Source: Echinicola soli
Lineage (GTDB): Bacteria > Bacteroidota > Bacteroidia > Cytophagales > Cyclobacteriaceae
Length of the DNA stretch: 64,000 nucleotides
Direction: 5' to 3'
Assembly: GCF_006575665.1 (NCBI RefSeq)
Contig: NZ_CP041253.1
Span: 3,261,001-3,325,000 of the forward strand
Positions 1-64,000 of this stretch are shown here, one piece after another (the stretch's first letter is position 1; every line of letters starts with the position of its first letter). The translations under genes and the position numbers were made by a program. The notes below the pieces were generated by a model that was not told the origin of the DNA, searched no databases, and was given only the letters and a program-made list of their open reading frames with translations.

Positions 1-2508
1 GAAGATATCCAATCGATTACGGTACTGAAGGATGCGGCTGAAACGGCCATGTATGGCTCTAGAGGTGCCAATGGTGTGATACTGATCACCACCAAAAGGG
101 GCACTGCGGGCAAAATAGATGTGAATTTCAAGGATGAATTCATTTACAATACACGGACTATTACACCTGAGTTTGAAGATGGGGTAACCTATGCTAGGCT
201 TTTAAACGAATCGCGGATTACCCGAAATGAAGGGCCGATTTACCAACCTGAGGAATTGGAGATTTTGAGGTTGGGATTGGATCCGGATCTATACCCGAAT
301 GTAGACTGGAAAAACCTACTGTTGAGAGATGGTGCGATGACCTACCGTGCCAATATAAACATGAGTGGAGGAGGGCCTACTTCGCGGTATTATGCCTCGG
401 GCAGTTATATTAACGAAGGCGGTATGTATGAAATCGATGAATCACTCAAGAACGATTACAATACCAATGCAGATTATAAGCGCTGGAATTACCGTTTAAA
501 TGCTGATTTTAACCTTACTGAAACCACCGAGGTGAAAATTGGCGTTGCCGGTTCACTCAGTAAACGAAACAGCCCAGGATTAGGTGATGTTGATTTTTGG
601 GGCTCCCTATTTGGTTATTCTCCCATCCGCACGCCGGTTCTCTATTCCAATGGCTATGTACCATCCATCGGAACAGGCAATCAGACCAATCCTTGGGTAA
701 TGGCCACACAAACCGGTTTTAACGAGAACTGGGTCAATAAGGTACAGACCAATATTACGGTGGAGCAGGATTTGGGTTTTCTCACAGAGGGCCTTCGTGT
801 AAGGGGGATCGTGGGCTATGATATCCTAAACACCAATAACATCCAACGTCGAAAATGGCCAGAACAATGGCAAGCTGCCCGTGCACGTGATGTGAACGGG
901 GATTTGGTATTTACGCATATTTCCGATCCAAGTGAAATGCAGCAGTCCAGTAGTTCCACTGGAAATAGACTGGAATTCTATGACCTGATGATCAATTATA
1001 ACCGTGATATAGGAGATCATCACGTAGGAGGTGCTGCGCGATTTACCCGTGATTCATATGTGCAAACAGTTAATCTTGGTGATGACATCAAAAATGGCAT
1101 CGCCAGGAGAAATCAAGCCCTGGCTGGACGACTGATCTATAACTGGAAATACCGCTACTTTGTCAACTTTAACTTCGGTTATACCGGTTCAGAGAACTTT
1201 GCTCCCGGAGAGCAATATGGTTTTTTCCCTGCTGTCTCTTTTGCATGGAATGTTGCTGAAGAGGATTTTGTGAAGGATAATATTGGCTGGCTGAACTTGT
1301 TCAAAATCCGCTATTCCTATGGAAAAGCCGGTAATGACCAGTTAATGGGAGGAGAGCGATTCCCTTATTTATACACCATTTCACCAATTACTGATGACGA
1401 TGGAGGTCCTGCTGGTGGCTATCAGTGGGCAGATTATGGTTCTGATAGGTATTTTGGAGGAATGAGGTATTCGCAAGTAGCCTCTCCCTATGTAACCTGG
1501 GAAGTGGCCACAAAGCAAAACCTGGGCTTTGATATCGAGACCAATCATATTACGGCAAACATTGATTTCTTTGATGAAAAGCGTACGGGGATTTACATGG
1601 CAAGAGAGTTTTTGCCTGACATGGTGGGATTGGAAAGCACGCCAAGGGCCAATGTGGGCATCGTAAAGTCCCGTGGCTTGGATGGACGTTTTAAATTCAT
1701 ACAGCAAATCGGCCAAGTCACGCTTACTGCTAGAAGTAATATCACCTATAGCAAAAACGAGATTGTCGAAAAAGACGAAGAGAACAACGTTTACCCTTAT
1801 CAGAACGAGGAAGGCTTCCGTGTAGGCCAGTCCAAAGGCCTGGTGGCTTTGGGACTTTTTAAGGACTACGATGATATCCGCAACAGTCCTACCCAGACCT
1901 TTGGAACTTACCAACCTGGCGATATAAAGTATAAAGATGTCAACGGTGATGGGGTCATTAACGATGGCGATCGCGTGGCCATTGGCGCGACCAGAAGACC
2001 AAACTTGATTTATGGATTGGGAGCTTCCGCCAATTGGCGTGGATTCAGCCTTGGGGTGCACTTACAAGGAGCCGGTAAATCGACTTTTTCTACCTATGGA
2101 AAGACCATTCACGCATTTAGTGAAGGAGAGTGGGGACAGGTCATGAAAGGTGTGATGGGCGATAACCGCTGGATCTCTGCTGATATATCAGAAGATCCTT
2201 CCACCGAGGATCCCAATGCTTCATATCCACGCTTAAGCTACGGTGAAAACCCCAATAACTTCAGGGAATCTACCTTTTGGCTGCGAGATGGCCGCTATCT
2301 CCGGCTGAAGACGGTGGATATTGGCTATAGTCTACCAAGGAGCATCACCAGGCTGATAAGAGCAGACAATATCCGCTTGTATGTGATCGGAACGAATTTG
2401 TTTACCTGGTCGAAATTTAAACTTTGGGATCCTGAGTTGGCCACGCCAAGAGGAGAAGATTATCCTCCTGCTAAATCTATTACACTTGGAATTAGTGTTA
2501 ATCTGTAA
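1..2508 (+). CDS. SusC/RagA-family TonB-dependent outer membrane transporter (5' truncated by window)
   Basis: The reading frame is open from base 1, so the window cuts the gene; 835 residues remain. The visible start is the end of the plug domain, with the SusC hallmark TVLKDAAETAMYGSRGANG followed by VILITTKRG. The rest is a beta-barrel rich in aromatic/Asn strands, with the usual calcium-loop-like stretch DVNGDGVINDGDR about two thirds along. The family imports oligosaccharides or peptides bound by the partner SusD lipoprotein, driven by TonB. The SusD gene follows after 11 bases, so the two are co-transcribed. Signal peptide, carboxypeptidase-D-like domain and TonB box lie outside the window. 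The substrate cannot be read from sequence; neighbours include a DUF4965 enzyme rather than a classical glycosidase. Confidence 0.95.
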   Translation, partial: EDIQSITVLKDAAETAMYGSRGANGVILITTKRGTAGKIDVNFKDEFIYNTRTITPEFEDGVTYARLLNESRITRNEGPIYQPEELEILRLGLDPDLYPNVDWKNLLLRDGAMTYRANINMSGGGPTSRYYASGSYINEGGMYEIDESLKNDYNTNADYKRWNYRLNADFNLTETTEVKIGVAGSLSKRNSPGLGDVDFWGSLFGYSPIRTPVLYSNGYVPSIGTGNQTNPWVMATQTGFNENWVNKVQTNITVEQDLGFLTEGLRVRGIVGYDILNTNNIQRRKWPEQWQAARARDVNGDLVFTHISDPSEMQQSSSSTGNRLEFYDLMINYNRDIGDHHVGGAARFTRDSYVQTVNLGDDIKNGIARRNQALAGRLIYNWKYRYFVNFNFGYTGSENFAPGEQYGFFPAVSFAWNVAEEDFVKDNIGWLNLFKIRYSYGKAGNDQLMGGERFPYLYTISPITDDDGGPAGGYQWADYGSDRYFGGMRYSQVASPYVTWEVATKQNLGFDIETNHITANIDFFDEKRTGIYMAREFLPDMVGLESTPRANVGIVKSRGLDGRFKFIQQIGQVTLTARSNITYSKNEIVEKDEENNVYPYQNEEGFRVGQSKGLVALGLFKDYDDIRNSPTQTFGTYQPGDIKYKDVNGDGVINDGDRVAIGATRRPNLIYGLGASANWRGFSLGVHLQGAGKSTFSTYGKTIHAFSEGEWGQVMKGVMGDNRWISADISEDPSTEDPNASYPRLSYGENPNNFRESTFWLRDGRYLRLKTVDIGYSLPRSITRLIRADNIRLYVIGTNLFTWSKFKLWDPELATPRGEDYPPAKSITLGISVNL

Positions 2509-2519
2509 ACTGTAAAGCG

Positions 2520-4577
2520 ATGAATAAGAAAATAATATATACTGTTCTATTGCTTGTGTGCGGCACAGGCCTGATTTCTTCTTGTAATGATGATTACCTG
2601 GATTCTAGCCAATACTTCAAGGACCGTCTCACGGAAGAAAAGGTGTTTCAGAGTAAGGTCTATTCTGAAGAATGGCTGGCCAATGTCTTCGAGGAACTAA
2701 GGGGTATCAATGCCGATGTGGCAAGCAAGGGGATTACACCTCACAATTTTGCCGATGGTATGTACTATGGTGACAGGGACAGTGATTATGACCCATCCAA
2801 AAATGAACTTTCCTATAATATGTTCAAGATGGGGGAATATACCGAAAACGATAAGCAGGGCACTTGGACCCAATGTTACCGCGGCATCCGTAATGCATCT
2901 ACTTTCATTCATAATATCTATATGAACACGGAGATGTCTGCCGAAGAAATCGAAGATTACAGGGGACAAGCGCGGTTTGCAAGGGCGTACCTGTACTGGA
3001 TACTGCTGCGTAAATACGGCCCCATTCCCCTTTTGCCCGATGAGGGACTGGATTACACCAAAAGTTACGATGACCTGGCCGTTCCGAGAAGTACTTATGA
3101 GGAGTGTGCGGAGTTTATTAGCAATGAAATGCTGCTTTCTGCCCAAGAGATGGCGGCGCACGGGATGACGCGTGGCCAGGAGAGTTCTGCCCGCCCTGCC
3201 CCCGGTGCAGCACTTGCTACCCGTGCCAAAGCTTTACTCTATGCTGCCAGTCCACTGGCGAATGGAAATACCTCAAGTTATGCGGCACGATTAGTGGATG
3301 ATCAGGGAAACCGGCTGCTTTCTTCCGACTATCAAGAAGAAAAATGGGCCAAGGCCGCTGCAGCTGCCAGGGACGTGATCGAACTTGGGATATATGAGCT
3401 ATATACGGTGCCACTTCAGGAAACAGGAGACAATGCCACGGTAATACCACCGGATGATCACAATTTTTCTGATAAAGCATGGCCAGGTGGATGGGCGGAT
3501 ATTGATCCGGCCAAATCATATGCACAGGTGTTTGACGGCACCTTGCCACCTTCAGGAAATCCAGAGTTGATTTTTACCAGAGGCAATAACCAGGATGGGG
3601 AAAGTATCAGAGCGATGGTTGCCCATCAATTGCCGCGGTCCGCTACCGGCTGGAACACCCATGGACTTACCCAAAAAGTAATAGACGCTTACTATATGAA
3701 CGATGGCACGGATGTGCCGGGGAAGGATATGGAAATCGGCCGGGGGGATGGTTCTGAGCGTGTAAGTGGCTACGTAAGTGAAGCCGATTATGAAGCGGGC
3801 AAATACCGGCCGCTCATGCCCGGTGTGTCGCTCCAGTATGCCCACCGCGAACCCCGGTTTTATGCATCAGTGGCTTTCAATGGCAGCTTCTGGTCTTTGC
3901 TGAATGAATCCCAGGAACGTAACCGTAACCAGCAGGTATTCTACTATCGCGATAATCCTAAAGGTAACGGCTTTAACTCTTCCAATGCGTACTGGCTACG
4001 AACAGGTTTTGGCGTAAAGAAATATGTCCACCCCAATGACACCTATGAAGGTGGCGATATTGATAATATTGTCTATAAACCTGAGCCGGCCATTCGCTAT
4101 GCTGATATTCTGCTGATGTACGCCGAAGCACTGAACGAACTCGACGGTTCGCATACCATTCCATCCTGGGATGGGGGCAACTACACCATTACAAGAAATA
4201 TCGCGGAGATACAAAGAGGTGTTCACCCTGTGCGCATCCGTGCTGGTGTGCCAGATTATCCCGCCACAGTGTACAGTGATAAGGAGGCATTAAGAAAAAG
4301 ACTGAAGCGTGAGCGTTTCATTGAGCTTTTGGCAGAAGGCCAGCGGTATTTTGACCTGCGCCGGTGGATGGATGCTCCTGTAGAAGAATCATTGCCTATG
4401 TATGGTTGCAATGTCCTGATGAATGAAGAGGAACGTGACCTTTTTCATCAACCGGTAGCCGTATGGGCGCTTGAAACCACTTTTGCGGATAAGATGTGGT
4501 TTTGGCCGATTAGCCATACCGAGCTCAAAAGGAACAACCGCCTTACACAGAATCCAGGATGGACTTATAACGACTAA
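2520..4577 (+). CDS. SusD/RagB-family substrate-binding lipoprotein
   Basis: This 685-residue protein starts with a lipoprotein signal (MNKKIIYTVLLL...) ending at Cys22 in SSC, followed by acidic NDDYLD. The N-terminal TPR-like region includes an ARAYLYWILLRKYGPIPLLPD segment, and the C-terminal half carries the conserved SusD signature ERFIELLAEGQRYFDLRRW near residue 600. Both are typical of SusD/RagB proteins that cap a SusC barrel at the cell surface. At 685 residues it is longer than the common 500-600 residue SusD, so it has insertions. It lies 11 bases after the SusC gene and 12 bases before the next lipoprotein, consistent with one operon. Ligand unknown. Confidence 0.95.
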   Translation: MNKKIIYTVLLLVCGTGLISSCNDDYLDSSQYFKDRLTEEKVFQSKVYSEEWLANVFEELRGINADVASKGITPHNFADGMYYGDRDSDYDPSKNELSYNMFKMGEYTENDKQGTWTQCYRGIRNASTFIHNIYMNTEMSAEEIEDYRGQARFARAYLYWILLRKYGPIPLLPDEGLDYTKSYDDLAVPRSTYEECAEFISNEMLLSAQEMAAHGMTRGQESSARPAPGAALATRAKALLYAASPLANGNTSSYAARLVDDQGNRLLSSDYQEEKWAKAAAAARDVIELGIYELYTVPLQETGDNATVIPPDDHNFSDKAWPGGWADIDPAKSYAQVFDGTLPPSGNPELIFTRGNNQDGESIRAMVAHQLPRSATGWNTHGLTQKVIDAYYMNDGTDVPGKDMEIGRGDGSERVSGYVSEADYEAGKYRPLMPGVSLQYAHREPRFYASVAFNGSFWSLLNESQERNRNQQVFYYRDNPKGNGFNSSNAYWLRTGFGVKKYVHPNDTYEGGDIDNIVYKPEPAIRYADILLMYAEALNELDGSHTIPSWDGGNYTITRNIAEIQRGVHPVRIRAGVPDYPATVYSDKEALRKRLKRERFIELLAEGQRYFDLRRWMDAPVEESLPMYGCNVLMNEEERDLFHQPVAVWALETTFADKMWFWPISHTELKRNNRLTQNPGWTYND

Positions 4578-4589
4578 ACAGACATCATC

Positions 4590-5573
4590 ATGAATAAATC
4601 ACTTATACCGGTTCTTCTGCTCTCACTGCTCATCATTTGCGGCTCATGTAATGATGAGTGGACTGAAGAACAATTTGAAAATTTTGTTTCATTTAAGGCA
4701 CCCGTGACGAGCGAAGGGGTCTGCGATATCTATATTCGATATAAGGAGGATGAAAAAACGACATTCCAACAACCTTTGATCGTCAGTGGGTCCAGAACCA
4801 ATGCGCTGGATAGATCAGTGCACGTCGCCGTAGATTCCGATACATTGGAGGTATTGAACTATGAGCATTTCCAAAACCGTGAAGATTTTTATTACCGGGA
4901 ATTGGATAGTAAATATTACGATATTCCTTCGACTGTGGACATTAAAGCTGGTGAGAATACTTCCTTAATGGCCATCGATTTTTCATTAAAGGATATCGAT
5001 ATGGTGGATAAGTGGGTGCTACCTTTGACGATCAAAGATGATCCATCCTACAATTACGTAGCAAATCCACGGAAATACTATCGCAAAGCACTCTTACGTA
5101 TCCATCCCTTTAATGATTATTCGGGCACCTACAGCGGTACAGCTTTGAAGACAACCATGGAAGGTTATGAAGACGAAACACCAATAGTAAAAGAGGATAT
5201 TCGGGCCTATGTGGTCGATGAAAATACCGTTTTCTTCTACGCCGGGAATATAGATGAAGATCGGCAGGACCGTCGTAATTACAAAGTCTATGCGACCTTC
5301 CACAGTACGGGGGCAGTCACTTTCTATGCCGATAATCCAGACATGAAGTTTCAGGTAAACAAGAGTGCCAGTTATACCATTAACGAGCAGATGGATGAAA
5401 TCCGGCCTTATCTCTTGCACCGGTATTTGACCATTAATAATATCGATTATCAATTTTCAGATTATACGATGGTGCCCAATGTGGATATCAATTATAAGGT
5501 TTCAGGTTCGTTGATTCTGGAGCGTCAATTAAATACCCAGATTCCTGATGAAGATCAGGCGATAGAATGGTGA
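4590..5573 (+). CDS. DUF1735/DUF4973-like surface lipoprotein
   Basis: A 327-residue lipoprotein (signal MNKSLIPVLLLSLLIICGSC, Cys20) with an N-terminal beta-sandwich resembling DUF1735/BT_3987-like domains (VSFKAP..., residues about 33-170) and a C-terminal lipocalin-like half beginning at NDYSGTYSGTALKT. Proteins of this build occupy the SusE/surface glycan-binding position behind SusD in Bacteroidota utilisation loci. The gene starts 12 bases after SusD. Family assignment is by layout and remembered family features. A direct role in ligand binding is inferred from gene position. Confidence 0.75.
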   Translation: MNKSLIPVLLLSLLIICGSCNDEWTEEQFENFVSFKAPVTSEGVCDIYIRYKEDEKTTFQQPLIVSGSRTNALDRSVHVAVDSDTLEVLNYEHFQNREDFYYRELDSKYYDIPSTVDIKAGENTSLMAIDFSLKDIDMVDKWVLPLTIKDDPSYNYVANPRKYYRKALLRIHPFNDYSGTYSGTALKTTMEGYEDETPIVKEDIRAYVVDENTVFFYAGNIDEDRQDRRNYKVYATFHSTGAVTFYADNPDMKFQVNKSASYTINEQMDEIRPYLLHRYLTINNIDYQFSDYTMVPNVDINYKVSGSLILERQLNTQIPDEDQAIEW

Positions 5574-5646
5574 AAAATACAGTAACGATACAACTGAAAT
5601 GGGGAGATACCCCCAGAAAGTATGGTGAATTTAAAATTTTAAAACT

Positions 5647-7125
5647 ATGCGTTTAAATAAAATAAGAAATAAAAGGGGACTGTGTACACTTTATTTGCTA
5701 TTGGCGATAGTGTGTGGACTCTTTTACGGTTGTCAGATGGACAATCAGGAAGAAATGGAATCTTCGCCTTTCGATCCTTCCAAGCCCGTGGTGGTGTCTG
5801 GTTTTACACCCAGTTCGGGTGGGGCAGGACAGCGTCTTGTGATCTATGGACAGAACTTCGGCACAGATCCTGATATCGTGTCGGTATTTATCGGAGGAAA
5901 AGAGGCAAAAGTCATCAATGTGAAAGGAGAGTCACTTTACTGCCTGGTGCCCAAGCAGGCATTTGATGGAGACATTGAAGTACGTGTAGGAGGAGCTGAC
6001 ATACAGGTAATCGCTGATTCAGACAAGTATTTTGACTATCAGCGTAAGATGGTGGTATCCACCCTGGTCGGGTATAAAAATGACCGCGGGGATGAACCTT
6101 GGAAGGATGGAAAGTTCAAAGCTGAAGACCAAAATGATATGGCGAGTGGTTTTTGGGAACCTTCTTTCATGAAATTTGATCCGCTTAATCCAAAGCACCT
6201 TTGGGTTACATTTGACTTTAATAATGGCCTCTATCTGATTGATTTGGAAGATAGCACGGTAACCAAAAAACGCTCGGATTTTGATCGGCCCCGGAGTATT
6301 GATTTTACCAATGATGGCCAATACATGATCATCGCAGAAGACCGTGGTGGTGAAAATGACCGTGCGACTTACCGTTTGTCACGGGACAAAGATTGGCAGG
6401 ATCGGGAAATACTGACCAGATACAGGCAATGTAACGGTGCATCAGTCCACCCGGTGAATGGGGAATTGTACTTCAACAGTTATGAGAAAGGGCAGTTTTT
6501 CCGCTTTGATTTGAATAAATATTTCAGCGAAGGACTTGAAGACAAGGATTATGAAACCTTGTTCGTGGTGCATGATCCCCAGTGGGAATATAAAGTCTTT
6601 ATCCATCCATCCGGAAACTACGCCTACATTTTGGTCATCAACCAGCATTACATCCTCCGTGTGGATTATAATTGGGAAAAGGAACAGTTTAACCAACCCT
6701 ACCTGGTATGCGGGCAGCTAAGAAGCCCCGGGTATCAAGATGGTGTGGGCGCTGATGTTCGTATGAGAAATCCTTACCAGGGGGTATTTGTAAAAAATGA
6801 GGAATACGCAGGAGAAGGTAAGCCTGATGAATATGACTTTTATTTTACTGACCAGTATAACCACGCCATTCGAAAGCTTACTCCACAAGGAAGTGTGACG
6901 ACCTTTGCGGGCAGGGGGAGTTCGAGTATCAACCCCGACCCGTACGGCTATGTAGATGGTGACTTAAGGGAGGAAGCGCGCTTTGACAGGCCTTCCGGAA
7001 TTGCCTATAGCGATGGGGCGTTTTACATTGGAGACCAGATGAATCACCGGATTCGTAAAATAGCCCTTGAGGAAATGGATTCAGATGATGCGGAACCAGA
7101 AGAAGAGGATAAAATAGAGGAATAA
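5647..7125 (+). CDS. IPT/TIG-domain lipoprotein with NHL-type beta-propeller
   Basis: The lipoprotein signal ends at Cys29 (GLFYGC). Residues about 47-130 form an IPT/TIG immunoglobulin-like domain (VSGFTPSSGGAGQRLVIYG). Residues about 135-480 read as repeated propeller blades, with NHL-like strands such as YFTDQYNHAIRKLTPQG and FYIGDQMNHRIRKIALEE. The C terminus is strongly acidic. Such IPT/NHL lipoproteins commonly follow SusCD pairs and are thought to be surface glycan-binding or recognition proteins. The 73-base gap before it holds a short hairpin (GGGGAGATACCCCC) without a T-tract. Probably in the same operon as the upstream SusCD. An enzymatic role is not excluded. Confidence 0.8.
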   Translation: MRLNKIRNKRGLCTLYLLLAIVCGLFYGCQMDNQEEMESSPFDPSKPVVVSGFTPSSGGAGQRLVIYGQNFGTDPDIVSVFIGGKEAKVINVKGESLYCLVPKQAFDGDIEVRVGGADIQVIADSDKYFDYQRKMVVSTLVGYKNDRGDEPWKDGKFKAEDQNDMASGFWEPSFMKFDPLNPKHLWVTFDFNNGLYLIDLEDSTVTKKRSDFDRPRSIDFTNDGQYMIIAEDRGGENDRATYRLSRDKDWQDREILTRYRQCNGASVHPVNGELYFNSYEKGQFFRFDLNKYFSEGLEDKDYETLFVVHDPQWEYKVFIHPSGNYAYILVINQHYILRVDYNWEKEQFNQPYLVCGQLRSPGYQDGVGADVRMRNPYQGVFVKNEEYAGEGKPDEYDFYFTDQYNHAIRKLTPQGSVTTFAGRGSSSINPDPYGYVDGDLREEARFDRPSGIAYSDGAFYIGDQMNHRIRKIALEEMDSDDAEPEEEDKIEE

Positions 7126-7167
7126 CATCAATTAATATTAAGTAACTAATCCTACTAAAGCGACAGA

Positions 7168-9633
7168 ATGAACAGCATAAAAAGAGTTTTTGCAATGATT
7201 ACTTTGGGTTTTGGATTGCACTCCGGTCAAGATGCCCTGGCGCAGGATGCGCTCAGGGCTCCTGCCTATCCATTGATCACCCATAATCCCAATTTCAGCA
7301 TCTGGTCTATGGACGATCAGCTGAACAACTCATCTTCCAAGCACTGGACCACCGCAGATCATGGGATGCTCGGCCTTATCAAAGTGGATGGGAATACCTA
7401 TCGCTTTATGGGTCAGGAGAAGAAGCAGTATTCCAGCATATTGCCTACCAGTGATGAAGCTGATTATCAGTTGGCCTATACCGAAAAGCGTCCTGAAAAG
7501 GACTGGTTTTTGCCAGGTTATGATGACGACGGCTGGCAGATGGGCAAGGCCCCCTTTACCGATCAGCGGGGAGAAGGCGGGACTTTTTGGGATACCGATG
7601 AGCTGTGGCTGAGACGGGAGTTTGACCTGAAAGACATGGCTGATTTAAACAAACTTGACCTTAAAATCCGTCATGATGACAATATTGAAGTTTATCTGAA
7701 CGGAGAGCGGATTTACGAGCTGGAAGGTTGGATCCACCGATTTAAGTATGTGGAAATTCCTAAAACAGTGCAACAAAAACTCCAAAAAGGAAACAATGTG
7801 CTCGCGGTACACATCAAAAATACGGCAGGTGGAAGTTGGTTGGACTTGGGTTTGGCTACTGAAGTGGAAATTCCGGCACTCAAAACCATCCAGCCTGCAG
7901 TGCAAAAAGCCGTTGAGATGTCTGCTACGCAGACCAAATATACATTTGATTGTGGAGGAATAGCGCTACAAGTGAAGTTTACCTCGCCGTTACTGTTGGA
8001 TGACCTGGACTTGACGGCCAGGCCTATTTCTTATATCACTACTTCAGCAAAATCCACCGATGGCAGTTCCCATCAAGTGGAGATTTATTTGGGAGTATCC
8101 AGTGATTTGGCAGTGCATCAGCCTTACCAGGAAGTAGAGGCTGCCCAGTATGGGTCGAAAGGACTCAATGTGATGAAAGTGGGCACTACTGAGCAGGATG
8201 TTTTGGGACGAAAAGGCGATGATGTCCGCATTGATTGGGGGCATGCCTATGTGGCTGTAGAAGAGCATCGAAAAGCCAAGCAGTGGGTCAGCACTTCGCA
8301 AAACGCCCTGGGATCCCTTACCGATCCAACTTCCCGAAAAGTGAACCTGGAGGGAAAAAGCCTGGTACTGAACAGTTTGGTAGATATTGGAAATGTTGGA
8401 GCAGAAAGTAAGGAGCAAGTATTTTTGATTGGTTACGATGAAGAGACTGCCATACAGTTTTTCGGAAAGAACCTTTTGCCATGGTGGAAAACCGCTTCCG
8501 GCGGTAAGTTTGAAGGGCAGTTGGTACAAGCTTCTGAGGATTATGCCGAAGTGATGGCTCGATGTGAAGCCTTTGACCAGAAGCTTCTTCTGGAGACCCA
8601 AAAAGCAGGTGGACAAAAGTACGCCGATATGTGTGTTCTGGCTTACCGGCAAGCTATTGCCGCGCATACTTTGGTGGAGGGACCCAAAGGAGAATTGCTG
8701 TTTATGTCCAAGGAAAACAACAGTAATGGATCTATTAATACCGTGGATGTGACCTATCCTTCAGCTCCATTGTTTCTGCGCTACAATCCTGATTTGATGA
8801 AAGGGATGCTCAATGGTATTTTCTACTATTCTGAAAGCGGCCGGTGGAAGAAGCCTTTTCCGGCGCATGACCTGGGTACTTATCCTGTTGCCAATGGTCA
8901 GACATATGGTGAAGATATGCCGGTGGAAGAAGCAGGAAATATGCTTTTGCTGACTGCCGCAATTGTAAACCAAGAAAATGACCCTGCCTATGCCAAGGAA
9001 CATTGGGAAATATTGACCGTCTGGGCAGAATACCTTCGAAAAAGTGGGTTTGATCCTGCCAATCAGCTTTCTACCGATGACTTTGCAGGACATTTGGCCA
9101 GAAATGCCAACCTTTCCGTCAAAGCCATTTTGGCCTTGGCTGCTTATGGGAAAATGGCAGGCATGCAAGGCATGAAAGCGATCGAAAAGGATTATCTCAC
9201 CGATGCGAGGGGAATGGCAAAGCAATGGATGAAACTGGCTGCTGATGGAGACCACTACACCTTGGCTTTTGAGCGTCCTGGAACCTGGAGCCAAAAATAT
9301 AACCTGGTTTGGGATGAAATTCTTGACTTAGGGGTCTTTCCTGAGAAAGTGGCCGATAAGGAAATAGCTTATTACCTGACCAAGCAAGAAAAGTATGGTT
9401 TGCCGTTGGATAGCAGAAAGACCTATACCAAGTCAGATTGGGTATTTTGGAGCGCTTCGCTGGCTGACAGCCAGGCCGATTTTGAAAGCCTGATCGCTCC
9501 AATGTGGAAATACGCCGATGAAACAGCAAACAGGGTGCCTGTCAGCGATTGGCATGAAACCAAAGACGCCCGTGTGATGAACTTCCGTGCAAGGTCTGTC
9601 GTGGGAGGATATTTTATCAAGCTGCTTTATTGA
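7168..9633 (+). CDS. Secreted DUF4965/DUF5127/DUF1793 (glutaminase A-like) enzyme
   Basis: An 821-residue secreted protein with a cleavable signal (about residues 1-25, ending ...DALAQD). The opening APAYPLITHNPNFSIWSM and KHWTTADHGMLG are characteristic of the DUF4964/DUF5127 glutaminase A-like family; the C-terminal half (LAYRQAIAAHTL..., DLGTYPVANGQTYGED, FERPGTWSQKYNLVWD) is the alpha-helical six-hairpin DUF4965/DUF1793 part. A jelly-roll, sugar-binding-like module (about residues 108-225: GYDDDGWQMGKAPF ... NNVLAVHIKN) is inserted near the N terminus. Fungal relatives are annotated as glutaminases; the true substrate of bacterial members is unclear and the six-hairpin fold also fits glycosidase activity. 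It is the only obvious large enzyme in this locus and lies 42 bases after the NHL lipoprotein. Confidence 0.85.
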   Translation: MNSIKRVFAMITLGFGLHSGQDALAQDALRAPAYPLITHNPNFSIWSMDDQLNNSSSKHWTTADHGMLGLIKVDGNTYRFMGQEKKQYSSILPTSDEADYQLAYTEKRPEKDWFLPGYDDDGWQMGKAPFTDQRGEGGTFWDTDELWLRREFDLKDMADLNKLDLKIRHDDNIEVYLNGERIYELEGWIHRFKYVEIPKTVQQKLQKGNNVLAVHIKNTAGGSWLDLGLATEVEIPALKTIQPAVQKAVEMSATQTKYTFDCGGIALQVKFTSPLLLDDLDLTARPISYITTSAKSTDGSSHQVEIYLGVSSDLAVHQPYQEVEAAQYGSKGLNVMKVGTTEQDVLGRKGDDVRIDWGHAYVAVEEHRKAKQWVSTSQNALGSLTDPTSRKVNLEGKSLVLNSLVDIGNVGAESKEQVFLIGYDEETAIQFFGKNLLPWWKTASGGKFEGQLVQASEDYAEVMARCEAFDQKLLLETQKAGGQKYADMCVLAYRQAIAAHTLVEGPKGELLFMSKENNSNGSINTVDVTYPSAPLFLRYNPDLMKGMLNGIFYYSESGRWKKPFPAHDLGTYPVANGQTYGEDMPVEEAGNMLLLTAAIVNQENDPAYAKEHWEILTVWAEYLRKSGFDPANQLSTDDFAGHLARNANLSVKAILALAAYGKMAGMQGMKAIEKDYLTDARGMAKQWMKLAADGDHYTLAFERPGTWSQKYNLVWDEILDLGVFPEKVADKEIAYYLTKQEKYGLPLDSRKTYTKSDWVFWSASLADSQADFESLIAPMWKYADETANRVPVSDWHETKDARVMNFRARSVVGGYFIKLLY

Positions 9634-9797
9634 TGAGTAGTTAGTGTGACGTATTGGGTATGAGGAAAGAAGGTTGACTACGGTGGTTTGACAGGTCATT
9701 ATGCTGTCATTTTTTAGAACTGATAGTGTAAAGACATAGCTGTCTGGAGTTTATGCCATAGGCATTCCTTTTGGATAATATCTAACTTTAATTATCA

Positions 9798-9876
9798 GCA
9801 ATTTGTAATCCCTTTGGTAACTTTGGGGATTACAAATTGCTATTATATCTTGGTCCGGATTTTAAGTCCGGACCAA
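9798..9876. terminator. Two consecutive strong intergenic hairpins
   Basis: The 281-base gap between the DUF4965 gene and the metallopeptidase gene holds two perfect inverted repeats. The first has 15-base arms (9798-9812 with 9826-9840, GCAATTTGTAATCCC type) and the second 10-base arms (9850-9859 with 9867-9876, TTGGTCCGGA type). Neither has a clean T-tract. They probably stop or protect the upstream transcript; part of the first motif (ATTTGTAATCCC) recurs in a different hairpin at 48157-48192. Confidence 0.55.
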
Positions 9877-9914
9877 TTTGAAGCGAATAACCATTAAACT
9901 ATAACTAAACTACC

Positions 9915-10595
9915 ATGATGAAATATTTTCCCTTACTACTACTGTTTTTTTTGGCAGTAGGAGGAGGTTTACAGGCCAAGACCGGTGAAGAGACAATCAC
10001 CAAAGGAAAATACACCCTGACCTTTGTCAATCAAGATCCCGAACTGGATGAACAAGTAAAAGAAGGCCTTATCAAAACTTTCTTTAAAGTCTATCCAAAG
10101 ATGTCAAAGGCATTCAACAAGGATGCTACCAAGAAAGTGACCGTGACCATAGACACCGCATATAATGGTGTGGCCTATGCGCATGATGGAAAGATCACCA
10201 TTGCATCCAAATGGCTCGATAAGAAACCCGGAGACCTGGATGTGATCACGCATGAAGGGATGCACTTGATACAGGCCTATCCTGATGGCGCTGGCCCAGG
10301 CTGGTTGACAGAAGGGATAGCTGATTATGTGCGCTATGCCTATGGAGTGGACAATGAAGGAGCAGGCTGGTCACTGCCTGATGTTGCTCCGGAGCATTCC
10401 TATGAAAACAGCTATCGAATTACTGCTCGCTTTTTACTGTGGATTACCCAGGCATACGACAAGCGATTTGTTAAAGAAATGGATAAGCATATGCGCAGCA
10501 AGACCTATTCGGACAGCTTATGGAAGCAGTATACTGGTTTGACACTGGACGAGCTATGGGAGACCTATTCCAATAACCCTGTGGTAAAAAATTAG
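9915..10595 (+). CDS. Basic secretory protein (BSP)-family putative zinc metallopeptidase
   Basis: This 226-residue secreted protein has a signal peptide MMKYFPLLLLFFLAVGGGLQA. The central segment carries the zinc-binding HExxH motif as H113-E114-G-M-H117, followed by PGWLTEGIADYVRYAYG, which is diagnostic of the plant/bacterial basic secretory protein family (PF04450). The downstream EGIADY glutamate is the likely third metal ligand. Role: presumed extracytoplasmic proteolysis or hydrolysis; activity in this family is poorly proven. It follows the DUF4965 gene after a gap with two hairpins, so it may be its own transcription unit. Family assignment is firm, substrate unknown. Confidence 0.85.
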   Translation: MMKYFPLLLLFFLAVGGGLQAKTGEETITKGKYTLTFVNQDPELDEQVKEGLIKTFFKVYPKMSKAFNKDATKKVTVTIDTAYNGVAYAHDGKITIASKWLDKKPGDLDVITHEGMHLIQAYPDGAGPGWLTEGIADYVRYAYGVDNEGAGWSLPDVAPEHSYENSYRITARFLLWITQAYDKRFVKEMDKHMRSKTYSDSLWKQYTGLTLDELWETYSNNPVVKN

Positions 10596-10921
10596 CGTTT
10601 ATATTAGAGATTGTTTGATAGACGAAATCGGTCATCATGAGTACAGCAAAGTGATTTTGACGCAATTTAGGCACGCAATGGATTTTATAATGCATATTGC
10701 GGGCCTAATTACCTTTTGGAATGTCATTGAGGCTGCTTAATGGGGTGTTCTACTGATGAAGAAATAGCAACATATGGGACAGCCTGCTAAAAGAAAAAGT
10801 CCTGATAAATATTTTTTTATCAATATTTTGGTGATTTTTGTAGCAGAATCATTTTTTACTACGTCTAGTCGTTATAATTTAGAGACAGTACACTGGACCA
10901 ACGAACTAAACTACTTGCTGT
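10596..10921. other. Intergenic region, no gene seen
   Basis: Non-coding gap of 326 bases. It is AT-rich in its second half (long T runs around 10810-10870) and should hold the promoter for the following glycosyltransferase, but I could not find a clear TTTG/TAnnTTTG pair. Confidence 0.4.
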
Positions 10922-12085
10922 ATGAGAATTGGGTTTGACGCGAAGAGGGCTTTCAAAAACTTCACAGGATTGGGTAATTACAGCCGATTTATCCTGAAGT
11001 CGCTTAGTGATAATTTTCCAGCCAATAACTATTACCTTTTTACGCCGGTCAGGGGCCGTAGAAGTGCTGAAGTGTCGATTGCGTGCGAAAACCCAAATCA
11101 GAAAATAGTGGTGCCTACCGATATGTGGAAACTTCCAGTGATGTCAAGTGCTTGGAGAAGTGTTTTCCAGGGGGTAAAGCATTATGACAGTGAGTTGGAA
11201 ATCTTTCATGGGCTGAGCAATGAAATTCCCTATATCAAAAATAAATCCACTAAGTATGTGGTGACGGTGCATGATCTGTTGTTTTGCCGGTATCCTGAAC
11301 TTTTTAATCCCATAGATGTCCAGATTTATAAAATAAAAATGCAGCGATCCTGCAAGGAAGCTGACCAGGTGATTGCTATTAGCCAGCAGACGAAGCAAGA
11401 CCTGATAGATTTTTTAGGTATTGATGAAAACAAGATCAAAGTGGTTTACCAAGGGTACCACGAAAATTATAAAAAAGAAGTCTCATTAGAAGAGATTCAG
11501 CGTGTCAAAGCAAAATATCATCTTCCTGATCGGTACTTGTTCTTTGTGAGCACCATCGAAAAAAGAAAAAATGTACAGCTGATTTTAAAGGCCATGAAAA
11601 CCCGCAAGGACTGGGATTTCCCCTTGGTGGTCGTGGGAAGGGCGACATCCTTTATCAATGATTTAAAAGCCATGGCAGAGGAGTATGGGCTTCAGGAAAA
11701 GGTGTTGTTTTTGCATAATGTGGCTTTTGATGATCTTCCTGCCATGTATAAAATGGCACATGTCTTTATTTACCCTTCCTACTTTGAAGGCTTTGGGATA
11801 CCAATTATTGAAGCACAGAGCATGGGTACTCCCGTGATCACTTCCACAGGCTCATGTTTTCGTGAGGCAGGTGGAGATGCGGCACTATATGGCAATCCGG
11901 ATGATCCCGAAGCACTGGTGGATCATATAGAAAGGATGGACAGGGAAGATGTAAGAGCGGAGTTTATCTCCAAGGGATATCAGAATATCAAGCGGTTTGA
12001 TGAGTCTGTTATTTCCAGCGACTTGATGAATATTTATGAGGAAGTATTGGAAGTTTGCACTGCAAAACCCATTTTGGCTACATGA
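10922..12085 (+). CDS. GT4-family (GT-B) glycosyltransferase
   Basis: A 387-residue cytosolic GT-B enzyme. The N-terminal MRIGFDAKRAFKNFTGLGNYSRF is typical of the mannosyltransferase-like GT4 group, and the C-terminal domain has the EX7E motif (E289-GFGIPII-E297) within PSYFEGFGIPIIEAQSMGTPVI, which binds the nucleotide-sugar donor. Predicted to transfer a hexose during surface polysaccharide assembly. It stands alone on the plus strand, facing the minus-strand glycosyltransferase genes across a 966-base repeat-rich gap. Donor and acceptor cannot be assigned. Confidence 0.9.
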   Translation: MRIGFDAKRAFKNFTGLGNYSRFILKSLSDNFPANNYYLFTPVRGRRSAEVSIACENPNQKIVVPTDMWKLPVMSSAWRSVFQGVKHYDSELEIFHGLSNEIPYIKNKSTKYVVTVHDLLFCRYPELFNPIDVQIYKIKMQRSCKEADQVIAISQQTKQDLIDFLGIDENKIKVVYQGYHENYKKEVSLEEIQRVKAKYHLPDRYLFFVSTIEKRKNVQLILKAMKTRKDWDFPLVVVGRATSFINDLKAMAEEYGLQEKVLFLHNVAFDDLPAMYKMAHVFIYPSYFEGFGIPIIEAQSMGTPVITSTGSCFREAGGDAALYGNPDDPEALVDHIERMDREDVRAEFISKGYQNIKRFDESVISSDLMNIYEEVLEVCTAKPILAT

Positions 12086-12680
12086 GCATAATTAGTCAGT
12101 AGCCTGTGATCTATGCCTGGCTTGACCCTGTCCCGTTTGTGCGGATAGATCAGATAAACAGGTTTGTACCTGCCTAGAGTGAGGCAGGCCGAAGGCACAA
12201 AGGGGCCTAGGGGTAACCTTGTTTTACCAAGCTTTAATGCCTAGCGGCATTCGCCAGGACACCCACCCAAGGAAATCGCTTTTAAACTATCAGTAAAGTG
12301 ATGTCAGCCTGAGCGAACCTGTCTGTCCGCTCGGTCTGAAACCATATTGCTTGAATTAAATAACACTATTGCCTAAAGTGATCTCTCCAGACACCCACCT
12401 CACTATTTTTGCGGACAGAAGTGTCAGCAGTGATGCTCCGTTAGGAGCATTAGCTTGGTAATAGGAAGTGAATGCAGTATCCTAACAGTGCGGTAGGTAC
12501 TGGCCACGGACAAGAAAAAAATGTATGATCATCGACTGCATCAGGAGCATGAGTACCAAATTTATCCGTCCACGCGTTTCTTCGATTCCGATGCTCCGCT
12601 ACCGCTCAACTTACTCACAGTAAATCATATCGAACCTTATTTTCTTTGATTTTGGATTTAAAAAGATCCCTCCTTTGGGG

Positions 12681-12787
12681 TCAAGCGAAAAAGTTAGGGG
12701 GATTAGGGTTGGTTCCGATAGCACGCAGATGGCGCAGATTAATAAGATTTACACTGATTTTTTTATGCTGGAGCACGCATTCCTATT
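12681..12787 (+). repeat. 107-base dispersed repeat, copy A
   Basis: Matches 48599-48705 in the same orientation with about nine mismatches by eye (roughly 92% identity). The core reads GCACGCAGATGGCGCAGATT followed by AATAAGATTTACACTGA. It is intergenic in both places. Confidence 0.8.
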
Positions 12788-12813
12788 AACCTGTGCTCGA
12801 CTATGAATTCGAT

Positions 12814-12945
12814 GTCATTCCGTCCCCGATAGTATCGGGGCAGGCTATTGCGACAACCGGAGGGAGGAAGCAATCTCGTATTCTTAAGACGGGACTGCCA
12901 CGTTCCCGATAGCTCGGGACAGGCTATACTTCCTCGCAGTGACGG
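12814..12945. repeat. Palindromic REP-like element
   Basis: Starts GTCATTCCGTCCCCGATAG and ends CTCGCAGTGACGG, so the ends are inverted relatives (GTCAT.. / ..GTGAC). Internal hairpins are CCCCGATAGTATCGGGG and GTTCCCGATAGCTCGGGAC. Same family as the blocks at 24557, 31806, 33019, 35792, 55001 and 61816. Confidence 0.65.
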
Positions 12946-13051
12946 GAAAGGATCCTTTCATTCACCACGACAAGACTATCGGGGACACAGGCTAACCAAA
13001 CGGCATTGATTTCGGGTTTAACCAATATCCTGGTAACCCAATCTCCAAAAA

Positions 13052-13834
13052 CTAGTTCATCCTTACTTCTTTGGATTTCTTCGTTTCGGCAATTTGCTTC
13101 ATTACGAGCATAAAATACAAAGGCCCTTCGGAAAGATACCGTTTTCCTAATCTAGCAGGTTGGTCTAGCAGCCTATACAGCCAGCCAAAACCGGTTTTCT
13201 TTATCCATTCAGGAGCCATTTTCTGTACACCTGCGGCATAATCGATCGAAGAACCCAATCCTAAGCTTACCGGAATATTATAGGATTTGAGGTATTTGCT
13301 GATAAACCGTTCCTGCTTAGGAGCTCCCAAGCCTACGACAAGGACATCTGAGCGACTTTCTTGTAAAAGCTTTACGATTTTATCCAGTTCATTGGGGTTG
13401 TTTTCGAATCCAAAAGGTGGACTATATGTCCCACTGATGATCAGGCCAGGGTATTGTTTTTCTAGTTTTTGCTTGGCAATGTCACCTACTCCTGGTGCAG
13501 CACCAAGGAGAAATACACGCATGTTCTTCTGCGCAGATACCTCACACAGTTTGAAGAAAAGGGACGAACCACTTACTTTCTCTGTGAGGGGCTGTTTCAG
13601 CCATTTAGATGTCCAGACGAGGGGTTTTCCATCCGGTACCAGAAGCCCTGATGTGTTGAGTACATCTTTGTATTGTTGGTCTTTGTGCGCTGCGATCAAC
13701 AAGTTAATGTTTGGCGTGAAGATGGAAGTTTTCTTTTTGTTTTTGACGGCATCTACGATGTAGTCAATGGTGTCTTCGAATGAAACGTCGGCTACTTGGA
13801 CTCCAAGGATATCGACTTTATTAAACTTTTTCAT
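13052..13834 (-). CDS. WecG/TagA/CpsF-family (GT26) glycosyltransferase
   Basis: A 260-residue member of the GT26 family that adds N-acetylmannosamine(uronate)-type sugars to polyprenyl-linked intermediates. Family hallmarks seen are TPNINLLIAAHKD near residue 40, LLVPDGKPLVWTSKWL near 85, and GLGAPKQERFISKYL near 170. No signal peptide; it acts at the cytosolic face of the membrane. Its start overlaps the end of the upstream GT4 gene by 14 bases, indicating translational coupling in a two-gene operon. Sugar specificity is not determinable. Confidence 0.92.
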   Translation of the reverse strand: MKKFNKVDILGVQVADVSFEDTIDYIVDAVKNKKKTSIFTPNINLLIAAHKDQQYKDVLNTSGLLVPDGKPLVWTSKWLKQPLTEKVSGSSLFFKLCEVSAQKNMRVFLLGAAPGVGDIAKQKLEKQYPGLIISGTYSPPFGFENNPNELDKIVKLLQESRSDVLVVGLGAPKQERFISKYLKSYNIPVSLGLGSSIDYAAGVQKMAPEWIKKTGFGWLYRLLDQPARLGKRYLSEGPLYFMLVMKQIAETKKSKEVRMN

Positions 13835-14906
13835 AAATAGGCTCTTTGATGGACGTTTTCAATAAATTGTTCCAGGAGAGAGTAGCGTATTCATGAGAGT
13901 GGTAGTTTACAATAAGGTCCCTAGCAGACTGGGACAGTTTTTGGTATTCATCATCAGTGAGTGTCATGGCTTTTTGAATGGCCTCACTGATAAGTGTAGC
14001 GGCCGGCTTTTCGATCAGAAAACCCGTTTCTTTATTAACAATATCCGATATATCGGCAACATCTGTGCCGAGCGCTGGCAGTCCACAGGCCATGGATTCC
14101 ATCATGGCGCAAGGAATGCCTTCCACTTTAGAGGTGAGGATAAAAAACCTGGATTGATGGATGAATTTCACCACATGCGGGCTGTGCCCTGCAAAGTGGA
14201 CCTGATCTTCCAATTCCAACTGTTTTACTTGGGCTTGGAGGGGTTCCATCATAGGGCCTTTCCCGACAACTAAGAACTGCGGCTTCAGGCCTTTTTGTTT
14301 TAGCATGCCCAGTGCTTCAATGATCAAATTGACATTTTTTCGTTCTTCCAGCACACCGATGTAGATAAAATCAAATTCTTTTGGTGTTTTGGGAGAGGGG
14401 AGAAAGTCCTCCTTGGTATTGATGGTACTGTGCAGAATGGAGATTTTTTCTTCAGGAATACCCTGTTCCAGCCAATAATTTTTAGTGTTGTTGCCAGGTA
14501 CATTGAGGTGCTTGGCCTCATGCATGGCACTGGAGATGACATTGCCTACAGGCCAAATTTTCATATAATCCTGGGTGAGGTTATCGATCTCACTGAAGAT
14601 AAAGGGCGTAGAGGTGATTTTTGATAGGATGTAAGAGAAGAAGCCGTGAGGCTTGAAGTTATAGCTAAGGATAAGGTCGGGCTTGATCTTTCGGATTTTT
14701 GAGAGCATAAAGAACGGTGAAAGCATCAGGTAAAACGGTCTGATCCTTAACAGCTGGGGTAGAATAATGTACCTTAGTTTTGCGAATTGAGGGCCATTTT
14801 CTTTTCTGATCAAGAATATTTCATCGACCATATCGACCATAGACAAGGGTTTTAACTTGTAAATAACTTGGCTAGGCTTCAGGCCTGCAATAACAACGAT
14901 TTTCAT
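13821..14906 (-). CDS. GT4-family glycosyltransferase
   Basis: This 361-residue GT-B protein has an N-terminal Rossmann-like domain (MKIVVIAGLKPSQVIYKLKP) and a C-terminal donor-binding domain carrying EX7E as E262-GIPCAMM-E270, followed by ACGLPALGTDVADI. It probably adds a sugar to the same lipid-linked glycan as the GT26 enzyme, whose gene overlaps its 3' end by 14 bases. Donor unknown. Confidence 0.9.
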   Translation of the reverse strand: MKIVVIAGLKPSQVIYKLKPLSMVDMVDEIFLIRKENGPQFAKLRYIILPQLLRIRPFYLMLSPFFMLSKIRKIKPDLILSYNFKPHGFFSYILSKITSTPFIFSEIDNLTQDYMKIWPVGNVISSAMHEAKHLNVPGNNTKNYWLEQGIPEEKISILHSTINTKEDFLPSPKTPKEFDFIYIGVLEERKNVNLIIEALGMLKQKGLKPQFLVVGKGPMMEPLQAQVKQLELEDQVHFAGHSPHVVKFIHQSRFFILTSKVEGIPCAMMESMACGLPALGTDVADISDIVNKETGFLIEKPAATLISEAIQKAMTLTDDEYQKLSQSARDLIVNYHSHEYATLSWNNLLKTSIKEPIYEKV

Positions 14907-15262
14907 TCCTCAAAAATTTTGTGGTAATTATAATGTCTTAGGCTTTTTTGGGTGAGGAGTGAATTGACTTGATGTAAATATAGTTAAAAATGAATTTCGA
15001 AGTAATAAAAATGTATTTTTTTAAAATTAATTTAAAATTGAGCTTTTGAGGAGAGGATTATAGCTGTATGGGTTTGTGATTGGTATTCAGTTGTTTGTGG
15101 TTTTTTAATAATAATTCAGGAACGTTTCTTGAATACCATTCTCGCTATTTGATGTGAAATTTTGGTGGTTTGGCCTGGTTTTAACTGGGCCTATTCTTGA
15201 TAGCTGGTATTCAGAAATGTCACTAAATGCTTACTTTTGTCACATTAAAATCAAATCAACAA
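14907..15262. other. Divergent AT-rich intergenic region
   Basis: This 356-base gap separates the divergent GT4 gene and cytolysin-like gene. It is very AT-rich around 14980-15050. The only site I can support is the TACTTTTG box at 15232-15239; no RNA or small gene is visible. Confidence 0.5.
15232..15239 (+). promoter_or_regulatory. Candidate Bacteroidota -7 promoter box (TACTTTTG)
   Basis: TACTTTTG matches the Bacteroidota TAnnTTTG -7 consensus and lies 23 bases before the ATG at 15263. It sits inside the longer open frame that begins at 15227, which argues for the ATG at 15263 as the true start. No good TTTG is seen 19-21 bases upstream, so the call is tentative. Confidence 0.4.
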
Positions 15263-16288
15263 ATGCAAAAATTTTTAACAATTGGCTTTTTGGCCGTAGG
15301 GATGTATTCTTGTCAGGAAGAGGAGGCTGTGAATCCTGTTTTGCCTGAGGATAGTACAGAAAAGGAGATTGTTTGGGAGTCCCAGACCAAATCTACCAGT
15401 TATACAGTATATCCGTTTTTGAAAAGAGATAGTAATATGCAGTATCCGGGGGCATTGATTACCTTGGAGAGTGTCTCGAATCAGAAGTTCAGTTATGTGT
15501 TTAACTATACATACAATGAGGTTGCAGTCCATTCGAGTTTTCAAGGAGCAAGTCCAGCGACGCAATCTATGATTCCTGGTTACGGGGCATTTGCTAATTT
15601 CGAGAACCAGTCAATATATATTAATCCGACTCCTCCTGCCAAAGCAAACCGAGATACGATTTCCCATGAGCAGTGGATAAAGCCGATTTACTCTATGGAT
15701 CAGTTGTATATGGAGTTGGGTGGAAATGCTCTTATTTTAAATGAAAGGATAGCTGATAAGATTCATTTCGGAGAAAAAGATGGGAAGAGTAGGGGAGTAG
15801 CCTTTATGGAAACTATCAATTATTCTTATGATACGGAAGTTTCTGAAGGTTCCTCATTGATCAAAGAAGCTGCCGATGATGAAGCTTTTGCCGGGATTAC
15901 ACCGGTTTATGTTTCGAAAATTAATATGGGGAGAATGGCTGTGGTCTTTTTTGAGACAGCGAATACTTATGAAGAAGTGGAAACAGGCTTGGCAAGATTG
16001 ATGAATGGTGAAGCGATTACTGAGGAAGAGCAGCAACTATTGGAAGCAACTACCTTTGTCATCAGTATTTCCAGGGGATGGAATGGGCTTGAGATTCCCA
16101 TATCCATGGAAGGAGTGAATGATTTCGAAGATTTTACATCAATGTTGGAATCGGGCTCAGAAGACCCTCTTTATGGAGAGGGTAAATATGGCGCGATTGT
16201 CAGTTATGAATTACGGCATATTGATACCAACGAATTAGCAGAGGTGACTTTTTCGGCAGCATATGAAGTGCCGAAGTTTGTAGAATAA
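15263..16288 (+). CDS. Cholesterol-dependent-cytolysin-like (CDC-like) lipoprotein lacking domain 4
   Basis: The 341-residue product begins MQKFLTIGFLAVGMYSC (Cys17 lipidation site) followed by QEEE, an acidic stretch of the kind that routes Bacteroidota lipoproteins to the surface. YPGAL at residues 61-65 matches the conserved YPGAL of thiol-activated cytolysins. PVYVSKINMGRMAVVFFETA, from residue 214, aligns with the perfringolysin strand region reading PLMVSNVAYGRTIYVKLETT, and the following EEVETGLARLMN fits the next helix. The chain ends where perfringolysin leaves domains 1-3; the membrane-binding domain 4 and its undecapeptide are absent. CDC-like pore formers without the undecapeptide are known in Bacteroidota. 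Role (antibacterial pore former or recognition protein) is inferred. Convergent with an outer-membrane protein gene across a 20-bp-stem hairpin. Confidence 0.75.
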   Translation: MQKFLTIGFLAVGMYSCQEEEAVNPVLPEDSTEKEIVWESQTKSTSYTVYPFLKRDSNMQYPGALITLESVSNQKFSYVFNYTYNEVAVHSSFQGASPATQSMIPGYGAFANFENQSIYINPTPPAKANRDTISHEQWIKPIYSMDQLYMELGGNALILNERIADKIHFGEKDGKSRGVAFMETINYSYDTEVSEGSSLIKEAADDEAFAGITPVYVSKINMGRMAVVFFETANTYEEVETGLARLMNGEAITEEEQQLLEATTFVISISRGWNGLEIPISMEGVNDFEDFTSMLESGSEDPLYGEGKYGAIVSYELRHIDTNELAEVTFSAAYEVPKFVE

Positions 16289-16290
16289 AT

Positions 16291-16337
16291 TGGTAACATT
16301 CATTCCATGACTCAAATTCATGGAATGAATGTTACCA
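16291..16337. terminator. Bidirectional hairpin terminator between convergent genes
   Basis: A perfect 20-base inverted repeat (16291-16310 with 16318-16337, arms beginning TGGTAACATTCATTCC) with a 7-base loop lies 2 bases after the stop of the CDC-like gene and 30 bases before the end of the opposing gene. It lacks a long T-tract. Confidence 0.75.
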
Positions 16338-16367
16338 GGCTTAATATTTATCAAAATCAGATAAGTC

Positions 16368-17109
16368 TTACCTGATTTTGTGTTCATAACCAATTGTAAA
16401 TGCCCAGTACTGTCCATCATAGACGTGGTGATTACCATGGTAAGTTTGATCGTTGTATGTAATCTCGTCAAATTCCCTAGTGACTAACGGCTTTCCTGTA
16501 TTGATTCCCCACATCGCATCCAGCGTAAGTCTTCCTTTATTGCCTATTTTATAAAATACTCCTGCTTCTGGGCGTAGGAAAATGCTGAATTGCCTTTCTA
16601 TATGATGCCTCCCTGAAACATCGATTTCGACAAAGGCGTTACCGGTGTCGGCATTTAATAAGGTGTTAAAGGGATTTCCTGAATAGTCATAGCTTTCGCC
16701 ATCAATATAGTTTAAGGGGATGGAAAATGAAGCCTGTGCACCAAACTTATCCGTTAGCAGGAAGTCTTTTCTTACAGTAGGCCCAATTGACCAAATAGGC
16801 ATGGAGGATGAAGCACCGAACCGATGGTTATGGTCTGTTCCATACGCCCACAGTGTACCATTCCTAGTGGTAAATGACATGTCCATTCCCAAATAGAAAT
16901 CAGGAGAAATCTCTTTTCTGGCGTATAACTGAAAAGTCCAGCTTTCCGGGGAGGAGGACGCTGACCATAAGTCCTGAAAGGAGCCTGTGTTTTGCCAATC
17001 GGAATAATACCTTCCTAATCTTCCACCAATGGATAGATCCTGACAAGATACCTCGTGGCCTATGATGAAAAAAAGGAAAATGGTTAAAAAATAGACTGAT
17101 TCGTTTCAT
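16368..17109 (-). pseudogene. Outer-membrane beta-barrel protein with a frameshift in the signal peptide
   Basis: Two overlapping minus-strand frames together encode one barrel-like protein. ATG at 17109 gives MKRISLFFNHFP and then a non-sensible frame. Removing one base from the six-A run at 17086-17091 (T run on the coding strand) yields MKRISLFLTIFLFFIIGHEV then SCQDLSIGGRLGRYYSDW, a perfect signal peptide, and continues without a stop for 246 residues to YEHKIR. The total span is 742 bases, exactly 3x247 + 1. The mature part has alternating strands (SWTFQLYARKEISPDFYLGM, FSIFLRPEAGVFYKIG) typical of small outer-membrane barrels. No other start codon exists in frame upstream of the TTG at 16892. 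The slip could be phase variation, a real mutation or a sequencing error. Confidence 0.75.
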
Positions 17110-17270
17110 GCTTTTGTTTTTCTTATCTCCTGTTGTTGTTTAAATGAATCTAATAGTGACTTAAATTCCTTATATAATAATATTTTATTTTTGAAATAGT
17201 AAGTTTTAAGGAGAATATATATATAAGAGTCAGTATTTGTGTATCTATTTTGATAAGCCTATTTCCCGTA

Positions 17271-18059
17271 TCACTTGGAAGGAGGATTCTTATGTTTCTT
17301 GGAATAGCCGAAAATCTTTCTGCGTAGTTTATGGAAGTTTTTCTTCAGTGGGCCGTATTCTTTGATAAAAGGCTCATGTTTTTTTAGTTGCCCAAAAGGA
17401 TTTTTTTCCGGGTTCCAATCTAAGGTTTTGAGGGCTTTAAAGTCCAGCTTCCATACCGCATAATTAAAGGATAATTGATCTCTTCTGCTGCGTGTGGATA
17501 CTTCGTGCCACCAAAAATTCAGCAATGAGGTTATTTTATCGTCAAACCTTCTGAACTGTAGTCCTCCTAAATTCAAACCTAAATGTTCGGGAAAGCCTTC
17601 TTTTCTATAAAATGCTTCTTGTGCATTAAATTTTTCTGGCTTGTCCATATTGTAGTGATGGCAGGCCTTGAATTCGTCATAGATGCAATCCCTTTCTGGG
17701 TGTTTTATAGAGGCTAAAGAGATTTCTGTATTGAGGTGCTCGGAGATTAACTGTTGGACACTTTTTGTGGTGATGAGGTAGTGTGCGTCCACATAGATAT
17801 TGTACGCATAAGTTTTGTCCTTAAAAACGTTATGAGGTTGTAATTTATAGAAGCGATTTTCAAGTGTGGGGTCTTCGAATTTTCTTTTAACTTTCTTAAT
17901 CTTAAATGATTTTGATTTAAGGTCTTTATTGTCTGTGAAACAGATCAGATCAACTTCTTTTGACAGTTCCTTTGGAAATAAAGGCTCTCGAAGGTGGTCA
18001 TACCATCCAAAAATGGCTGTATATAGAACTATTTTTTTTCTCTTGCGAATCAGTTTCAT
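17271..18059 (-). CDS. DUF616/TOD1-type glycosyltransferase-like protein
   Basis: This 262-residue cytosolic protein reads KKIVLYTAIFGWYDHLREPL at its start and contains VDLICFTDNKDL, YAYNIYVDAHYLI and RRDQLSFNYAVWKLDF, the pattern of DUF616 (TOD1/MUCI70-like) putative glycosyltransferases. The internal YVDAH takes the place of a DxD-type metal site. It starts 3 bases after the stop of the upstream GT2-GT4 gene, so it is co-transcribed with the two large glycosyltransferases. Role: likely sugar transfer in surface glycan assembly; donor unknown. Its DNA is visibly more AT-rich than the neighbouring enzyme genes. Confidence 0.75.
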   Translation of the reverse strand: MKLIRKRKKIVLYTAIFGWYDHLREPLFPKELSKEVDLICFTDNKDLKSKSFKIKKVKRKFEDPTLENRFYKLQPHNVFKDKTYAYNIYVDAHYLITTKSVQQLISEHLNTEISLASIKHPERDCIYDEFKACHHYNMDKPEKFNAQEAFYRKEGFPEHLGLNLGGLQFRRFDDKITSLLNFWWHEVSTRSRRDQLSFNYAVWKLDFKALKTLDWNPEKNPFGQLKKHEPFIKEYGPLKKNFHKLRRKIFGYSKKHKNPPSK

Positions 18060-18062
18060 TAG

Positions 18063-20333
18063 TTATATAATCTTTTGCAGGTTTTTTTTTACTGATGCTA
18101 TAGAATATGGTTTCAAAGCTTCCAAACTATTTTTAGAAAGTTCTGACCAAGCTTGTTCGTTTTGGTACAAGTAAAGAATCTTTTTTATAAACTCGTCTTT
18201 AGTATTGGCAATCATAACATTTTTCCCCTCTACTAGTCCCATTCCCTCAGCACCGATATTGGAAGTAATAACAGGAAGTTTATATGCTAAACTTTGGCCG
18301 ATTTTCCCTTTCATTCCAGCCCCATATCTTAAAGGAGCAACAAAAATTTTATGATTAACAAAATAACTAGACACATCTTGCACAAACCCTGGAATATTTA
18401 CTTGATTACTTTTTAAAGTAAGTACTTCAATTGTAGGTTTACTTCCAAGAAGTGTGACCTTTATATTAGGCAGTTCTTTCCAAACTTCAGGCATTATTTC
18501 ATTGACTAACCATTGGACAGCGTCTATATTGGGATGATGATCATAAGCTCCAATGAATAGAATGCCTTTTCTCTGATCAAATTTCCAATCTTTAGGTTTT
18601 TTAATAGGTTCATGGACATTCGGAATAACACAAACATTTTGGATACCTTCTTTTTCTAATATTATCTTTTCATCATTTGTAACTGTAATAGTGAAATTAG
18701 CTTGCTTTGCAAGACTTAATTCTTGTTCCTTTACTTTTTCCGCTTCTACTTCTAAATCTTTATCTTTTGTTTGGATTGCTTGTCTTTTTAATCGCAAATG
18801 ATGGAGATCAACTGTGTCATATATCCATTTGGCTTTGGGGTATTTATTAAATAACCATGAAAATTCAATATTCATTTCAGGACGGCATATCCAGATAACA
18901 TCTGCTTTTTCAAGTGTGGAACTTAATTCTCGAATCATTCCTGGTCTGTTGGGGTATCTAAATAAGACCTCAACCCCCATTTCAGTGAGTGCATTGAAAT
19001 AGGGCTGTGTTTTGTTTGCATCATCAGGTACAAAGGTGATATGATATCCTAATTCTCGAATTAGTTTCAGAAGCTGAAAAGCCCTTAAAGATCCAGAGTT
19101 TTTATCGAAAGCAGGAATAATATTATCAATAAAAACCATTCTTTTATTTGGTAGAAGTCTCCTGCTACCATGATTTAAATCAGGTTCTTTGAGATGTTGT
19201 TTAAGTGAGTTATTCCATTTTTCAGCAAACTTTAGTTTGTTTACATTTTGATAATTTTTTATTGAACCTTTCTTTGCAATCTTACCAGAGGATATTCCTT
19301 CAAAATGAATAACTTCTGAAAGAGGAGAATAGATTACTTTTTTCCCAAGTTGATTTCTAACAGCAAAGCAGAGATCAGTATCTTCATAATAAGCGGGAGT
19401 GTAGCGTTCGTCAAATCCACCTAAAAAATCAAAATCTGCTTTTTTAATCATTAGGCTTGCTCCAGAACAATAATCAACTTCCCTAATATAGTTATATCGG
19501 GGTCTATCTGTTAAATCATTTCTTCCATAGTTTGCTCCAGAGGCATTACAAAATATTATTCCTCCGGCTTCTTGTAATAAACCATGTCCATAAACTAATT
19601 TGCTGCCTACACAACCAACATCTTCATTATTAAATAATTTTGTTAAATGGTCTAGCCATTCCATTGTAACTTGGGTATCATTATTTAAGAAATACAAAAA
19701 ATTGCCTTTGGCTATTTTTGCTGCGGTATTGCAATTCAATAGAAAGCCTTGATTTTGAGAATTCCTTGTATATTTTATCCCAACAGTGTTGTGAGTGAAG
19801 AAATGCTCTGTTGAATCATTAGAGCAATCATCGATAACAAGAATTTCGAAAGTTACATTATGCGGCGGATGATTAAGTATAGATTGAAGGCAATTATAAG
19901 TATATGCTAGCTGATTGTATACAGGGATTATTATGGAAACCTCTGGGTTGGACACTTTATCAAAAGAAATTCGTTTAGTTAAGATTTCCTTTTCTTTAAG
20001 GAGGGGAAGGATTCCATTCGGTACGAAATATCTGTATCCAAATAAGGTCAGTATTATTTCTTGAACTCGTATAGATCCTTGTTTCCAATGATCTGGATTA
20101 TAAAACGCAGACCTTTTGCGTGAAAAAGAGTCTATTATTTCAGATATTATGTTTTTCTTAAGAATTAAGAAACCAACAAAGATCGCTGTTATTCTCACTA
20201 AATAATAGAGATAAAATTTAGGGTGAAATCTGTATAAATTACTATATCCCCGATCCTTTCCCCGGTAAAATTTGCTATTAATCTTATAACAATACCTTTT
20301 ATTATATTTATCAATCCACTTATGAAGCTTCAT
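18063..20333 (-). CDS. Bifunctional GT2-GT4 glycosyltransferase
   Basis: A 756-residue fusion. Residues about 128-350 are a GT-A (GT2) domain: VSIIIPVYNQLAYTYNCLQS, LVIDDCSNDST, YFLNNDTQV (DxD position) and the acceptor-side YYEDTDLCF. Residues about 400-750 are a GT-B (GT4) domain: FIDNIIPAFDKNSGSLRAFQ, FIGAYDHHPNIDAV, APLRYGAGMKGKIGQSLAY. Such fusions add two consecutive sugars to a growing glycan on the cytosolic face. The next upstream gene (20368-22545) is a paralogue along the whole length. Base composition is clearly AT-rich, common in transferred polysaccharide genes. Both active sites look intact. Confidence 0.9.
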   Translation of the reverse strand: MKLHKWIDKYNKRYCYKINSKFYRGKDRGYSNLYRFHPKFYLYYLVRITAIFVGFLILKKNIISEIIDSFSRKRSAFYNPDHWKQGSIRVQEIILTLFGYRYFVPNGILPLLKEKEILTKRISFDKVSNPEVSIIIPVYNQLAYTYNCLQSILNHPPHNVTFEILVIDDCSNDSTEHFFTHNTVGIKYTRNSQNQGFLLNCNTAAKIAKGNFLYFLNNDTQVTMEWLDHLTKLFNNEDVGCVGSKLVYGHGLLQEAGGIIFCNASGANYGRNDLTDRPRYNYIREVDYCSGASLMIKKADFDFLGGFDERYTPAYYEDTDLCFAVRNQLGKKVIYSPLSEVIHFEGISSGKIAKKGSIKNYQNVNKLKFAEKWNNSLKQHLKEPDLNHGSRRLLPNKRMVFIDNIIPAFDKNSGSLRAFQLLKLIRELGYHITFVPDDANKTQPYFNALTEMGVEVLFRYPNRPGMIRELSSTLEKADVIWICRPEMNIEFSWLFNKYPKAKWIYDTVDLHHLRLKRQAIQTKDKDLEVEAEKVKEQELSLAKQANFTITVTNDEKIILEKEGIQNVCVIPNVHEPIKKPKDWKFDQRKGILFIGAYDHHPNIDAVQWLVNEIMPEVWKELPNIKVTLLGSKPTIEVLTLKSNQVNIPGFVQDVSSYFVNHKIFVAPLRYGAGMKGKIGQSLAYKLPVITSNIGAEGMGLVEGKNVMIANTKDEFIKKILYLYQNEQAWSELSKNSLEALKPYSIASVKKNLQKII

Positions 20334-20367
20334 ATTTACTCAATCAACAAGATTATTTTTATAGAAA

Positions 20368-22545
20368 TCAAATATTACTTAGTAATGCTTTCAGTTCCCT
20401 TCTGATTATTTCAGGCCGATAAGGCCCCAATACCCTACTGGAATTTGTTGTTAAATGATTCCAAAGACTTTCATCATTATAGGTCTTAAGGATTTTCTCA
20501 GCAAACTGTTCTTTGGTTTCGGCAATCAGTACATTTTCACCATCCTGTAGGCCAATGCCCTCAGCCCCCACTTGGGAGGTGATGATGGGCAGTTGATAGC
20601 TCAGGCTTTGGCCTATTTTCCCTTTCATGCCAGCTCCATACCGAAGGGGGGCGACAAAGAGCTTGTGGTTTAGAAAATAGGGACTGACATCTTGGATAAA
20701 ACCTGGTACTTTCACCAACCCCGAAGCCAATGATTTTACTTTCTCAGTGGGTTTGCTGCCCAATAGGGTCACCGGTATTTTTTCTTTCTGCCAAACTAAG
20801 GGCATGATTTCTTCTATTAGCCATACGACAGCATCAATGTTAGGAGGATGGTCGTATGAACCGATGAATAGCAGTCCTTTACGGGAATTAAATGCAGGAA
20901 CTTCATGACTTTGAAGTGCTTCATGAACATTGGATACTACTTCGGTGCGCTTGGCTCCTTGCTCATGGAGTATTTGTGCTTCTTCCTCTGTGACGGTAAT
21001 TGTTATATCGGCTTTTTTTGCTATTGACAATTCCAGGCTATGGAACTTATCAGCTTTTTTCTTGAGTTTTTTGCTTTCATATAAAATGGCTTCTCTTCCT
21101 AGCCGGATATAATGTAGGTCGATAGTGTCATAAACCCACTTGATTTTTGGATTAATCTTAAAGATCCACTCAAACTCTTTATTCAATTGAGGTCGACAAA
21201 TCCAAGCTATATCTATTTCATATAGCAATTTTTTCAATTCTGCCTCCATTCCTTTACGGTCTGGATAGCCGTATAGAATTTCTATTCCCATCTTCAAAAA
21301 TTCAGTATAGTAAGGCTCGAAAATCTCTCCCTTTCGTGGGACAAAAATAATATGATAGCCAAGCTGCTTTAGCATCTTTAATAAATGGTAAGCTCTCAAG
21401 GATCCGGAATCCTTGTCATATTCAGGGAGGAAGATATCGATAAACAATAACTTTTTTTCAGGAAGAAACCTCCTGGTATAAGTTTCCTCCGTTGTTCTTT
21501 CTTCGATAAGCTCTAATTTTGGATGGTGCTCACTTAATTTTTCAATATCTTTTGCGGAATCATGATCAACGTTATATTCCGACAACTTGACCAATTCGAT
21601 CAGTGGATGATAAATACTATGATGACCAGACTTTTTGGTTTTGTGGGATAAATCTGCCAAAGCGTATGAAAGAGATTGATACTTTTCATTCAGACCGCCT
21701 ACGTGATCGAATACCAGCCTTCTTAAAAAGGTAAAGGAATTGCTTAACGTTTCTATTTCCCTTATAAAGTGATACTTTGGCCTGTAAGGCAGTTGGTGTC
21801 TTCCATTGGGATGAATAGCATATTCTTTATCAAGATAGGTTCCTGCTTCCAAAAGGAGTCCGCTCTTTGAAAGGATTTTTCCGGTGATTGCTCCATAGGA
21901 AGCGTTGGTTTTCATTTCACTTACCAGTGTTTCAATGTTTCCTTTTCTGAAAACTACTCCAACCTCTTGAATTGCAAAAAACTCTCCGTTTAGTCCATTT
22001 ACGGTTTTGTTGATGCAAGAGGTCAGTTCATTTATTGAGTGAAGCGTAATTATATTTACGCCGATAAAGTTCTGCCTGATTTGTGTAAGATGATCCGACT
22101 GAGGTGATATTAAAATAAGGGCTATCTTTTGAGTTTTGTTCCACTGATTTTTGTACAGTGCTGTCAAACTTTTGGCAATAAGTGAAAAGGTTGGCTTTGT
22201 AGCATACAAAACAATGTCAACAGTAGGTTTTTCTGATATAGAAAAATCTACTGTTTGACCTTGTTTTATCAGTAAGTCAAAGTTGGTAGATGAATGTTTT
22301 TGAGAAAAATAAGAATGGTTAAAATTGATTTGAGGAGAATACTGAGTTTTTCGAGTTTCTTGTTTTGCCAAAAACAGTTTCCCAAGACCAATAAGTTTTT
22401 TGATCGTAAATAGTCCAACCATTATAGCCGAGGAAGATGGGTTAAAAGTTTTTCCCAGCTGAGCAGCCTCAGCATATCTACTGTCTATTTTAAAACAGAC
22501 TTTTCGATCAATTTTATCTAGCCAGGATTCTTTACCCATGATCAA
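20368..22545 (-). CDS. GT4 glycosyltransferase with degenerate N-terminal GT2-like domain
   Basis: This 725-residue protein aligns end to end with its downstream neighbour. The C-terminal GT4 half is very close: FIDIFLPEYDKDSGSLRAYH, FIGSYDHPPNIDAV, APLRYGAGMKGKIGQSLSY. The N-terminal half has lost the GT2 catalytic residues: the NND metal-binding site is replaced by IQEVGVVF, and YYEDTDLC by SLSYALADLSHK. It is therefore probably a single-activity transferase with a structural pseudo-domain, arising by tandem duplication. 34 bases separate it from the next gene, consistent with an operon. Confidence 0.88.
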   Translation of the reverse strand: MIMGKESWLDKIDRKVCFKIDSRYAEAAQLGKTFNPSSSAIMVGLFTIKKLIGLGKLFLAKQETRKTQYSPQINFNHSYFSQKHSSTNFDLLIKQGQTVDFSISEKPTVDIVLYATKPTFSLIAKSLTALYKNQWNKTQKIALILISPQSDHLTQIRQNFIGVNIITLHSINELTSCINKTVNGLNGEFFAIQEVGVVFRKGNIETLVSEMKTNASYGAITGKILSKSGLLLEAGTYLDKEYAIHPNGRHQLPYRPKYHFIREIETLSNSFTFLRRLVFDHVGGLNEKYQSLSYALADLSHKTKKSGHHSIYHPLIELVKLSEYNVDHDSAKDIEKLSEHHPKLELIEERTTEETYTRRFLPEKKLLFIDIFLPEYDKDSGSLRAYHLLKMLKQLGYHIIFVPRKGEIFEPYYTEFLKMGIEILYGYPDRKGMEAELKKLLYEIDIAWICRPQLNKEFEWIFKINPKIKWVYDTIDLHYIRLGREAILYESKKLKKKADKFHSLELSIAKKADITITVTEEEAQILHEQGAKRTEVVSNVHEALQSHEVPAFNSRKGLLFIGSYDHPPNIDAVVWLIEEIMPLVWQKEKIPVTLLGSKPTEKVKSLASGLVKVPGFIQDVSPYFLNHKLFVAPLRYGAGMKGKIGQSLSYQLPIITSQVGAEGIGLQDGENVLIAETKEQFAEKILKTYNDESLWNHLTTNSSRVLGPYRPEIIRRELKALLSNI

Positions 22546-22614
22546 TATAAATATTAATTTGATTTATAGTAAGTATGGTTTGCCTTTTATGGAATGGACT
22601 GACCTTCGCAGAAG

Positions 22615-24441
22615 TTAATTGTCTATTTCACTAAATTGCTGCATATTCACCAGCTTACTGTACAGGCCTTCCCGGCTCATCAGTTCCTGGTGGTTGCCTT
22701 GCTCGATGATGCGGCCTTCTTCCAGGACCACGATGATATCGGCATTTTGGATGGTGCTCAGCCGGTGGGCGATGACCAGGGAAGTCCTGTTTTTCATCAG
22801 CTTGTTCAGGGCATCCTGCACCAGCTTTTCGGATTCGGTATCCAGGGCAGAGGTCGCTTCATCCAGCAGCATGATCGGTGGATTTTTTAAGACTGCCCGG
22901 GCGATGCAGATGCGTTGCTTTTGCCCTCCTGAGAGCTTCAGGCCTCTATCGCCCATATTGGATTGGTAGCCATCCTCGCTTTGCATGATAAATTCATGCG
23001 CATTGGCAATCCTGGCGGCTGCTTCTACTTCTTCAGCCGTGGCGTCCGGTGTGCCGAAAGCAATGTTGTTAAAGATGGTATCATTAAAGAGAATCGATTC
23101 TTGATTTACCAAGCCCATCATGTTACGAAGGGAATCCATCGTGACATGGGCGATATCTTTTCCATCGATCAGCACCTGTCCCTTGTCCGGTTCGATAAAT
23201 CGCGGGATCAGGTCCATCATGGTGGACTTTCCTCCTCCCGAAGGCCCTACCAGGGCCACCATTTTTCCCTTTGGAATGGTGAGGTTGATGTCTTCTAGTA
23301 CCGGGCGACCGGGATAGGAGAAGGAAAGGTCATTGATTTCGATTTTATCGGTAAAGTCAGCAATCGTTATCGCATCTTTTTTGTCAGCAATAGCGGGTTT
23401 TTCATCGATCAGGTCCAGTACCCTTTCGCCCGCAGCAAGGCCCGAATGGATGGAGCTAAAGGCATTGGTCAGGGCCTTGGCCGGACGCATGACCTGGCTG
23501 AAAAGCGCGATATAGGCGATAAAGTCCGAAGCGCTCAGCTCCGATTGGTTATTGATGATCAGGGAGCCACCATACAGCACAATGCCCGAAACCATCGTTA
23601 CCCCGAGAAATTCAGATACCGGAGAGCTTAATTGTTGCCTCTTGGCCATTTTTTTGCCCAGTGAGGAATATTTTACATTCTCATCATGAAACCTGTCCTT
23701 GATCATTTCGGTGGCATTAAAGGCCTTGATGATCTTGATGCCTGAAAGGGCTTCATCCAGGTAACTGATCATGACGCCGTATAGATGCTGGGCCTGGCTG
23801 GCCTGAGACTTAAGCCGCTTGACGATCTGGGCGATGACAAATGCTGAAACCGGAATGACCAGCAGTGAAAAAACGGTCAGTTTGTATGAAATCGCAAACA
23901 GCATAAAGATATAAGCAATCAGCTGTAGCGGTTCTTTGAAGACCACTTGCAGTGTGCCGGTTACTGAAAACTGCACTACCTGCACATCCGAGGAAATTTT
24001 GGAGATAATATCCCCTTTACGCTGATTGCTGAAGTAACCGACGTGGAGGTTCATGACATTGTCGAAGACCCTTTTGCGAAGATTGAGCAGGGTGTGGATC
24101 CGGAGGTTTTCCATGACCAGCTGGCTGAAATACCGGAACAGGTTACCCAGCATGACCGAAAGGATGATGACACCGCAGACCATTTGCAGTGCACCCAGCC
24201 CCCCATATTCCAACTTCACCTCGTTGGCATAAAAATTCAGGTAACCAAAAACATCTGTCCAGCTTTCAGGTTTCACTACGGCTTCTGCCCCGTTCGTATT
24301 AAACAACGTGCTGAGCAGGGGAGCCAGTAAGGCCAGGTTCAGCGTATTGAAAATCACTCCCAACAAGGTGAAAATCAGATAGGGAATGGCAAATTTCTCT
24401 ATCGGTTTGGCAAATGATAATAGTCTAAAATAGGTCTTCAC
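22615..24441 (-). CDS. MsbA-like ABC exporter (fused permease-ATPase)
   Basis: A 608-residue half-transporter. Residues about 1-320 hold six membrane segments (e.g. FAIPYLIFTLLGVIFNTLNL). The ATPase has Walker A GPSGGGKST near 397, the signature LSGGQKQR near 500 and Walker B IMLLDEATSALD just after, with the H-loop in IAHRLST. It would act as a homodimer in the inner membrane, flipping lipid A, a lipid-linked glycan or another amphipath. Upstream of the GT genes on the same strand with a 69-base gap, so a glycolipid cargo is likely but inferred. Confidence 0.92.
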   Translation of the reverse strand: MKTYFRLLSFAKPIEKFAIPYLIFTLLGVIFNTLNLALLAPLLSTLFNTNGAEAVVKPESWTDVFGYLNFYANEVKLEYGGLGALQMVCGVIILSVMLGNLFRYFSQLVMENLRIHTLLNLRKRVFDNVMNLHVGYFSNQRKGDIISKISSDVQVVQFSVTGTLQVVFKEPLQLIAYIFMLFAISYKLTVFSLLVIPVSAFVIAQIVKRLKSQASQAQHLYGVMISYLDEALSGIKIIKAFNATEMIKDRFHDENVKYSSLGKKMAKRQQLSSPVSEFLGVTMVSGIVLYGGSLIINNQSELSASDFIAYIALFSQVMRPAKALTNAFSSIHSGLAAGERVLDLIDEKPAIADKKDAITIADFTDKIEINDLSFSYPGRPVLEDINLTIPKGKMVALVGPSGGGKSTMMDLIPRFIEPDKGQVLIDGKDIAHVTMDSLRNMMGLVNQESILFNDTIFNNIAFGTPDATAEEVEAAARIANAHEFIMQSEDGYQSNMGDRGLKLSGGQKQRICIARAVLKNPPIMLLDEATSALDTESEKLVQDALNKLMKNRTSLVIAHRLSTIQNADIIVVLEEGRIIEQGNHQELMSREGLYSKLVNMQQFSEIDN

Positions 24442-24556
24442 TTGTTTTTATTCTACGTTTTTTCGGCTTTCCGCCGGATTCATACAGCTTTATTTCCCTG
24501 CAAAGGTACTGATTTTTTGCCATCGTCATTACGATGAAGTACGTCGGTTTTTCCTA

Positions 24557-24684
24557 CGTCATAGCGAGGAGCCTGCGACGTGGCAATCCGGTATTAAGAA
24601 AACGGGATTGCTTCACTCCATTCACAATGGCGTTTAACTTAGCCGGGATTGCTTCACTCCGCTACCGCTGTGTTCGCAATGACG
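24557..24684. repeat. Palindromic REP-like element
   Basis: Begins CGTCATAGCGAGGAGCCTGC and ends GTTCGCAATGACG. The central hairpin pairs GGCAATCCGGT with ACGGGATTGCT. It includes an additional half-copy with GCCGGGATTGCTTCACTCCG. It lies in the 306-base gap between the ABC exporter and GT2 genes; the rest of the gap holds the CAACCTTC tandem array. Confidence 0.7.
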
Positions 24685-24700
24685 GATAAATTAAACGATT

Positions 24701-24754
24701 CAACCTTCCAACCTTCCAACCTTCCAGCCCTCTAACCTCCTAACCTTTCAATCC
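24701..24754 (+). repeat. Degenerate CAACCTTC tandem array
   Basis: Short direct repeats of CAACCTTC/TAACCTCC type, about seven units, abut the 3' end of the GT2 gene. A weaker relative occurs at 37601-37640 (CCTTCCAACTTCCTAACCTTCC). Confidence 0.6.
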
Positions 24755-25743
24755 TCCCCGGTGGAGAAGCTCTCCCAATCTTTTACTGGATCAAAAAAGT
24801 CTTTTTTGATGTCAAAAAGGCTTTTTTGTCCTTGATGTTTTTGCATGAGTTTTTTCAATTTATTCTTGGAGCGTCTGATTTGAGGTTTCTTGTTTTTGTA
24901 GGCGACAAAAGCCCGAACGATCCACCATTTTCCGATCAGCACTCGCGGCAATATTTCCAATAGGATCAGCTGGAAACGCCACTTCCATAGGTTCATCCCA
25001 TCCAAATGAATGGCCTGCAGGATAAACTTGTTTCTATAAAGAACGGGATAGAGCTTCTTTTTGGTATGATGTTTTTTGGTGGTGGAAGAAACTTCATGGT
25101 GACAGATGGCCCGATGGTCATAATAGCACTTCCAGCCCATGCGCCAAGCGCGAAGGCTGAGGTCCACATCTTCGACATAGAAAGGAGAGTAGATTTCATC
25201 GAAACCGCCCAACTCAAGCAGCTTTTTACGGTCGATCAACGCATTGGCACCGGAAAGGTAGGCTGTGGGCGTCCACTTTTCGGGATCCTTGCAGTAGTAG
25301 AAATGGGTAGCCTTGAATTTCACCCCTTGAAAGGCCATCATTCTGGCAGCATCTTCTGTTTTGCCTTGGTCATTGATGATCTGCCCCATCACCCCAAAGC
25401 TGTCCGGATGCTCAAAATACCTCCAAAGATGCTCAAAGTAATCATCTTCAAGCAACACGTCGGAATTGAGCAGCATGACCAACTCGTATTGAGAAGATTT
25501 GATCCCTTGGTTGCAAGTAAAAGAAAAACCCTGATTTATGGAATTTACCAATAATCCAACTTCTGGATAATGGCTACGGACAAATTCCACGGAGGTGTCA
25601 GAAGAAGCATCATCCACCACGATCACCTCAAAAGGCACAGTTGCTTTTTCCAATGCCCTGAATGCAGCGGGAAGGTACCTTTCCAGCAATTGCCGGCCAT
25701 TGTAATTGGGGATTATAACAGAAATGCTCCTTTTTTGCGGCAT
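24748..25743 (-). CDS. GT2-family glycosyltransferase (rhamnosyltransferase-like)
   Basis: 331 residues with a GT-A fold: ISVIIPNYNGRQLLERYLPA, VIVVDDASSDTS, VMLLNSDVLLEDDYF (DxD equivalent NSD), LSGANALIDRKKLLELGGFD and YVEDVDLSLRAWRMGWKC (acceptor-site ED). It has a basic C-terminal tail rich in lysine (KNKKPQIRRSKNKLKKLMQK), which may attach it to the membrane surface. Probable role is to add a hexose or deoxyhexose to the surface glycan. Separated from the ABC exporter by 306 bases with repeats. Confidence 0.9.
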   Translation of the reverse strand: MPQKRSISVIIPNYNGRQLLERYLPAAFRALEKATVPFEVIVVDDASSDTSVEFVRSHYPEVGLLVNSINQGFSFTCNQGIKSSQYELVMLLNSDVLLEDDYFEHLWRYFEHPDSFGVMGQIINDQGKTEDAARMMAFQGVKFKATHFYYCKDPEKWTPTAYLSGANALIDRKKLLELGGFDEIYSPFYVEDVDLSLRAWRMGWKCYYDHRAICHHEVSSTTKKHHTKKKLYPVLYRNKFILQAIHLDGMNLWKWRFQLILLEILPRVLIGKWWIVRAFVAYKNKKPQIRRSKNKLKKLMQKHQGQKSLFDIKKDFFDPVKDWESFSTGED

Positions 25744-26364
25744 TAAGTTCAGTTAATTTTCAAGCTAATGGTATCAGTACGAAAAGTTGTTATACAATGT
25801 GACAGCCACTTTCGTATTTTTCAGCTTTTGGCTGAATACCATAAAAAGCCAAAGATAATATTAATTGGAGGAAGTACGACAGGTGACAAGAGAAAAGAGT
25901 ATCAAGTAGGAAGATGTTAGTATTGAGACTTGAGTATTGAGAATAAAGACACGAGTACATGTTCCTCTCCTTGCAAGGGAGGTTAGGTGGGGTAGATTGG
26001 AGCAAATAGCAATGTAAAAATGCAGATAGTAAAAACCTATAAGGTTGAGTAGGGAGACTCAGTCATTGTGCTCCCGTGTCAGAGACGACGGGACAACACT
26101 AAGACGCGGTTGTACCGGTTCTCTGCCCCGGTACTCAGAAACATTGAGTCCCTGCCTGGGCACCATAACCCACATCATAACCAATAATGAGCAAAGGCTT
26201 GGGAGGGTTTGAAAGGAATTGGTCAAAACTTTCATCTAGTTACCAGCTTCTTGATTGGGAAATTGTACCGAGGGCTGTGGCCCGGCACAGGATGAATTTT
26301 GGCTTCCTTCTCCACATTCAAAATGCCGGGACACAGTCTCTATAATTTTAGGTTTAAGCTGATT
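25744..26364. other. Intergenic region with structured repeat, no gene
   Basis: This 621-base gap lies between two minus-strand genes. Its main content is one copy of the structured intergenic repeat (25983-26240, listed separately). The rest has short repeats of the form TATTGAGACTTGAGTATTGA that also precede the second copy. Confidence 0.55.
25983..26240 (+). repeat. Structured intergenic repeat, copy 1
   Basis: About 255 bases matching 29370-29622 in the same orientation (about 85% by eye). Two hairpins are kept: CCCGT-GTC-AGA-GAC-G-ACGGG at 26073-26092, and GTACCGG...CCGGTAC around 26112-26134. The first hairpin differs from copy 2 by a compensatory T-A to C-G pair. No ORF spans it, so it may be a non-coding RNA or a non-autonomous mobile element. 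Confidence 0.65.
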
Positions 26365-26931
26365 TCAAACAGGAAGGTTCTCTTTTTTTACCAGGGAAAT
26401 TGCCTTAGAAAACCAAAGGAATTCCTGAATGAACTTTTCGGTATGCCGTTCCACATTGGGGTCTGCTAGTTTTCCCGTTTCGTCAAAAGCATGGTGTACT
26501 TCAGAAACCAAGAGCTTTAGGGGAAGAGGGTATCCTCCGAGGCTTAGGATGACATGTTGCAGTTGGGTGGAGGCATTAATGCCTGCCATTCTGCCGGCAG
26601 AAACTGCCACTACGCCAATTGGCTTTCGCTGGAATTCTTTCCAGTAATAATCCAGGGCATTTTTTAGCACTCCGGAGAAGCTGCCGTGATATTCTGGCGT
26701 AACGAAAATTATAGCGTCTGCTTCGTCCAGTTGGTTCCCAACTCCGTCAATGGTCCATTTGGTGCCTTCGTCATCAGGTTCAGCAGTGCCAAAAATGGGC
26801 AGATTGGATCGGGCTAAGTCTATAACCTCTACATCCACGTCTTTTTGCCCGAGTGTATTGGCTACATATTGGCCAACTTTTGAAGATTGTCTTCCGGCCC
26901 TCACGGCACCGAGTAAAATAGCGATTTTCAT
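26365..26931 (-). CDS. NADPH-dependent FMN reductase
   Basis: A 188-residue flavodoxin-fold protein. The FMN phosphate loop is at GAVRAGRQSSKV near residue 8, and the isoalloxazine-binding motif is PEYHGSFSGVLKNALDY near residue 79. Such soluble enzymes use NAD(P)H to reduce FMN or quinones/azo compounds. It lies 106 bases from a minus-strand GAF-LuxR gene, which is upstream of it, so co-transcription is possible. Physiological substrate unknown. Confidence 0.9.
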   Translation of the reverse strand: MKIAILLGAVRAGRQSSKVGQYVANTLGQKDVDVEVIDLARSNLPIFGTAEPDDEGTKWTIDGVGNQLDEADAIIFVTPEYHGSFSGVLKNALDYYWKEFQRKPIGVVAVSAGRMAGINASTQLQHVILSLGGYPLPLKLLVSEVHHAFDETGKLADPNVERHTEKFIQEFLWFSKAISLVKKENLPV

Positions 26932-27037
26932 GATACAGTTGTTAAGTTTGATGTTGATACAAAATTCAACAGTATCAGGTCCTTTTAAAACAGACTTTTG
27001 TCCAGATTTTCACCTGTACGAAGGTACAGGGGGTAGG

Positions 27038-27952
27038 TCAGTCCAATAAAAATCCCCTCTTGATGGCAGTTTGGACAGCTTCGGTACGTGTTTTGGCAAA
27101 AAGCTTGGAAAAGACGGAGGTTAAATGAAACTTCACGGTACGTTCGCTTATGAATAATTGCTCGGCGATGCGCTTGTTGGTCAAGCCGGATTTTACCAAG
27201 GATAAAATTTCGAGTTCCCGATCAGTAAGAGGTGAAGTGGGATAGTGAAATTCACTGGGCGCGTTAGCTTCTTGTGGGTCATTTGGAAGATCAGCAAGGA
27301 TCATCTGGAATTGCTCTTGAAGCGCTCTTAATTGATCTATAGGATTGTGATTGTTATGCAGTGATACTTCAAGACTGGATAATTGCGGAAGGAGAATCCT
27401 TTGAAGTATTTCTTTAAAACTGGCTCCCGAAGGTTTGGAGGATGGGGAACTGCCTTGTTCCCATGTCCGCAGGATAGCAGTGCTAATGAGTTCACTTATG
27501 GTATTTAAAATATAAAGTTGTTTGTCATTTAACCGCTGTGAGGTCCTGCTAACCAAATTGATAAGCCCGACTTTCTGTTTTTCTATCATGATAGGAATGG
27601 TAGCGTGAAATTTTAGTTCCCTAGTACCGCTAGCGATGTTTTTCAATCTGCTACAAGTGATTTCACTGATGTTTTGGGCAGTGGACAGTTCATCGGCAAG
27701 GTACCGTTGAATGCAAAAACACTGGCCAGAAAGTCGTTCTGGGTGCTGGGCCAGTGCAGGAGGGAGGTTATAACTTGCGGCCAGGTAAACATTCTGAGTC
27801 CCTGCTTGAACTAGCCATATCCATCCGGTATCCAAATGGAGCAGCTCTATGGTCTTTTTCAGGGATTGTGTTAGTACAGCATGTAATGAAAATTCCTTGT
27901 TCAGAAGCTTTGCGATTTCATAAAGATGAGAAAAATACTCTTTATCGTCCAT
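27038..27952 (-). CDS. GAF-domain LuxR-type transcriptional regulator
   Basis: 304 residues. The N-terminal GAF-like sensor (about 20-160) contains TGWIWLVQAGTQNVYLAASY and CSRLKNIASGTRELKFHATI. The C-terminal LuxR helix-turn-helix (about 235-300) reads PLTDRELEILSLVKSGLTNK then RIAEQLFISERTVKFHLTSV. It has no receiver domain, so it responds to a bound ligand or small-molecule signal rather than to phosphorylation. Adjacent to the FMN reductase gene on the same strand, a possible target. The signal is unknown. Confidence 0.9.
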   Translation of the reverse strand: MDDKEYFSHLYEIAKLLNKEFSLHAVLTQSLKKTIELLHLDTGWIWLVQAGTQNVYLAASYNLPPALAQHPERLSGQCFCIQRYLADELSTAQNISEITCSRLKNIASGTRELKFHATIPIMIEKQKVGLINLVSRTSQRLNDKQLYILNTISELISTAILRTWEQGSSPSSKPSGASFKEILQRILLPQLSSLEVSLHNNHNPIDQLRALQEQFQMILADLPNDPQEANAPSEFHYPTSPLTDRELEILSLVKSGLTNKRIAEQLFISERTVKFHLTSVFSKLFAKTRTEAVQTAIKRGFLLD

Positions 27953-28120
27953 GGTCAGTTTAGCGCTAATATTAATCCAAAAATAAAAATATTGAATTAG
28001 TATTGAGTATCAATTATCTAGTATTCTCCAAATCCACCAATCAAACGGTTTTATTGCTTCCAAGATGGATATTTACCAATAACTGACGTTTTTCTACTAA
28101 TAAATTCATCGGGTTTGGGC

Positions 28121-28128
28121 TACTTTTG
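28121..28128 (+). promoter_or_regulatory. Candidate -7 promoter box (TACTTTTG) for GH43-type gene
   Basis: TACTTTTG fits TAnnTTTG and lies 59 bases before the ATG at 28188. The same octamer precedes the genes at 15263 and 49119. A TTTG at -33 is not evident. Confidence 0.4.
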
Positions 28129-28187
28129 ATCATTGGAAATCCGCCAATGATTTCCATGGTTATAATCGTTGACCCAAAATAAGTGAA

Positions 28188-29273
28188 ATGCTGACCAGTT
28201 GTTTAGTGGCATCCAATCCGAGACGATGCATTTATAAAAATATTTTAGTCCATCTTTTTTTAGTGACTGGCCTGATGGCTTTCCTATTGGGCATTGGACA
28301 GGAGCTCTCGGCACAGCAGCAAGCCGGACAAGTACGTAAAGCTCCAGCCCCTATGTACAGGGATCCCATTTATGATGGTGCAGCAGATCCGGTGATGGTT
28401 TGGAACAGACAGGAAAGATCCTGGTGGATGCTTTATACCACCAGAAGGGCCAATATGCCCACCCAGGATGTTTCTGCCTATTACGGTACCAAGATTGGCA
28501 TAGCTTCTACAAAGGATCACGGGCAGACTTGGGTGTTCAGGGGATATCTCAATCTGGAATTTGAACGGGGTTGGAATACCTTTTGGGCACCGGAAGTAAT
28601 ATACCATGATGGCCAATACCATATGTTTGTTTCCTATATCCAAGGTGTCCGTAGCCACTGGGGAGGGGCGAGCCATATTCACCATTATACCAGTGAAAAC
28701 CTATGGGACTGGAGCCATCAAGGGCCATTGACACTTTCTTCTGATGAAATCATCGATGCGACCATCTTTAAAATGGACAATGGGAAATTCCGGATTTGGT
28801 ATAAGGATGATAGCCTTGGAGGCATCACCATGGTTTCTGAATCGGATGATTTGATGGATTGGGAAACCAAAGAAGCGCCGGCTATCGGTGGAGATGCCCA
28901 TGAAGGGCCGAAGGTTTTTGAATACCAAGGTTACTACTGGATGCTGACCGATGAATGGCACGGGATGCGGGTGTACCGCTCTGATGATCTGAAAGACTGG
29001 ACCAAGCAAGGACTGGTGTTGGACAAGCCTTCCGAGAGGGAAGATGACACGCCAAGCGGAGCGCATGGAGATGTGTTGGTGTTTGGGGACAAAGCCTTTG
29101 TGTTCTATTTTACACATCCGGGCAGAAGTAGCCATTCGGTCACTGACCCAAATAAAACGTTTCACGAAAACCACCGGACCACTATCCAGGTAGCGCCACT
29201 GATCTTTGACGGTGAAACGCTTAAGGATGACCGCAGCAACCCATTTGACTTTTACCTGCCAGATGGTAAGTGA
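28188..29273 (+). CDS. Secreted GH43-like five-bladed propeller glycosidase
   Basis: 361 residues with a long signal peptide (hydrophobic core LFLVTGLMAFLLGI, cleavage after ELSA). The five-bladed-propeller signatures are DGAADPVMVW (catalytic base Asp), WAPEVIYHDGQYHMFVSY, SDEIIDATIFK (pKa-modulating Asp) and GDAHEGPKVFEYQGYYWM (acid Glu). They fit clan GH-F/J-like families, most like GH43, but not a classical GH43 sequence; GH32/GH117-type remains possible. It is the first of five enzyme genes to 35463, all on the plus strand. Likely periplasmic or surface hydrolysis of arabinose- or xylose-containing oligosaccharides (inference). Confidence 0.75.
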   Translation: MLTSCLVASNPRRCIYKNILVHLFLVTGLMAFLLGIGQELSAQQQAGQVRKAPAPMYRDPIYDGAADPVMVWNRQERSWWMLYTTRRANMPTQDVSAYYGTKIGIASTKDHGQTWVFRGYLNLEFERGWNTFWAPEVIYHDGQYHMFVSYIQGVRSHWGGASHIHHYTSENLWDWSHQGPLTLSSDEIIDATIFKMDNGKFRIWYKDDSLGGITMVSESDDLMDWETKEAPAIGGDAHEGPKVFEYQGYYWMLTDEWHGMRVYRSDDLKDWTKQGLVLDKPSEREDDTPSGAHGDVLVFGDKAFVFYFTHPGRSSHSVTDPNKTFHENHRTTIQVAPLIFDGETLKDDRSNPFDFYLPDGK

Positions 29274-29369
29274 GGTAAGAACTATCAAGATGTAAGTATC
29301 AAGTAATGAGTATTGGGATGTGAGACTTGAGATATGAGACAACACTCCCTCCCCGCTGCGGCTCGGAGG

Positions 29370-29622
29370 ATAGGTGGGGTAGATTGGAGAAAAGAGCAAA
29401 GAAAAAATGCAGATAGCAAAAATATAAAGTTGAGTCGGGAGATAAAGTCTTTGTGCTCCCGCGTCAGAGACGGCGGGACAACGCTAAGACGTGGTTGTAC
29501 CGGTTCTCTGCCCCGGTACTAAGAAACATTGAGTCCCTGCCTGGGCACAGCCCCTGTCATAACCAAATAATGGGCAAAAGCTTGGGAAGGTTTTGAAGGA
29601 ATTGGTTCAAAATTTTATCTAG
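29370..29622 (+). repeat. Structured intergenic repeat, copy 2
   Basis: Second copy of the element at 25983-26240. The hairpin CCCGC-GTC-AGA-GAC-G-GCGGG is at 29458-29477 and GTACCGG...CCGGTAC spans about 29497-29519. A half REP-like sequence (GGGATTGCTTCACTCCG ... GCAATGACG, to about 29660) follows directly. The gene-free interval 29274-30108 holds nothing else I recognise. Confidence 0.65.
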
Positions 29623-30108
29623 GGGATTGCTTCACTCCGTTGCTCTGCGTTCGCAATGACGTACCGACAAGTCAGGAAACTTTGTCTTAAGTCTTATTAC
29701 TCACTACTAGACTAGATAAAGGCCAATTATTACGATGTTTGACAATGAAAACCAATGATTAATCCGGTCAACTCTAATCAGGAAAGTACAAAAGCATAAA
29801 CCTATAAACCTGTTGTAAGCCTAGCTTCGCAAACTGCTCCATCGGCAGTTTGTGGGGTGCAGGCACTTTAAAGTTACTCAACGAAATTCCGCAATATTTA
29901 CCATGCAACTAACAAATATCCTGAAATTTGGCTTTGCCCCCCTGCTGGACAGTTCATCTATAGGGTTATTATGGGCGCAGCAAATGATGTTTGCCGATTC
30001 TAGCAGGTCGGGCAGGCCATTTTCCAAGGATGCTGAGGTAATGGCTTTATAATTACTTTATGGGCTTTTAACGGATCGAAAGTGGATTGTCAGAAAAAAT
30101 AAATTGAA

Positions 30109-31689
30109 ATGATAAAACTGAATACAAAGTGGATTGGGATTTTGTTGGCCTTTTTCCTAGCCTCAGCATGTCAATCTGCCAAGGAAGATCGTCAAAAAAA
30201 TAAGGAAGCAGAGGATGTGGCCATAGTCAATCCCGTTTTGCCGGGAGACCATCCCGACCCCACGGTAGTAAAGGTGGGGGAGTATTTTTACGCCTCTGCC
30301 ACCTCCAATGAATGGGCACCCCTTTTTCCAATCTTCAAATCAGCTGATTTGGTGAATTGGGAAATCGTGAATTACGTCTTTCCTGATGGAGCACCGGAAT
30401 GGGCCAGAAATAATTTTTGGGCTCCTGAATTGGCCTATGATGAAAATCAAGGGAAATTTTACGCTTATTACACGGCCAGGGACAAAGAAAGCAACCGATT
30501 GAGTGTGGCGGTAGCCAGTGCGGATTCCCCTGAAGGGGAATTTACGGATCATGGTCCGCTGGTGGCCCAGGAGGCAGGCTCTATCGATGCCTATGAAGCC
30601 AGGGATGAAAATGGCAAACTGTTCTTGACCTGGAAGGAAGATGGAAATAGCAGGGGACTTCCTACTCCCATTTGGGCACAGGAAATCAATGAGGAAAGGA
30701 CCAAACTGCTCGGAAAGCCCCAGGAATTGTTTCGCAATGACCAGGAGTGGGAAATGCACTTGATCGAAGGAATTAGCATTTTCCGGAAGAATGATTATTT
30801 CTATGCGACCTATTCGGCCGGAGCTTGCTGCGATGTAGCCTGTAATTACAGAGCAGGTGTGGCCAGGGCAAAAAAACTGTTGGGCCCTTGGGAAAAGTAT
30901 GAAAAGAATCCAGTGCTGATGGACAATGAGGATTGGAAATGTGCAGGGCATGGAACCGTCGTCAAAAATGGTGGCGAACATTATTTGCTCTATCATGCTT
31001 ACAGTACCGAGGGAAGTGTCTATGTGGGAAGGGAAGGAGTACTGGAAAAAATCAATTGGACAGCTGATGGTTGGCCTGTTTTTGAGAATAAGGCGACCTA
31101 TGATCTGGAAAAATCCTCACTGTCATTTACGGATGATTTTAGCGCAAGTTTAAATCCTATTTGGCAGTGGCGGGTAACTCAGGATATCCAATATACGACT
31201 GGCGATCAAGGGCTCCTTTTGGCGGCCTCCGAGGAAAATGAGCAGCTGGGAACCCTGTTGGTACAGAAATCAACTTCTCCTGAGTATTCGATCGAAGTGA
31301 CAATAGATCCTGCCAAAAGTGATGCCATGGGAGGGATTCTTTTGGTGGGGGGTGCCAATAACGGTTTTGGTGCGCCCGTGGCTGGAATGGGCCTGGCGGT
31401 GAAGGATGGAGAAGTACAGGTGATCGAAAACCGCGACCAAAAGCTGGAGGTGAAAGTTACGGAGAAATTGGCCAGCGAAGTGCCGGTGCAGTTGAAAATG
31501 GATGTGACCGAAGGGCATATATTGAAGTTTAGTTTCAGTCAGGATGGTGCGGAATGGACCACCATAGGAACGCAGTACGACGCAGCTCATTTGGTGCCTT
31601 GGGGTATGGGCTACCGATTGGGGATTTTTGCCAAAGGCAATGTAGATCAAAATGTGAATTATAAGCAGGTTACCATCACAGCAAATTGA
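30109..31689 (+). CDS. GH43 lipoprotein with C-terminal beta-sandwich (arabinofuranosidase/xylosidase type)
   Basis: 526 residues; lipoprotein signal to Cys21 (FLASAC). Residues about 45-330 are the GH43 propeller: PVLPGDHPDPTVVKVGEYFY with the catalytic base Asp, NNFWAPELAYDENQGKFYAY, EAGSIDAYEARDENG (second Asp) and MHLIEGISIFRKNDYFYATY (acid Glu). Residues about 345-525 form a concanavalin-like beta-sandwich as in GH43_C2-type enzymes (SLSFTDDFSASLNPIWQWRV). Predicted to release arabinose or xylose from short oligosaccharides, anchored in the periplasm or at the surface. Subfamily is not assignable by eye. Confidence 0.88.
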   Translation: MIKLNTKWIGILLAFFLASACQSAKEDRQKNKEAEDVAIVNPVLPGDHPDPTVVKVGEYFYASATSNEWAPLFPIFKSADLVNWEIVNYVFPDGAPEWARNNFWAPELAYDENQGKFYAYYTARDKESNRLSVAVASADSPEGEFTDHGPLVAQEAGSIDAYEARDENGKLFLTWKEDGNSRGLPTPIWAQEINEERTKLLGKPQELFRNDQEWEMHLIEGISIFRKNDYFYATYSAGACCDVACNYRAGVARAKKLLGPWEKYEKNPVLMDNEDWKCAGHGTVVKNGGEHYLLYHAYSTEGSVYVGREGVLEKINWTADGWPVFENKATYDLEKSSLSFTDDFSASLNPIWQWRVTQDIQYTTGDQGLLLAASEENEQLGTLLVQKSTSPEYSIEVTIDPAKSDAMGGILLVGGANNGFGAPVAGMGLAVKDGEVQVIENRDQKLEVKVTEKLASEVPVQLKMDVTEGHILKFSFSQDGAEWTTIGTQYDAAHLVPWGMGYRLGIFAKGNVDQNVNYKQVTITAN

Positions 31690-31984
31690 TAAGCCGAAGG
31701 AGCCCCTATCCACCATAGGCGGGGAGCTTGGGAGGCGGCAATCTTGTTTTCAACAACAGATTGCTTCGCTCTGCTGTTGCTTCGCTCGCAATAACAGTTT
31801 CCCTTACGTTGCGAGGAAGTATAGCCTGTCCCGAGCTATCGGGAACGTGGCAATCTCGTATTAAGAAAACGAGATTGCGTCATTCCATTCGCAACGTTTA
31901 ACTAACCGGGATTGCTTTGCTCGCAATGATGATTTTATATAAGAAGAATAGTATTCAATAAATATCAATAAAACCCACTTCATA
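31690..31984. repeat. Palindromic REP-like elements between GH43 genes
   Basis: A partial block (about 31735-31797) and a full block (31806-31931) fill most of the gap. Inside are CCCGAGCTATCGGGA and GGCAATCTCGT paired with ACGAGATTGCG. The ends read TTGCGAGGAAG and GCTCGCAATGATG. No coding potential. Confidence 0.7.
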
Positions 31985-32998
31985 ATGAAAACTACTTTAG
32001 CAATAACGGCATTGGCATTGGCCGGAACAGTGGCCTGCCAGTCCAAAACATCAAATGATAGCACTGCCACTTCCACAGAGAGTGAAGAGGTGAAACGTGC
32101 TGGAAACCCGATTGTAGAAGGTTGGTATGCCGATCCGGAAGGAATTATTTACGATGATACCTATTGGATATATCCTACCTATTCGGACGTATATGAAAAG
32201 CAAGTCTTTATGGATGCCTTTTCCTCCAAGGACTTGGTAAACTGGACTAAACATGAACGTATTATTGATACGGCAGAGGTGAAATGGGCGGAAAAAGCCA
32301 TGTGGGCACCGGGAGTCATCAGCAAGGATGATAAATATTACCTGTTTTTTGCGGCCAACGATGTGCATGAAGGTGAAGTGGGCGGAATTGGCGTGGCTGT
32401 GGCAGATCAGCCACAAGGGCCGTTCAAGGATTTGCTTGGAGAACCCCTTATCAATGAGATCGTGAATGGTGCCCAGCCGATTGACCAGTATATTTTTAAG
32501 GATCAGGACGGTGCATATTACATGTATTACGGGGGATGGGGCCACTGCAATGTGGTAAAGCTAAACGATGACTTTACCGGTATTGTGCCATTTGAAGATG
32601 GTGAAATGTATAAAGAAGTGACACCGGATAGCTATGTGGAAGGCCCATTCATGTTTATCCGTGATGGTAAATATTATTTCATGTGGTCTGAAGGTGGCTG
32701 GGGTGGACCGGATTATTCGGTGGCCTATGCCATTGCAGATAGTCCGTTTGGACCGTTTAAGCGGGAAGGAAAAATACTCCAGCAAGATCCTGAAGTAGCC
32801 ACTGGAGCAGGGCACCATTCTGTGTTGCATGCCCCGGGAGAGGAGGATTACTACATCGTTTACCACAGAAGGCCACTTACTGAGACCCACCATAATCACC
32901 GGGTAACCTGTATCGATAAGATGGAATTTGATGAAAACGGGAAGATCAAGCCAGTGAAAATCACTTTTGATGGAGTGGCTGCTGATCCGCTGAAATAG
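31985..32998 (+). CDS. GH43-family lipoprotein
   Basis: 337 residues with lipoprotein signal to Cys18 (AGTVAC). GH43 catalytic triad: Asp in GWYADPEGIIYDDTYWIYPT, Asp in AQPIDQYIFKDQDGAYYMYY, and Glu in DSYVEGPFMFIRDGKYYFMW. AMWAPGVISKDDKYYLFFAA and YHRRPLTETHHNHR also fit. The protein is the propeller alone, the usual size for arabinan- or galactan-cleaving members. It probably attacks arabino- or xylo-oligosaccharides in the periplasm. REP-like palindromes lie on both sides, so it may have its own transcript. Confidence 0.9.
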   Translation: MKTTLAITALALAGTVACQSKTSNDSTATSTESEEVKRAGNPIVEGWYADPEGIIYDDTYWIYPTYSDVYEKQVFMDAFSSKDLVNWTKHERIIDTAEVKWAEKAMWAPGVISKDDKYYLFFAANDVHEGEVGGIGVAVADQPQGPFKDLLGEPLINEIVNGAQPIDQYIFKDQDGAYYMYYGGWGHCNVVKLNDDFTGIVPFEDGEMYKEVTPDSYVEGPFMFIRDGKYYFMWSEGGWGGPDYSVAYAIADSPFGPFKREGKILQQDPEVATGAGHHSVLHAPGEEDYYIVYHRRPLTETHHNHRVTCIDKMEFDENGKIKPVKITFDGVAADPLK

Positions 32999-33018
32999 CC
33001 TCGATTTCAAACACCTAA

Positions 33019-33127
33019 CGCCATTGCGAGGAAGTATAGCCTGTCAGGATAGCTATTGGGAACGAAGCAATCTTTTCTTCGATACACGAGATGGCTTTAC
33101 TGTGCCTTCGTTTTGTTGGCAATGACG
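33019..33127. repeat. Palindromic REP-like element
   Basis: Starts CGCCATTGCGAGGAAG and ends GTTGGCAATGACG, with a degraded centre. It occupies the gap between the GH43 and GH-A genes. Confidence 0.6.
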
Positions 33128-33172
33128 TTTATGGTTCGATAGGAAAATCCTTAGTCCAATTTAAAATTGAAT

Positions 33173-34342
33173 ATGATGAAAAAATCTATAAACCTTATCG
33201 CCTCGGTTGGTTTGGCAGCTTTGCTGCTGAGTTGTGGAGGCCAGAAACAAACAGAAGAAAAGGAAGAAATCGCTCAGGAAACTGTCTCGGAGGCTGAAGG
33301 GGAGAGATGGAGTAAGGAAAAAGCCAATGCTTGGTATGCAGCACAAGATTGGCTGGTTGGAGCCAATTTTAATCCAAGTAATTCCATCAATCAGTTGGAA
33401 ATGTGGCAGGAGGATACTTTTTCGCCGGAATTGATCGATAAAGAACTGGGCTGGGCGGAAGAGATTGGCATGAACACCATGCGGGTGTATCTTCATGACT
33501 TGGCATATCAGCAAGACCCTGATGGCTTTTTGGACCGAATGGAAAAAATGCTGGAAATCATGGACAAACACGGGATGAAGCCATTGTTTGTATTCTTTGA
33601 TTCCTGCTGGGATCCATTTGTGGAAGCAGGGGAGCAACGTGATCCCAAGCCGCATGTACACAACTCTGGGTGGGTGCAAAGTCCTGGCTATTATGCACTG
33701 GAAGACAGTACACAATACCCTAGACTGGAAAAATATGTCAAAGCGGTGGTCGGTAGGTTTGCTGATGATGACCGCATTTTGGGTTGGGATATCTGGAATG
33801 AGCCGGACAATGACACAGGCGTTTCCTACAGGGATAAAGAGCATCCAAACAAAGTGGATTATGTATTGCCTTTAATGAAGGATGCCTTCGCTTGGGCCAG
33901 GTCACAAAATCCTTCACAGCCCCTTACTTCTGGTGTTTGGCTAGGGGATTGGTCTTCGGAAGAAGTGATGACACCGATCCAGCTGGCACAGCTTCACCTT
34001 TCGGATATCATTTCATTTCACAATTACGATTCACCAGAAGAATTCCAAAAACGTATCGATTGGCTGAAGCGGTATGACCGTCCGATGCTCTGTACCGAAT
34101 ACATGGCCCGGCCAAATGGCAGTACCTTCGAAGGCTTTCTGCCTATTGCCAAAGAAGAAAATATTGCAATGTTCAATTGGGGATTGGTAGATGGAAAGAC
34201 CCAGACCAAATATCCCTGGGACAGCTGGGAGAAGGAATATACTGCAGAGCCAGACCTTTGGTTTCATGAAGTGTTTCACACGGATGGTACACCCTATAAA
34301 AAATCCGAAACTGATTTGATCAAGTCTTTGACTGGAAGATGA
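33173..34342 (+). CDS. GH5-like (clan GH-A) glycoside hydrolase lipoprotein
   Basis: 389 residues counted from ATG 33173 (an upstream TTG at 33167 is less likely); lipoprotein signal to Cys21 (ALLLSC). The (beta/alpha)8 fold of clan GH-A shows as WLVGANFNPSNSINQLEMW, MNTMRVYLHDL, ILGWDIWNEPDN (acid/base Glu in WNEP) and RPMLCTEYMAR (nucleophile Glu), then MFNWGLVDGKTQT. Close relatives are often annotated 1,4-beta-xylanase or cellulase-family protein. Activity on xylan, arabinogalactan or another beta-glycan cannot be told. Its stop codon overlaps the next start (ATGA), so the two are translationally coupled. Confidence 0.82.
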   Translation: MMKKSINLIASVGLAALLLSCGGQKQTEEKEEIAQETVSEAEGERWSKEKANAWYAAQDWLVGANFNPSNSINQLEMWQEDTFSPELIDKELGWAEEIGMNTMRVYLHDLAYQQDPDGFLDRMEKMLEIMDKHGMKPLFVFFDSCWDPFVEAGEQRDPKPHVHNSGWVQSPGYYALEDSTQYPRLEKYVKAVVGRFADDDRILGWDIWNEPDNDTGVSYRDKEHPNKVDYVLPLMKDAFAWARSQNPSQPLTSGVWLGDWSSEEVMTPIQLAQLHLSDIISFHNYDSPEEFQKRIDWLKRYDRPMLCTEYMARPNGSTFEGFLPIAKEENIAMFNWGLVDGKTQTKYPWDSWEKEYTAEPDLWFHEVFHTDGTPYKKSETDLIKSLTGR

Positions 34343-35463
34343 TAAGGGACATGTGGGTTTTGAGTATATTAATGTATATGACTTCCTGCTTTGGAGCAGG
34401 AAGTCCCCCATCCCCAAAAGATTATACGATTCGCTGGAATCAATCTACGTTAGAGAAAGTTTCAGGGGATGGCGATCACTATGCAGGCTATGCCCGATGC
34501 CGCGAATTAGCAGATGGAAGTCTGGGTTTTGCGTACGAGGCAGGCGGCAATATTTTTTTTAGAGTCCGTACCGGAAAAGGATGGCAAGAGCCAATACTCG
34601 TGGCAGCTGCAGCGCCTGAAGTAGGGATGGCGGTGCCTGATTTTACGGTTTTGGGGAATGGAGATGTGCTGCTGGGCTATAATCCGCGGCCAAGGAGAAA
34701 TGCCAAGGACAAGCACTTTGGGATCCGGACGGTAAGAAGCACGGACAATGGAACTACATGGCAAGATGACCAGCTCGTATATGAAGCGGGGACTAGCTTT
34801 GGTGATGGCTGCTGGGAGCCTGTATTCCTTCAGCTTCCAGATGGCGATATACAGCTTTACTTTGCTGATGAAGGCATATTTACCCATTCCAATGAGCAGC
34901 GGATCGCTATGGTAAGTTCCACCGACAGTGGCACCACCTGGAGTAAAATACCCAAGACAGTGAGTTTTAGAAAGGGTGCCAGAGATGGTATGCCGGTACC
35001 TGTTTGGCTAGAAAAGGAGGAGCGTATCGCGGTGGCCATTGAGGATAATGGTCACGGACCTTTTAAGCCCTATATTCTTTTCAATGACGGAACGGAATGG
35101 GATGAGGAGATAGCAGGGAACTCATCAGCTCGAAGCTATGCCATGGCCGACAGCCTGCCTGAGAAGGACTATGCCGGAGCACCCTATCTGGCCAAAGCAT
35201 CCAATGGCCTTACTTTCCTGTCTTTCCAATGGGGTGATCGATTGGAAGATGCACAGATGGCCGTTGCTATTGGAGATGAAGGCGCCCAAAACTTCACTAA
35301 TGTCACTTGGCCCTTTGATTTGGCAAAAGGTAAAACCGGACACTGGAACAGCCTTACTGTCTTGGAGGATGGGAGGATCGTGGCACTGACCAGTACCAAT
35401 GGATATTCTGAAACTGATCAGACGGAGGTATGGATGATTATGGGAGAAATGGTGAAAAAATGA
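34339..35463 (+). CDS. GH93/sialidase-like six-bladed propeller enzyme
   Basis: 374 residues, likely lipoprotein (Cys17 in YMTSC). The propeller carries Asp-box-like repeats (RSTDNGTTWQDD, SSTDSGTTWSKI) and segments GDHYAGYARCRELADGSLGF, GNGDVLLGYNPRPRR and SFGDGCWEPVFLQLPDGDIQ. This is the sialidase fold; sequence style and the surrounding GH43 genes favour GH93, the exo-1,5-alpha-arabinanase family, over a sialidase, but that is inference. It overlaps the upstream gene by 4 bases. Likely role: releasing arabinobiose from arabinan chains. Confidence 0.65.
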   Translation: MIRDMWVLSILMYMTSCFGAGSPPSPKDYTIRWNQSTLEKVSGDGDHYAGYARCRELADGSLGFAYEAGGNIFFRVRTGKGWQEPILVAAAAPEVGMAVPDFTVLGNGDVLLGYNPRPRRNAKDKHFGIRTVRSTDNGTTWQDDQLVYEAGTSFGDGCWEPVFLQLPDGDIQLYFADEGIFTHSNEQRIAMVSSTDSGTTWSKIPKTVSFRKGARDGMPVPVWLEKEERIAVAIEDNGHGPFKPYILFNDGTEWDEEIAGNSSARSYAMADSLPEKDYAGAPYLAKASNGLTFLSFQWGDRLEDAQMAVAIGDEGAQNFTNVTWPFDLAKGKTGHWNSLTVLEDGRIVALTSTNGYSETDQTEVWMIMGEMVKK

Positions 35464-35678
35464 TAAGGCTTGATTTGACCTTGGTATAACTACGGATAAA
35501 CAATTAATTCATCCTTGCTCATCCCGATCATCTGCGGTTAGAGTGATGTATTAACTTACCGAAAAGGATCAGGGATACTGTTTTTTTAACCTGATTTTCG
35601 ATTTATACAATTCTATTAAAAACAGTTACTGGCGTCCGGGAAAACAATCATCAAATTGAAAAAACTCAACTGTTTACA

Positions 35679-35719
35679 CCCCTAAATCCCCTAAAGCTCC
35701 CCTTTAGGGGATTTAGGGG
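35679..35719. terminator. Perfect 18-bp intergenic hairpin
   Basis: Arms CCCCTAAATCCCCTAAAG (35679-35696) and its complement (35702-35719) with a 5-base loop. It lies downstream of the GH93-like gene and likely ends its transcript. The 506-base gap 35464-35969 otherwise holds REP-like repeats. Confidence 0.6.
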
Positions 35720-35791
35720 CATTTTAGGGATTGGGATAAAAAACTTCAAATTTCTATTTACCTGAGTTCGACCATAAAATTGATACCAATC

Positions 35792-35877
35792 CGTCATAGC
35801 GAGGAGCCTGCGACGTGGCAATCCCGTATTAAGAAAACGAGATTGCTTCACTCGCTATCGCTACGTTCGCAATGACG
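35792..35877. repeat. Palindromic REP-like element, near-complete copy
   Basis: The cleanest copy of the family. The ends CGTCATAGCGAG and GTTCGCAATGACG are inverted relatives, and GGCAATCCCGT pairs with ACGAGATTGCT (35817-35847). A second copy begins at 35891 (CGTCATAGCGAGACC) but degrades by about 35940, next to the IS fragment. Confidence 0.7.
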
Positions 35878-35969
35878 TTTTTTCCTACGTCATAGCGAGA
35901 CCTTTTGGAATGGAAAGGGCGTGGCAATTTCATATAGGCGGAGACTGCCGTGGCTCTTTCCCGCAAATC

Positions 35970-36737
35970 CTACCTTATGCCCTGTTTGGCACCAGACAAG
36001 TCTGCCTTTGCCTGTTTCCACCTGTTTGCCTTTACCCTGATGACAAAAGATTTTTGTTGCTGAACCAATGAGGACATGAGCCAAAAGGCCGCATAGGCCC
36101 GATCCATTATAAGCAGGTCTCCCTGCCCCAGACAGGGAAGGTGACTTTCACAGAGAGAAAGTTCACTTGTCCTGTAATGCTTGATTTTGGCATCTATGCT
36201 GATTTGATTGAGTACATCGTAGGCTTGGGAAACACGGGCCAGGACTACTTTTCTGCCGTTTTCAGTCCGGGTTTCGAACTGGCCAAAACCTTTTGCCAGT
36301 TCTTTACTGTAAGGAAGCTGCAGAGTACTGCCGTCAATACCTATAAGCCGAAAACCTTTCCATCTACGGACATGGCTGGCTTTATTATAATAAAAAGAAC
36401 ATTGTTTTTCATTCAGCCAGGTAAACACCTTGGGGTTTAGTTTGGATCGCTGCTGACTGAAAGCTCCTTTGGAATAGCTGACCAATTTATCCGAAAAAAA
36501 ATCATCCAGCTCTTGCTGAACACTGGATTTACCTAAACCTAACATAAAGTAGATAAGATCAGTAAACCCCAAACACCGCTGGCGAACAAATGCTTTGTTA
36601 GTCGTACGGAACCTGTCTCGTGTCAATCCATTTTCTATATTGTTTTTTAATAGTTTTAAAAAGTCCTCCGAAAAGGAAAAGGACTTTCTCGTTGTCAGAT
36701 TTCTTTCAAAAAAACTACGCTCCCTTTGCTTACCCAA
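35970..36737 (-). pseudogene. IS4-family transposase, 3' truncated
   Basis: The frame (255 residues) covers the N-terminal part of an IS4-type DDE transposase. It includes FRTTNKAFVRQRCLGFTDLI, FSQQRSKLNPKVF, the first catalytic Asp in RLIGIDGSTLQLP and the second in GDLLIMDRAYAAFWLM. The C-terminal part with the Y-(2)-R-(3)-E signature and third acidic residue is missing, and the frame ends 12 codons after VIRVKANRW. It is therefore a non-functional remnant. Directly upstream of its start lies TTAACTAAACGACATTGAT (36755-36773), possibly the outer end of the element. Confidence 0.85.
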
Positions 36738-36939
36738 AAATTAAAAAAAAATCCTTAACTAAACGACATTGATAATCCAGGTTAAATGTATTCCCTTGCA
36801 TATTGTTTGGCTAGATTTAACAATCCTCAAAGGACTGAATTTTAAAAGGCATTTGCCCTGCGGATTGATCCCTGTTTTTGCGAATAACTGATTTTTTGTA
36901 CACCTTTAGGAAGATTATCATCCTCACCCTATTGCATTT

Positions 36940-37536
36940 ATGTCCTTTTCAAAACCTAATCAAAGTGAAAACATTACCCTTGGGCAGCTTGTCAACGGGA
37001 ATGAGCAAGCCTTCTCAGTACTTTTCGAAGAGTATTCTCCCCAAGTGTATTACATAGGACTAAAGTACTTGAAGTCACAAGATTTGGCCAATGACGTGGT
37101 ACAGGATACTTTCCTGAAACTCTGGAACTATAGGTCGTATATAGATAGTTCCCAGCCGATCAAACCGCTGATCGTAACTTTTGCCAAGCGGATTATTCTC
37201 AATTTGATCCGGGATGAAAAGCGCAAGATTTTCAAGCATCTTGAGATCTATGCTGCCTCTAGCACTTATTCCAATAAAACCGAAGAACAGGTTATTTTCA
37301 ATGAAACCCATCAAGTTTACCAAGAGGCCGTGAAGGCCCTTCCAGAGCGTAGGAGGGAAGTTTTTTTGCTAAAGTCTGCCCAAGGGAAAAGCAATGAGGA
37401 AGTGGCTGAAGCCTTGGATTTATCTGTCAATACCGTCAAATCCCAATACACCAAGGCCCTGCGGGCCATTCGGGAATTTATCTCCAACTATTATGCTGTG
37501 CTGGCTCTTGCTGTAGCTGCGACAGGGGAGATATAG
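36940..37536 (+). CDS. ECF RNA polymerase sigma factor (FecI-type)
   Basis: 198 residues with sigma region 2 (about 24-93: FEEYSPQVYYIGLKYLKSQD, NDVVQDTFLKLWNYR) and region 4 (about 130-183: LPERRREVFLLKSAQGKSNE then EVAEALDLSVNTVKSQYTKA). In Bacteroidota such factors work with a FecR anti-sigma and an STN-containing outer-membrane receptor; both follow immediately (37730, 38739). It would direct transcription of the SusC operon when the receptor binds its ligand. I could not define its own promoter. Confidence 0.95.
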   Translation: MSFSKPNQSENITLGQLVNGNEQAFSVLFEEYSPQVYYIGLKYLKSQDLANDVVQDTFLKLWNYRSYIDSSQPIKPLIVTFAKRIILNLIRDEKRKIFKHLEIYAASSTYSNKTEEQVIFNETHQVYQEAVKALPERRREVFLLKSAQGKSNEEVAEALDLSVNTVKSQYTKALRAIREFISNYYAVLALAVAATGEI

Positions 37537-37729
37537 CTGATTAGTTCCTGATTAGTTTTAGAAGAGCCTTCGCTTGGTGTACAATGTCGATTGTTGACAA
37601 TCCTAATAACCTTCCAACTTCCTAACCTTCCAATCATTCCATCTATTTCATAGCTTTTTAAACTTTTTTTAACACTAGGGTAATACTTGTGACAGACTTG
37701 GGTGTATTCTTTCCAAACACTCAAAGTCA

Positions 37730-38719
37730 ATGAAACGACCTACTGAAGAGCAGTTATCAAATTATTTTAATAATCACCTGAATCCAAGGGATGCCAAAAA
37801 GGTCCTGGAATGGCTAGCTACGCCTGAAGGGCAAGCCTATTTGAACCGGCGATTGGAAGCAGATTTTAAGGCATTGGACCACGGACAGAAGATATTGCTT
37901 AGGCCCAAGGTGTCCGCAGAGGATATTCTGAGAAGTGCCGAAGCCCAGCAAAGGCGACCGGCTATGGTCAAGCACCGTCCGGGATTTGGCATACTACGCC
38001 TAGCAGCTTCCGTCGCGCTGATCTTGGCGGTGTTGGGAGGATTGATCTACGTTCTTAAGGGATGGACTTCTTATGAAGAGTATCAGACTGCCTTTGCAGA
38101 GTCAGCTGATATTCGTCTGCCAGATGGGTCGATGGTACACATGAGCGGAAATAGTAAGCTGAAGTTTGCCAAAGTTTGGGAGATCGGCGAGCCCCGCGAA
38201 ATTTGGTTTGAGGGAGAGGGTTATTTTGATGTTGTAAAGAATAAGGCTGCCAATAAATTCACAGTGAAGACTGCACAGAACTTCGATGTGCAGGTTTTGG
38301 GCACGACCTTTACCATTACTGCCCGTGAATCAGCATCAAGAGTGGTGCTGGAAACAGGGGCAATAGCACTTCATGTGGAAAGCAGGAGCGGGGCAGATCA
38401 GATCATGATGGAGCCGGGGGAACTGGTAGAGATGGATCAGGACCATGACTTACTGATCAAGAAAGAAGTAAGGCCGGAAATTTATACCAGCAGGAAAGAT
38501 GACGAACTGGTCTTCGATAAAACACCACTTAAGGAAATTACCAGAATTCTTAAGGATGATTATGGTTTCACCGTCGTAGTCAATGATTCAGAGATACTCA
38601 ATGAGAAATTCACAGGCGTAGTGCCTTCCAAGGATGTGGAAACCTTGCTGGAGGGACTGCGAAGTCTGTTGGATGTAAAAATCATCCGAGATGATAATAT
38701 CATAAAATTGATTCACTAA
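37730..38719 (+). CDS. FecR-family anti-sigma factor
   Basis: 329 residues. A short cytosolic N-terminal region (1-83) binds sigma, one membrane helix follows (GILRLAASVALILAVLGGLI, about 85-108), then the periplasmic FecR domain (IRLPDGSMVHMSGNSKLKFA, EGEGYFDVVKN, VLGTTFTITA), and a C-terminal STN-like DUF4974 domain (FDKTPLKEITRILKDDYGFT). It transmits the state of the SusC receptor to the sigma factor. It starts 193 bases after the sigma gene and ends 19 bases before the SusC gene. Confidence 0.95.
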   Translation: MKRPTEEQLSNYFNNHLNPRDAKKVLEWLATPEGQAYLNRRLEADFKALDHGQKILLRPKVSAEDILRSAEAQQRRPAMVKHRPGFGILRLAASVALILAVLGGLIYVLKGWTSYEEYQTAFAESADIRLPDGSMVHMSGNSKLKFAKVWEIGEPREIWFEGEGYFDVVKNKAANKFTVKTAQNFDVQVLGTTFTITARESASRVVLETGAIALHVESRSGADQIMMEPGELVEMDQDHDLLIKKEVRPEIYTSRKDDELVFDKTPLKEITRILKDDYGFTVVVNDSEILNEKFTGVVPSKDVETLLEGLRSLLDVKIIRDDNIIKLIH

Positions 38720-38738
38720 CCATTTAACCCATAAACTT

Positions 38739-41700
38739 ATGAAAATAAAGTTTTTACCTATTATGGGGTGCATTTTGATAGGGAATTTAGGATGGGCCAA
38801 TTCGCTCCAGCAAGAGGCGCTCTCCTATAATTACCAAATCGAAAATACTCGCTTGACGACCATGAAAACGGTCAGTCTGACCAGCCTCCTTAAGGTGGTC
38901 GAGAAAAAATATGACGTGTCTTTTCTCTATAAAGATGAGATCAGCCAAGAGGCCATTCTTGGTGACGAGACACTTCTCGAGGGCTTGTCTTTTGGAGAGG
39001 CGCTAAAAATGATCAATAGCAAAAATCCTGAATTGGAATTTAGTCGTATAAAAGCGGATTTTTATACTGTTAAGCTTAGCGAACCTAAAACGGGATTGCC
39101 ACTGGCAGCGGGAAGAAGCCCTGAGAATTCAACGCTCAAAACATCCAAAAGTATCGCTAGAAATATTTCCGGAACTGTCAGTACAAGTGATGGAGAGACA
39201 TTGCCGGGTGTCAGCATTATGATCAAAGGCACCACCAAAGGTACCGTAACCGATCTGGATGGTGGTTTTGCTCTCAGTGTGCCGGATGGACAGGTGACAC
39301 TCGTGGTCTCTTTCGTTGGATATAAGAAGAAGGAAGTCATCGTTCCTGTTGGAGAGTCTACCGTGGACGTGGTGATGGATAATGATGTCCAGTCCCTGGA
39401 TGAAGTGGTAGTCGTCGCCTATGGCGAGCAGACAAAAGCATCCTTTACCGGTGCAGCGGTGGATGTGAAAATGGACAAAGTGCAGGGTGCTCCCCGTGCA
39501 TCTTTTCAGGAGAGTTTGCAAGGGAATATTGCGGGGGTACAGTCTGCGGCGGCTTCTGGTCAGCCCGGCTATGCACCAAACATTCGCATCAGGGGTGTAG
39601 GCTCCATCAATGCCAGCTCAGATCCTTTATACGTAGTGGACGGAATTCCTGTGGTGGCAGGAAATATTTCCCAGATAGCCACAAGTTCTAATACCATAGC
39701 AGGATTGAACCCCAATGATATTGCATCAATGACCGTGTTGAAGGACGCCTCTGCCACTTCGATCTATGGGTCCAGAGGAGCAAATGGCGTGATCCTTATT
39801 ACTACCAAGCAAGGGAAATCGGGAAAGACGAAATTTGACGTCAGCATGCAACGCGGTACCAGCCAAGTGCTGCTGGATGATCGAAACAAACCACTGTCCA
39901 CCCCGGAACTGGCAGAATTGCTGGTCGAATCCAGGGTAAATTATGGAGATACACAGCAAGAGGCCGAGGACTATATTTATAGCCGGATCGATCAAAATAT
40001 CAACACCAATTGGTTTGATGTCATTTCCCGGGACGGAACCTACCAACAATATTACATCAGTGCTTCAGGAGGAAATGAGAAGACCAATTTTTATTCTTCC
40101 ATAGGCTATTATGATCAGGAAGCGCCCATCATTGGCATTGACTATGAAAAGCTCAACGCAAAAGTGAATGTGCGCCATGCGGCCACCGAAAAGCTGACCC
40201 TGGATTTTGGATTGGCGGCCAATACACAGCTGATGCATACCAATAGTGAAGCAGGAAGTGCCAATAATCCGGTGAGAAGTATGTTCAGGGAAGTGCCCTG
40301 GGAGCCAGTTTATAATGAAGATGGTAGTTATAATACCGACATACTCTTGACCTACAACCCCGTAGGGCTGGTCAATGAAAATATCAGAGAAACCAGGCTG
40401 TACAATGCCCTGGGGAATGTGGGACTGAAGTATGATATCATGGATAACTTTTCCTTCGAAACCAAAGCCAACCTGGACTTTAACCTAGCTGACGAATTTC
40501 AGTATGATAATCCTTACTTTGGTGCGGGAAGGAATGACGGTGGCCGTGGTCGTGCCTATACCAATATCGTGGTCAATTGGAATGTTACCAACCTCCTGAA
40601 ATATCGCTGGGTGATGGATGATAATAACAGTATTGCCTTTACACTGGGCCAGGAAGCGCAGAAAATATCCGCCAATTCGGTGTATGCTTACGCCAGTAAT
40701 TACGGTGCTCCTGGCTTGACCACATTAGCGAATGCCTCTGTTTTTAAAGATGCTTCTTCGGAAAAAACAGCCTCTTCCATCACCTCATTTTTCCTAAGTG
40801 CGAATTATTCGTTTTCTGACAAGTATTACTTTAATGTAACAGGAAGAAGGGATGGATCTTCGCGGTTCGGTTCATCTGTCCGCTATGCCAACTTCGGTTC
40901 CGTGGGCTTAGGCTGGAATATTCATAAAGAGGAGTTCTTCGATGTGGGCTTCGTGGATGAGTTGAAGCTTCGGGGAAGTTATGGTATCAATGGTAACCAA
41001 GGGATAGGGGATTTTGAATCCCGGGGATTGTATAACACCGGGAATGATTATAATGGCCTGCCAGGATATGCCTACTCCCAACAGTCCAACCCGTACCTGA
41101 CCTGGGAGAAAAACAAGCCTTTGAACATCGGTTTGGATTTCAGGATTTTGGAAAGGTTAAGTGGTACGGTTGAATATTACAATAGAATGACTTCAGACTT
41201 GCTGCTGAATGTGCCCATTTCCGGAACAAACGGTATCACCAGTTACATGGCAAATATCGGAGAAATGCAAAATAGAGGCCTGGAATTTAGCCTGAGTGCT
41301 GTGAATATCCAACGTCCCGATGGACTCCAATGGACCACTGATTTCAACTTGACCACAAACAAAAATGAAGTGGTAAAACTAAAGGATGGAGAGGACATTG
41401 TCGATGGGCAATACATCCGTCGTGAAGGGGCAGATTTCTATACGTTCTACATGCCCGGTTATGCTGGCGTAGATCCCAATAATGGCGATGCGCTCTGGTA
41501 CACCGATGGCTCCGAAAGCGAAACTACCAATGATTATGGAAATGCCGATCCATACGAGCATGGAAATGCTTCACCGAAGTTCTTTGCCGGCTTGAACAAT
41601 ACCTTTAATTACAAAGGATTCGGACTGTCTTTTCTCTTTTACCTGAATTATGGCAACAAGGTCTATGATTACTGGGGCAGGTATGTAGCCAGTGATGGAA

Positions 41701-42083
41701 GTGCCCAGCTCAATGATCGTGGAAACATGAGCAGAAAGATCTATGAGCGCAGGTGGCAGGAACCGGGAGATATGACAGATGTACCTAAGGTAGTATGGGG
41801 AAATACCCAGTCGGGAAGCTCAAGCCAGCATTCCACTCGCTTTCTGTATGATGGCACCTATCTCCGTCTCAGGGATGTGACCCTTTCTTATAACCTCCCC
41901 AATTCTTTGCTGAGCAAATTAAAAATCAGCAATGCTAGGATCTACCTGAGAGGCAATAATGTATGGACTTGGGTAAAGGACAAGAATCTGGAGTCTGATC
42001 CAGAGGTAGGTATTGCCGGGATGACAGACCTTAGAATCCCTACATCCAGGCAGTATTTATTGGGTATTGACTTTTCATTCTAA
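38739..42083 (+). CDS. SusC-family TonB-dependent receptor with N-terminal STN signalling domain
   Basis: 1114 residues. A signal peptide (MKIKFLPIMGCILIGNLGWA) is followed by an STN domain (about 45-110: MKTVSLTSLLKVVEKKYDVS, FLYKDE), a carboxypeptidase-D-like domain (about 143-215), then the plug (about 225-345: SDPLYVVDGIPVVAG, SIYGSRGANGVILI) and barrel. STN domains contact FecR-type proteins, so this receptor can report ligand capture to the upstream sigma/FecR pair. It lies 12 bases before its SusD. The enzymes 3' of the pair point to D-amino-acid-containing ligands rather than a glycan (inference). Confidence 0.95.
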   Translation: MKIKFLPIMGCILIGNLGWANSLQQEALSYNYQIENTRLTTMKTVSLTSLLKVVEKKYDVSFLYKDEISQEAILGDETLLEGLSFGEALKMINSKNPELEFSRIKADFYTVKLSEPKTGLPLAAGRSPENSTLKTSKSIARNISGTVSTSDGETLPGVSIMIKGTTKGTVTDLDGGFALSVPDGQVTLVVSFVGYKKKEVIVPVGESTVDVVMDNDVQSLDEVVVVAYGEQTKASFTGAAVDVKMDKVQGAPRASFQESLQGNIAGVQSAAASGQPGYAPNIRIRGVGSINASSDPLYVVDGIPVVAGNISQIATSSNTIAGLNPNDIASMTVLKDASATSIYGSRGANGVILITTKQGKSGKTKFDVSMQRGTSQVLLDDRNKPLSTPELAELLVESRVNYGDTQQEAEDYIYSRIDQNINTNWFDVISRDGTYQQYYISASGGNEKTNFYSSIGYYDQEAPIIGIDYEKLNAKVNVRHAATEKLTLDFGLAANTQLMHTNSEAGSANNPVRSMFREVPWEPVYNEDGSYNTDILLTYNPVGLVNENIRETRLYNALGNVGLKYDIMDNFSFETKANLDFNLADEFQYDNPYFGAGRNDGGRGRAYTNIVVNWNVTNLLKYRWVMDDNNSIAFTLGQEAQKISANSVYAYASNYGAPGLTTLANASVFKDASSEKTASSITSFFLSANYSFSDKYYFNVTGRRDGSSRFGSSVRYANFGSVGLGWNIHKEEFFDVGFVDELKLRGSYGINGNQGIGDFESRGLYNTGNDYNGLPGYAYSQQSNPYLTWEKNKPLNIGLDFRILERLSGTVEYYNRMTSDLLLNVPISGTNGITSYMANIGEMQNRGLEFSLSAVNIQRPDGLQWTTDFNLTTNKNEVVKLKDGEDIVDGQYIRREGADFYTFYMPGYAGVDPNNGDALWYTDGSESETTNDYGNADPYEHGNASPKFFAGLNNTFNYKGFGLSFLFYLNYGNKVYDYWGRYVASDGSAQLNDRGNMSRKIYERRWQEPGDMTDVPKVVWGNTQSGSSSQHSTRFLYDGTYLRLRDVTLSYNLPNSLLSKLKISNARIYLRGNNVWTWVKDKNLESDPEVGIAGMTDLRIPTSRQYLLGIDFSF

Positions 42084-42095
42084 ACCACTCAAACC

Positions 42096-43508
42096 ATGAA
42101 AAAATTACACTTATATATCATAGCCGGGACAATGATGACGGGAAGTTTGTCTTCCTGTAGCGAGTCCTTTCTTGAGATTGATCCAGAGCAAAGCGTGTCT
42201 ACCAATAATGCAGTGACCGATGTGAATACCCTTCAGACAGCGATGAACGGAGTATATAGCAAGCTTCAGGATGATGGATATTATGGTCGCTCGGTGTACA
42301 TTATTCCAGAACTGATGGCCGATAACCTCTACCTAAGCCTTAGGAACACTGGGAGGTATTTGGATTATCATAACTTTATCGTTCGTGAGCAGGATTCCTA
42401 TGCAGAAGATCTCTGGAATACTTCCTATGAAGTAGTGATCAATGCCACCCGTGCCATCCAGGGCGGTGAGGCCTTGGAGGTTACCGGTGATCAGCAGAGC
42501 ACCGCTAACCAATTGATCGGAGAGGCTTATGCTTTGCGGGCCTTGGGGCATTTTGACTTGACACGGTTCTTTGCCCAGCCGTATAATTTTACTGCTGATG
42601 CCAGCCATCTTGGTGTGCCGGTAATCGCCAGCATCGGGGATGATCCTATTTCTCCGGCCAGGAATAGTGTAAAAGAGGATTTTGACTTGATCATTGCGGA
42701 TTTGGACAAATCCATCAGCCTAATGAGCAGAGGTAGCGCAAATGGAACATTTTCTGTCAATGCTGCCAAGACTTTGCTTTCTAGAGTGTATCTTTATACA
42801 GCGCAATATGACCTGGCCGCCCAAAATGCCACCGAGGTGATCGAAAGTGGTGATTACGAGTTGTTGTCAGCAGATAATTACAGCTCCATATGGGCACCGG
42901 ACTATAACTCGGAAATCATCTTCGAAATTGTCAACACCTTAGCAGATAATGCAGGAACCAACGGATTGGGACATTTCTTTGCTGAGGAAGGGTATGCTGA
43001 TGCGTTGGTCACAGAAGAGCTGTTTGGGCTGTATGAAGATTCGGATGCACGAAAAACAGCCATTGTCAGAAAACCTAAAAATGGGGCTGAAGATGATGCC
43101 TTGTTTGTGATGAAATTCCCCCAAGGGGCCTTACAGGATGACAATGTGAAGATCCTTCGGTTGGCAGAATTATACTTGATCAGGGCAGAGGCTTATGCCA
43201 AAACCAATCAGCCAGCACTCGCGCTTCAAGACCTGAATACCATCCGGCAGACCAGGGACCCCGAAGCTGCACCAGTAGCGGCCAGTGGCGAGGAACTGCT
43301 CATTAGTATTCTGGAAGAACGCAGAAAGGAACTGGCTTTTGAAGGTCATCGCTTGTTTGACCTTAACCGTAATAAGATGGACGTTAATATCGATCAAGGG
43401 GAAGAGGTGATCGCAGCTTCCTATCCGAATGATCGGTTTATCCTGCCCATTCCATTGTCAGAGCTGAATGCAAACCCGAATATAGTGCCCCAAAATGACG
43501 GTTATTAA
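42096..43508 (+). CDS. SusD/RagB-family lipoprotein
   Basis: 470 residues; lipoprotein signal to Cys21 (SLSSC) with acidic residues after it. Typical SusD features are EAYALRALGHFDLTRFFAQP, LAELYLIRAEAYAKTNQPAL, and ILEERRKELAFEGHRLFDLN near the C terminus, ending PLSELNANPNIVPQN. It is shorter than the other two SusD proteins here, of the RagB-like size often tied to smaller or peptide ligands. A good terminator hairpin follows 21 bases after the stop. Confidence 0.95.
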   Translation: MKKLHLYIIAGTMMTGSLSSCSESFLEIDPEQSVSTNNAVTDVNTLQTAMNGVYSKLQDDGYYGRSVYIIPELMADNLYLSLRNTGRYLDYHNFIVREQDSYAEDLWNTSYEVVINATRAIQGGEALEVTGDQQSTANQLIGEAYALRALGHFDLTRFFAQPYNFTADASHLGVPVIASIGDDPISPARNSVKEDFDLIIADLDKSISLMSRGSANGTFSVNAAKTLLSRVYLYTAQYDLAAQNATEVIESGDYELLSADNYSSIWAPDYNSEIIFEIVNTLADNAGTNGLGHFFAEEGYADALVTEELFGLYEDSDARKTAIVRKPKNGAEDDALFVMKFPQGALQDDNVKILRLAELYLIRAEAYAKTNQPALALQDLNTIRQTRDPEAAPVAASGEELLISILEERRKELAFEGHRLFDLNRNKMDVNIDQGEEVIAASYPNDRFILPIPLSELNANPNIVPQNDGY

Positions 43509-43529
43509 TTAACCTGATGAGGCTTCAGG

Positions 43530-43562
43530 CGAGGGAGTACTCATATTCCCTCGTTTGTTTTA
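43530..43562 (+). terminator. Rho-independent terminator after SusD gene
   Basis: Stem CGAGGGA (43530-43536) with TCCCTCG (43547-43553), 10-base loop, followed by TTTGTTTTAT. It falls between SusD and the D-amino-acid enzyme genes, so these either need a second promoter or rely on read-through. The following 43613-43703 is a degraded REP-like stretch. Confidence 0.7.
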
Positions 43563-43737
43563 TATGGACCCGGGTTCAATGCCGTTTGGATAAGAGCAGA
43601 CAGTGACCAAGCTGTCATGCCGACGAGTAGCCTGTCACGATTTGTCGTCTGGATAGCCTGCCCCACATCACTATCGGGGACATACGTTAACTAAACGGCA
43701 TTACATGCGGGTGGAACACGGAAAAATAGATCAATTG

Positions 43738-45021
43738 ATGAATAAAAAATACATGATCCTGGTCATAGTGGGATTACTCTCAGTCACACTGGCATGCCAA
43801 AGGAGTAAGGTGGTTTTTCAAGAGGGCAATCCCAAGGCTGAACAGTTGGACAGTCTATTCCACTATTTATATGCTGAAGGCCTGTATAATGGTGCCGTGG
43901 CGGTAGTGGATGAAGGGGAGTTGATCTTCAAGAAGGCGTATGGGCTGGCCAATTTGGAGGACAGCAGTGCTTTCGGAACCGGTACCGCCATGGAAGTGGC
44001 CTCCGTGTCCAAACAGTTTACCGCGTCCGCAATCATGCACCTTGCCCAAGAGCACAAACTATCCATAACGGATGATATCCGGGCTTACCTGCCAGCGGGG
44101 TTTCCCTATGAGGGCATTTCCATCAAGCATCTCTTGAGCCATACAGCTGGAGTGCCTGATTATACCACCTATTTCATTGATCATTGGCCCAAAAATCAGT
44201 TGGCAAACAACAAGGACATCGTTGCTTATTTCATAAAACATCAGCCTCCTGTGAAATTTGCTCCGGGAACAGACTATGATTATAGTAACACTGGCTACGT
44301 ACTGCTGGCAGAAATCGTCGAAAACGCATCAGGCATGCCCTTGGATGATTACCTTGAAGAGCAGCTTTTTAAGCCTTTTGCATTTCAGAATGCTGGGTTT
44401 TACCAGCGGTCCGAAATCTATGATTTGAAAAACTACGCCCCTTCTTTCAGGTGGTCTACGGATTCTTGCCGATATATCCGGCCTGAGCATTTGCCGGGCA
44501 AAGCCTATTACTTTTTCCTTAGTGATCGATTGGGGCCAGGGAGGCTTTCAGTTAATGTAGAGGATCTTTTACGATGGGACCGGTTGCTCTATACGAATGA
44601 TTTTCTTTCGCAGGGAAGTAAGGAATCCATGTTTACGCCAGTGGAATATGAAGGGGTGGACACCGATTATGGTTTTGGTTGGCATAATTATGAAGATGAC
44701 AAAGTAGGAGCGGTGAGCTACCATACCGGGAGCTGGGCAGGTAATCTGAGCTATATTAAACGGTTTAGGGAGGTGAAAAGTACTATAATCCTCCTGAACA
44801 ATACCAATAGCCCTTATATGAAAGAAATCAGAAACGCCGTAGATGCAATCGTCACTGCGCGTGAAATGACGCCTATTTATCCGTCATTAAAAGACCGGTT
44901 TTCCAAACTTTCCTGTCAGCAAGGATTTGAGGGAGGAAGTTGGCTCGAAGGGCTTAATTTGGATGAGTATAGCTTTACGGCGGAAGAAATAGAGGAAATT
45001 AAAGACACCATTAACCATTAA
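43738..45021 (+). CDS. Class C beta-lactamase-family serine hydrolase lipoprotein (D-aminopeptidase/DD-peptidase type)
   Basis: The start at 43738 (not 43705) gives a lipoprotein signal ending VTLAC (Cys20); 427 residues. The three beta-lactamase/DD-peptidase motifs are present: S89-V-S-K92 (SxxK), YSN in DYDYSNTGYVLLAEI, and HTG in SYHTGSWAGNLSY. The family cleaves D-Ala-containing peptides, D-amino-acid amides or esters at a Ser nucleophile; it acts outside the cytoplasm. It leads a three-gene run (11-base gap to the next gene) whose other members are a racemase and an N-acyl-D-amino-acid deacylase, favouring a peptide with D-residues. Esterase activity is an alternative. Confidence 0.85.
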   Translation: MNKKYMILVIVGLLSVTLACQRSKVVFQEGNPKAEQLDSLFHYLYAEGLYNGAVAVVDEGELIFKKAYGLANLEDSSAFGTGTAMEVASVSKQFTASAIMHLAQEHKLSITDDIRAYLPAGFPYEGISIKHLLSHTAGVPDYTTYFIDHWPKNQLANNKDIVAYFIKHQPPVKFAPGTDYDYSNTGYVLLAEIVENASGMPLDDYLEEQLFKPFAFQNAGFYQRSEIYDLKNYAPSFRWSTDSCRYIRPEHLPGKAYYFFLSDRLGPGRLSVNVEDLLRWDRLLYTNDFLSQGSKESMFTPVEYEGVDTDYGFGWHNYEDDKVGAVSYHTGSWAGNLSYIKRFREVKSTIILLNNTNSPYMKEIRNAVDAIVTAREMTPIYPSLKDRFSKLSCQQGFEGGSWLEGLNLDEYSFTAEEIEEIKDTINH

Positions 45022-45032
45022 CCACGCATAGC

Positions 45033-46562
45033 ATGTTATACCGGAAAATAGGAATCTGCATATGGGCCATTCCTTTTTTGATCAGTTGTGGCCAAGGAAA
45101 AGTGGAGAAAAATGAATCGGTGGAGGTTCTCGATAACCTGCCGATCGAAAAAGCCATTTTGGAGCAGCGAGAGAGTTTTTATTATGTGGACTTTGGGCAA
45201 TATCCAGAAATGGACAAAGGACTGCCCATTGGAGTTTTCGATTCGGGTACGGGAGGACTTACGGTATTGGATGCGATCGTACAGTATGATGGGCATCAGA
45301 ATAATAATAAGGCCACCGGGGCTGATGGGGAGCCGGATTTTGATAAGGAAACGTTTATCTATTTGGCCGATCAGGCCAATATGCCCTATGGCAATTATTC
45401 AAGTGAGGGAAAAACCGATTTATTGGTGGAGCATATTATCAAGGACACCCAGTTTTTGCTTTCCGATAAGTACTATAAAGAGGCCAAGGCCAAAAACTAT
45501 AGCCAAGACAAATCCCCGGTCAAAACCCTTGTGATCGCCTGCAATACTGCTACAGCCTATGGAAAGGAACTGATCGATCAGTTTATCGAAAAGGCGGGCA
45601 TAAATGTGCATGTGATTGGTGTGATCGATGCAGGTGCCAGGGGAGTCCTGCAGGTTTTTGACCAATCAGGGAATGGATCTATTGGTGTGATGGCGACAGT
45701 GGGTACGGTAGCTTCGAAGGGCTATGAAAATACCATTGTAAGAATCAAAGAGGAGCAAGGATATACTGGGAAAATCCGTATTTACAATCAAGGTGGGCAT
45801 GGTATAGCAGAAGCGGTGGATGAAGAGCCGGATTTCATTAACCGTGATGCCAGCAAGCCAAGAGATAGCTATCGGGGCCCTTCACTGGACAATCCGGAGT
45901 TTAAAATTGACAGGTCCTTACTGGATATCTATAATTTTGATTTTGACCATTCTAAGATGCTTTGTGATGCCAGAGACACGGATGATTGTACTGTGCTGCA
46001 GTTGAACGATACTGAAAACTATGTGCGATACCACCTGGTTTCTTTAATGGAAAAGATCAGAAAGGATCCAGAAGCCTTGCCACTGAAGGCCATTGTATTG
46101 GGCTGCACCCATTATCCTTACTTGACCTCAGACATCGAGATGGTTTTGGGAGAACTTTATGATTATGAAAAGAACGGGGAGTTTATCTACCGGGATTTTA
46201 TGAGTGAGGATATCGCCATTATTGATCCAGCGGTAAAAGTAGCGGAGGAACTGTATGCTTATCTGCAAGAAAATGACCTTTTCAATCCTACAGGCGATAT
46301 GTACAAAAGCCGGTTTTTCATCAGTGTTCCCAATACTGATAATCCTAAAGTGACCACAGACGAAAACGGTCGCTTCCCATATGAGTATAAGTATGGAAGG
46401 AGTGCCGGGGAAATCCAGGAATATGTGAAAGTGGTGCCTTTTGCCCCGTCCAACATTCCGAAGGAGACCATTGATCGGCTTTCAGGTGCGATCCCAGCGA
46501 CTTTTCAGTTGATACCAGGGTTAAATTCGAAAGAGAAAGTACTGAGTCACCATGGAGAATAG
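45033..46562 (+). CDS. Extracytoplasmic MurI-family (glutamate racemase-like) lipoprotein
   Basis: 509 residues with a lipoprotein signal (MLYRKIGICIWAIPFLISC, Cys19). The MurI hallmarks are complete: GVFDSGTGGLTVL from residue 67, first catalytic Cys170 in IACNTATAYG, and second catalytic Cys358 in LGCTHYPYL. Typical MurI is about 265 residues and cytosolic. Here there are extra segments before Cys170 and about 75 additional residues between the two cysteines (region KPRDSYRGPSLDNPEF to CDARDTDDCTVLQ). Predicted to interconvert L- and D-Glu (or Asp), or process a related substrate, in the periplasm. Sandwiched between the serine hydrolase and the deacylase, overlapping the latter by 11 bases. 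Confidence 0.85.
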   Translation: MLYRKIGICIWAIPFLISCGQGKVEKNESVEVLDNLPIEKAILEQRESFYYVDFGQYPEMDKGLPIGVFDSGTGGLTVLDAIVQYDGHQNNNKATGADGEPDFDKETFIYLADQANMPYGNYSSEGKTDLLVEHIIKDTQFLLSDKYYKEAKAKNYSQDKSPVKTLVIACNTATAYGKELIDQFIEKAGINVHVIGVIDAGARGVLQVFDQSGNGSIGVMATVGTVASKGYENTIVRIKEEQGYTGKIRIYNQGGHGIAEAVDEEPDFINRDASKPRDSYRGPSLDNPEFKIDRSLLDIYNFDFDHSKMLCDARDTDDCTVLQLNDTENYVRYHLVSLMEKIRKDPEALPLKAIVLGCTHYPYLTSDIEMVLGELYDYEKNGEFIYRDFMSEDIAIIDPAVKVAEELYAYLQENDLFNPTGDMYKSRFFISVPNTDNPKVTTDENGRFPYEYKYGRSAGEIQEYVKVVPFAPSNIPKETIDRLSGAIPATFQLIPGLNSKEKVLSHHGE

Positions 46563-48114
46563 GAAGGGAAGTAGACGCTGGGTCCTGCCGCTGTTTTTTT
46601 GGCTGATGGCTTCATGCAAACCAATGGTGGAGGTGGACGTGTTGATTACCGGTGGGATGGTATTTGACGGGAGCGATTCTCCGGCAGAACGCATGGAAGT
46701 GGGGATTACAGATGACCGAATCAGTTATGTTGGAGCTCCCGGGGAGCATGAAATTTCCAGTCATCAGACAATTGATATTGCAGGATTATACCTGGCACCG
46801 GGATTTATCGATCCGCATACCCATGTGGAGCGAGAGCTGTCAAATCCTGAGCAAAAAGCTAACCTACGCTATCTCAGACAGGGAGTGACTACGGTCTTTG
46901 CAGGCAATGATGGCAGTAGCTCAATGCCCATCAAGCGAAAACTGGACGAGTGGGAAAGAGATGGTATCGGTACTAATGCAGCCCTGCTCGTCGGCCATGG
47001 ATCGGTAAGAAGGGTGGTCATGGGAATGGAGGCCAAAGAAGCCAACCCAAAAGAGCTTAAGGAAATGGAAGAAGTGGTCAATAAGTCCATGGAAGAGGGC
47101 GCATTTGGAATTTCTACAGGTCTTTTTTATGCTCCGGGAAGTTTTGCAAATATGGAGGAGGTAATTGCTCTGTCCAAAGTCGTGGCCAAGCATAATGGGA
47201 TTTATGATACCCATATGCGAGATGAAGGATCTTACAATATCGGCCTGATGAATGCTGTCAGGGAAACCATTGACATTGGAGAAAAGTCAGGAGTAGGTGT
47301 GCACATTTCCCATATCAAATGTCTTGGTACGGATGTGTGGGATAAGAGCCATGAGGTAATCAGGCTGATAGAGAACGCAAGGCAGCAAGGCCTTCAGGTG
47401 ACGGCAAACCAATATCCCTACTTGGCCTCGAGGACTTCACTAAAGGCCGCTTTGGTGCCCAGATGGGCAGAGGATGGAGGGTATGAAAAAATGGTGGAGC
47501 GGTTTGATAACCCAGCTTTGCAGGACACTTTGGTGGCTGGTATTACCGAGAATCTCCGCAAAAGGGGCGGCCCCGAATCGCTGATATTTTCCGATGCCGT
47601 GGAGGAAACCATGAATGGAAAGAGCTTAGGTGAAATGTCCAAGAAGCTGAAAATGACCTTGCCACAGGCCACTATGGAAATCCTCAGAAAAGATGGAGGC
47701 ATCAAAGTGATTTCCTTTAATATGAAAGAGAGCGATTTGGAGCGATTCATGCAGCAGCCCTGGGTGATGACAGGTTCTGATGGTGGTGCGGGACACCCGA
47801 GGCAATTTGGTACCTTTTCCCGTAAAATGCACAAGTATGTGGAGGAAGATAAGGTCATCGACCTGTCCTTTATGGTCCATAGCTCCTCAGGGCTTACGGC
47901 TGAGACTTTTGGTGTGAAGGAAAGAGGATATGTAAAAGAAGGATACTTCGCTGATTTGATTGCCTTTGACCCGGAGAAGGTGAAGGATAAGGCCACATTT
48001 GAGCATCCTTACAAGGAAGCACAAGGAATGGACTTCGTTTGGGTTAATGGGGTGTTGGTGATCGATGATGGAAAATACACGGGGAAATTGGCAGGTAAGG
48101 CGTTGAGAAAGTGA
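46552..48114 (+). CDS. N-acyl-D-amino-acid deacylase (D-aminoacylase-type amidohydrolase) lipoprotein
   Basis: 520 residues; lipoprotein signal MENRKGSRRWVLPLFFWLMA then SC (Cys22). The amidohydrolase fold shows as VDVLITGGMVFDGSDSPAER, metal-binding H89 and H91 in APGFIDPHTHVERE, YDTHMRDEG, GVGVHISHIKCLG and VMTGSDGGAGHPR (catalytic Asp region), and the C-terminal return to the beta-sandwich (FADLIAFDPEKV). D-aminoacylases of this type are zinc enzymes that hydrolyse N-acyl-D-amino acids, including D-Glu forms. Start overlaps the racemase gene by 11 bases (translational coupling). Other amidohydrolase activities such as isoaspartyl or cyclic-amide cleavage are possible. Confidence 0.85.
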   Translation: MENRKGSRRWVLPLFFWLMASCKPMVEVDVLITGGMVFDGSDSPAERMEVGITDDRISYVGAPGEHEISSHQTIDIAGLYLAPGFIDPHTHVERELSNPEQKANLRYLRQGVTTVFAGNDGSSSMPIKRKLDEWERDGIGTNAALLVGHGSVRRVVMGMEAKEANPKELKEMEEVVNKSMEEGAFGISTGLFYAPGSFANMEEVIALSKVVAKHNGIYDTHMRDEGSYNIGLMNAVRETIDIGEKSGVGVHISHIKCLGTDVWDKSHEVIRLIENARQQGLQVTANQYPYLASRTSLKAALVPRWAEDGGYEKMVERFDNPALQDTLVAGITENLRKRGGPESLIFSDAVEETMNGKSLGEMSKKLKMTLPQATMEILRKDGGIKVISFNMKESDLERFMQQPWVMTGSDGGAGHPRQFGTFSRKMHKYVEEDKVIDLSFMVHSSSGLTAETFGVKERGYVKEGYFADLIAFDPEKVKDKATFEHPYKEAQGMDFVWVNGVLVIDDGKYTGKLAGKALRK

Positions 48115-48156
48115 TAGAAGTATGAAGTACTTAGTTAAGTATCAAGGTAGGTCTTT

Positions 48157-48192
48157 AGTGCTAAGGGGAATTTGTAATCCCTTCTTAGCACT
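48157..48192. terminator. Hairpin after deacylase gene
   Basis: AGTGCTAAG (48157-48165) pairs with CTTAGCACT (48184-48192) around an 18-base loop holding AATTTGTAATCCC, a motif shared with the hairpin at 9798. Likely the 3' end of the enzyme operon. Confidence 0.5.
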
Positions 48193-48304
48193 CGAAAGTA
48201 GCCACTATCGAGTAGGAGATCTGAAAAGTTAGGTTTTCCAAATAGGTAACTGAAATTGATTTTTGATGTGAAATAGAAAATATTTAGATTATTTTGTTGA
48301 AATA

Positions 48305-48336
48305 TTTGTAAAATAGAACGAGTGTTGTTACCTTTA
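48305..48336 (+). promoter_or_regulatory. Candidate promoter for the tRNA-like gene
   Basis: TTTG at 48305-48308, 20 bases, then TACCTTTA at 48329-48336, one base off TAnnTTTG. The spacing fits the Bacteroidota primary sigma promoter. A transcript would start about 30 bases before the tRNA-like sequence. Confidence 0.5.
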
Positions 48337-48371
48337 CATCATAAGGAAAGGACAAAAGGTCTTTTAGATAC

Positions 48372-48496
48372 TGTAGGGTGATGAAATTGGCAGACATGCC
48401 CCCCTGTCTCGGGGGTGGGGATCTGGGATAAAGCAAATATCGAGCTCGTGTTTTGCCTAACTGCCCCGTGGAGGTTCGAGTCCTTCTCCTACAGCA
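48372..48496 (+). tRNA. Class II tRNA-like gene (Leu-type body, GTC at the anticodon position, oversized variable arm)
   Basis: Acceptor TGTAGGG (48372-48378) pairs with TCCTACA (48487-48493). D arm: ATG/CAT around AAATTGGCAGA, as in tRNA-Leu. Anticodon arm: CCCCC (48399-48403) and GGGGG (48411-48415) enclose loop CTGTCTC, giving GTC with U37. T arm: GGAGG TTCGAGT CCTTC (48470-48486). The variable region is 54 bases instead of about 12-16; its GGGG/CCCC stem (48417-48420/48464-48467) holds an inner GCAAA/TTTGC stem over the palindrome CGAGCTCG. Only GCA follows the acceptor; CCA is not fully encoded. The body looks like Leu but the anticodon would be Asp, so normal decoding is doubtful. Confidence 0.55.
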
Positions 48497-48525
48497 GGTT
48501 ATTTTGGGTTTATTGTTAATTGACT

Positions 48526-48559
48526 AAAGCTATGAGATTGTTTTCATAGCTTTTTTTTT
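48526..48559 (+). terminator. Rho-independent terminator of tRNA-like gene
   Basis: AAAGCTATGA (48526-48535) pairs with TCATAGCTTT (48544-48553) and runs into nine T residues. Together with the upstream promoter it makes the tRNA-like gene a self-contained transcription unit. Confidence 0.8.
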
Positions 48560-48598
48560 GCCACAGAGGCTCTAAGACCCAAGGCTGTTTGTTTTGGA

Positions 48599-48705
48599 TC
48601 AAGCGGAAAAGTTGGGGGGATTAGGGTTGGTTTCGATAGCACGCAGATGATGCAGATTAATAAGATTTATGCTGATTTTTTTATACTGGAGCACGCATTA
48701 CTATT
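48599..48705 (+). repeat. 107-base dispersed repeat, copy B
   Basis: Same element as 12681-12787, about nine mismatches by eye. A second widespread-looking motif precedes it (TTGCCACAGAGGCTCTAAGA, 48558-48577). Confidence 0.8.
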
Positions 48706-48862
48706 GCTAAATTAAAGAGAAATATGCTTACCAAAACCACCTGGAAATCTCTCATCTTCCAGAAATATTGCTTGGTCCTCAAAATGTGCTAAAAAGGAGG
48801 CAAGCGAAAAAGTTGAGGGCATGAATCCCTTTATTTTAATAGGATTTCTTTTTTGTTTTTTT

Positions 48863-48953
48863 GCCACAAAGATTCTAAGACCCAAAGCTGTTTGTTTTCC
48901 ATGAAATTTGGAATCCGCCTACAAAACACTTCGTGTCTTGGCGACTTCGTGGC
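48863..48953. repeat. Long imperfect inverted repeat (GCCACAAAG type)
   Basis: Left arm at 48863-48887 (GCCACAAAGATTCTAAGACC...) and right arm at 48929-48953 (CTTCGTGTCTTGGCGACTTC...) are imperfect reverse complements. The left arm is repeated at 48560-48586. Gap 48115-49118 otherwise contains only the tRNA-like unit and repeats. Confidence 0.55.
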
Positions 48954-49084
48954 GACATACCAAATGAATGAAAACCTTAACCTGCTCCTCAGAAATAGGG
49001 CTTGATCCTATATTTTCTCTTATATAAGGTGGAAAAGTACGAATAGTTGGCGGATATTTTTGTGGAGGAAATCAATAAATCGAC

Positions 49085-49092
49085 TACTTTTG
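49085..49092 (+). promoter_or_regulatory. Candidate -7 promoter box (TACTTTTG) for GH43 gene
   Basis: TACTTTTG fits TAnnTTTG; TTTTTG ends 22 bases upstream at 49062 as a possible -33 element. The box lies 26 bases before the ATG at 49119 but inside the longer frame starting at 49047, so it supports 49119 as the start. Confidence 0.45.
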
Positions 49093-49118
49093 GCTATTGT
49101 CAATTACTGAAAATAATT

Positions 49119-50279
49119 ATGAAGCATTACCCATTTGACCAGTGGTTCACACAGGTTCTTTTCCTTGTGGCTATTACTTTTCTTTTTTCTTGTAATTCCC
49201 AAAAAGAAGAAAAAACATCCACTAAGGAACCACCAAATGAAGAAAGTACTTATAGCAATCCACTGGAGGTCGCCTTCGGGGATCCCTATATTCTAAATGA
49301 TGGCAATGGTAAATATTATATGTATGGAACAGGTGGTGGTGCTGAAGATGGTTTTGCGGCTTATTCTTCGGATGATCTGGTAGACTGGAAATTTGAAGGC
49401 CAAGTCTATCGCGGAAACACTGCTGATTCCTGGGCTTCCAAATTTTTTTGGGCACCGGAAGTTTATAAGATGGATGGAAAATACTACATGTTCTTCAGCG
49501 CCCAATGGAAAGTGAATCCCACTAATGAAGAGGAGAATTTTATGATCGGTGTGGCGGTAGCAGATAGTCCGACAGGTCCTTTTAAGGAAATGCATGACCG
49601 CCCGATCTTTGATCCTGGCTATCCTATCATAGATGCCAATGTGTATGAGGAAGATGGTAAATATTACCTTTATTATTCTAGGGCTTGTTACAAGCATCCT
49701 GTGGAAAGCGAAGTGGCCGATTGGGCGAGAGAAAAGGGCTGGTATGATGAAATAGAGGAGAGCTGGGTATATGGGGTGGAGCTGAAGCCTGATTTTTCAG
49801 GGGTAATTGGCGATCCGGTTTTATGTTTGAGGCCACCATTAAAAATGGATGATGCACAAGCTGAGTGGGAGAGTCGGTCTGTGACCAAGCATGAGATCAA
49901 CCGACGGTGGACAGAAGGTTCGGTGATTTTCAAGCATGAAGACACGTATTACATCATGTATTCCAGTAATTACTATGCGGGCCAAAATTATGCAGTGGGC
50001 TATGCTACAGGTAAAAGTCCCTTGGGACCATTTACCAAGGCAAGTAATAATCCAGTGCTGGAACTCAATACCCACAAGGGGGGAGAGGTTACCGGAACTG
50101 GACATAACAACATCGTCTTTTTGGAAAATGGAGAGATGTTCTGTGTTTACCATGGACGTACCAAGGAATCCGGTCAGGATAGGGTAGTGTTCCTGGACAA
50201 GATGGAAATCAAGGAGGATGGAACCTTGGTCGTACATGGCCCCACGAACAGTCCCCAGCCAATGCCTCTTAAAAAATAG
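49119..50279 (+). CDS. GH43-family lipoprotein (arabinan-active type)
   Basis: 386 residues from ATG 49119, with a lipoprotein signal (FLVAITFLFSC). GH43 triad: Asp in EVAFGDPYILNDGNGKYYMY, Asp in YPIIDANVYEEDGKYYLYYS, Glu in NRRWTEGSVIFKHEDTYYIM. FFWAPEVYKMDGKYYMFFSA is also typical. The chain is one propeller with a long insertion between blades (ACYKHPVESEVADWAREKGW). It stands next to the HTCS regulator, convergent with it, and 5.6 kb from a SusCD pair with a GH43_5-type enzyme. Probably an arabinan or arabinofuranoside hydrolase. Fine specificity unknown. Confidence 0.9.
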   Translation: MKHYPFDQWFTQVLFLVAITFLFSCNSQKEEKTSTKEPPNEESTYSNPLEVAFGDPYILNDGNGKYYMYGTGGGAEDGFAAYSSDDLVDWKFEGQVYRGNTADSWASKFFWAPEVYKMDGKYYMFFSAQWKVNPTNEEENFMIGVAVADSPTGPFKEMHDRPIFDPGYPIIDANVYEEDGKYYLYYSRACYKHPVESEVADWAREKGWYDEIEESWVYGVELKPDFSGVIGDPVLCLRPPLKMDDAQAEWESRSVTKHEINRRWTEGSVIFKHEDTYYIMYSSNYYAGQNYAVGYATGKSPLGPFTKASNNPVLELNTHKGGEVTGTGHNNIVFLENGEMFCVYHGRTKESGQDRVVFLDKMEIKEDGTLVVHGPTNSPQPMPLKK

Positions 50280-50320
50280 GATAAGTATTTAGACGTGAGC
50301 ATTGAGATGTGAGACACTTC

Positions 50321-50340
50321 CTCCCCGCCGCGGCGGGGAG
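50321..50340. repeat. Perfect 20-base GC palindrome
   Basis: CTCCCCGCCG and its exact complement with no loop. It follows the short GTGAGCATTGAGATGTGAGA repeats also seen before the structured repeats at 25.9 and 29.3 kb. Confidence 0.6.
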
Positions 50341-50431
50341 GTTCGGAGGGGGCTTTTGGAGCTGGGCTTAAAACTGGACAAATAGGGGAGAGCCACGACC
50401 ACGACGAGCTGCTGCACCCTTTCCATTACAC

Positions 50432-50465
50432 AATGTATCCCAAGCAGGCTTGCCTGGGATACATT
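50432..50465. terminator. Hairpin between convergent GH43 and HTCS genes
   Basis: AATGTATCCCA (50432-50442) pairs with TGGGATACATT (50455-50465). Positioned to end transcripts from both sides; no T-tract. Confidence 0.5.
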
Positions 50466-50575
50466 GGCTCGTGCCGAAAGCGTTCTGATTGGGCAATGCC
50501 CTAGTAACCTTTTTTATCGAATTGCATAAACCGAACTGAGGTTACGAAGTCTGTTTGGCAAATTATATTGATGCC

Positions 50576-53500
50576 CTAGAGCGTTTCAGCGCTTTTGCTA
50601 AAATCCTTGGGCAGCTCTCCAAATTGCTTTTGGAAGCATTTGGAGAAGTATGAAGGTGAATTGAAGCCCACTTTTTCACTGATCTCTGTCACGGTATATT
50701 GTCCATTCTGGAGCATTTCGGCGGCTTTTTTCAGTCTTACCAGTCGGATGTAGCCGTTTGGGGTCATTTTCGAAACCCCTTTGATTTTGCGTAGTAGGCT
50801 GGATTGGCTCATGCAGAGGATGTCGGCCAGTTCATTGACACCAAAACGTTCATTGCTAAGGTTTTTGAGTATGGCTTCGTTGGCTTGGGACAGGAATTCT
50901 TCATCTGCACGGGTATGGGCGATGGTCTCCACATTGACCATGGGTTGGTTGGCAAAGGCTTGTCGTACCTGGTCCCGATAATGGAGGAGGTTTTTGATCT
51001 GTAAATTCAAATGATCAATGCTGAAGGGCTTTTCGAGGTACACATCTGCACCCATTTCCATGCCTTCGATTTTTGATTGTAAAGTGTTTTTTGCCGTCAG
51101 CATGATGACGGGGATGTGGCTGTAGTTGATATCGGACTTGACGGTGTCACAGAAGGTAAATCCATCCATGACGGGCATCATCACATCGGTAATGACCAGG
51201 TCGATCGGTTTTTCTTTTAACTGCTGGATACCTTCTTGTCCGTTTTCTGCGCGGTAAATATGGTATTCCTCTTTCAACTGGTCATAGATGAACTTCTGCA
51301 ACTCCTTATTGTCTTCCACGATAAGAATAGCTCCTTTTGATGAGGAGGATTTGGGTTGTTTTTGTGCTTTTTTCTCTTCGTACAGATCATGGTCTCCAGT
51401 AGGAGTTTCTGTTATTTTTATGGTGTTTTTTTGTTTTACTGGCAGTTCCAGTACAAAGTTATTTCTGTTTTTTGGGTTGCCAGGGTCTACCAGAAGAGTG
51501 CCATCATGCATCTCGGCTAGGGACCTTGCAAGGGGAAGCCCAAGACCAGTGCCGGAGGAGTTGTGTTTATGGGGCTCACCATCAACCTGGAAAAACGGCT
51601 CAAAGATTTTTTCTCGGTTCTCCGGACTTATGAGGTTTCCATCATTGCTTACAATCACTTTGAAATGGGCATCAACAGGAGAAATGACCGTTTCCAGTTG
51701 TGCCGTGCTTTCCGCATTTTTGATGGCATTGGAGAGGAGGTTACTGATTATTTTGGTGAAAGCTTCCCGGTCAATGTCCGCAAAGAAAGGTTCTTCTCTC
51801 TTTATAAAGTGGAAGTTGATGTACTGCTGCTCTGCGCTGCCTTTAAAGCGTATATAAATATCTTCCAACAATTTCCCTATTTCACTTCTGGTGAAATTCA
51901 GGGTAAACCCTTTTTTCTCCGTTTTCCTGAAATCCAATAGTTCATTGCTCAGTTCGATCAGCCTGTTGGTGTTTTTGTTCATGATCCAAAGGCTTTCTTT
52001 GACAGCGGGGCTGATAGAGTTTTCCTTTTTGAGAATACTTTCCAAAGGGCCTTTGATCAGGGTCAGCGGAGTTCTGATTTCATGAGTGATATTGGTAAAG
52101 AATTCAATTTTGGATTGATAGACCTCTCGTTGTTTTTCATCTTCCAGGCGCTTGAATGCGGCGGCTTGTCGACGATGGATACGATCTTTGTAGAATTTTA
52201 GAATAAGGTATAACATTATACCAATGAGTACCACGTACAGCATATATGCCCAGTTGGTTTTCCAGAAAGGTGGAAGTATGGTGATCTGAAGTGTAGCTTC
52301 GCGATTGCTCCATTCCCCAAAAATATCAGCTGTTTTGACTTTAAGGGTATAGTCACCAGGTGGCAAATAGGAATAGTTGATGCGTTGGTTTTGGGGTAGG
52401 TATGTCCAGTTTTTGTCGAAGCCCTCCATTTTATAGGCATAGGGTAGCGCGTCCGATGCCGTATAGCTTAGCGCTGCAAAATCGAAGCTCAAAGAAGACT
52501 GGTTATGCTGAAGTGTGATTGCTGAAGTTTTGGTGATAGAGGAATTAAGAATAGGGTCTTCCCCCCCGATGGGCACAGGGGTATTGAAGATTTGAATACC
52601 AGTAATGACTACTGGTGGATCGTATTCATACGGTTCGAATTCCCTTGGGTCAAAGGAAATAAAGCCATTGAGACATCCAAAATATAAAGTGCCATCCTTT
52701 GCCTGATAACCACTTTTATAGTTGAATGGGTATGGCATCAGACCGTTATCCTTGGTAAATAAACGATATTCGGTGGTTTGGGGGTTAAATTCCAACAGCC
52801 CACGGCTACAAGTGATCCATAGATGACCCGAGATATCTTCCAATATTTTGTATATACTGTTGGAAGGAAAGCCATTATCGGTGTTAAAGACAGTAAAGTC
52901 GTCACTTTTTTCATTGTAAATACAAAATCCGCCTCCTTCCGTAGCGATCCATATCCTGTTTTGGCTATCCTCAAAAATATTGATTACAGAATAATGGGGC
53001 AAGGAATTGGGATTATTGGGATCCGGTCGGAATGTCTTTATATTTCCAGTCCCGGGGTTATAGCGGATCAGCCCATTGGAATAGGTGCCTATCCATAAAT
53101 TACCTTCATGATCTTCGATCATGTCATAAATAAAGCGGTTCCCGATTTCATCGACGAAATTCACGGTATGGTCTTTTTCATTGAGCTTTAAAAGTCCCAC
53201 GACGGTTCCTAACCATACTTGTTTGTTGCTGTCCACAAGAAGGCTGTGTATTTCATTATCATCAGGTGTATTCAGGTCACTTTTGATCCTGAAGTTCTCT
53301 ACCTTGTTGGTATTGAGGTCTATGCGGTTTAGGCCGACAGCAAACGTTACAGTACCCACCCAAAGCTCATCAGCTTTTCTCGCCAGTCCATGGACGTTAT
53401 GGTAAGAAAGACTATTGGTTGTATTGTCAGGGAGATAGTGGGTATAGGTATCTGTTTTGGGATTGTAGTGGTTCAGCCCCGCATCTTCTGTGCCTATCCA

Positions 53501-54631
53501 AATAGCACCGTTTTCATCTTCTTCAAATTCCCTGACACGTTGTCCGCTGATGGTGTTGGAGTTGGGGATGGGATAGTGCTTTTTAAACTTGGTGGGATGA
53601 TTGGGAAGGAAATTCACTCCTCCAAAATAAGTACCTATCCACATTCCTCCTTCAATATCCCGATCGATACAGTACACGGCATTGTCCGAAATGGAATAGG
53701 GGTCGTTTAGGTTTTCCTTAAAATGTTTGAATTTATTTTTTTCGAGGTCATAGATGAAAAGCCCTGATTCAGTGGCGATCCACAGTTCATTATTGGAAAT
53801 TTTACAGAGATCCCTTATGAAAAGGTTCTTTCCATTCGGAGCTTTGGTAAGAAGAGGAGTGACTTTGCCACTGTTTTTTTCCATGACCCAAATTCCAAGA
53901 TCCTTGGTGCCCAGTAGTATATTGCTGCCGTGATCTTCCATTTGTAGCACAGCGGCTTTTATCACTTCAGGATGGCTTAGGTATTGCTGGAATTTACCCG
54001 ATTCAGGAAGAAATTTGTGGACACCAAACCTTGAATTGGCTACCCACACGTCACCTTTTTCATCCACCAAAACATTGGTAGTGTTATTGTCGTGAAGGCT
54101 AATATTGGTTTTGCTGATTTCTTGGTACTGGTACAGAGAATCCCTTTCCAGATTATATCGAAAAAGTCCTCTGCTGTTGACGGCAAAATAGATATTGCCG
54201 TCAAGGTCTTCGGTTATTTCACCCACTGTCCCGTCAATCTGGTTGCCCTGATTGGAAATTTTGTCAAAATGCTGAAATCGCTCAGTAGATGAATCATAGG
54301 TGTACATTCCGTGAGCAGTCCCCACCCAAATGTTCCCCTGGCTGTCTTCAAACAGCCCATAAATGAAATTATCACCTAGCCCTGATCCACTACTTGCTTC
54401 AGCGCTAAATACCTTAAAATTATGTCCGTCGTAACGATTGAGCCCATTTTTGGTGCCAAACCACATAAATCCCTGTTGGTCTTGAAGGATGGAAAATACC
54501 GTACTTCCCGATAGGCCATCCTCCATGGTGATATGCTCAAAATAATAATCTTGGTTTTGGGCATAGCCTTGCAGGATGAGTCCTGCACAGAATACTAGAA
54601 ATAGTGGAGTGATTTTGATAAATGATCGCAT
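50576..54631 (-). CDS. Hybrid two-component system regulator (HTCS)
   Basis: 1351 residues from ATG 54631, which gives a clean signal peptide (MRSFIKITPLFLVFCAGLIL); an upstream ATG at 54766 would bury it. Order: periplasmic two-propeller sensor of Reg_prop repeats (about 30-690, units such as GNIWVGTAHGMYTYD), Y_Y_Y domain (about 700-780), membrane helix (about 795-815), HisKA with phospho-His near 850 (FFTNITHEIRTPLTLIKGPL), HATPase, receiver near 1100-1215 with phospho-Asp in DLVITDVMMPVMDG, and a C-terminal AraC helix-turn-helix (about 1240-1345). HTCS proteins bind an oligosaccharide in the periplasm and activate nearby utilisation genes, here most likely the SusCD locus at 55878 divergent from it, and the adjacent GH43. 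Confidence 0.95.
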   Translation of the reverse strand: MRSFIKITPLFLVFCAGLILQGYAQNQDYYFEHITMEDGLSGSTVFSILQDQQGFMWFGTKNGLNRYDGHNFKVFSAEASSGSGLGDNFIYGLFEDSQGNIWVGTAHGMYTYDSSTERFQHFDKISNQGNQIDGTVGEITEDLDGNIYFAVNSRGLFRYNLERDSLYQYQEISKTNISLHDNNTTNVLVDEKGDVWVANSRFGVHKFLPESGKFQQYLSHPEVIKAAVLQMEDHGSNILLGTKDLGIWVMEKNSGKVTPLLTKAPNGKNLFIRDLCKISNNELWIATESGLFIYDLEKNKFKHFKENLNDPYSISDNAVYCIDRDIEGGMWIGTYFGGVNFLPNHPTKFKKHYPIPNSNTISGQRVREFEEDENGAIWIGTEDAGLNHYNPKTDTYTHYLPDNTTNSLSYHNVHGLARKADELWVGTVTFAVGLNRIDLNTNKVENFRIKSDLNTPDDNEIHSLLVDSNKQVWLGTVVGLLKLNEKDHTVNFVDEIGNRFIYDMIEDHEGNLWIGTYSNGLIRYNPGTGNIKTFRPDPNNPNSLPHYSVINIFEDSQNRIWIATEGGGFCIYNEKSDDFTVFNTDNGFPSNSIYKILEDISGHLWITCSRGLLEFNPQTTEYRLFTKDNGLMPYPFNYKSGYQAKDGTLYFGCLNGFISFDPREFEPYEYDPPVVITGIQIFNTPVPIGGEDPILNSSITKTSAITLQHNQSSLSFDFAALSYTASDALPYAYKMEGFDKNWTYLPQNQRINYSYLPPGDYTLKVKTADIFGEWSNREATLQITILPPFWKTNWAYMLYVVLIGIMLYLILKFYKDRIHRRQAAAFKRLEDEKQREVYQSKIEFFTNITHEIRTPLTLIKGPLESILKKENSISPAVKESLWIMNKNTNRLIELSNELLDFRKTEKKGFTLNFTRSEIGKLLEDIYIRFKGSAEQQYINFHFIKREEPFFADIDREAFTKIISNLLSNAIKNAESTAQLETVISPVDAHFKVIVSNDGNLISPENREKIFEPFFQVDGEPHKHNSSGTGLGLPLARSLAEMHDGTLLVDPGNPKNRNNFVLELPVKQKNTIKITETPTGDHDLYEEKKAQKQPKSSSSKGAILIVEDNKELQKFIYDQLKEEYHIYRAENGQEGIQQLKEKPIDLVITDVMMPVMDGFTFCDTVKSDINYSHIPVIMLTAKNTLQSKIEGMEMGADVYLEKPFSIDHLNLQIKNLLHYRDQVRQAFANQPMVNVETIAHTRADEEFLSQANEAILKNLSNERFGVNELADILCMSQSSLLRKIKGVSKMTPNGYIRLVRLKKAAEMLQNGQYTVTEISEKVGFNSPSYFSKCFQKQFGELPKDFSKSAETL

Positions 54632-55877
54632 GATTGACCTTTCTGGGTTTATTCGGTGGATAAATGTACTAAAAAGCCATTGACCAGAAGTTAAGCGTAT
54701 TGAAAAATTACATTTTGGAAACATAATTTGACGGAATTTTTCTGGTTGTTGACTGATTTTTTTCATTAATGGCCTTTGTCCTGCTTTAGAAAACTGAGGT
54801 TTGTAGAATCACGAATCCAGTATAACCATCATACCGATCTACCAAAGCCGACAGGCGAAGGAGGGATTTCTTTTACAGAGGCCTTAACGAATGAGCCCTT
54901 TCCGCGGCGAGATGACAAAGCTATTGCCGGAATACTGTTACCAGTGGAATATGCAGTATCTTGACCTCAGTTCGATTTATTCAATCCAATAAAAAATGGT
55001 TATGACGCCAAGGTGAAGAGGCACCACGAGGCGATCTTGTTTCTATAATATGAGATTGCTTCCTCCCTTTGGTCGTCGCGTATGACGTTTATTAAAGGTT
55101 CGTTGCCCCATAGGGATGCGTTTGGTTTTTTTAATCGAGTTCAGGTTCTTAACTAAAATCGATTTTTCCGGTAGTGGCAATATTTTTTGTGACCTGGGCA
55201 TTTGCCAAAAGGCGCAGCGGGTTAACCTCATGCTAAAGCGATTTTTCAAGCGCTAAAAGCACTTTAAACCATCAAAAAAGCTAAAAGCAGGAAATGTTGT
55301 ATTTAATGAAGGATTTGTGATAAGGCCTTGGCCATTGCTTCTGTAGATTAGCATAGTGATAAGAATTGCTAAAACCATTAAGTACATGGTTTTTGTTGAA
55401 ACAGTCAATAACAGTGCTAAAGGTATTGACGATTTGTAACCTTTAAGACCCCAAAATAATGAAACATTCATCCTCCCAACGTGTCATGTCAATTGTAAAG
55501 CAGGGGACATTCAGAAAAGTGTCTCGGCTACTACCTATGCTCAAAAGGGTTGGTATTGGTAAATATAACCAGTGGCTTGTAGACCCTACGGTTTACCAAC
55601 CTCCGCAGCTACTTTATGTATTGAGCCATTGAAAAGACACCAGAGAGCCGCTTATTCTATCCTGGGCAATGCGCCTAAAGAAGCTCCTCTGATTATTCAT
55701 AATAGAATTTAATGCTGAGATGTTGCTTTCACCAAGACTAGTGGACGTAACTCATAAATGTGTGCTGGTGTGCAGCAGCGTGTGGAAAATCGTGCTGCAT
55801 TACTATGGTAACAGGCAAGATATTCTTGTCTGTTTAGAAAATGGAGTATTAACCTTAACCCAAAATCTATTAATTAC
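54632..55877. other. Long divergent intergenic region between HTCS and SusC
   Basis: 1.25 kb with no convincing gene. It holds a REP-like block (55001-55087, ends ATGACGCC and CGCGTATGACG) and a hairpin AAAACCAT/ATGGTTTT at 55371-55393 followed by a short T run. It should contain the HTCS binding site and the SusC promoter, but I cannot pick them out by eye. The stretch 55440-55860 shows no repeats or ORF. Confidence 0.45.
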
Positions 55878-58800
55878 ATGAGAGAAAAATTACTAAGAAA
55901 TGGCAGTTTGATTGTTATCCTGCTATGCGGTTTGGTGTTTTCTGCAGCTGCGCAATCGCGGCAGGTAGTGGAAGGCACTGTAAAAGAAAAGGATTCCGGG
56001 CAGCCCATACCCGGTGTGAGTATTCTGGAAAAGGGCACGACCAACGGTACCGTCACGGGTATGGACGGAGAGTTTAGACTGGAAGTGACCGGAGACAATC
56101 CGGTGTTGCGTGTTAGCTTTATTGGTTATAAGACACTGGAAACAGAAGTGGGAAACAAGAGTGACTTTGACCTTCATCTAGAAAGCGAACTTGGCGACCT
56201 GGAAGAAGTCGTGGTGGTAGGTTATGGCCAGCAGAAGAAGGAATCGATTACCGGTTCGGTGGCCAATATTACCAGTCGCGATATTGAGCAAGTGCCTACC
56301 GCGACGGTAGGTGGTGCATTGGCAGGAAAGCTGCCGGGCCTTTCTTTTCGTCAGCCTGATGGACGTCCGGGAGCAGGAGCCCAGTTGCGTATTCGTAATT
56401 TGGGATCGCCCCTTTACGTAATTGATGGAATTCAGAAAGACGAAGGGCAGTTTAACAACTTGGCACCCGGCGATATCGAGAGTATTTCGATCCTAAAAGA
56501 TGCATCTGCGGCAGTTTACGGTTCTCGGGCCGCTAATGGCGTGGTGGTCGTGACCACCAAAAGAGGTAGCCGTGGAGAAGAACCCCAGATCAGCATCAAT
56601 GGCTATTACGGTATCCAAAACTGGTCCAGGTTCCCTGAGGGCGTTAATGCCTATGAATGGATGCTCGGCCGTGCTGATGCAGACATGAACCAGTTCGGGA
56701 GTACCAATATCACCCGCGATGAGCTGGACAAATGGCAAGCTGGAACAGAGTACGGCTATCGTTCCTTTGATTGGAGGGATTTTATCATCAAAGGAAATGC
56801 ACCGCAAAGCAACATCAGTGCGAGTGTTTCCGGAGGATCAGAAAAGACCAATTATTACTTGGCAATTACACGATTTGATCAGAAGTCGGTGTTCAGTGAT
56901 GAGTTTGAATTCAACAGGACCAACCTTCAGTCCAATATCACTACAGATGTGACCGATCGGATTACGGTAGGGCTTCAGTTGAATGGTCGTCTGGAAAACA
57001 GGGAAAACCCTGGCGTACCGGGTGGCGATGATTACTGGCAGCCACGTTTTGCGCTTTTTAGAAACCGTCCCACTGAACGGCCATATGCCAATGATAATCC
57101 AAATTACCCAGCCAATATCAACAATATTGAGACCAACTGGGCATTGCTCAATTATGATCGTACAGGGTTTTACACAAACTACTGGAAAAATCTCCAGACC
57201 AACTTCACGGCAGAATATGACATTCCGGTAGAAGGACTGAAAGCAAAGGGATTGTATTCTTATTATTATGCTGATAACTATGTGAATACCTTCGAATATA
57301 CCTATGATGTATTTGATTATATCCCAGAGGACGATGAATATATCAGAACGGGCGGAAACGATAACCCCTACAGGGACAGGAATCAGCGTAAAATTGAAGA
57401 AACGGTAACGCAACTTCAATTAAATTATGATCGGGTATTTGCAGAAGATCATAAGTTGGCCATTCTGGCACTGTACGAGCGTATTCAGCGTAGGGATTAT
57501 AGTAACTTCCTTCACTCTGTACCGACAAACAATTACCTCTCTTTGGTACAGTTTGCAGATATGGACACTTATAATGATAATGATTATGAGGAAGCCAGGA
57601 TCGGCTATGTAGGTCGTATCAATTATGAATATAAAGGTAAATACCTTTTGGAAGTTTCCGGAAGATATGATGCGTCATGGAAATTTGCTCCAAATAAACG
57701 CTGGGGATTCTTCCCGTCGGTTTCTGCCGGGTGGAGATTGAGCGATGAGGCTTTTATGGATAATATATCGGCCAAGACCAATTTGGACGAATTGAAGTTA
57801 AGGGTTTCCTATGGCGAGCTAGGTGATGATAATATCAATGCTGGTATTGATCCAAATGATCCACGTTTTATTGGTCCTTTTGATTATATGACAGGATATA
57901 ATTACGGTGTATCTACTGTGATCCTGGATGGTGAGAATGTACAAGGCTCAAGAAATACCGGTCAGCCGATCGATAACCTTTCCTGGTACACCAGTAAGAT
58001 GTTTGATGTGGGCTTGGATTTCTCTTTCGGTTCCGGAAAAATCACCGGTACAGTTGACTATTTCCATAGGAAAAGAGAAGGTTTGAGGGACATCAAAGAT
58101 GATGTATTCTTACCACTTGAATTAGGTTATGGATTGACGGATGAAAACCTCAGCAGCGACGCTACCCTTGGTGGTGACATTGGCATCAACTATAACGGAA
58201 AGGTGCAGGATTTGACCTTTAGGATCGGCGGTACCTTTGGCTACGCTCGTGGCAAATTCCTGAATTCTTATAACCCTGCATTCAGCAGTAGCTGGAATCA
58301 TTACCGAAACTCGGGAGAGAACAGATGGTATGGTGTTTTCTGGGGGTATGAGACCGTTGGTCAGTTCCAGTCCCAAGAAGAGATCGACAATTATCCCGTA
58401 AACATTGATGGCCAAGGAAACGGTACCCTGTTGCCGGGTGACCTGATCTATAAGGATGTCAATGAAGATGGTAAAATCGATGGCTTTGATGAAAGGCCAA
58501 TTGGCTACAGCCTGGACGGAACTCCTAGCATCAGCTATGGTCTGAACATGTACTTCAATTATAAAAACTTTGATTTGACGGTGGACTTCTCAGGAGGTTC
58601 CTTGGCATCTTATAACCAAAACTGGGAAATGAGATGGCCTTACCAAAACGGAGGTAACCTATTGGCCTATATGTATGATGACAGATGGCATCGTGAAGAC
58701 CCATACAACCTTGACAGTGAATGGATCCCAGGTGACAACCCTCCATTACGCTATAATGCAGGTGGCCACAGTAACTATAACAGGAATTCTACTTGGTGGT

Positions 58801-59033
58801 TGACCAATGTGAAGTACCTCAGGATGAGAACGGCTTCCATTGGGTATACACTTCCTCCAAAGGTATTGAGCAAATTGAAAATTGAGCGCGCCAGGGTTTA
58901 TTTCACGACCTATAATCTGTTCTCTATCGACAATGTCCACCAGTTTGGAATCGATCCGGAAGTAAGGGATGAAAACGGTTTGCAGTATCCGCAAAACGTG
59001 AACATGAACCTAGGGTTTAATTTGACCTTCTAA
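55878..59033 (+). CDS. SusC-family TonB-dependent transporter (HTCS-linked)
   Basis: 1051 residues. Signal peptide (LIVILLCGLVFSAAAQ), carboxypeptidase-D-like domain (about 33-105: VEGTVKEKDSGQPIPGVSIL), plug (about 115-235: SPLYVIDGIQKDEG, AVYGSRAANGVVVVTTKRGS) and barrel ending NMNLGFNLTF with the usual terminal aromatic. Unlike the SusC at 38739 it has no STN domain, so it is not sigma/FecR-coupled; regulation probably comes from the divergent HTCS. Predicted import of arabino-oligosaccharides, judged from the GH43_5-type enzyme downstream (inference). Confidence 0.95.
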   Translation: MREKLLRNGSLIVILLCGLVFSAAAQSRQVVEGTVKEKDSGQPIPGVSILEKGTTNGTVTGMDGEFRLEVTGDNPVLRVSFIGYKTLETEVGNKSDFDLHLESELGDLEEVVVVGYGQQKKESITGSVANITSRDIEQVPTATVGGALAGKLPGLSFRQPDGRPGAGAQLRIRNLGSPLYVIDGIQKDEGQFNNLAPGDIESISILKDASAAVYGSRAANGVVVVTTKRGSRGEEPQISINGYYGIQNWSRFPEGVNAYEWMLGRADADMNQFGSTNITRDELDKWQAGTEYGYRSFDWRDFIIKGNAPQSNISASVSGGSEKTNYYLAITRFDQKSVFSDEFEFNRTNLQSNITTDVTDRITVGLQLNGRLENRENPGVPGGDDYWQPRFALFRNRPTERPYANDNPNYPANINNIETNWALLNYDRTGFYTNYWKNLQTNFTAEYDIPVEGLKAKGLYSYYYADNYVNTFEYTYDVFDYIPEDDEYIRTGGNDNPYRDRNQRKIEETVTQLQLNYDRVFAEDHKLAILALYERIQRRDYSNFLHSVPTNNYLSLVQFADMDTYNDNDYEEARIGYVGRINYEYKGKYLLEVSGRYDASWKFAPNKRWGFFPSVSAGWRLSDEAFMDNISAKTNLDELKLRVSYGELGDDNINAGIDPNDPRFIGPFDYMTGYNYGVSTVILDGENVQGSRNTGQPIDNLSWYTSKMFDVGLDFSFGSGKITGTVDYFHRKREGLRDIKDDVFLPLELGYGLTDENLSSDATLGGDIGINYNGKVQDLTFRIGGTFGYARGKFLNSYNPAFSSSWNHYRNSGENRWYGVFWGYETVGQFQSQEEIDNYPVNIDGQGNGTLLPGDLIYKDVNEDGKIDGFDERPIGYSLDGTPSISYGLNMYFNYKNFDLTVDFSGGSLASYNQNWEMRWPYQNGGNLLAYMYDDRWHREDPYNLDSEWIPGDNPPLRYNAGGHSNYNRNSTWWLTNVKYLRMRTASIGYTLPPKVLSKLKIERARVYFTTYNLFSIDNVHQFGIDPEVRDENGLQYPQNVNMNLGFNLTF

Positions 59034-59046
59034 AATGAGACTGACC

Positions 59047-60912
59047 ATGAAAAAAATCATATTAAGTATATGCGCATGCGTAGCCTTGTTTACTGCATGT
59101 AACGATGAAGAATTCCTGACCCGAGAGCCACAGGATATCCTGTTGGATGACCAGGTGTGGGAAAGTGAGGATTTGGTATTGTCTGTTTTGGCAGACCTTT
59201 ATAATAGAATTCCAGACTATCAGCAGCTGGACAGCTGGTGGAACTTTACCAGTTTTGATGAGGCGTTTGCGTCCAATGCGGGTGACTACTGGAGGCATCA
59301 AAACCAGGATTACGGCTACGGTGACTGGGGGATGTGGGATTACGGTTTTATCCGTGACCTTAACCTCTTCATTGAGAGTGCAGAGGCGGCGGATCAGCTT
59401 GATCCGGACGTAAAGGCCAGGTTTATCGCAGAAGCTAAGTTCATTCGCGCCATGTCCTATTTTGAGCATGTAAAGAGAATGGGCGGTGTACCGCTTATAT
59501 TGGAGTCATTGGAGTATGATTACAGTGGTGATCCTACTTATCTTCAATACCCCAGGGCCAAGGAGCATGAGATCTATGATTTTGTGATCGAAGAAATGGA
59601 AGCCATCAAAGGCGACCTGCCGAATGGAGGCACTAAGTCCAGAGCGACTATTGGAGCAGCGTTGGCATTGGAAACCAGAGCAGCCTTATATGCAGCATCC
59701 ATTGCCAATTATGGGCAGATGACTCCTAACGTATCCCTTCCTGGTGAAGAGGTGGGCATTCCTGCCAGCATGGCGGATGGTTACTATACCACTGCTTTGA
59801 ACGCAGCAGAAGAGCTGATGGGATTGGGAACATATGAACTGTACAATAATGACCCGGATCCTTCGGAGAATTTTACCAATGTTTTCTTGAACAAGACCGC
59901 TAATAATGAGGTGATTTTTGCCAAGGACTATTTGGTGCAGGCCAGGACACATGGCTTTACTATTGAGACTATCCCGAGATCACTAAGGGAAGAAAATACA
60001 TTAGGTGGAAAGCTGAACCCTTCTTTAAATTTGGTACAGTCTTATGAGCTTTTGGACAATACTTTCGCGCCATTACCTACTACTGATGAAAACGGCGATC
60101 CGATCTACTACGATAATCCCGAGGACATATTTGCGGGCAGGGATCCTCGATTGGCCGGTACGGTTATCCTACCAGGTACCACCTTCCGAGGAAGTGAAGT
60201 GGATATCTGGGCTGGATGGAAAACTGCTGATGGAGGTCTGATCACTTCTGACCAGCTAGGTGGAAGGGGCGAACTGCCAAATGGTGAAAATGCACAGCTA
60301 GTAGGCTTTGATGGACCGATCCCTAACTTGGAATGGTCTGCCCAAAATGGTTTTTACATTCGTAAGTATGTAGACACTCAAGTGGGCTCCGGCCAGCGTG
60401 GTACCGGAAGTGGTGTATGGTGGATTCGTTTTCGTTATGCAGAAGTGTTGCTGAATGCGGCGGAAGCTGCATTTGAGCTTGGTGATAATGCCAAAGCTGC
60501 CGAATATATGAACCAAGTAAGAAGAAGGGCCGGAATGCCTATCGATCTTGCGCCTTCCGAAATCACCTTTGACCGGATTATTCATGAACGTAAAGTGGAG
60601 CTTTGTTTTGAAAACCACATTCTTTGGGACTACAAGCGATGGAGACTAGCGCACCGCGTTTGGAACGGTGAAGCGGTACCGCTTACCAATGACCCCGGGG
60701 ATGCAGAAGCCATCAGTACCCGTGTATTTGGCCTGAATCCTTATAAAATTTATGCACCGGGGACCCCTAATCACGAAAAGTGGGTGTTTGAGGAGTTTTT
60801 ACCGACACCGGTATTTAATCCGCACAGGTTCCGACTAGGAAATTATTATTCCCAAATCGGTGACAATGTACTGAACGGCAATCCAAAAATTGTCCGAAAC
60901 CCTAACCATTAA
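59047..60912 (+). CDS. SusD/RagB-family lipoprotein
   Basis: 621 residues from ATG 59047 (MKKIILSICACVALFTAC, Cys18); an ATG at 59035, one base after the SusC stop, is also in frame and would add four residues. Features: ARFIAEAKFIRAMSYFEHVK, YAEVLLNAAEAAFELGDNAK, RIIHERKVELCFENHILWDY as the SusD C-terminal signature. It works with the SusC gene immediately upstream and is followed 17 bases later by a DUF3823 lipoprotein. Confidence 0.95.
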   Translation: MKKIILSICACVALFTACNDEEFLTREPQDILLDDQVWESEDLVLSVLADLYNRIPDYQQLDSWWNFTSFDEAFASNAGDYWRHQNQDYGYGDWGMWDYGFIRDLNLFIESAEAADQLDPDVKARFIAEAKFIRAMSYFEHVKRMGGVPLILESLEYDYSGDPTYLQYPRAKEHEIYDFVIEEMEAIKGDLPNGGTKSRATIGAALALETRAALYAASIANYGQMTPNVSLPGEEVGIPASMADGYYTTALNAAEELMGLGTYELYNNDPDPSENFTNVFLNKTANNEVIFAKDYLVQARTHGFTIETIPRSLREENTLGGKLNPSLNLVQSYELLDNTFAPLPTTDENGDPIYYDNPEDIFAGRDPRLAGTVILPGTTFRGSEVDIWAGWKTADGGLITSDQLGGRGELPNGENAQLVGFDGPIPNLEWSAQNGFYIRKYVDTQVGSGQRGTGSGVWWIRFRYAEVLLNAAEAAFELGDNAKAAEYMNQVRRRAGMPIDLAPSEITFDRIIHERKVELCFENHILWDYKRWRLAHRVWNGEAVPLTNDPGDAEAISTRVFGLNPYKIYAPGTPNHEKWVFEEFLPTPVFNPHRFRLGNYYSQIGDNVLNGNPKIVRNPNH

Positions 60913-60929
60913 GGATAAAAGAAGAACAC

Positions 60930-61634
60930 ATGAAAAAGAATATAAAATATCTTGCGGGACTTTGCCTGATGGCTTTGGGCATGAGTTCTTGTGAATATGA
61001 CAACTACGATGAGCCTAAATTGCTTTTTGACGGTAATATCGTGTATAACGGAGAGCCTATCGGTGTAAGCTATAATGACGTTTACTTTCAGCTATGGGAA
61101 GAGGGATGGCAAACCTTTGGAAATATTGGTGTGGCCATTGACCAGGATGGTTCATTCAGTTCGCTTTTGTTTGCAGGTGATTACAAGTTGATCATTCCGG
61201 CAGATCAGGGGCCGTTTATGAATTTGACGAACCAAGAATCCGGTTCTGACACCATTCCATTGAACATCAATGGAAGCATGAACATGGACATTGAGGTGCT
61301 GCCTTATTATATGATCCGTAACGTGGACATTTCTGGCAACAGTAGTGAGGTGACCGCTAATTTTGGTCTGGAACAAATCATCACTGATGCCAATGCCCGC
61401 GGTGTAAACGAGGTGGTCCTTTACCTGAGCAAAACAGCCTTTGTGGATGGACGGACCAGTATCAGCTCTGCCAGACTTGGCGGAGGAGACATTACCGATA
61501 TGTCCAGCATCCAATTGACCACCGGCGTTCCTGACATGACACCTACGCAAGGCTATGTCTTTGCCAGAGTGGGATTGAGAATAGAAGGGGTGGAGGATAT
61601 GCTGTTCTCCTCAATCGAAAGAATAGACTTCTAG
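60930..61634 (+). CDS. DUF3823-family SusE-like surface lipoprotein
   Basis: 234 residues; lipoprotein signal to Cys21 (GMSSC) and EYDNYDEPKLLFDGNIVYNG then EPIGVSYNDVYFQLWEEGW, a beginning typical of DUF3823 proteins. A two-domain beta protein, expected to sit on the outer surface and bind glycan next to SusCD. Third gene of the operon, 17 bases after SusD. Confidence 0.88.
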   Translation: MKKNIKYLAGLCLMALGMSSCEYDNYDEPKLLFDGNIVYNGEPIGVSYNDVYFQLWEEGWQTFGNIGVAIDQDGSFSSLLFAGDYKLIIPADQGPFMNLTNQESGSDTIPLNINGSMNMDIEVLPYYMIRNVDISGNSSEVTANFGLEQIITDANARGVNEVVLYLSKTAFVDGRTSISSARLGGGDITDMSSIQLTTGVPDMTPTQGYVFARVGLRIEGVEDMLFSSIERIDF

Positions 61635-61740
61635 TGATTTAATCCGGATGATGTATTAGGAATCGTAGGCCTGTCCTCCCGGAATTCTTCGGGGAATGTC
61701 GGGAAGAGCTGAAAGAGCAATAAAATCAGTTGGTTTGGAG

Positions 61741-61772
61741 GTGTGAGCGTCCGCCCCGGCGGACGCTCACAC
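61741..61772. terminator. Near-perfect 15-bp GC hairpin
   Basis: GTGTGAGCGTCCGCC (61741-61755) and its complement (61758-61772) are separated by two bases. Lies after the DUF3823 gene; could end the SusCD transcript or trim mRNA between it and the enzyme gene. Confidence 0.55.
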
Positions 61773-61815
61773 CGAAAACTAAAGCATATTCGGATTCAAT
61801 TAAAAGCCAGCATTA

Positions 61816-61892
61816 CGTCATAGCGAGGGGGACGAAGCAATCTCATTGAAAAATGAAAAGGTAGCTTTCTGTTTTCACCCGTCGCGATGACG
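61816..61892. repeat. Palindromic REP-like element
   Basis: Starts CGTCATAGCGAGGGGGACG and ends CGTCGCGATGACG; central part diverged. Occupies the rest of the 307-base gap before the GH43_5-like gene. Confidence 0.65.
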
Positions 61893-61941
61893 TACTGAGC
61901 TGGCTTTACTTTAACCAATTGACCCTAAATAAAACCAAATT

Positions 61942-63006
61942 ATGAGACCACTATTATTTATCTTTTTTTATGTCGCCGCCCTGCTATCCATGGGGGCATG
62001 TTCGAGCAGTGCTCAGGAACCTGTTCCCGATCCTGTGGAAGATGATGACGAAGTCATTGAAGGCCAATATACCAATCCTGTTTGGGAGCCGGTGTTGGCC
62101 GATCCTACGGTAGTGAAATCAGGAGACACTTTTTATGCCTATGGTACCGAAGACAATTGGGGTGATGAAGGTGGTTATCACCTGGTCCCCGTGATCAAAT
62201 CAAAAGACTTAATCCATTGGGAATTGGTGGGGGATGCCCTGCAATCCAAACCCACATGGAAGCCAGAAGGGGGCATCTGGGCACCAGATGTTACCAAAGT
62301 AGGCAGCCAATATTTTATGTACTATTCTTTTTCCACTTGGGGAGATGCCAATCCAGGCATTGGCCTGGCCATAGCGGACAGCCCTGAGGGACCTTTTGAG
62401 GATTATGGGAAAATTTTTGATTCCCAGAGCATTGGTGTAAACAATTCCATTGATCCGTTCTATTACGAGGAAGATGGTCAAAAATACCTTTTTTGGGGAA
62501 GTTTTAGAGGGCTTTATATGATCAAGCTCACTGAAGATGGAAAGGCTACAGTGGGCGAAAAAGTCCAAGTAGCCGGCGATCACCTTGAAGCCAGCTATAT
62601 CTTTAAGAAAAGCGGTTTTTATTACCTTTTTGGTTCATACGGCTCCTGCTGTGAAGGCGCCAATAGTAGTTACCAAGTCTGGGTGGGAAGATCTGACAAG
62701 CTGGAAGGCCCCTACGTGGACAAATCAGGAAACAAGCTTTTGGACGGGCATTACGGAGAACTGGTGGTCAAGGGAAACCTTGGAGATACGGGATTTGCAG
62801 GGCCAGGCCACAATGCAGAAATTGTCACCGATGAGGAGGGAACGGACTGGCTGGTTTACCATGGTATGCTAAAGAGCCAGCCTAGAACCAATAATGGCAC
62901 CAATAGAAGAACATTGCTGATCGATCCGATCCTCTGGAACGGGGGTTGGCCACTGCTCTTTAGACAAGTACCAAGTATCAAAGCCAATGATGGCCCAGTG
63001 TTTTAA
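61942..63006 (+). CDS. GH43_5-like endo-alpha-1,5-L-arabinanase lipoprotein
   Basis: 354 residues; lipoprotein signal to Cys20 (LLSMGAC) and an acidic linker PVEDDDEVIE. The GH43 propeller has catalytic Asp in VLADPTVVKSGDTFYAYGT, Asp in NNSIDPFYYEEDGQKYLFWG, Glu in DHLEASYIFKKSGFYYLFGS. GGIWAPDVTKVGSQYFMYYS, GSCCEGANSSYQVWVGRS, GPGHNAEIVTDEEGTDWLVY and RTLLIDPILWNGGWP are the hallmarks of arabinan endo-1,5-alpha-arabinanases. It would cut arabinan backbone at the surface or in the periplasm, supplying the SusCD above it. Confidence 0.88.
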   Translation: MRPLLFIFFYVAALLSMGACSSSAQEPVPDPVEDDDEVIEGQYTNPVWEPVLADPTVVKSGDTFYAYGTEDNWGDEGGYHLVPVIKSKDLIHWELVGDALQSKPTWKPEGGIWAPDVTKVGSQYFMYYSFSTWGDANPGIGLAIADSPEGPFEDYGKIFDSQSIGVNNSIDPFYYEEDGQKYLFWGSFRGLYMIKLTEDGKATVGEKVQVAGDHLEASYIFKKSGFYYLFGSYGSCCEGANSSYQVWVGRSDKLEGPYVDKSGNKLLDGHYGELVVKGNLGDTGFAGPGHNAEIVTDEEGTDWLVYHGMLKSQPRTNNGTNRRTLLIDPILWNGGWPLLFRQVPSIKANDGPVF

Positions 63007-63016
63007 ATAATTATCA

Positions 63017-64000
63017 ATGATCCCATTAAATCCTATGCAACCTTTAAGATGTTTGATTTTCGGTTTTTTATGTTTTGTACCCTTTTTCCTAAATGCACAG
63101 GTAGAACCTGTCCTTTCTGATTTTGACAAGAAAGGAGAAGCCACAGTAGAAAATACCTCCAGCGGTTTTATCGTCTCATGGCCTGCCGGAAGTAACCAAC
63201 AGGGTAAACTCGCTATTAACACCAAAAGTGGTCACCCTCTTTTCGAATCATTCCAATTGGAACGACCGGGTAAACACGTAGAATTGGCCAATGATATTGA
63301 CCCAATGTTTTTACTCACGGAAGGAGAGCGTGATCTGAGCAAAGAAAGTGGTTGGAATATCTTTTTTGACCGGACCGCTTATAAGCCCCATGAAACCTAC
63401 AAGGTGCAGTTGAAAAAATCCCAAGTCGAGGTATTGAGCGATGGGCAGCGATCTGTTATTAAAGTGGGCGATCTGACTGCAGGAAATTTTTCGGGTTGGT
63501 TAGAGGTGACGCTTTACCACGGTAGCCCTTTGGTCAATATTGCCGCTGTCATGCACACAGAAGAGGATGCCAAGGCCATTATTTATGATGCTGGTTTGGT
63601 GGCCAACAATAAAACGTGGAAGGAGCTCTTTTGGTCCGATACGGAGGGATATTTGCAGTCTAAGGCTACCGGTCAGCTGGATGGGGAGAGTGAAAATCTA
63701 GCCGTAAAATACAGGACAATCAGTGGTGAAAGTGAGCAAGGAAGTATGGCTGTATTTCCTGCACCGCACCAGTTTTTTTATCCGTTGGACAATGCGTATA
63801 ATCTCAAATATGTTTGGTCTGGTGAAAATTACAGGGGTGTGGTAGATGGATTCGGAATCGGCATCAGGCACGACCTAATGGGGGACAATAGGCACGTGCC
63901 TTGGTTTAATGCCCCGCCTCATACCGATCAACGGCTTAACTTCTTTGTTTACCTCAGCGATACCAAGGATGGTCAGGTCATGGAACAGGTAAAGGCCTTT
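63017..64000 (+). CDS. Secreted protein of unknown function (3' truncated by window)
   Basis: The frame starts 10 bases after the GH43_5-like gene (ATG 63017; ATG 63035 also possible) and stays open to the window end, giving 328 residues. A signal peptide is clear (MQPLRCLIFGFLCFVPFFLN then AQ). The first 210 residues look like a beta-sandwich (NTSSGFIVSWPAGSNQQGKL, WLEVTLYHGSPLVNIAAVMH). The later part DNRHVPWFNAPPHTDQRLNF and FVYLSDTKDGQVMEQVKAF looks like the beginning of a helical catalytic module. I do not recognise the family. Position in an arabinan-type locus suggests a glycoside-active enzyme, which is inference. Confidence 0.75.
   Translation, partial: MIPLNPMQPLRCLIFGFLCFVPFFLNAQVEPVLSDFDKKGEATVENTSSGFIVSWPAGSNQQGKLAINTKSGHPLFESFQLERPGKHVELANDIDPMFLLTEGERDLSKESGWNIFFDRTAYKPHETYKVQLKKSQVEVLSDGQRSVIKVGDLTAGNFSGWLEVTLYHGSPLVNIAAVMHTEEDAKAIIYDAGLVANNKTWKELFWSDTEGYLQSKATGQLDGESENLAVKYRTISGESEQGSMAVFPAPHQFFYPLDNAYNLKYVWSGENYRGVVDGFGIGIRHDLMGDNRHVPWFNAPPHTDQRLNFFVYLSDTKDGQVMEQVKAF

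Follow-up and report, generated by a model that had tools for sequence, protein, structure and literature searches.

What does a SusCD nutrient locus import when none of its enzymes is a glycosidase? The question is raised by seven genes of Echinicola soli within the window, meaning the whole 64,000-nucleotide stretch of DNA that was analysed. Like the SusCD/RagAB nutrient loci that carry an ECF sigma/FecR pair, this one holds sigma factor, FecR protein, SusC, SusD and lipoprotein enzymes in one run; unlike them, it has no glycosidase, and its three enzymes all belong to families of D-amino-acid chemistry. RagAB of Porphyromonas imports peptides. We know of no RagAB/SusCD system for D-glutamate, and searches of an open-licence library turned up none. 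On the evidence of sequence, the locus probably serves D-glutamate salvage, by SusCD import, periplasmic hydrolysis and conversion of D-Glu to L-Glu by a lipoprotein racemase; we put the probability of this reading at about 0.6.

Profile searches with Pfam and NCBIfam models returned the gene families and gene order proposed in the initial annotation (Table 1). The 11-base gap before the racemase gene (45022-45032) and the 11-base overlap at its end (46552-46562) are exact, a lipobox pattern marks each of the three enzymes, as well as SusD, as a lipoprotein, and no glycosidase family was matched inside the locus. Genes of GH43/GH5 type flank the locus on both sides. The susC and susD genes are adjacent, 12 bases apart, as in a PUL-type SusCD pair, and the enzymes follow downstream in the same run, separated from susD by a hairpin that is probably an attenuator or terminator. 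Hairpins occur in this gap in E. arenosa and E. pacifica also, with a weaker one in E. shivajiensis. Since all seven genes recur with unchanged order and orientation in these three species (L031, L032 and L046, respectively), the arrangement is not a matter of chance. Exact TTGACA/TATAAT matches, at 42558 and 45907, lie inside genes and were not accepted as promoters.

Table 1. Features of the seven-gene locus and its hairpins, in window coordinates.
Feature	Position	Strand	Evidence
ECF sigma factor (Sig70_bacteroi1)	36940..37536	+	TIGR02985 131.9 bits, cut-off 126.4
FecR-type anti-sigma factor	37730..38719	+	PF04773 48.5 bits, PF16344 46.7 bits
SusC/RagA TonB-dependent transporter	38739..42083	+	TIGR04056 805.5 bits
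SusD/RagB lipoprotein	42096..43508	+	PF07980 and PF14322; lipobox pattern
Strong hairpin, T-rich tail, in the gap from susD to the S12 gene	43526..43557	+	
S12-family serine hydrolase lipoprotein (DD-peptidase/D-aminopeptidase type)	43705..45021	+	PF00144 167.6 bits
Long (509 aa) glutamate-racemase-like lipoprotein	45033..46562	+	TIGR00067 96.3 bits (cut-off 146.65); fold; motifs
D-aminoacylase-like amidohydrolase lipoprotein, dgcN-linked subfamily	46552..48114	+	PF07969; PDB match; subfamily marks
Terminator-like hairpin 3' of the last gene	48526..48553	+	

The S12 protein, whose start is more likely the in-frame ATG at 43738, carries the SxxK, YxN and HxG/KTG motifs as SVSK at 100, YSN at 193 and HTG at 340, and its best PDB matches are a penicillin-binding protein and an alkaline D-peptidase. 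Both it and the racemase score under the specific NCBIfam cut-offs, and the racemase, being below the TIGR00067 equivalog cut-off, is called MurI-like rather than MurI. In a fold search with its predicted structure, the 44 best PDB matches are all glutamate racemases, and aspartate racemases rank below those 44 chains. The two catalytic cysteines, Cys170 and Cys358, are invariant in 31 aligned sequences, and the DSG and GCTHYP motifs are present, so that fold, cysteines and motifs agree with MurI/RacE. The protein differs from MurI/RacE in its sub-cut-off score, its roughly doubled length, its insertions, its lipoprotein character and its place in a nutrient-type locus, as a second copy beside a separate ordinary murI (C1:5514609-5515355, 207.3 bits).

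Across the phylum the long racemase was found in 8 of 395 genomes, the host counted, and among 241 genomes of the order a full-length match was returned only from the host and one other (G105). Such rarity argues against a core function in recycling. That the locus recycles peptidoglycan fragments shed by the cell itself, not those of other bacteria, is accordingly very unlikely; the chemistry would be the same and an epimerase/DgcA-like gene does lie in another part of the host genome (224.8 bits, below cut-off), but the dedicated SusCD import also points outward.

Gene linkage was surveyed by scanning genome contigs for relatives of the racemase. Of 574 relatives confirmed in this way, the best 80 were kept, so the counts are biased toward close relatives; the 80 loci are not independent, with several species per genus, and several lie on short contigs. 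At L045 the racemase is part of an open frame of 981 aa, and its position was set manually. As controls, 20 ordinary-murI regions were hand-picked for contig size from order-level genomes (L154 is 14 kb), and 19 remained once L140, whose racemase the model did not recognise, was left out. The models with which the controls were surveyed derive from the 80 loci plus L002.

A D-aminoacylase lies in the same-strand run of the racemase in 43 of these best 80 of 574 loci, versus 0 of the 19 controls. SusC is found in 31 of the 80, in 30 of them together with D-aminoacylase, and in the controls neither SusC nor the combination occurs (0/19 for either). Other partners in the run, again among the best 80 of 574, are M14 peptidase (21 loci), gamma-glutamyltranspeptidase (17), S12 hydrolase (17), SDF symporter (14) and N-formylglutamate-amidohydrolase-like proteins (7). 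The 19 control regions lack the partner families, except for one S12. A lack of conserved linkage between SusCD and the three enzymes, which the initial annotation named as a refutation, applies in part: SusC, S12, racemase and D-aminoacylase occur as a full set in only 9 of the best 80 of 574 loci, and in 29 of the 80 the run contains no member of nine partner families. Among seven evenly sampled relatives, only one has SusC with D-aminoacylase; of the evenly drawn loci, L160, L162 and L164 are truncated at contig ends. The contig of L159 is as long as that of L037, so that the two are probably one genome, and L160 corresponds to L109 in the same manner. A Gelidibacter neighbourhood considered as wall-sugar recycling (APH-type kinase, NagB-PIG-L, SSF symporter, MR_MLE, SDR, FAA hydrolase) proved incoherent.

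The amidohydrolase has as its best PDB match the D-aminoacylase 1m7j (AfDam; E 2.9e-73). With AfDam and BbDam (3gip, which lay outside the alignment) it shares a superfamily, the His/Asp metal ligands and the Lys and Arg that bind the alpha-carboxylate; the residues kept in the AfDam comparison are His89, His91, His221, His254, Asp410, Lys256 and Arg417. It differs from AfDam at the equivalent of the metal ligand Cys96: all 51 aligned Bacteroidota rows, that of the window among them, have Asp there, and all 51 also carry an insert of 36-39 residues; the four AfDam-like rows all have Cys and no insert. Because of the substitution, the enzyme was filed as a separate subfamily, and its chemistry may differ from that of AfDam-like enzymes. 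Arg295 of BbDam is described as contacting the side-chain carboxylate, and the matching region of the window enzyme carries the insert.

PpOngB is homologous as well (9kb1, E 2.5e-53), which would allow the amidohydrolase to be an OngB-type sugar-acid deacetylase in the use of oxidised chitin (GlcNAc1A); OngB is described as active on GlcNAc1A and inactive on the N-acetyl-D-amino acids tested. We rejected this reading as extremely improbable on scores and context: OngB scores below AfDam, 9g5m and 3gip, none of the seven genes belongs to a chitin or sugar-acid family, and a glutamate racemase would be left without a role.

Homologues of the D-aminoacylase in a plasmid collection (14 of 189 matching records taken, each with 3 to 9 kb of flanking sequence, L114 having only 3 kb) place this subfamily beside a known D-Glu route. 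The six closest, five from Proteobacteria and one from Gemmatimonadota, are 41-45% identical, and the five proteobacterial sequences group with the window enzyme in a tree (support 98/91). A TonB receptor and dgcN are found near 4 of these 6 versus 0 of 4 AfDam-like regions, the dgcN clusters being few, from two genera and one collection. These DgcN-DgcA clusters, in Pseudoalteromonas and Sphingobium plasmid records, resemble the window in having a TonB-dependent receptor, the same amidohydrolase subfamily and a route from D-Glu to L-Glu; the Pseudoalteromonas records also hold an M14 peptidase, and those of Sphingobium a penicillin acylase and a dicarboxylate/amino-acid symporter. They differ in that the receptor stands alone, whereas the window has SusCD, and in that the route, by product names, uses an N-acetyltransferase and an N-acetyl-D-Glu racemase in place of the window's lipoprotein racemase of MurI type. 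DgcN and DgcA are cytoplasmic enzymes. The host genome has no match to PF07755, which the Pseudoalteromonas DgcN does match. In two Flavobacterium, the orthologous SusC locus adds an epimerase/DgcA-like enzyme (in L064, NF042940 208 bits, cut-off 400). The DxD motif, a mark of dipeptide epimerases, was dropped as a discriminator because the annotated Pseudoalteromonas DgcA carries it too. A Natrialba cluster (dacB, lysA, NlpC/P60, epimerase, S12, D-aminoacylase) was downgraded from support for peptidoglycan to analogy, since the D-aminoacylase there retains the Cys and does not group with the window enzyme in the tree.

The proposed dedication to D-amino-acid substrates is thus supported by the racemase/D-aminoacylase linkage and can be narrowed to D-glutamate, given also the glutamate-racemase fold, the dgcN genes by 4 of 6 homologues, and the SDF, gamma-glutamyltranspeptidase and M14 genes of sister loci. 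Broader scavenging of D-amino acids or N-acyl-D-amino acids, in which the racemase would take D-Asp or a number of D-acids and not D-Glu in particular, is unlikely. PF01177, matched by the racemase, spans Asp, Glu and hydantoin racemases, and D-aminoacylases are described as taking N-acetyl-D-amino acids of several kinds; against this stand the low rank of the aspartate racemases by fold and the glutamate-type neighbours of the relatives (SDF closest to GltP, gamma-glutamyltranspeptidase, dgcN/dgcA).

From the computed gene families, linkage, fold, catalytic residues and lipobox patterns we infer substrate, compartment, order of steps, inducer and symporter for D-glutamate salvage as follows. 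SusCD would import D-glutamate peptides, with stem peptides of peptidoglycan (L-Ala-gamma-D-Glu-...) the likeliest. Three periplasmic steps would follow: trimming of D-residues, D-Ala for example, by the S12 hydrolase; release of D-Glu by the D-aminoacylase-like enzyme, which would cut the amide on the D-Glu nitrogen (L-Ala-D-Glu or N-acyl-D-Glu); and conversion of D-Glu to L-Glu by the lipoprotein racemase, outside the cytoplasm. A glutamate symporter would then carry L-Glu into the cell. Degradation outside the cell, as first suggested, is less supported: SusD proteins tend to have acidic residues following the lipid cysteine and the enzymes do not, which favours the periplasm. The window's operon has no gamma-D-Glu-mDAP peptidase, M14 peptidase or symporter. 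Sister loci supply partners that fit both peptidoglycan and poly-gamma-glutamate. In L053, the one examined for its SDF symporter, that protein has GltP as its nearest match, although its 257 bits fall short of the cut-off of 638, and the two M14 proteins compared resemble M14 carboxypeptidases of bacteria and, at E 1.6e-6 and 8.2e-9, cytosolic carboxypeptidase-like protein 5 as well. Cytosolic carboxypeptidases remove glutamates.

Peptidoglycan peptides are the likeliest source of the D-glutamate, and the main rival is a gamma-glutamyl polymer or peptide, poly-gamma-glutamate or similar, on which the D-aminoacylase would act as a C-terminal exo-hydrolase at gamma-Glu-D-Glu. This rival is doubtful; in its favour are, in the sister loci, the gamma-glutamyltranspeptidase and carboxypeptidases, the N-formylglutamate-amidohydrolase-like proteins and the carboxypeptidase-like 5 matches just given. 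However, gamma-glutamyltranspeptidase, N-formylglutamate-amidohydrolase-like protein and M14 are all absent from the runs of the window and the three other Echinicola loci, it is not clear what an S12 enzyme of DD-peptidase type would do on poly-gamma-glutamate, an M14 protein from a Pseudoalteromonas dgc cluster has no PDB match, and an FGase-like protein has no meaningful one.

The sigma/FecR pair would probably control the locus. The initial annotation placed an STN domain on SusC and had the receptor itself signal; a Pfam search of the window SusC gives no STN match at E<=10, which makes self-signalling less supported. The SusC proteins of L037 and L053 give sub-threshold STN scores (20.9 and 14.9 bits, cut-off 28.4), and that of E. 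arenosa gives no Pfam STN match. An STN domain on the window SusC is plausible because an N-terminal extension occupies the position where it would sit.

D-amino acids, including cell-wall D-Glu, are described as belonging to the sea's poorly degradable organic matter, and the D-Glu routes known to us from the literature act on D-Glu already inside the cell. A periplasmic racemase fed by SusCD would, if real, be a new way of using D-Glu, and would add to SusCD systems a substrate class other than glycans and ordinary peptides. The wider proposition, tentative and at somewhat under even odds, is that Bacteroidota evolved a dedicated D-glutamate class of SusCD system in which a periplasmic, lipid-anchored racemase turns cell-wall D-Glu into L-Glu ahead of uptake, replaces the costlier DgcN/DgcA route and lets peptidoglycan or gamma-glutamyl debris from other bacteria become a nitrogen source. 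The combination of long lipoprotein racemase, D-aminoacylase and SusC would then provide a genetic marker for such bacteria.

Gene calls and profile matches bear out the seven-gene order described in the initial annotation (ECF sigma factor, FecR, SusC, SusD, S12 hydrolase, MurI-like racemase and D-aminoacylase-like amidohydrolase), and the packing claimed for the three enzyme genes, an 11-base gap followed by an 11-base overlap, was found. The remaining intergenic gaps are 193 bases (sigma-FecR), 19 (FecR-SusC), 12 (SusC-SusD) and 196 (SusD-S12 gene). The STN domain also claimed for this SusC is unconfirmed: Pfam listed none at E<=10. Among relatives, the SusC proteins of two fetched loci (L037 and L053) gave sub-threshold Pfam matches to STN and that of Echinicola arenosa gave none.

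Hairpins occupy the gap between susD and the enzyme genes here and in E. arenosa and E. pacifica; E. shivajiensis has a weaker hairpin there. The next gene abuts susD in two Flavobacterium loci. The hairpin probably acts as an attenuator separating the enzyme genes from SusCD, so that in Echinicola the enzymes are probably expressed below the SusCD level. Glycan genes flank the locus; in E. arenosa, too, it is followed by a GH43 gene and by a frame of regulator size. The transposase-like frame may be a partial element.

Features within and around the locus (window coordinates)
Position	Feature	Remark
30109-35463	GH43, GH43, GH5-like and BNR-type genes	upstream flank
35970-36737	IS4-family transposase-like frame, 255 aa	directly upstream of sigma gene; 98.9 bits, below cut-off of 115
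43526-43557	strong hairpin, 14 pairs, T-rich tail	starts 17 bases past susD
48526-48553	second hairpin with T run	3' of last gene
49047-50279	GH43 gene	downstream flank
50576-54766	hybrid two-component regulator	follows GH43 gene

The racemase has 509 residues with a lipobox pattern, and its closest named relative is from Echinicola rosea (85%). It scores 33.8 bits against PF01177 and 96.3 bits, under the cut-off, against TIGR00067. An alignment of 31 racemase sequences shows little or no variation in the DSGTGGLT core and in the ACNTATAY and GCTHYP motifs. The predicted structure (mean pLDDT 77.6, with a weak stretch at 256-325) matches 44 glutamate-racemase chains first and two aspartate racemases next. 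Because of these motifs, profile scores and structure matches, we call the protein MurI-like and expect glutamate racemase activity, yet do not class it as MurI. In one relative (L045 9893-12838) the racemase match is part of an open frame of 981 aa, which may join it to a further domain of some 480 residues.

Scanning genome contigs with the 31-sequence alignment yielded 574 confirmed relatives, and the analysis used the best 80; partner models were built from these 80 loci, and a run was defined as genes on the same strand with gaps under 250 bases. Among these best 80 of 574, the racemase run includes D-aminoacylase in 43/80, SusC in 31/80, M14 and SusD-like_2 in 21/80 each, FecR in 18/80, GGT in 17/80, SDF symporter in 14/80, sigma in 13/80, SusD_RagB in 11/80, FGase in 7/80 and penicillin acylase in 5/80. 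By clusters, S12 occurs in 17/80 and SusC together with D-aminoacylase in 30/80. None of nine partner families appears in 29 of the 80 runs, ten of these from Sphingobacterium. A protein of about 331 aa recurs in eight runs (L056, L057, L058, L061, L063, L075, L076 and L098); in L058 it is closest to 2,4-diaminopentanoate dehydrogenase, at 240 bits under a cut-off of 400.

For comparison, ordinary murI genes from genomes of the same order were taken with their surroundings (up to 20 kb); 19 such regions were usable as controls. SusC, D-aminoacylase, M14, GGT, SDF, FGase and penicillin acylase were found in 0/19, anywhere in the region; S12 (1/19), FecR (1/19) and sigma (4/19) do occur. The linkage is not universal: the full set of SusC, S12, racemase and D-aminoacylase is present in 9/80 (three Echinicola, two Belliella, Litoribacter, Anditalea, Flavobacterium and Salegentibacter), and only one of seven other racemase-bearing genomes of a phylum sample has SusC and D-aminoacylase, with S12 in two more.

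Window-type SusC is common to Echinicola (2087-2171 bits) and, at 1464-1515 bits, to Flavobacterium and Salegentibacter, whereas the best paralogue within the host falls far short (489 bits); the SusC of Litoribacter, Anditalea, Belliella and Rufibacter is a looser relative (512-570 bits). The host genome, 5.55 Mb in one contig, encodes at least 56 SusC proteins (56 of 134 candidates scored), so a SusC neighbour by itself is weak evidence. Where SusC and D-aminoacylase occur together (30 loci), SusD is of the SusD-like_2 kind in 20 and of the window's kind, SusD_RagB, in nine; in the last, from Salegentibacter (L067), SusD was overlooked by clustering and is PF07980 by Pfam. That the enzymes accompany SusCD across two SusD families argues for an association reflecting function rather than one inherited block.

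Cys96, a metal ligand in D-aminoacylase, is replaced by Asp in all 51 Bacteroidota rows, the window included, which also carry an insert of 36-39 residues; rows resembling the reference enzyme AfDam have the Cys in 4/4 and the insert in 0/4. Alignment shows that the window's enzyme retains the His/Asp metal ligands, and also the Lys and Arg described in PMC12017989 as binding the alpha-carboxylate. In a tree of 31 rows it groups, with support 98/91, with the sampled Bacteroidota, except the Salegentibacter row, and with five proteobacterial rows. Of these five, the two Pseudoalteromonas and the two Sphingobium regions contain dgcN and a TonB receptor, accompanied by M14 peptidase, SDF symporter or penicillin acylase; that of Novosphingobium, the remaining one, lacks dgcN, and its neighbours are of the TonB-receptor, SDF and S12-like kinds. 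The fetched region of a sixth homologue at 41-45% identity, from Gemmatirosa, contains no dgcN. Among four fetched homologues at 33-37% identity, DUF1611 is present near those of Haladaptatus and Croceicoccus and absent near those of Rhodococcus and Natrialba; the same test (dgcN/DUF1611) gave 0/4 for regions of AfDam-like homologues. On the Natrialba plasmid (L123 1-9599), dacB stands together with genes for DAP decarboxylase, NlpC/P60, dipeptide epimerase, serine hydrolase and D-aminoacylase, and glutamate dehydrogenase is close by. The set resembles one for the catabolism of peptidoglycan peptides, although a haloarchaeon would be expected to have no peptidoglycan. DgcN and DgcA convert D-Glu to L-Glu, according to PMC12363236 and PMC10845958. 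The former suggests that direct glutamate racemisation may replace the costlier dgcN route in hadal microbes; a racemase outside the cytoplasm is not proposed in the portion available.

In the proposed route, SusCD would import peptides containing D-Glu, the S12 hydrolase would strip D-residues, the amidohydrolase would liberate D-Glu and the racemase would turn it into L-Glu, for uptake by a symporter like those linked to the racemase in sister loci; the one such symporter tested is closest to GltP (257 bits, under cut-off). Acidic residues after the lipid cysteine are taken to mark surface export. Their mean number at +2 to +6, in proteins bearing a crude lipobox pattern, is 0.65 for racemases (40/80), 0.48 for D-aminoacylases (23/50) and 0.0 for S12 enzymes (8/22), and 1.69 (16/19) and 1.5 (8/13) for the two SusD kinds. 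Since they carry fewer than SusD, the three enzymes are probably periplasmic; GGT sides with SusD (1.4; 5/18 with the pattern). As to substrate, the orthologous SusCD set of two Flavobacterium loci includes an epimerase resembling DgcA and L-Ala-D/L-Glu epimerases, in which inspection by eye showed no signal sequence. Such an enzyme fits L-Ala-D-Glu and so peptidoglycan. The GGT, FGase-like and M14 partners of other loci fit gamma-glutamyl material too.

Elsewhere the host encodes another glutamate racemase (207.3 bits), presumably the housekeeping copy, one epimerase/DgcA-like enzyme (224.8 bits, under cut-off) and a second D-aminoacylase-like gene (C1:1250857, 252.8 bits); no DgcN family match was found in its genome. 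Long racemases also occur on contigs titled Aminicenantes, Ignavibacterium/Melioribacteraceae/Ignavibacteriales, Caldithrix and Neomarinimicrobiota (L095, L104, L105, L107-L109), some of them short. Because neither SusC nor D-aminoacylase lies in their runs, the racemase may serve a different role there.

The long racemase is rare, and the locus is accessory rather than part of the core genome: at E<=1e-40 the racemase occurs in 8 of 395 genomes drawn from the phylum, the window's own included, and among 241 genomes of the order a full-length match is confined to the window's genome and one other (G105), the matches in 75 further genomes being short and weak. Work on Tannerella, also of the Bacteroidota, has reportedly dealt with use of peptidoglycan-derived MurNAc. 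Among the matches listed in open-licence literature, no paper dealt with a SusCD system for D-Glu, and none with a glutamate racemase that is periplasmic or a lipoprotein. The individual parts are known; what looks new is their combination, together with a direct racemisation that would take place outside the cytoplasm.
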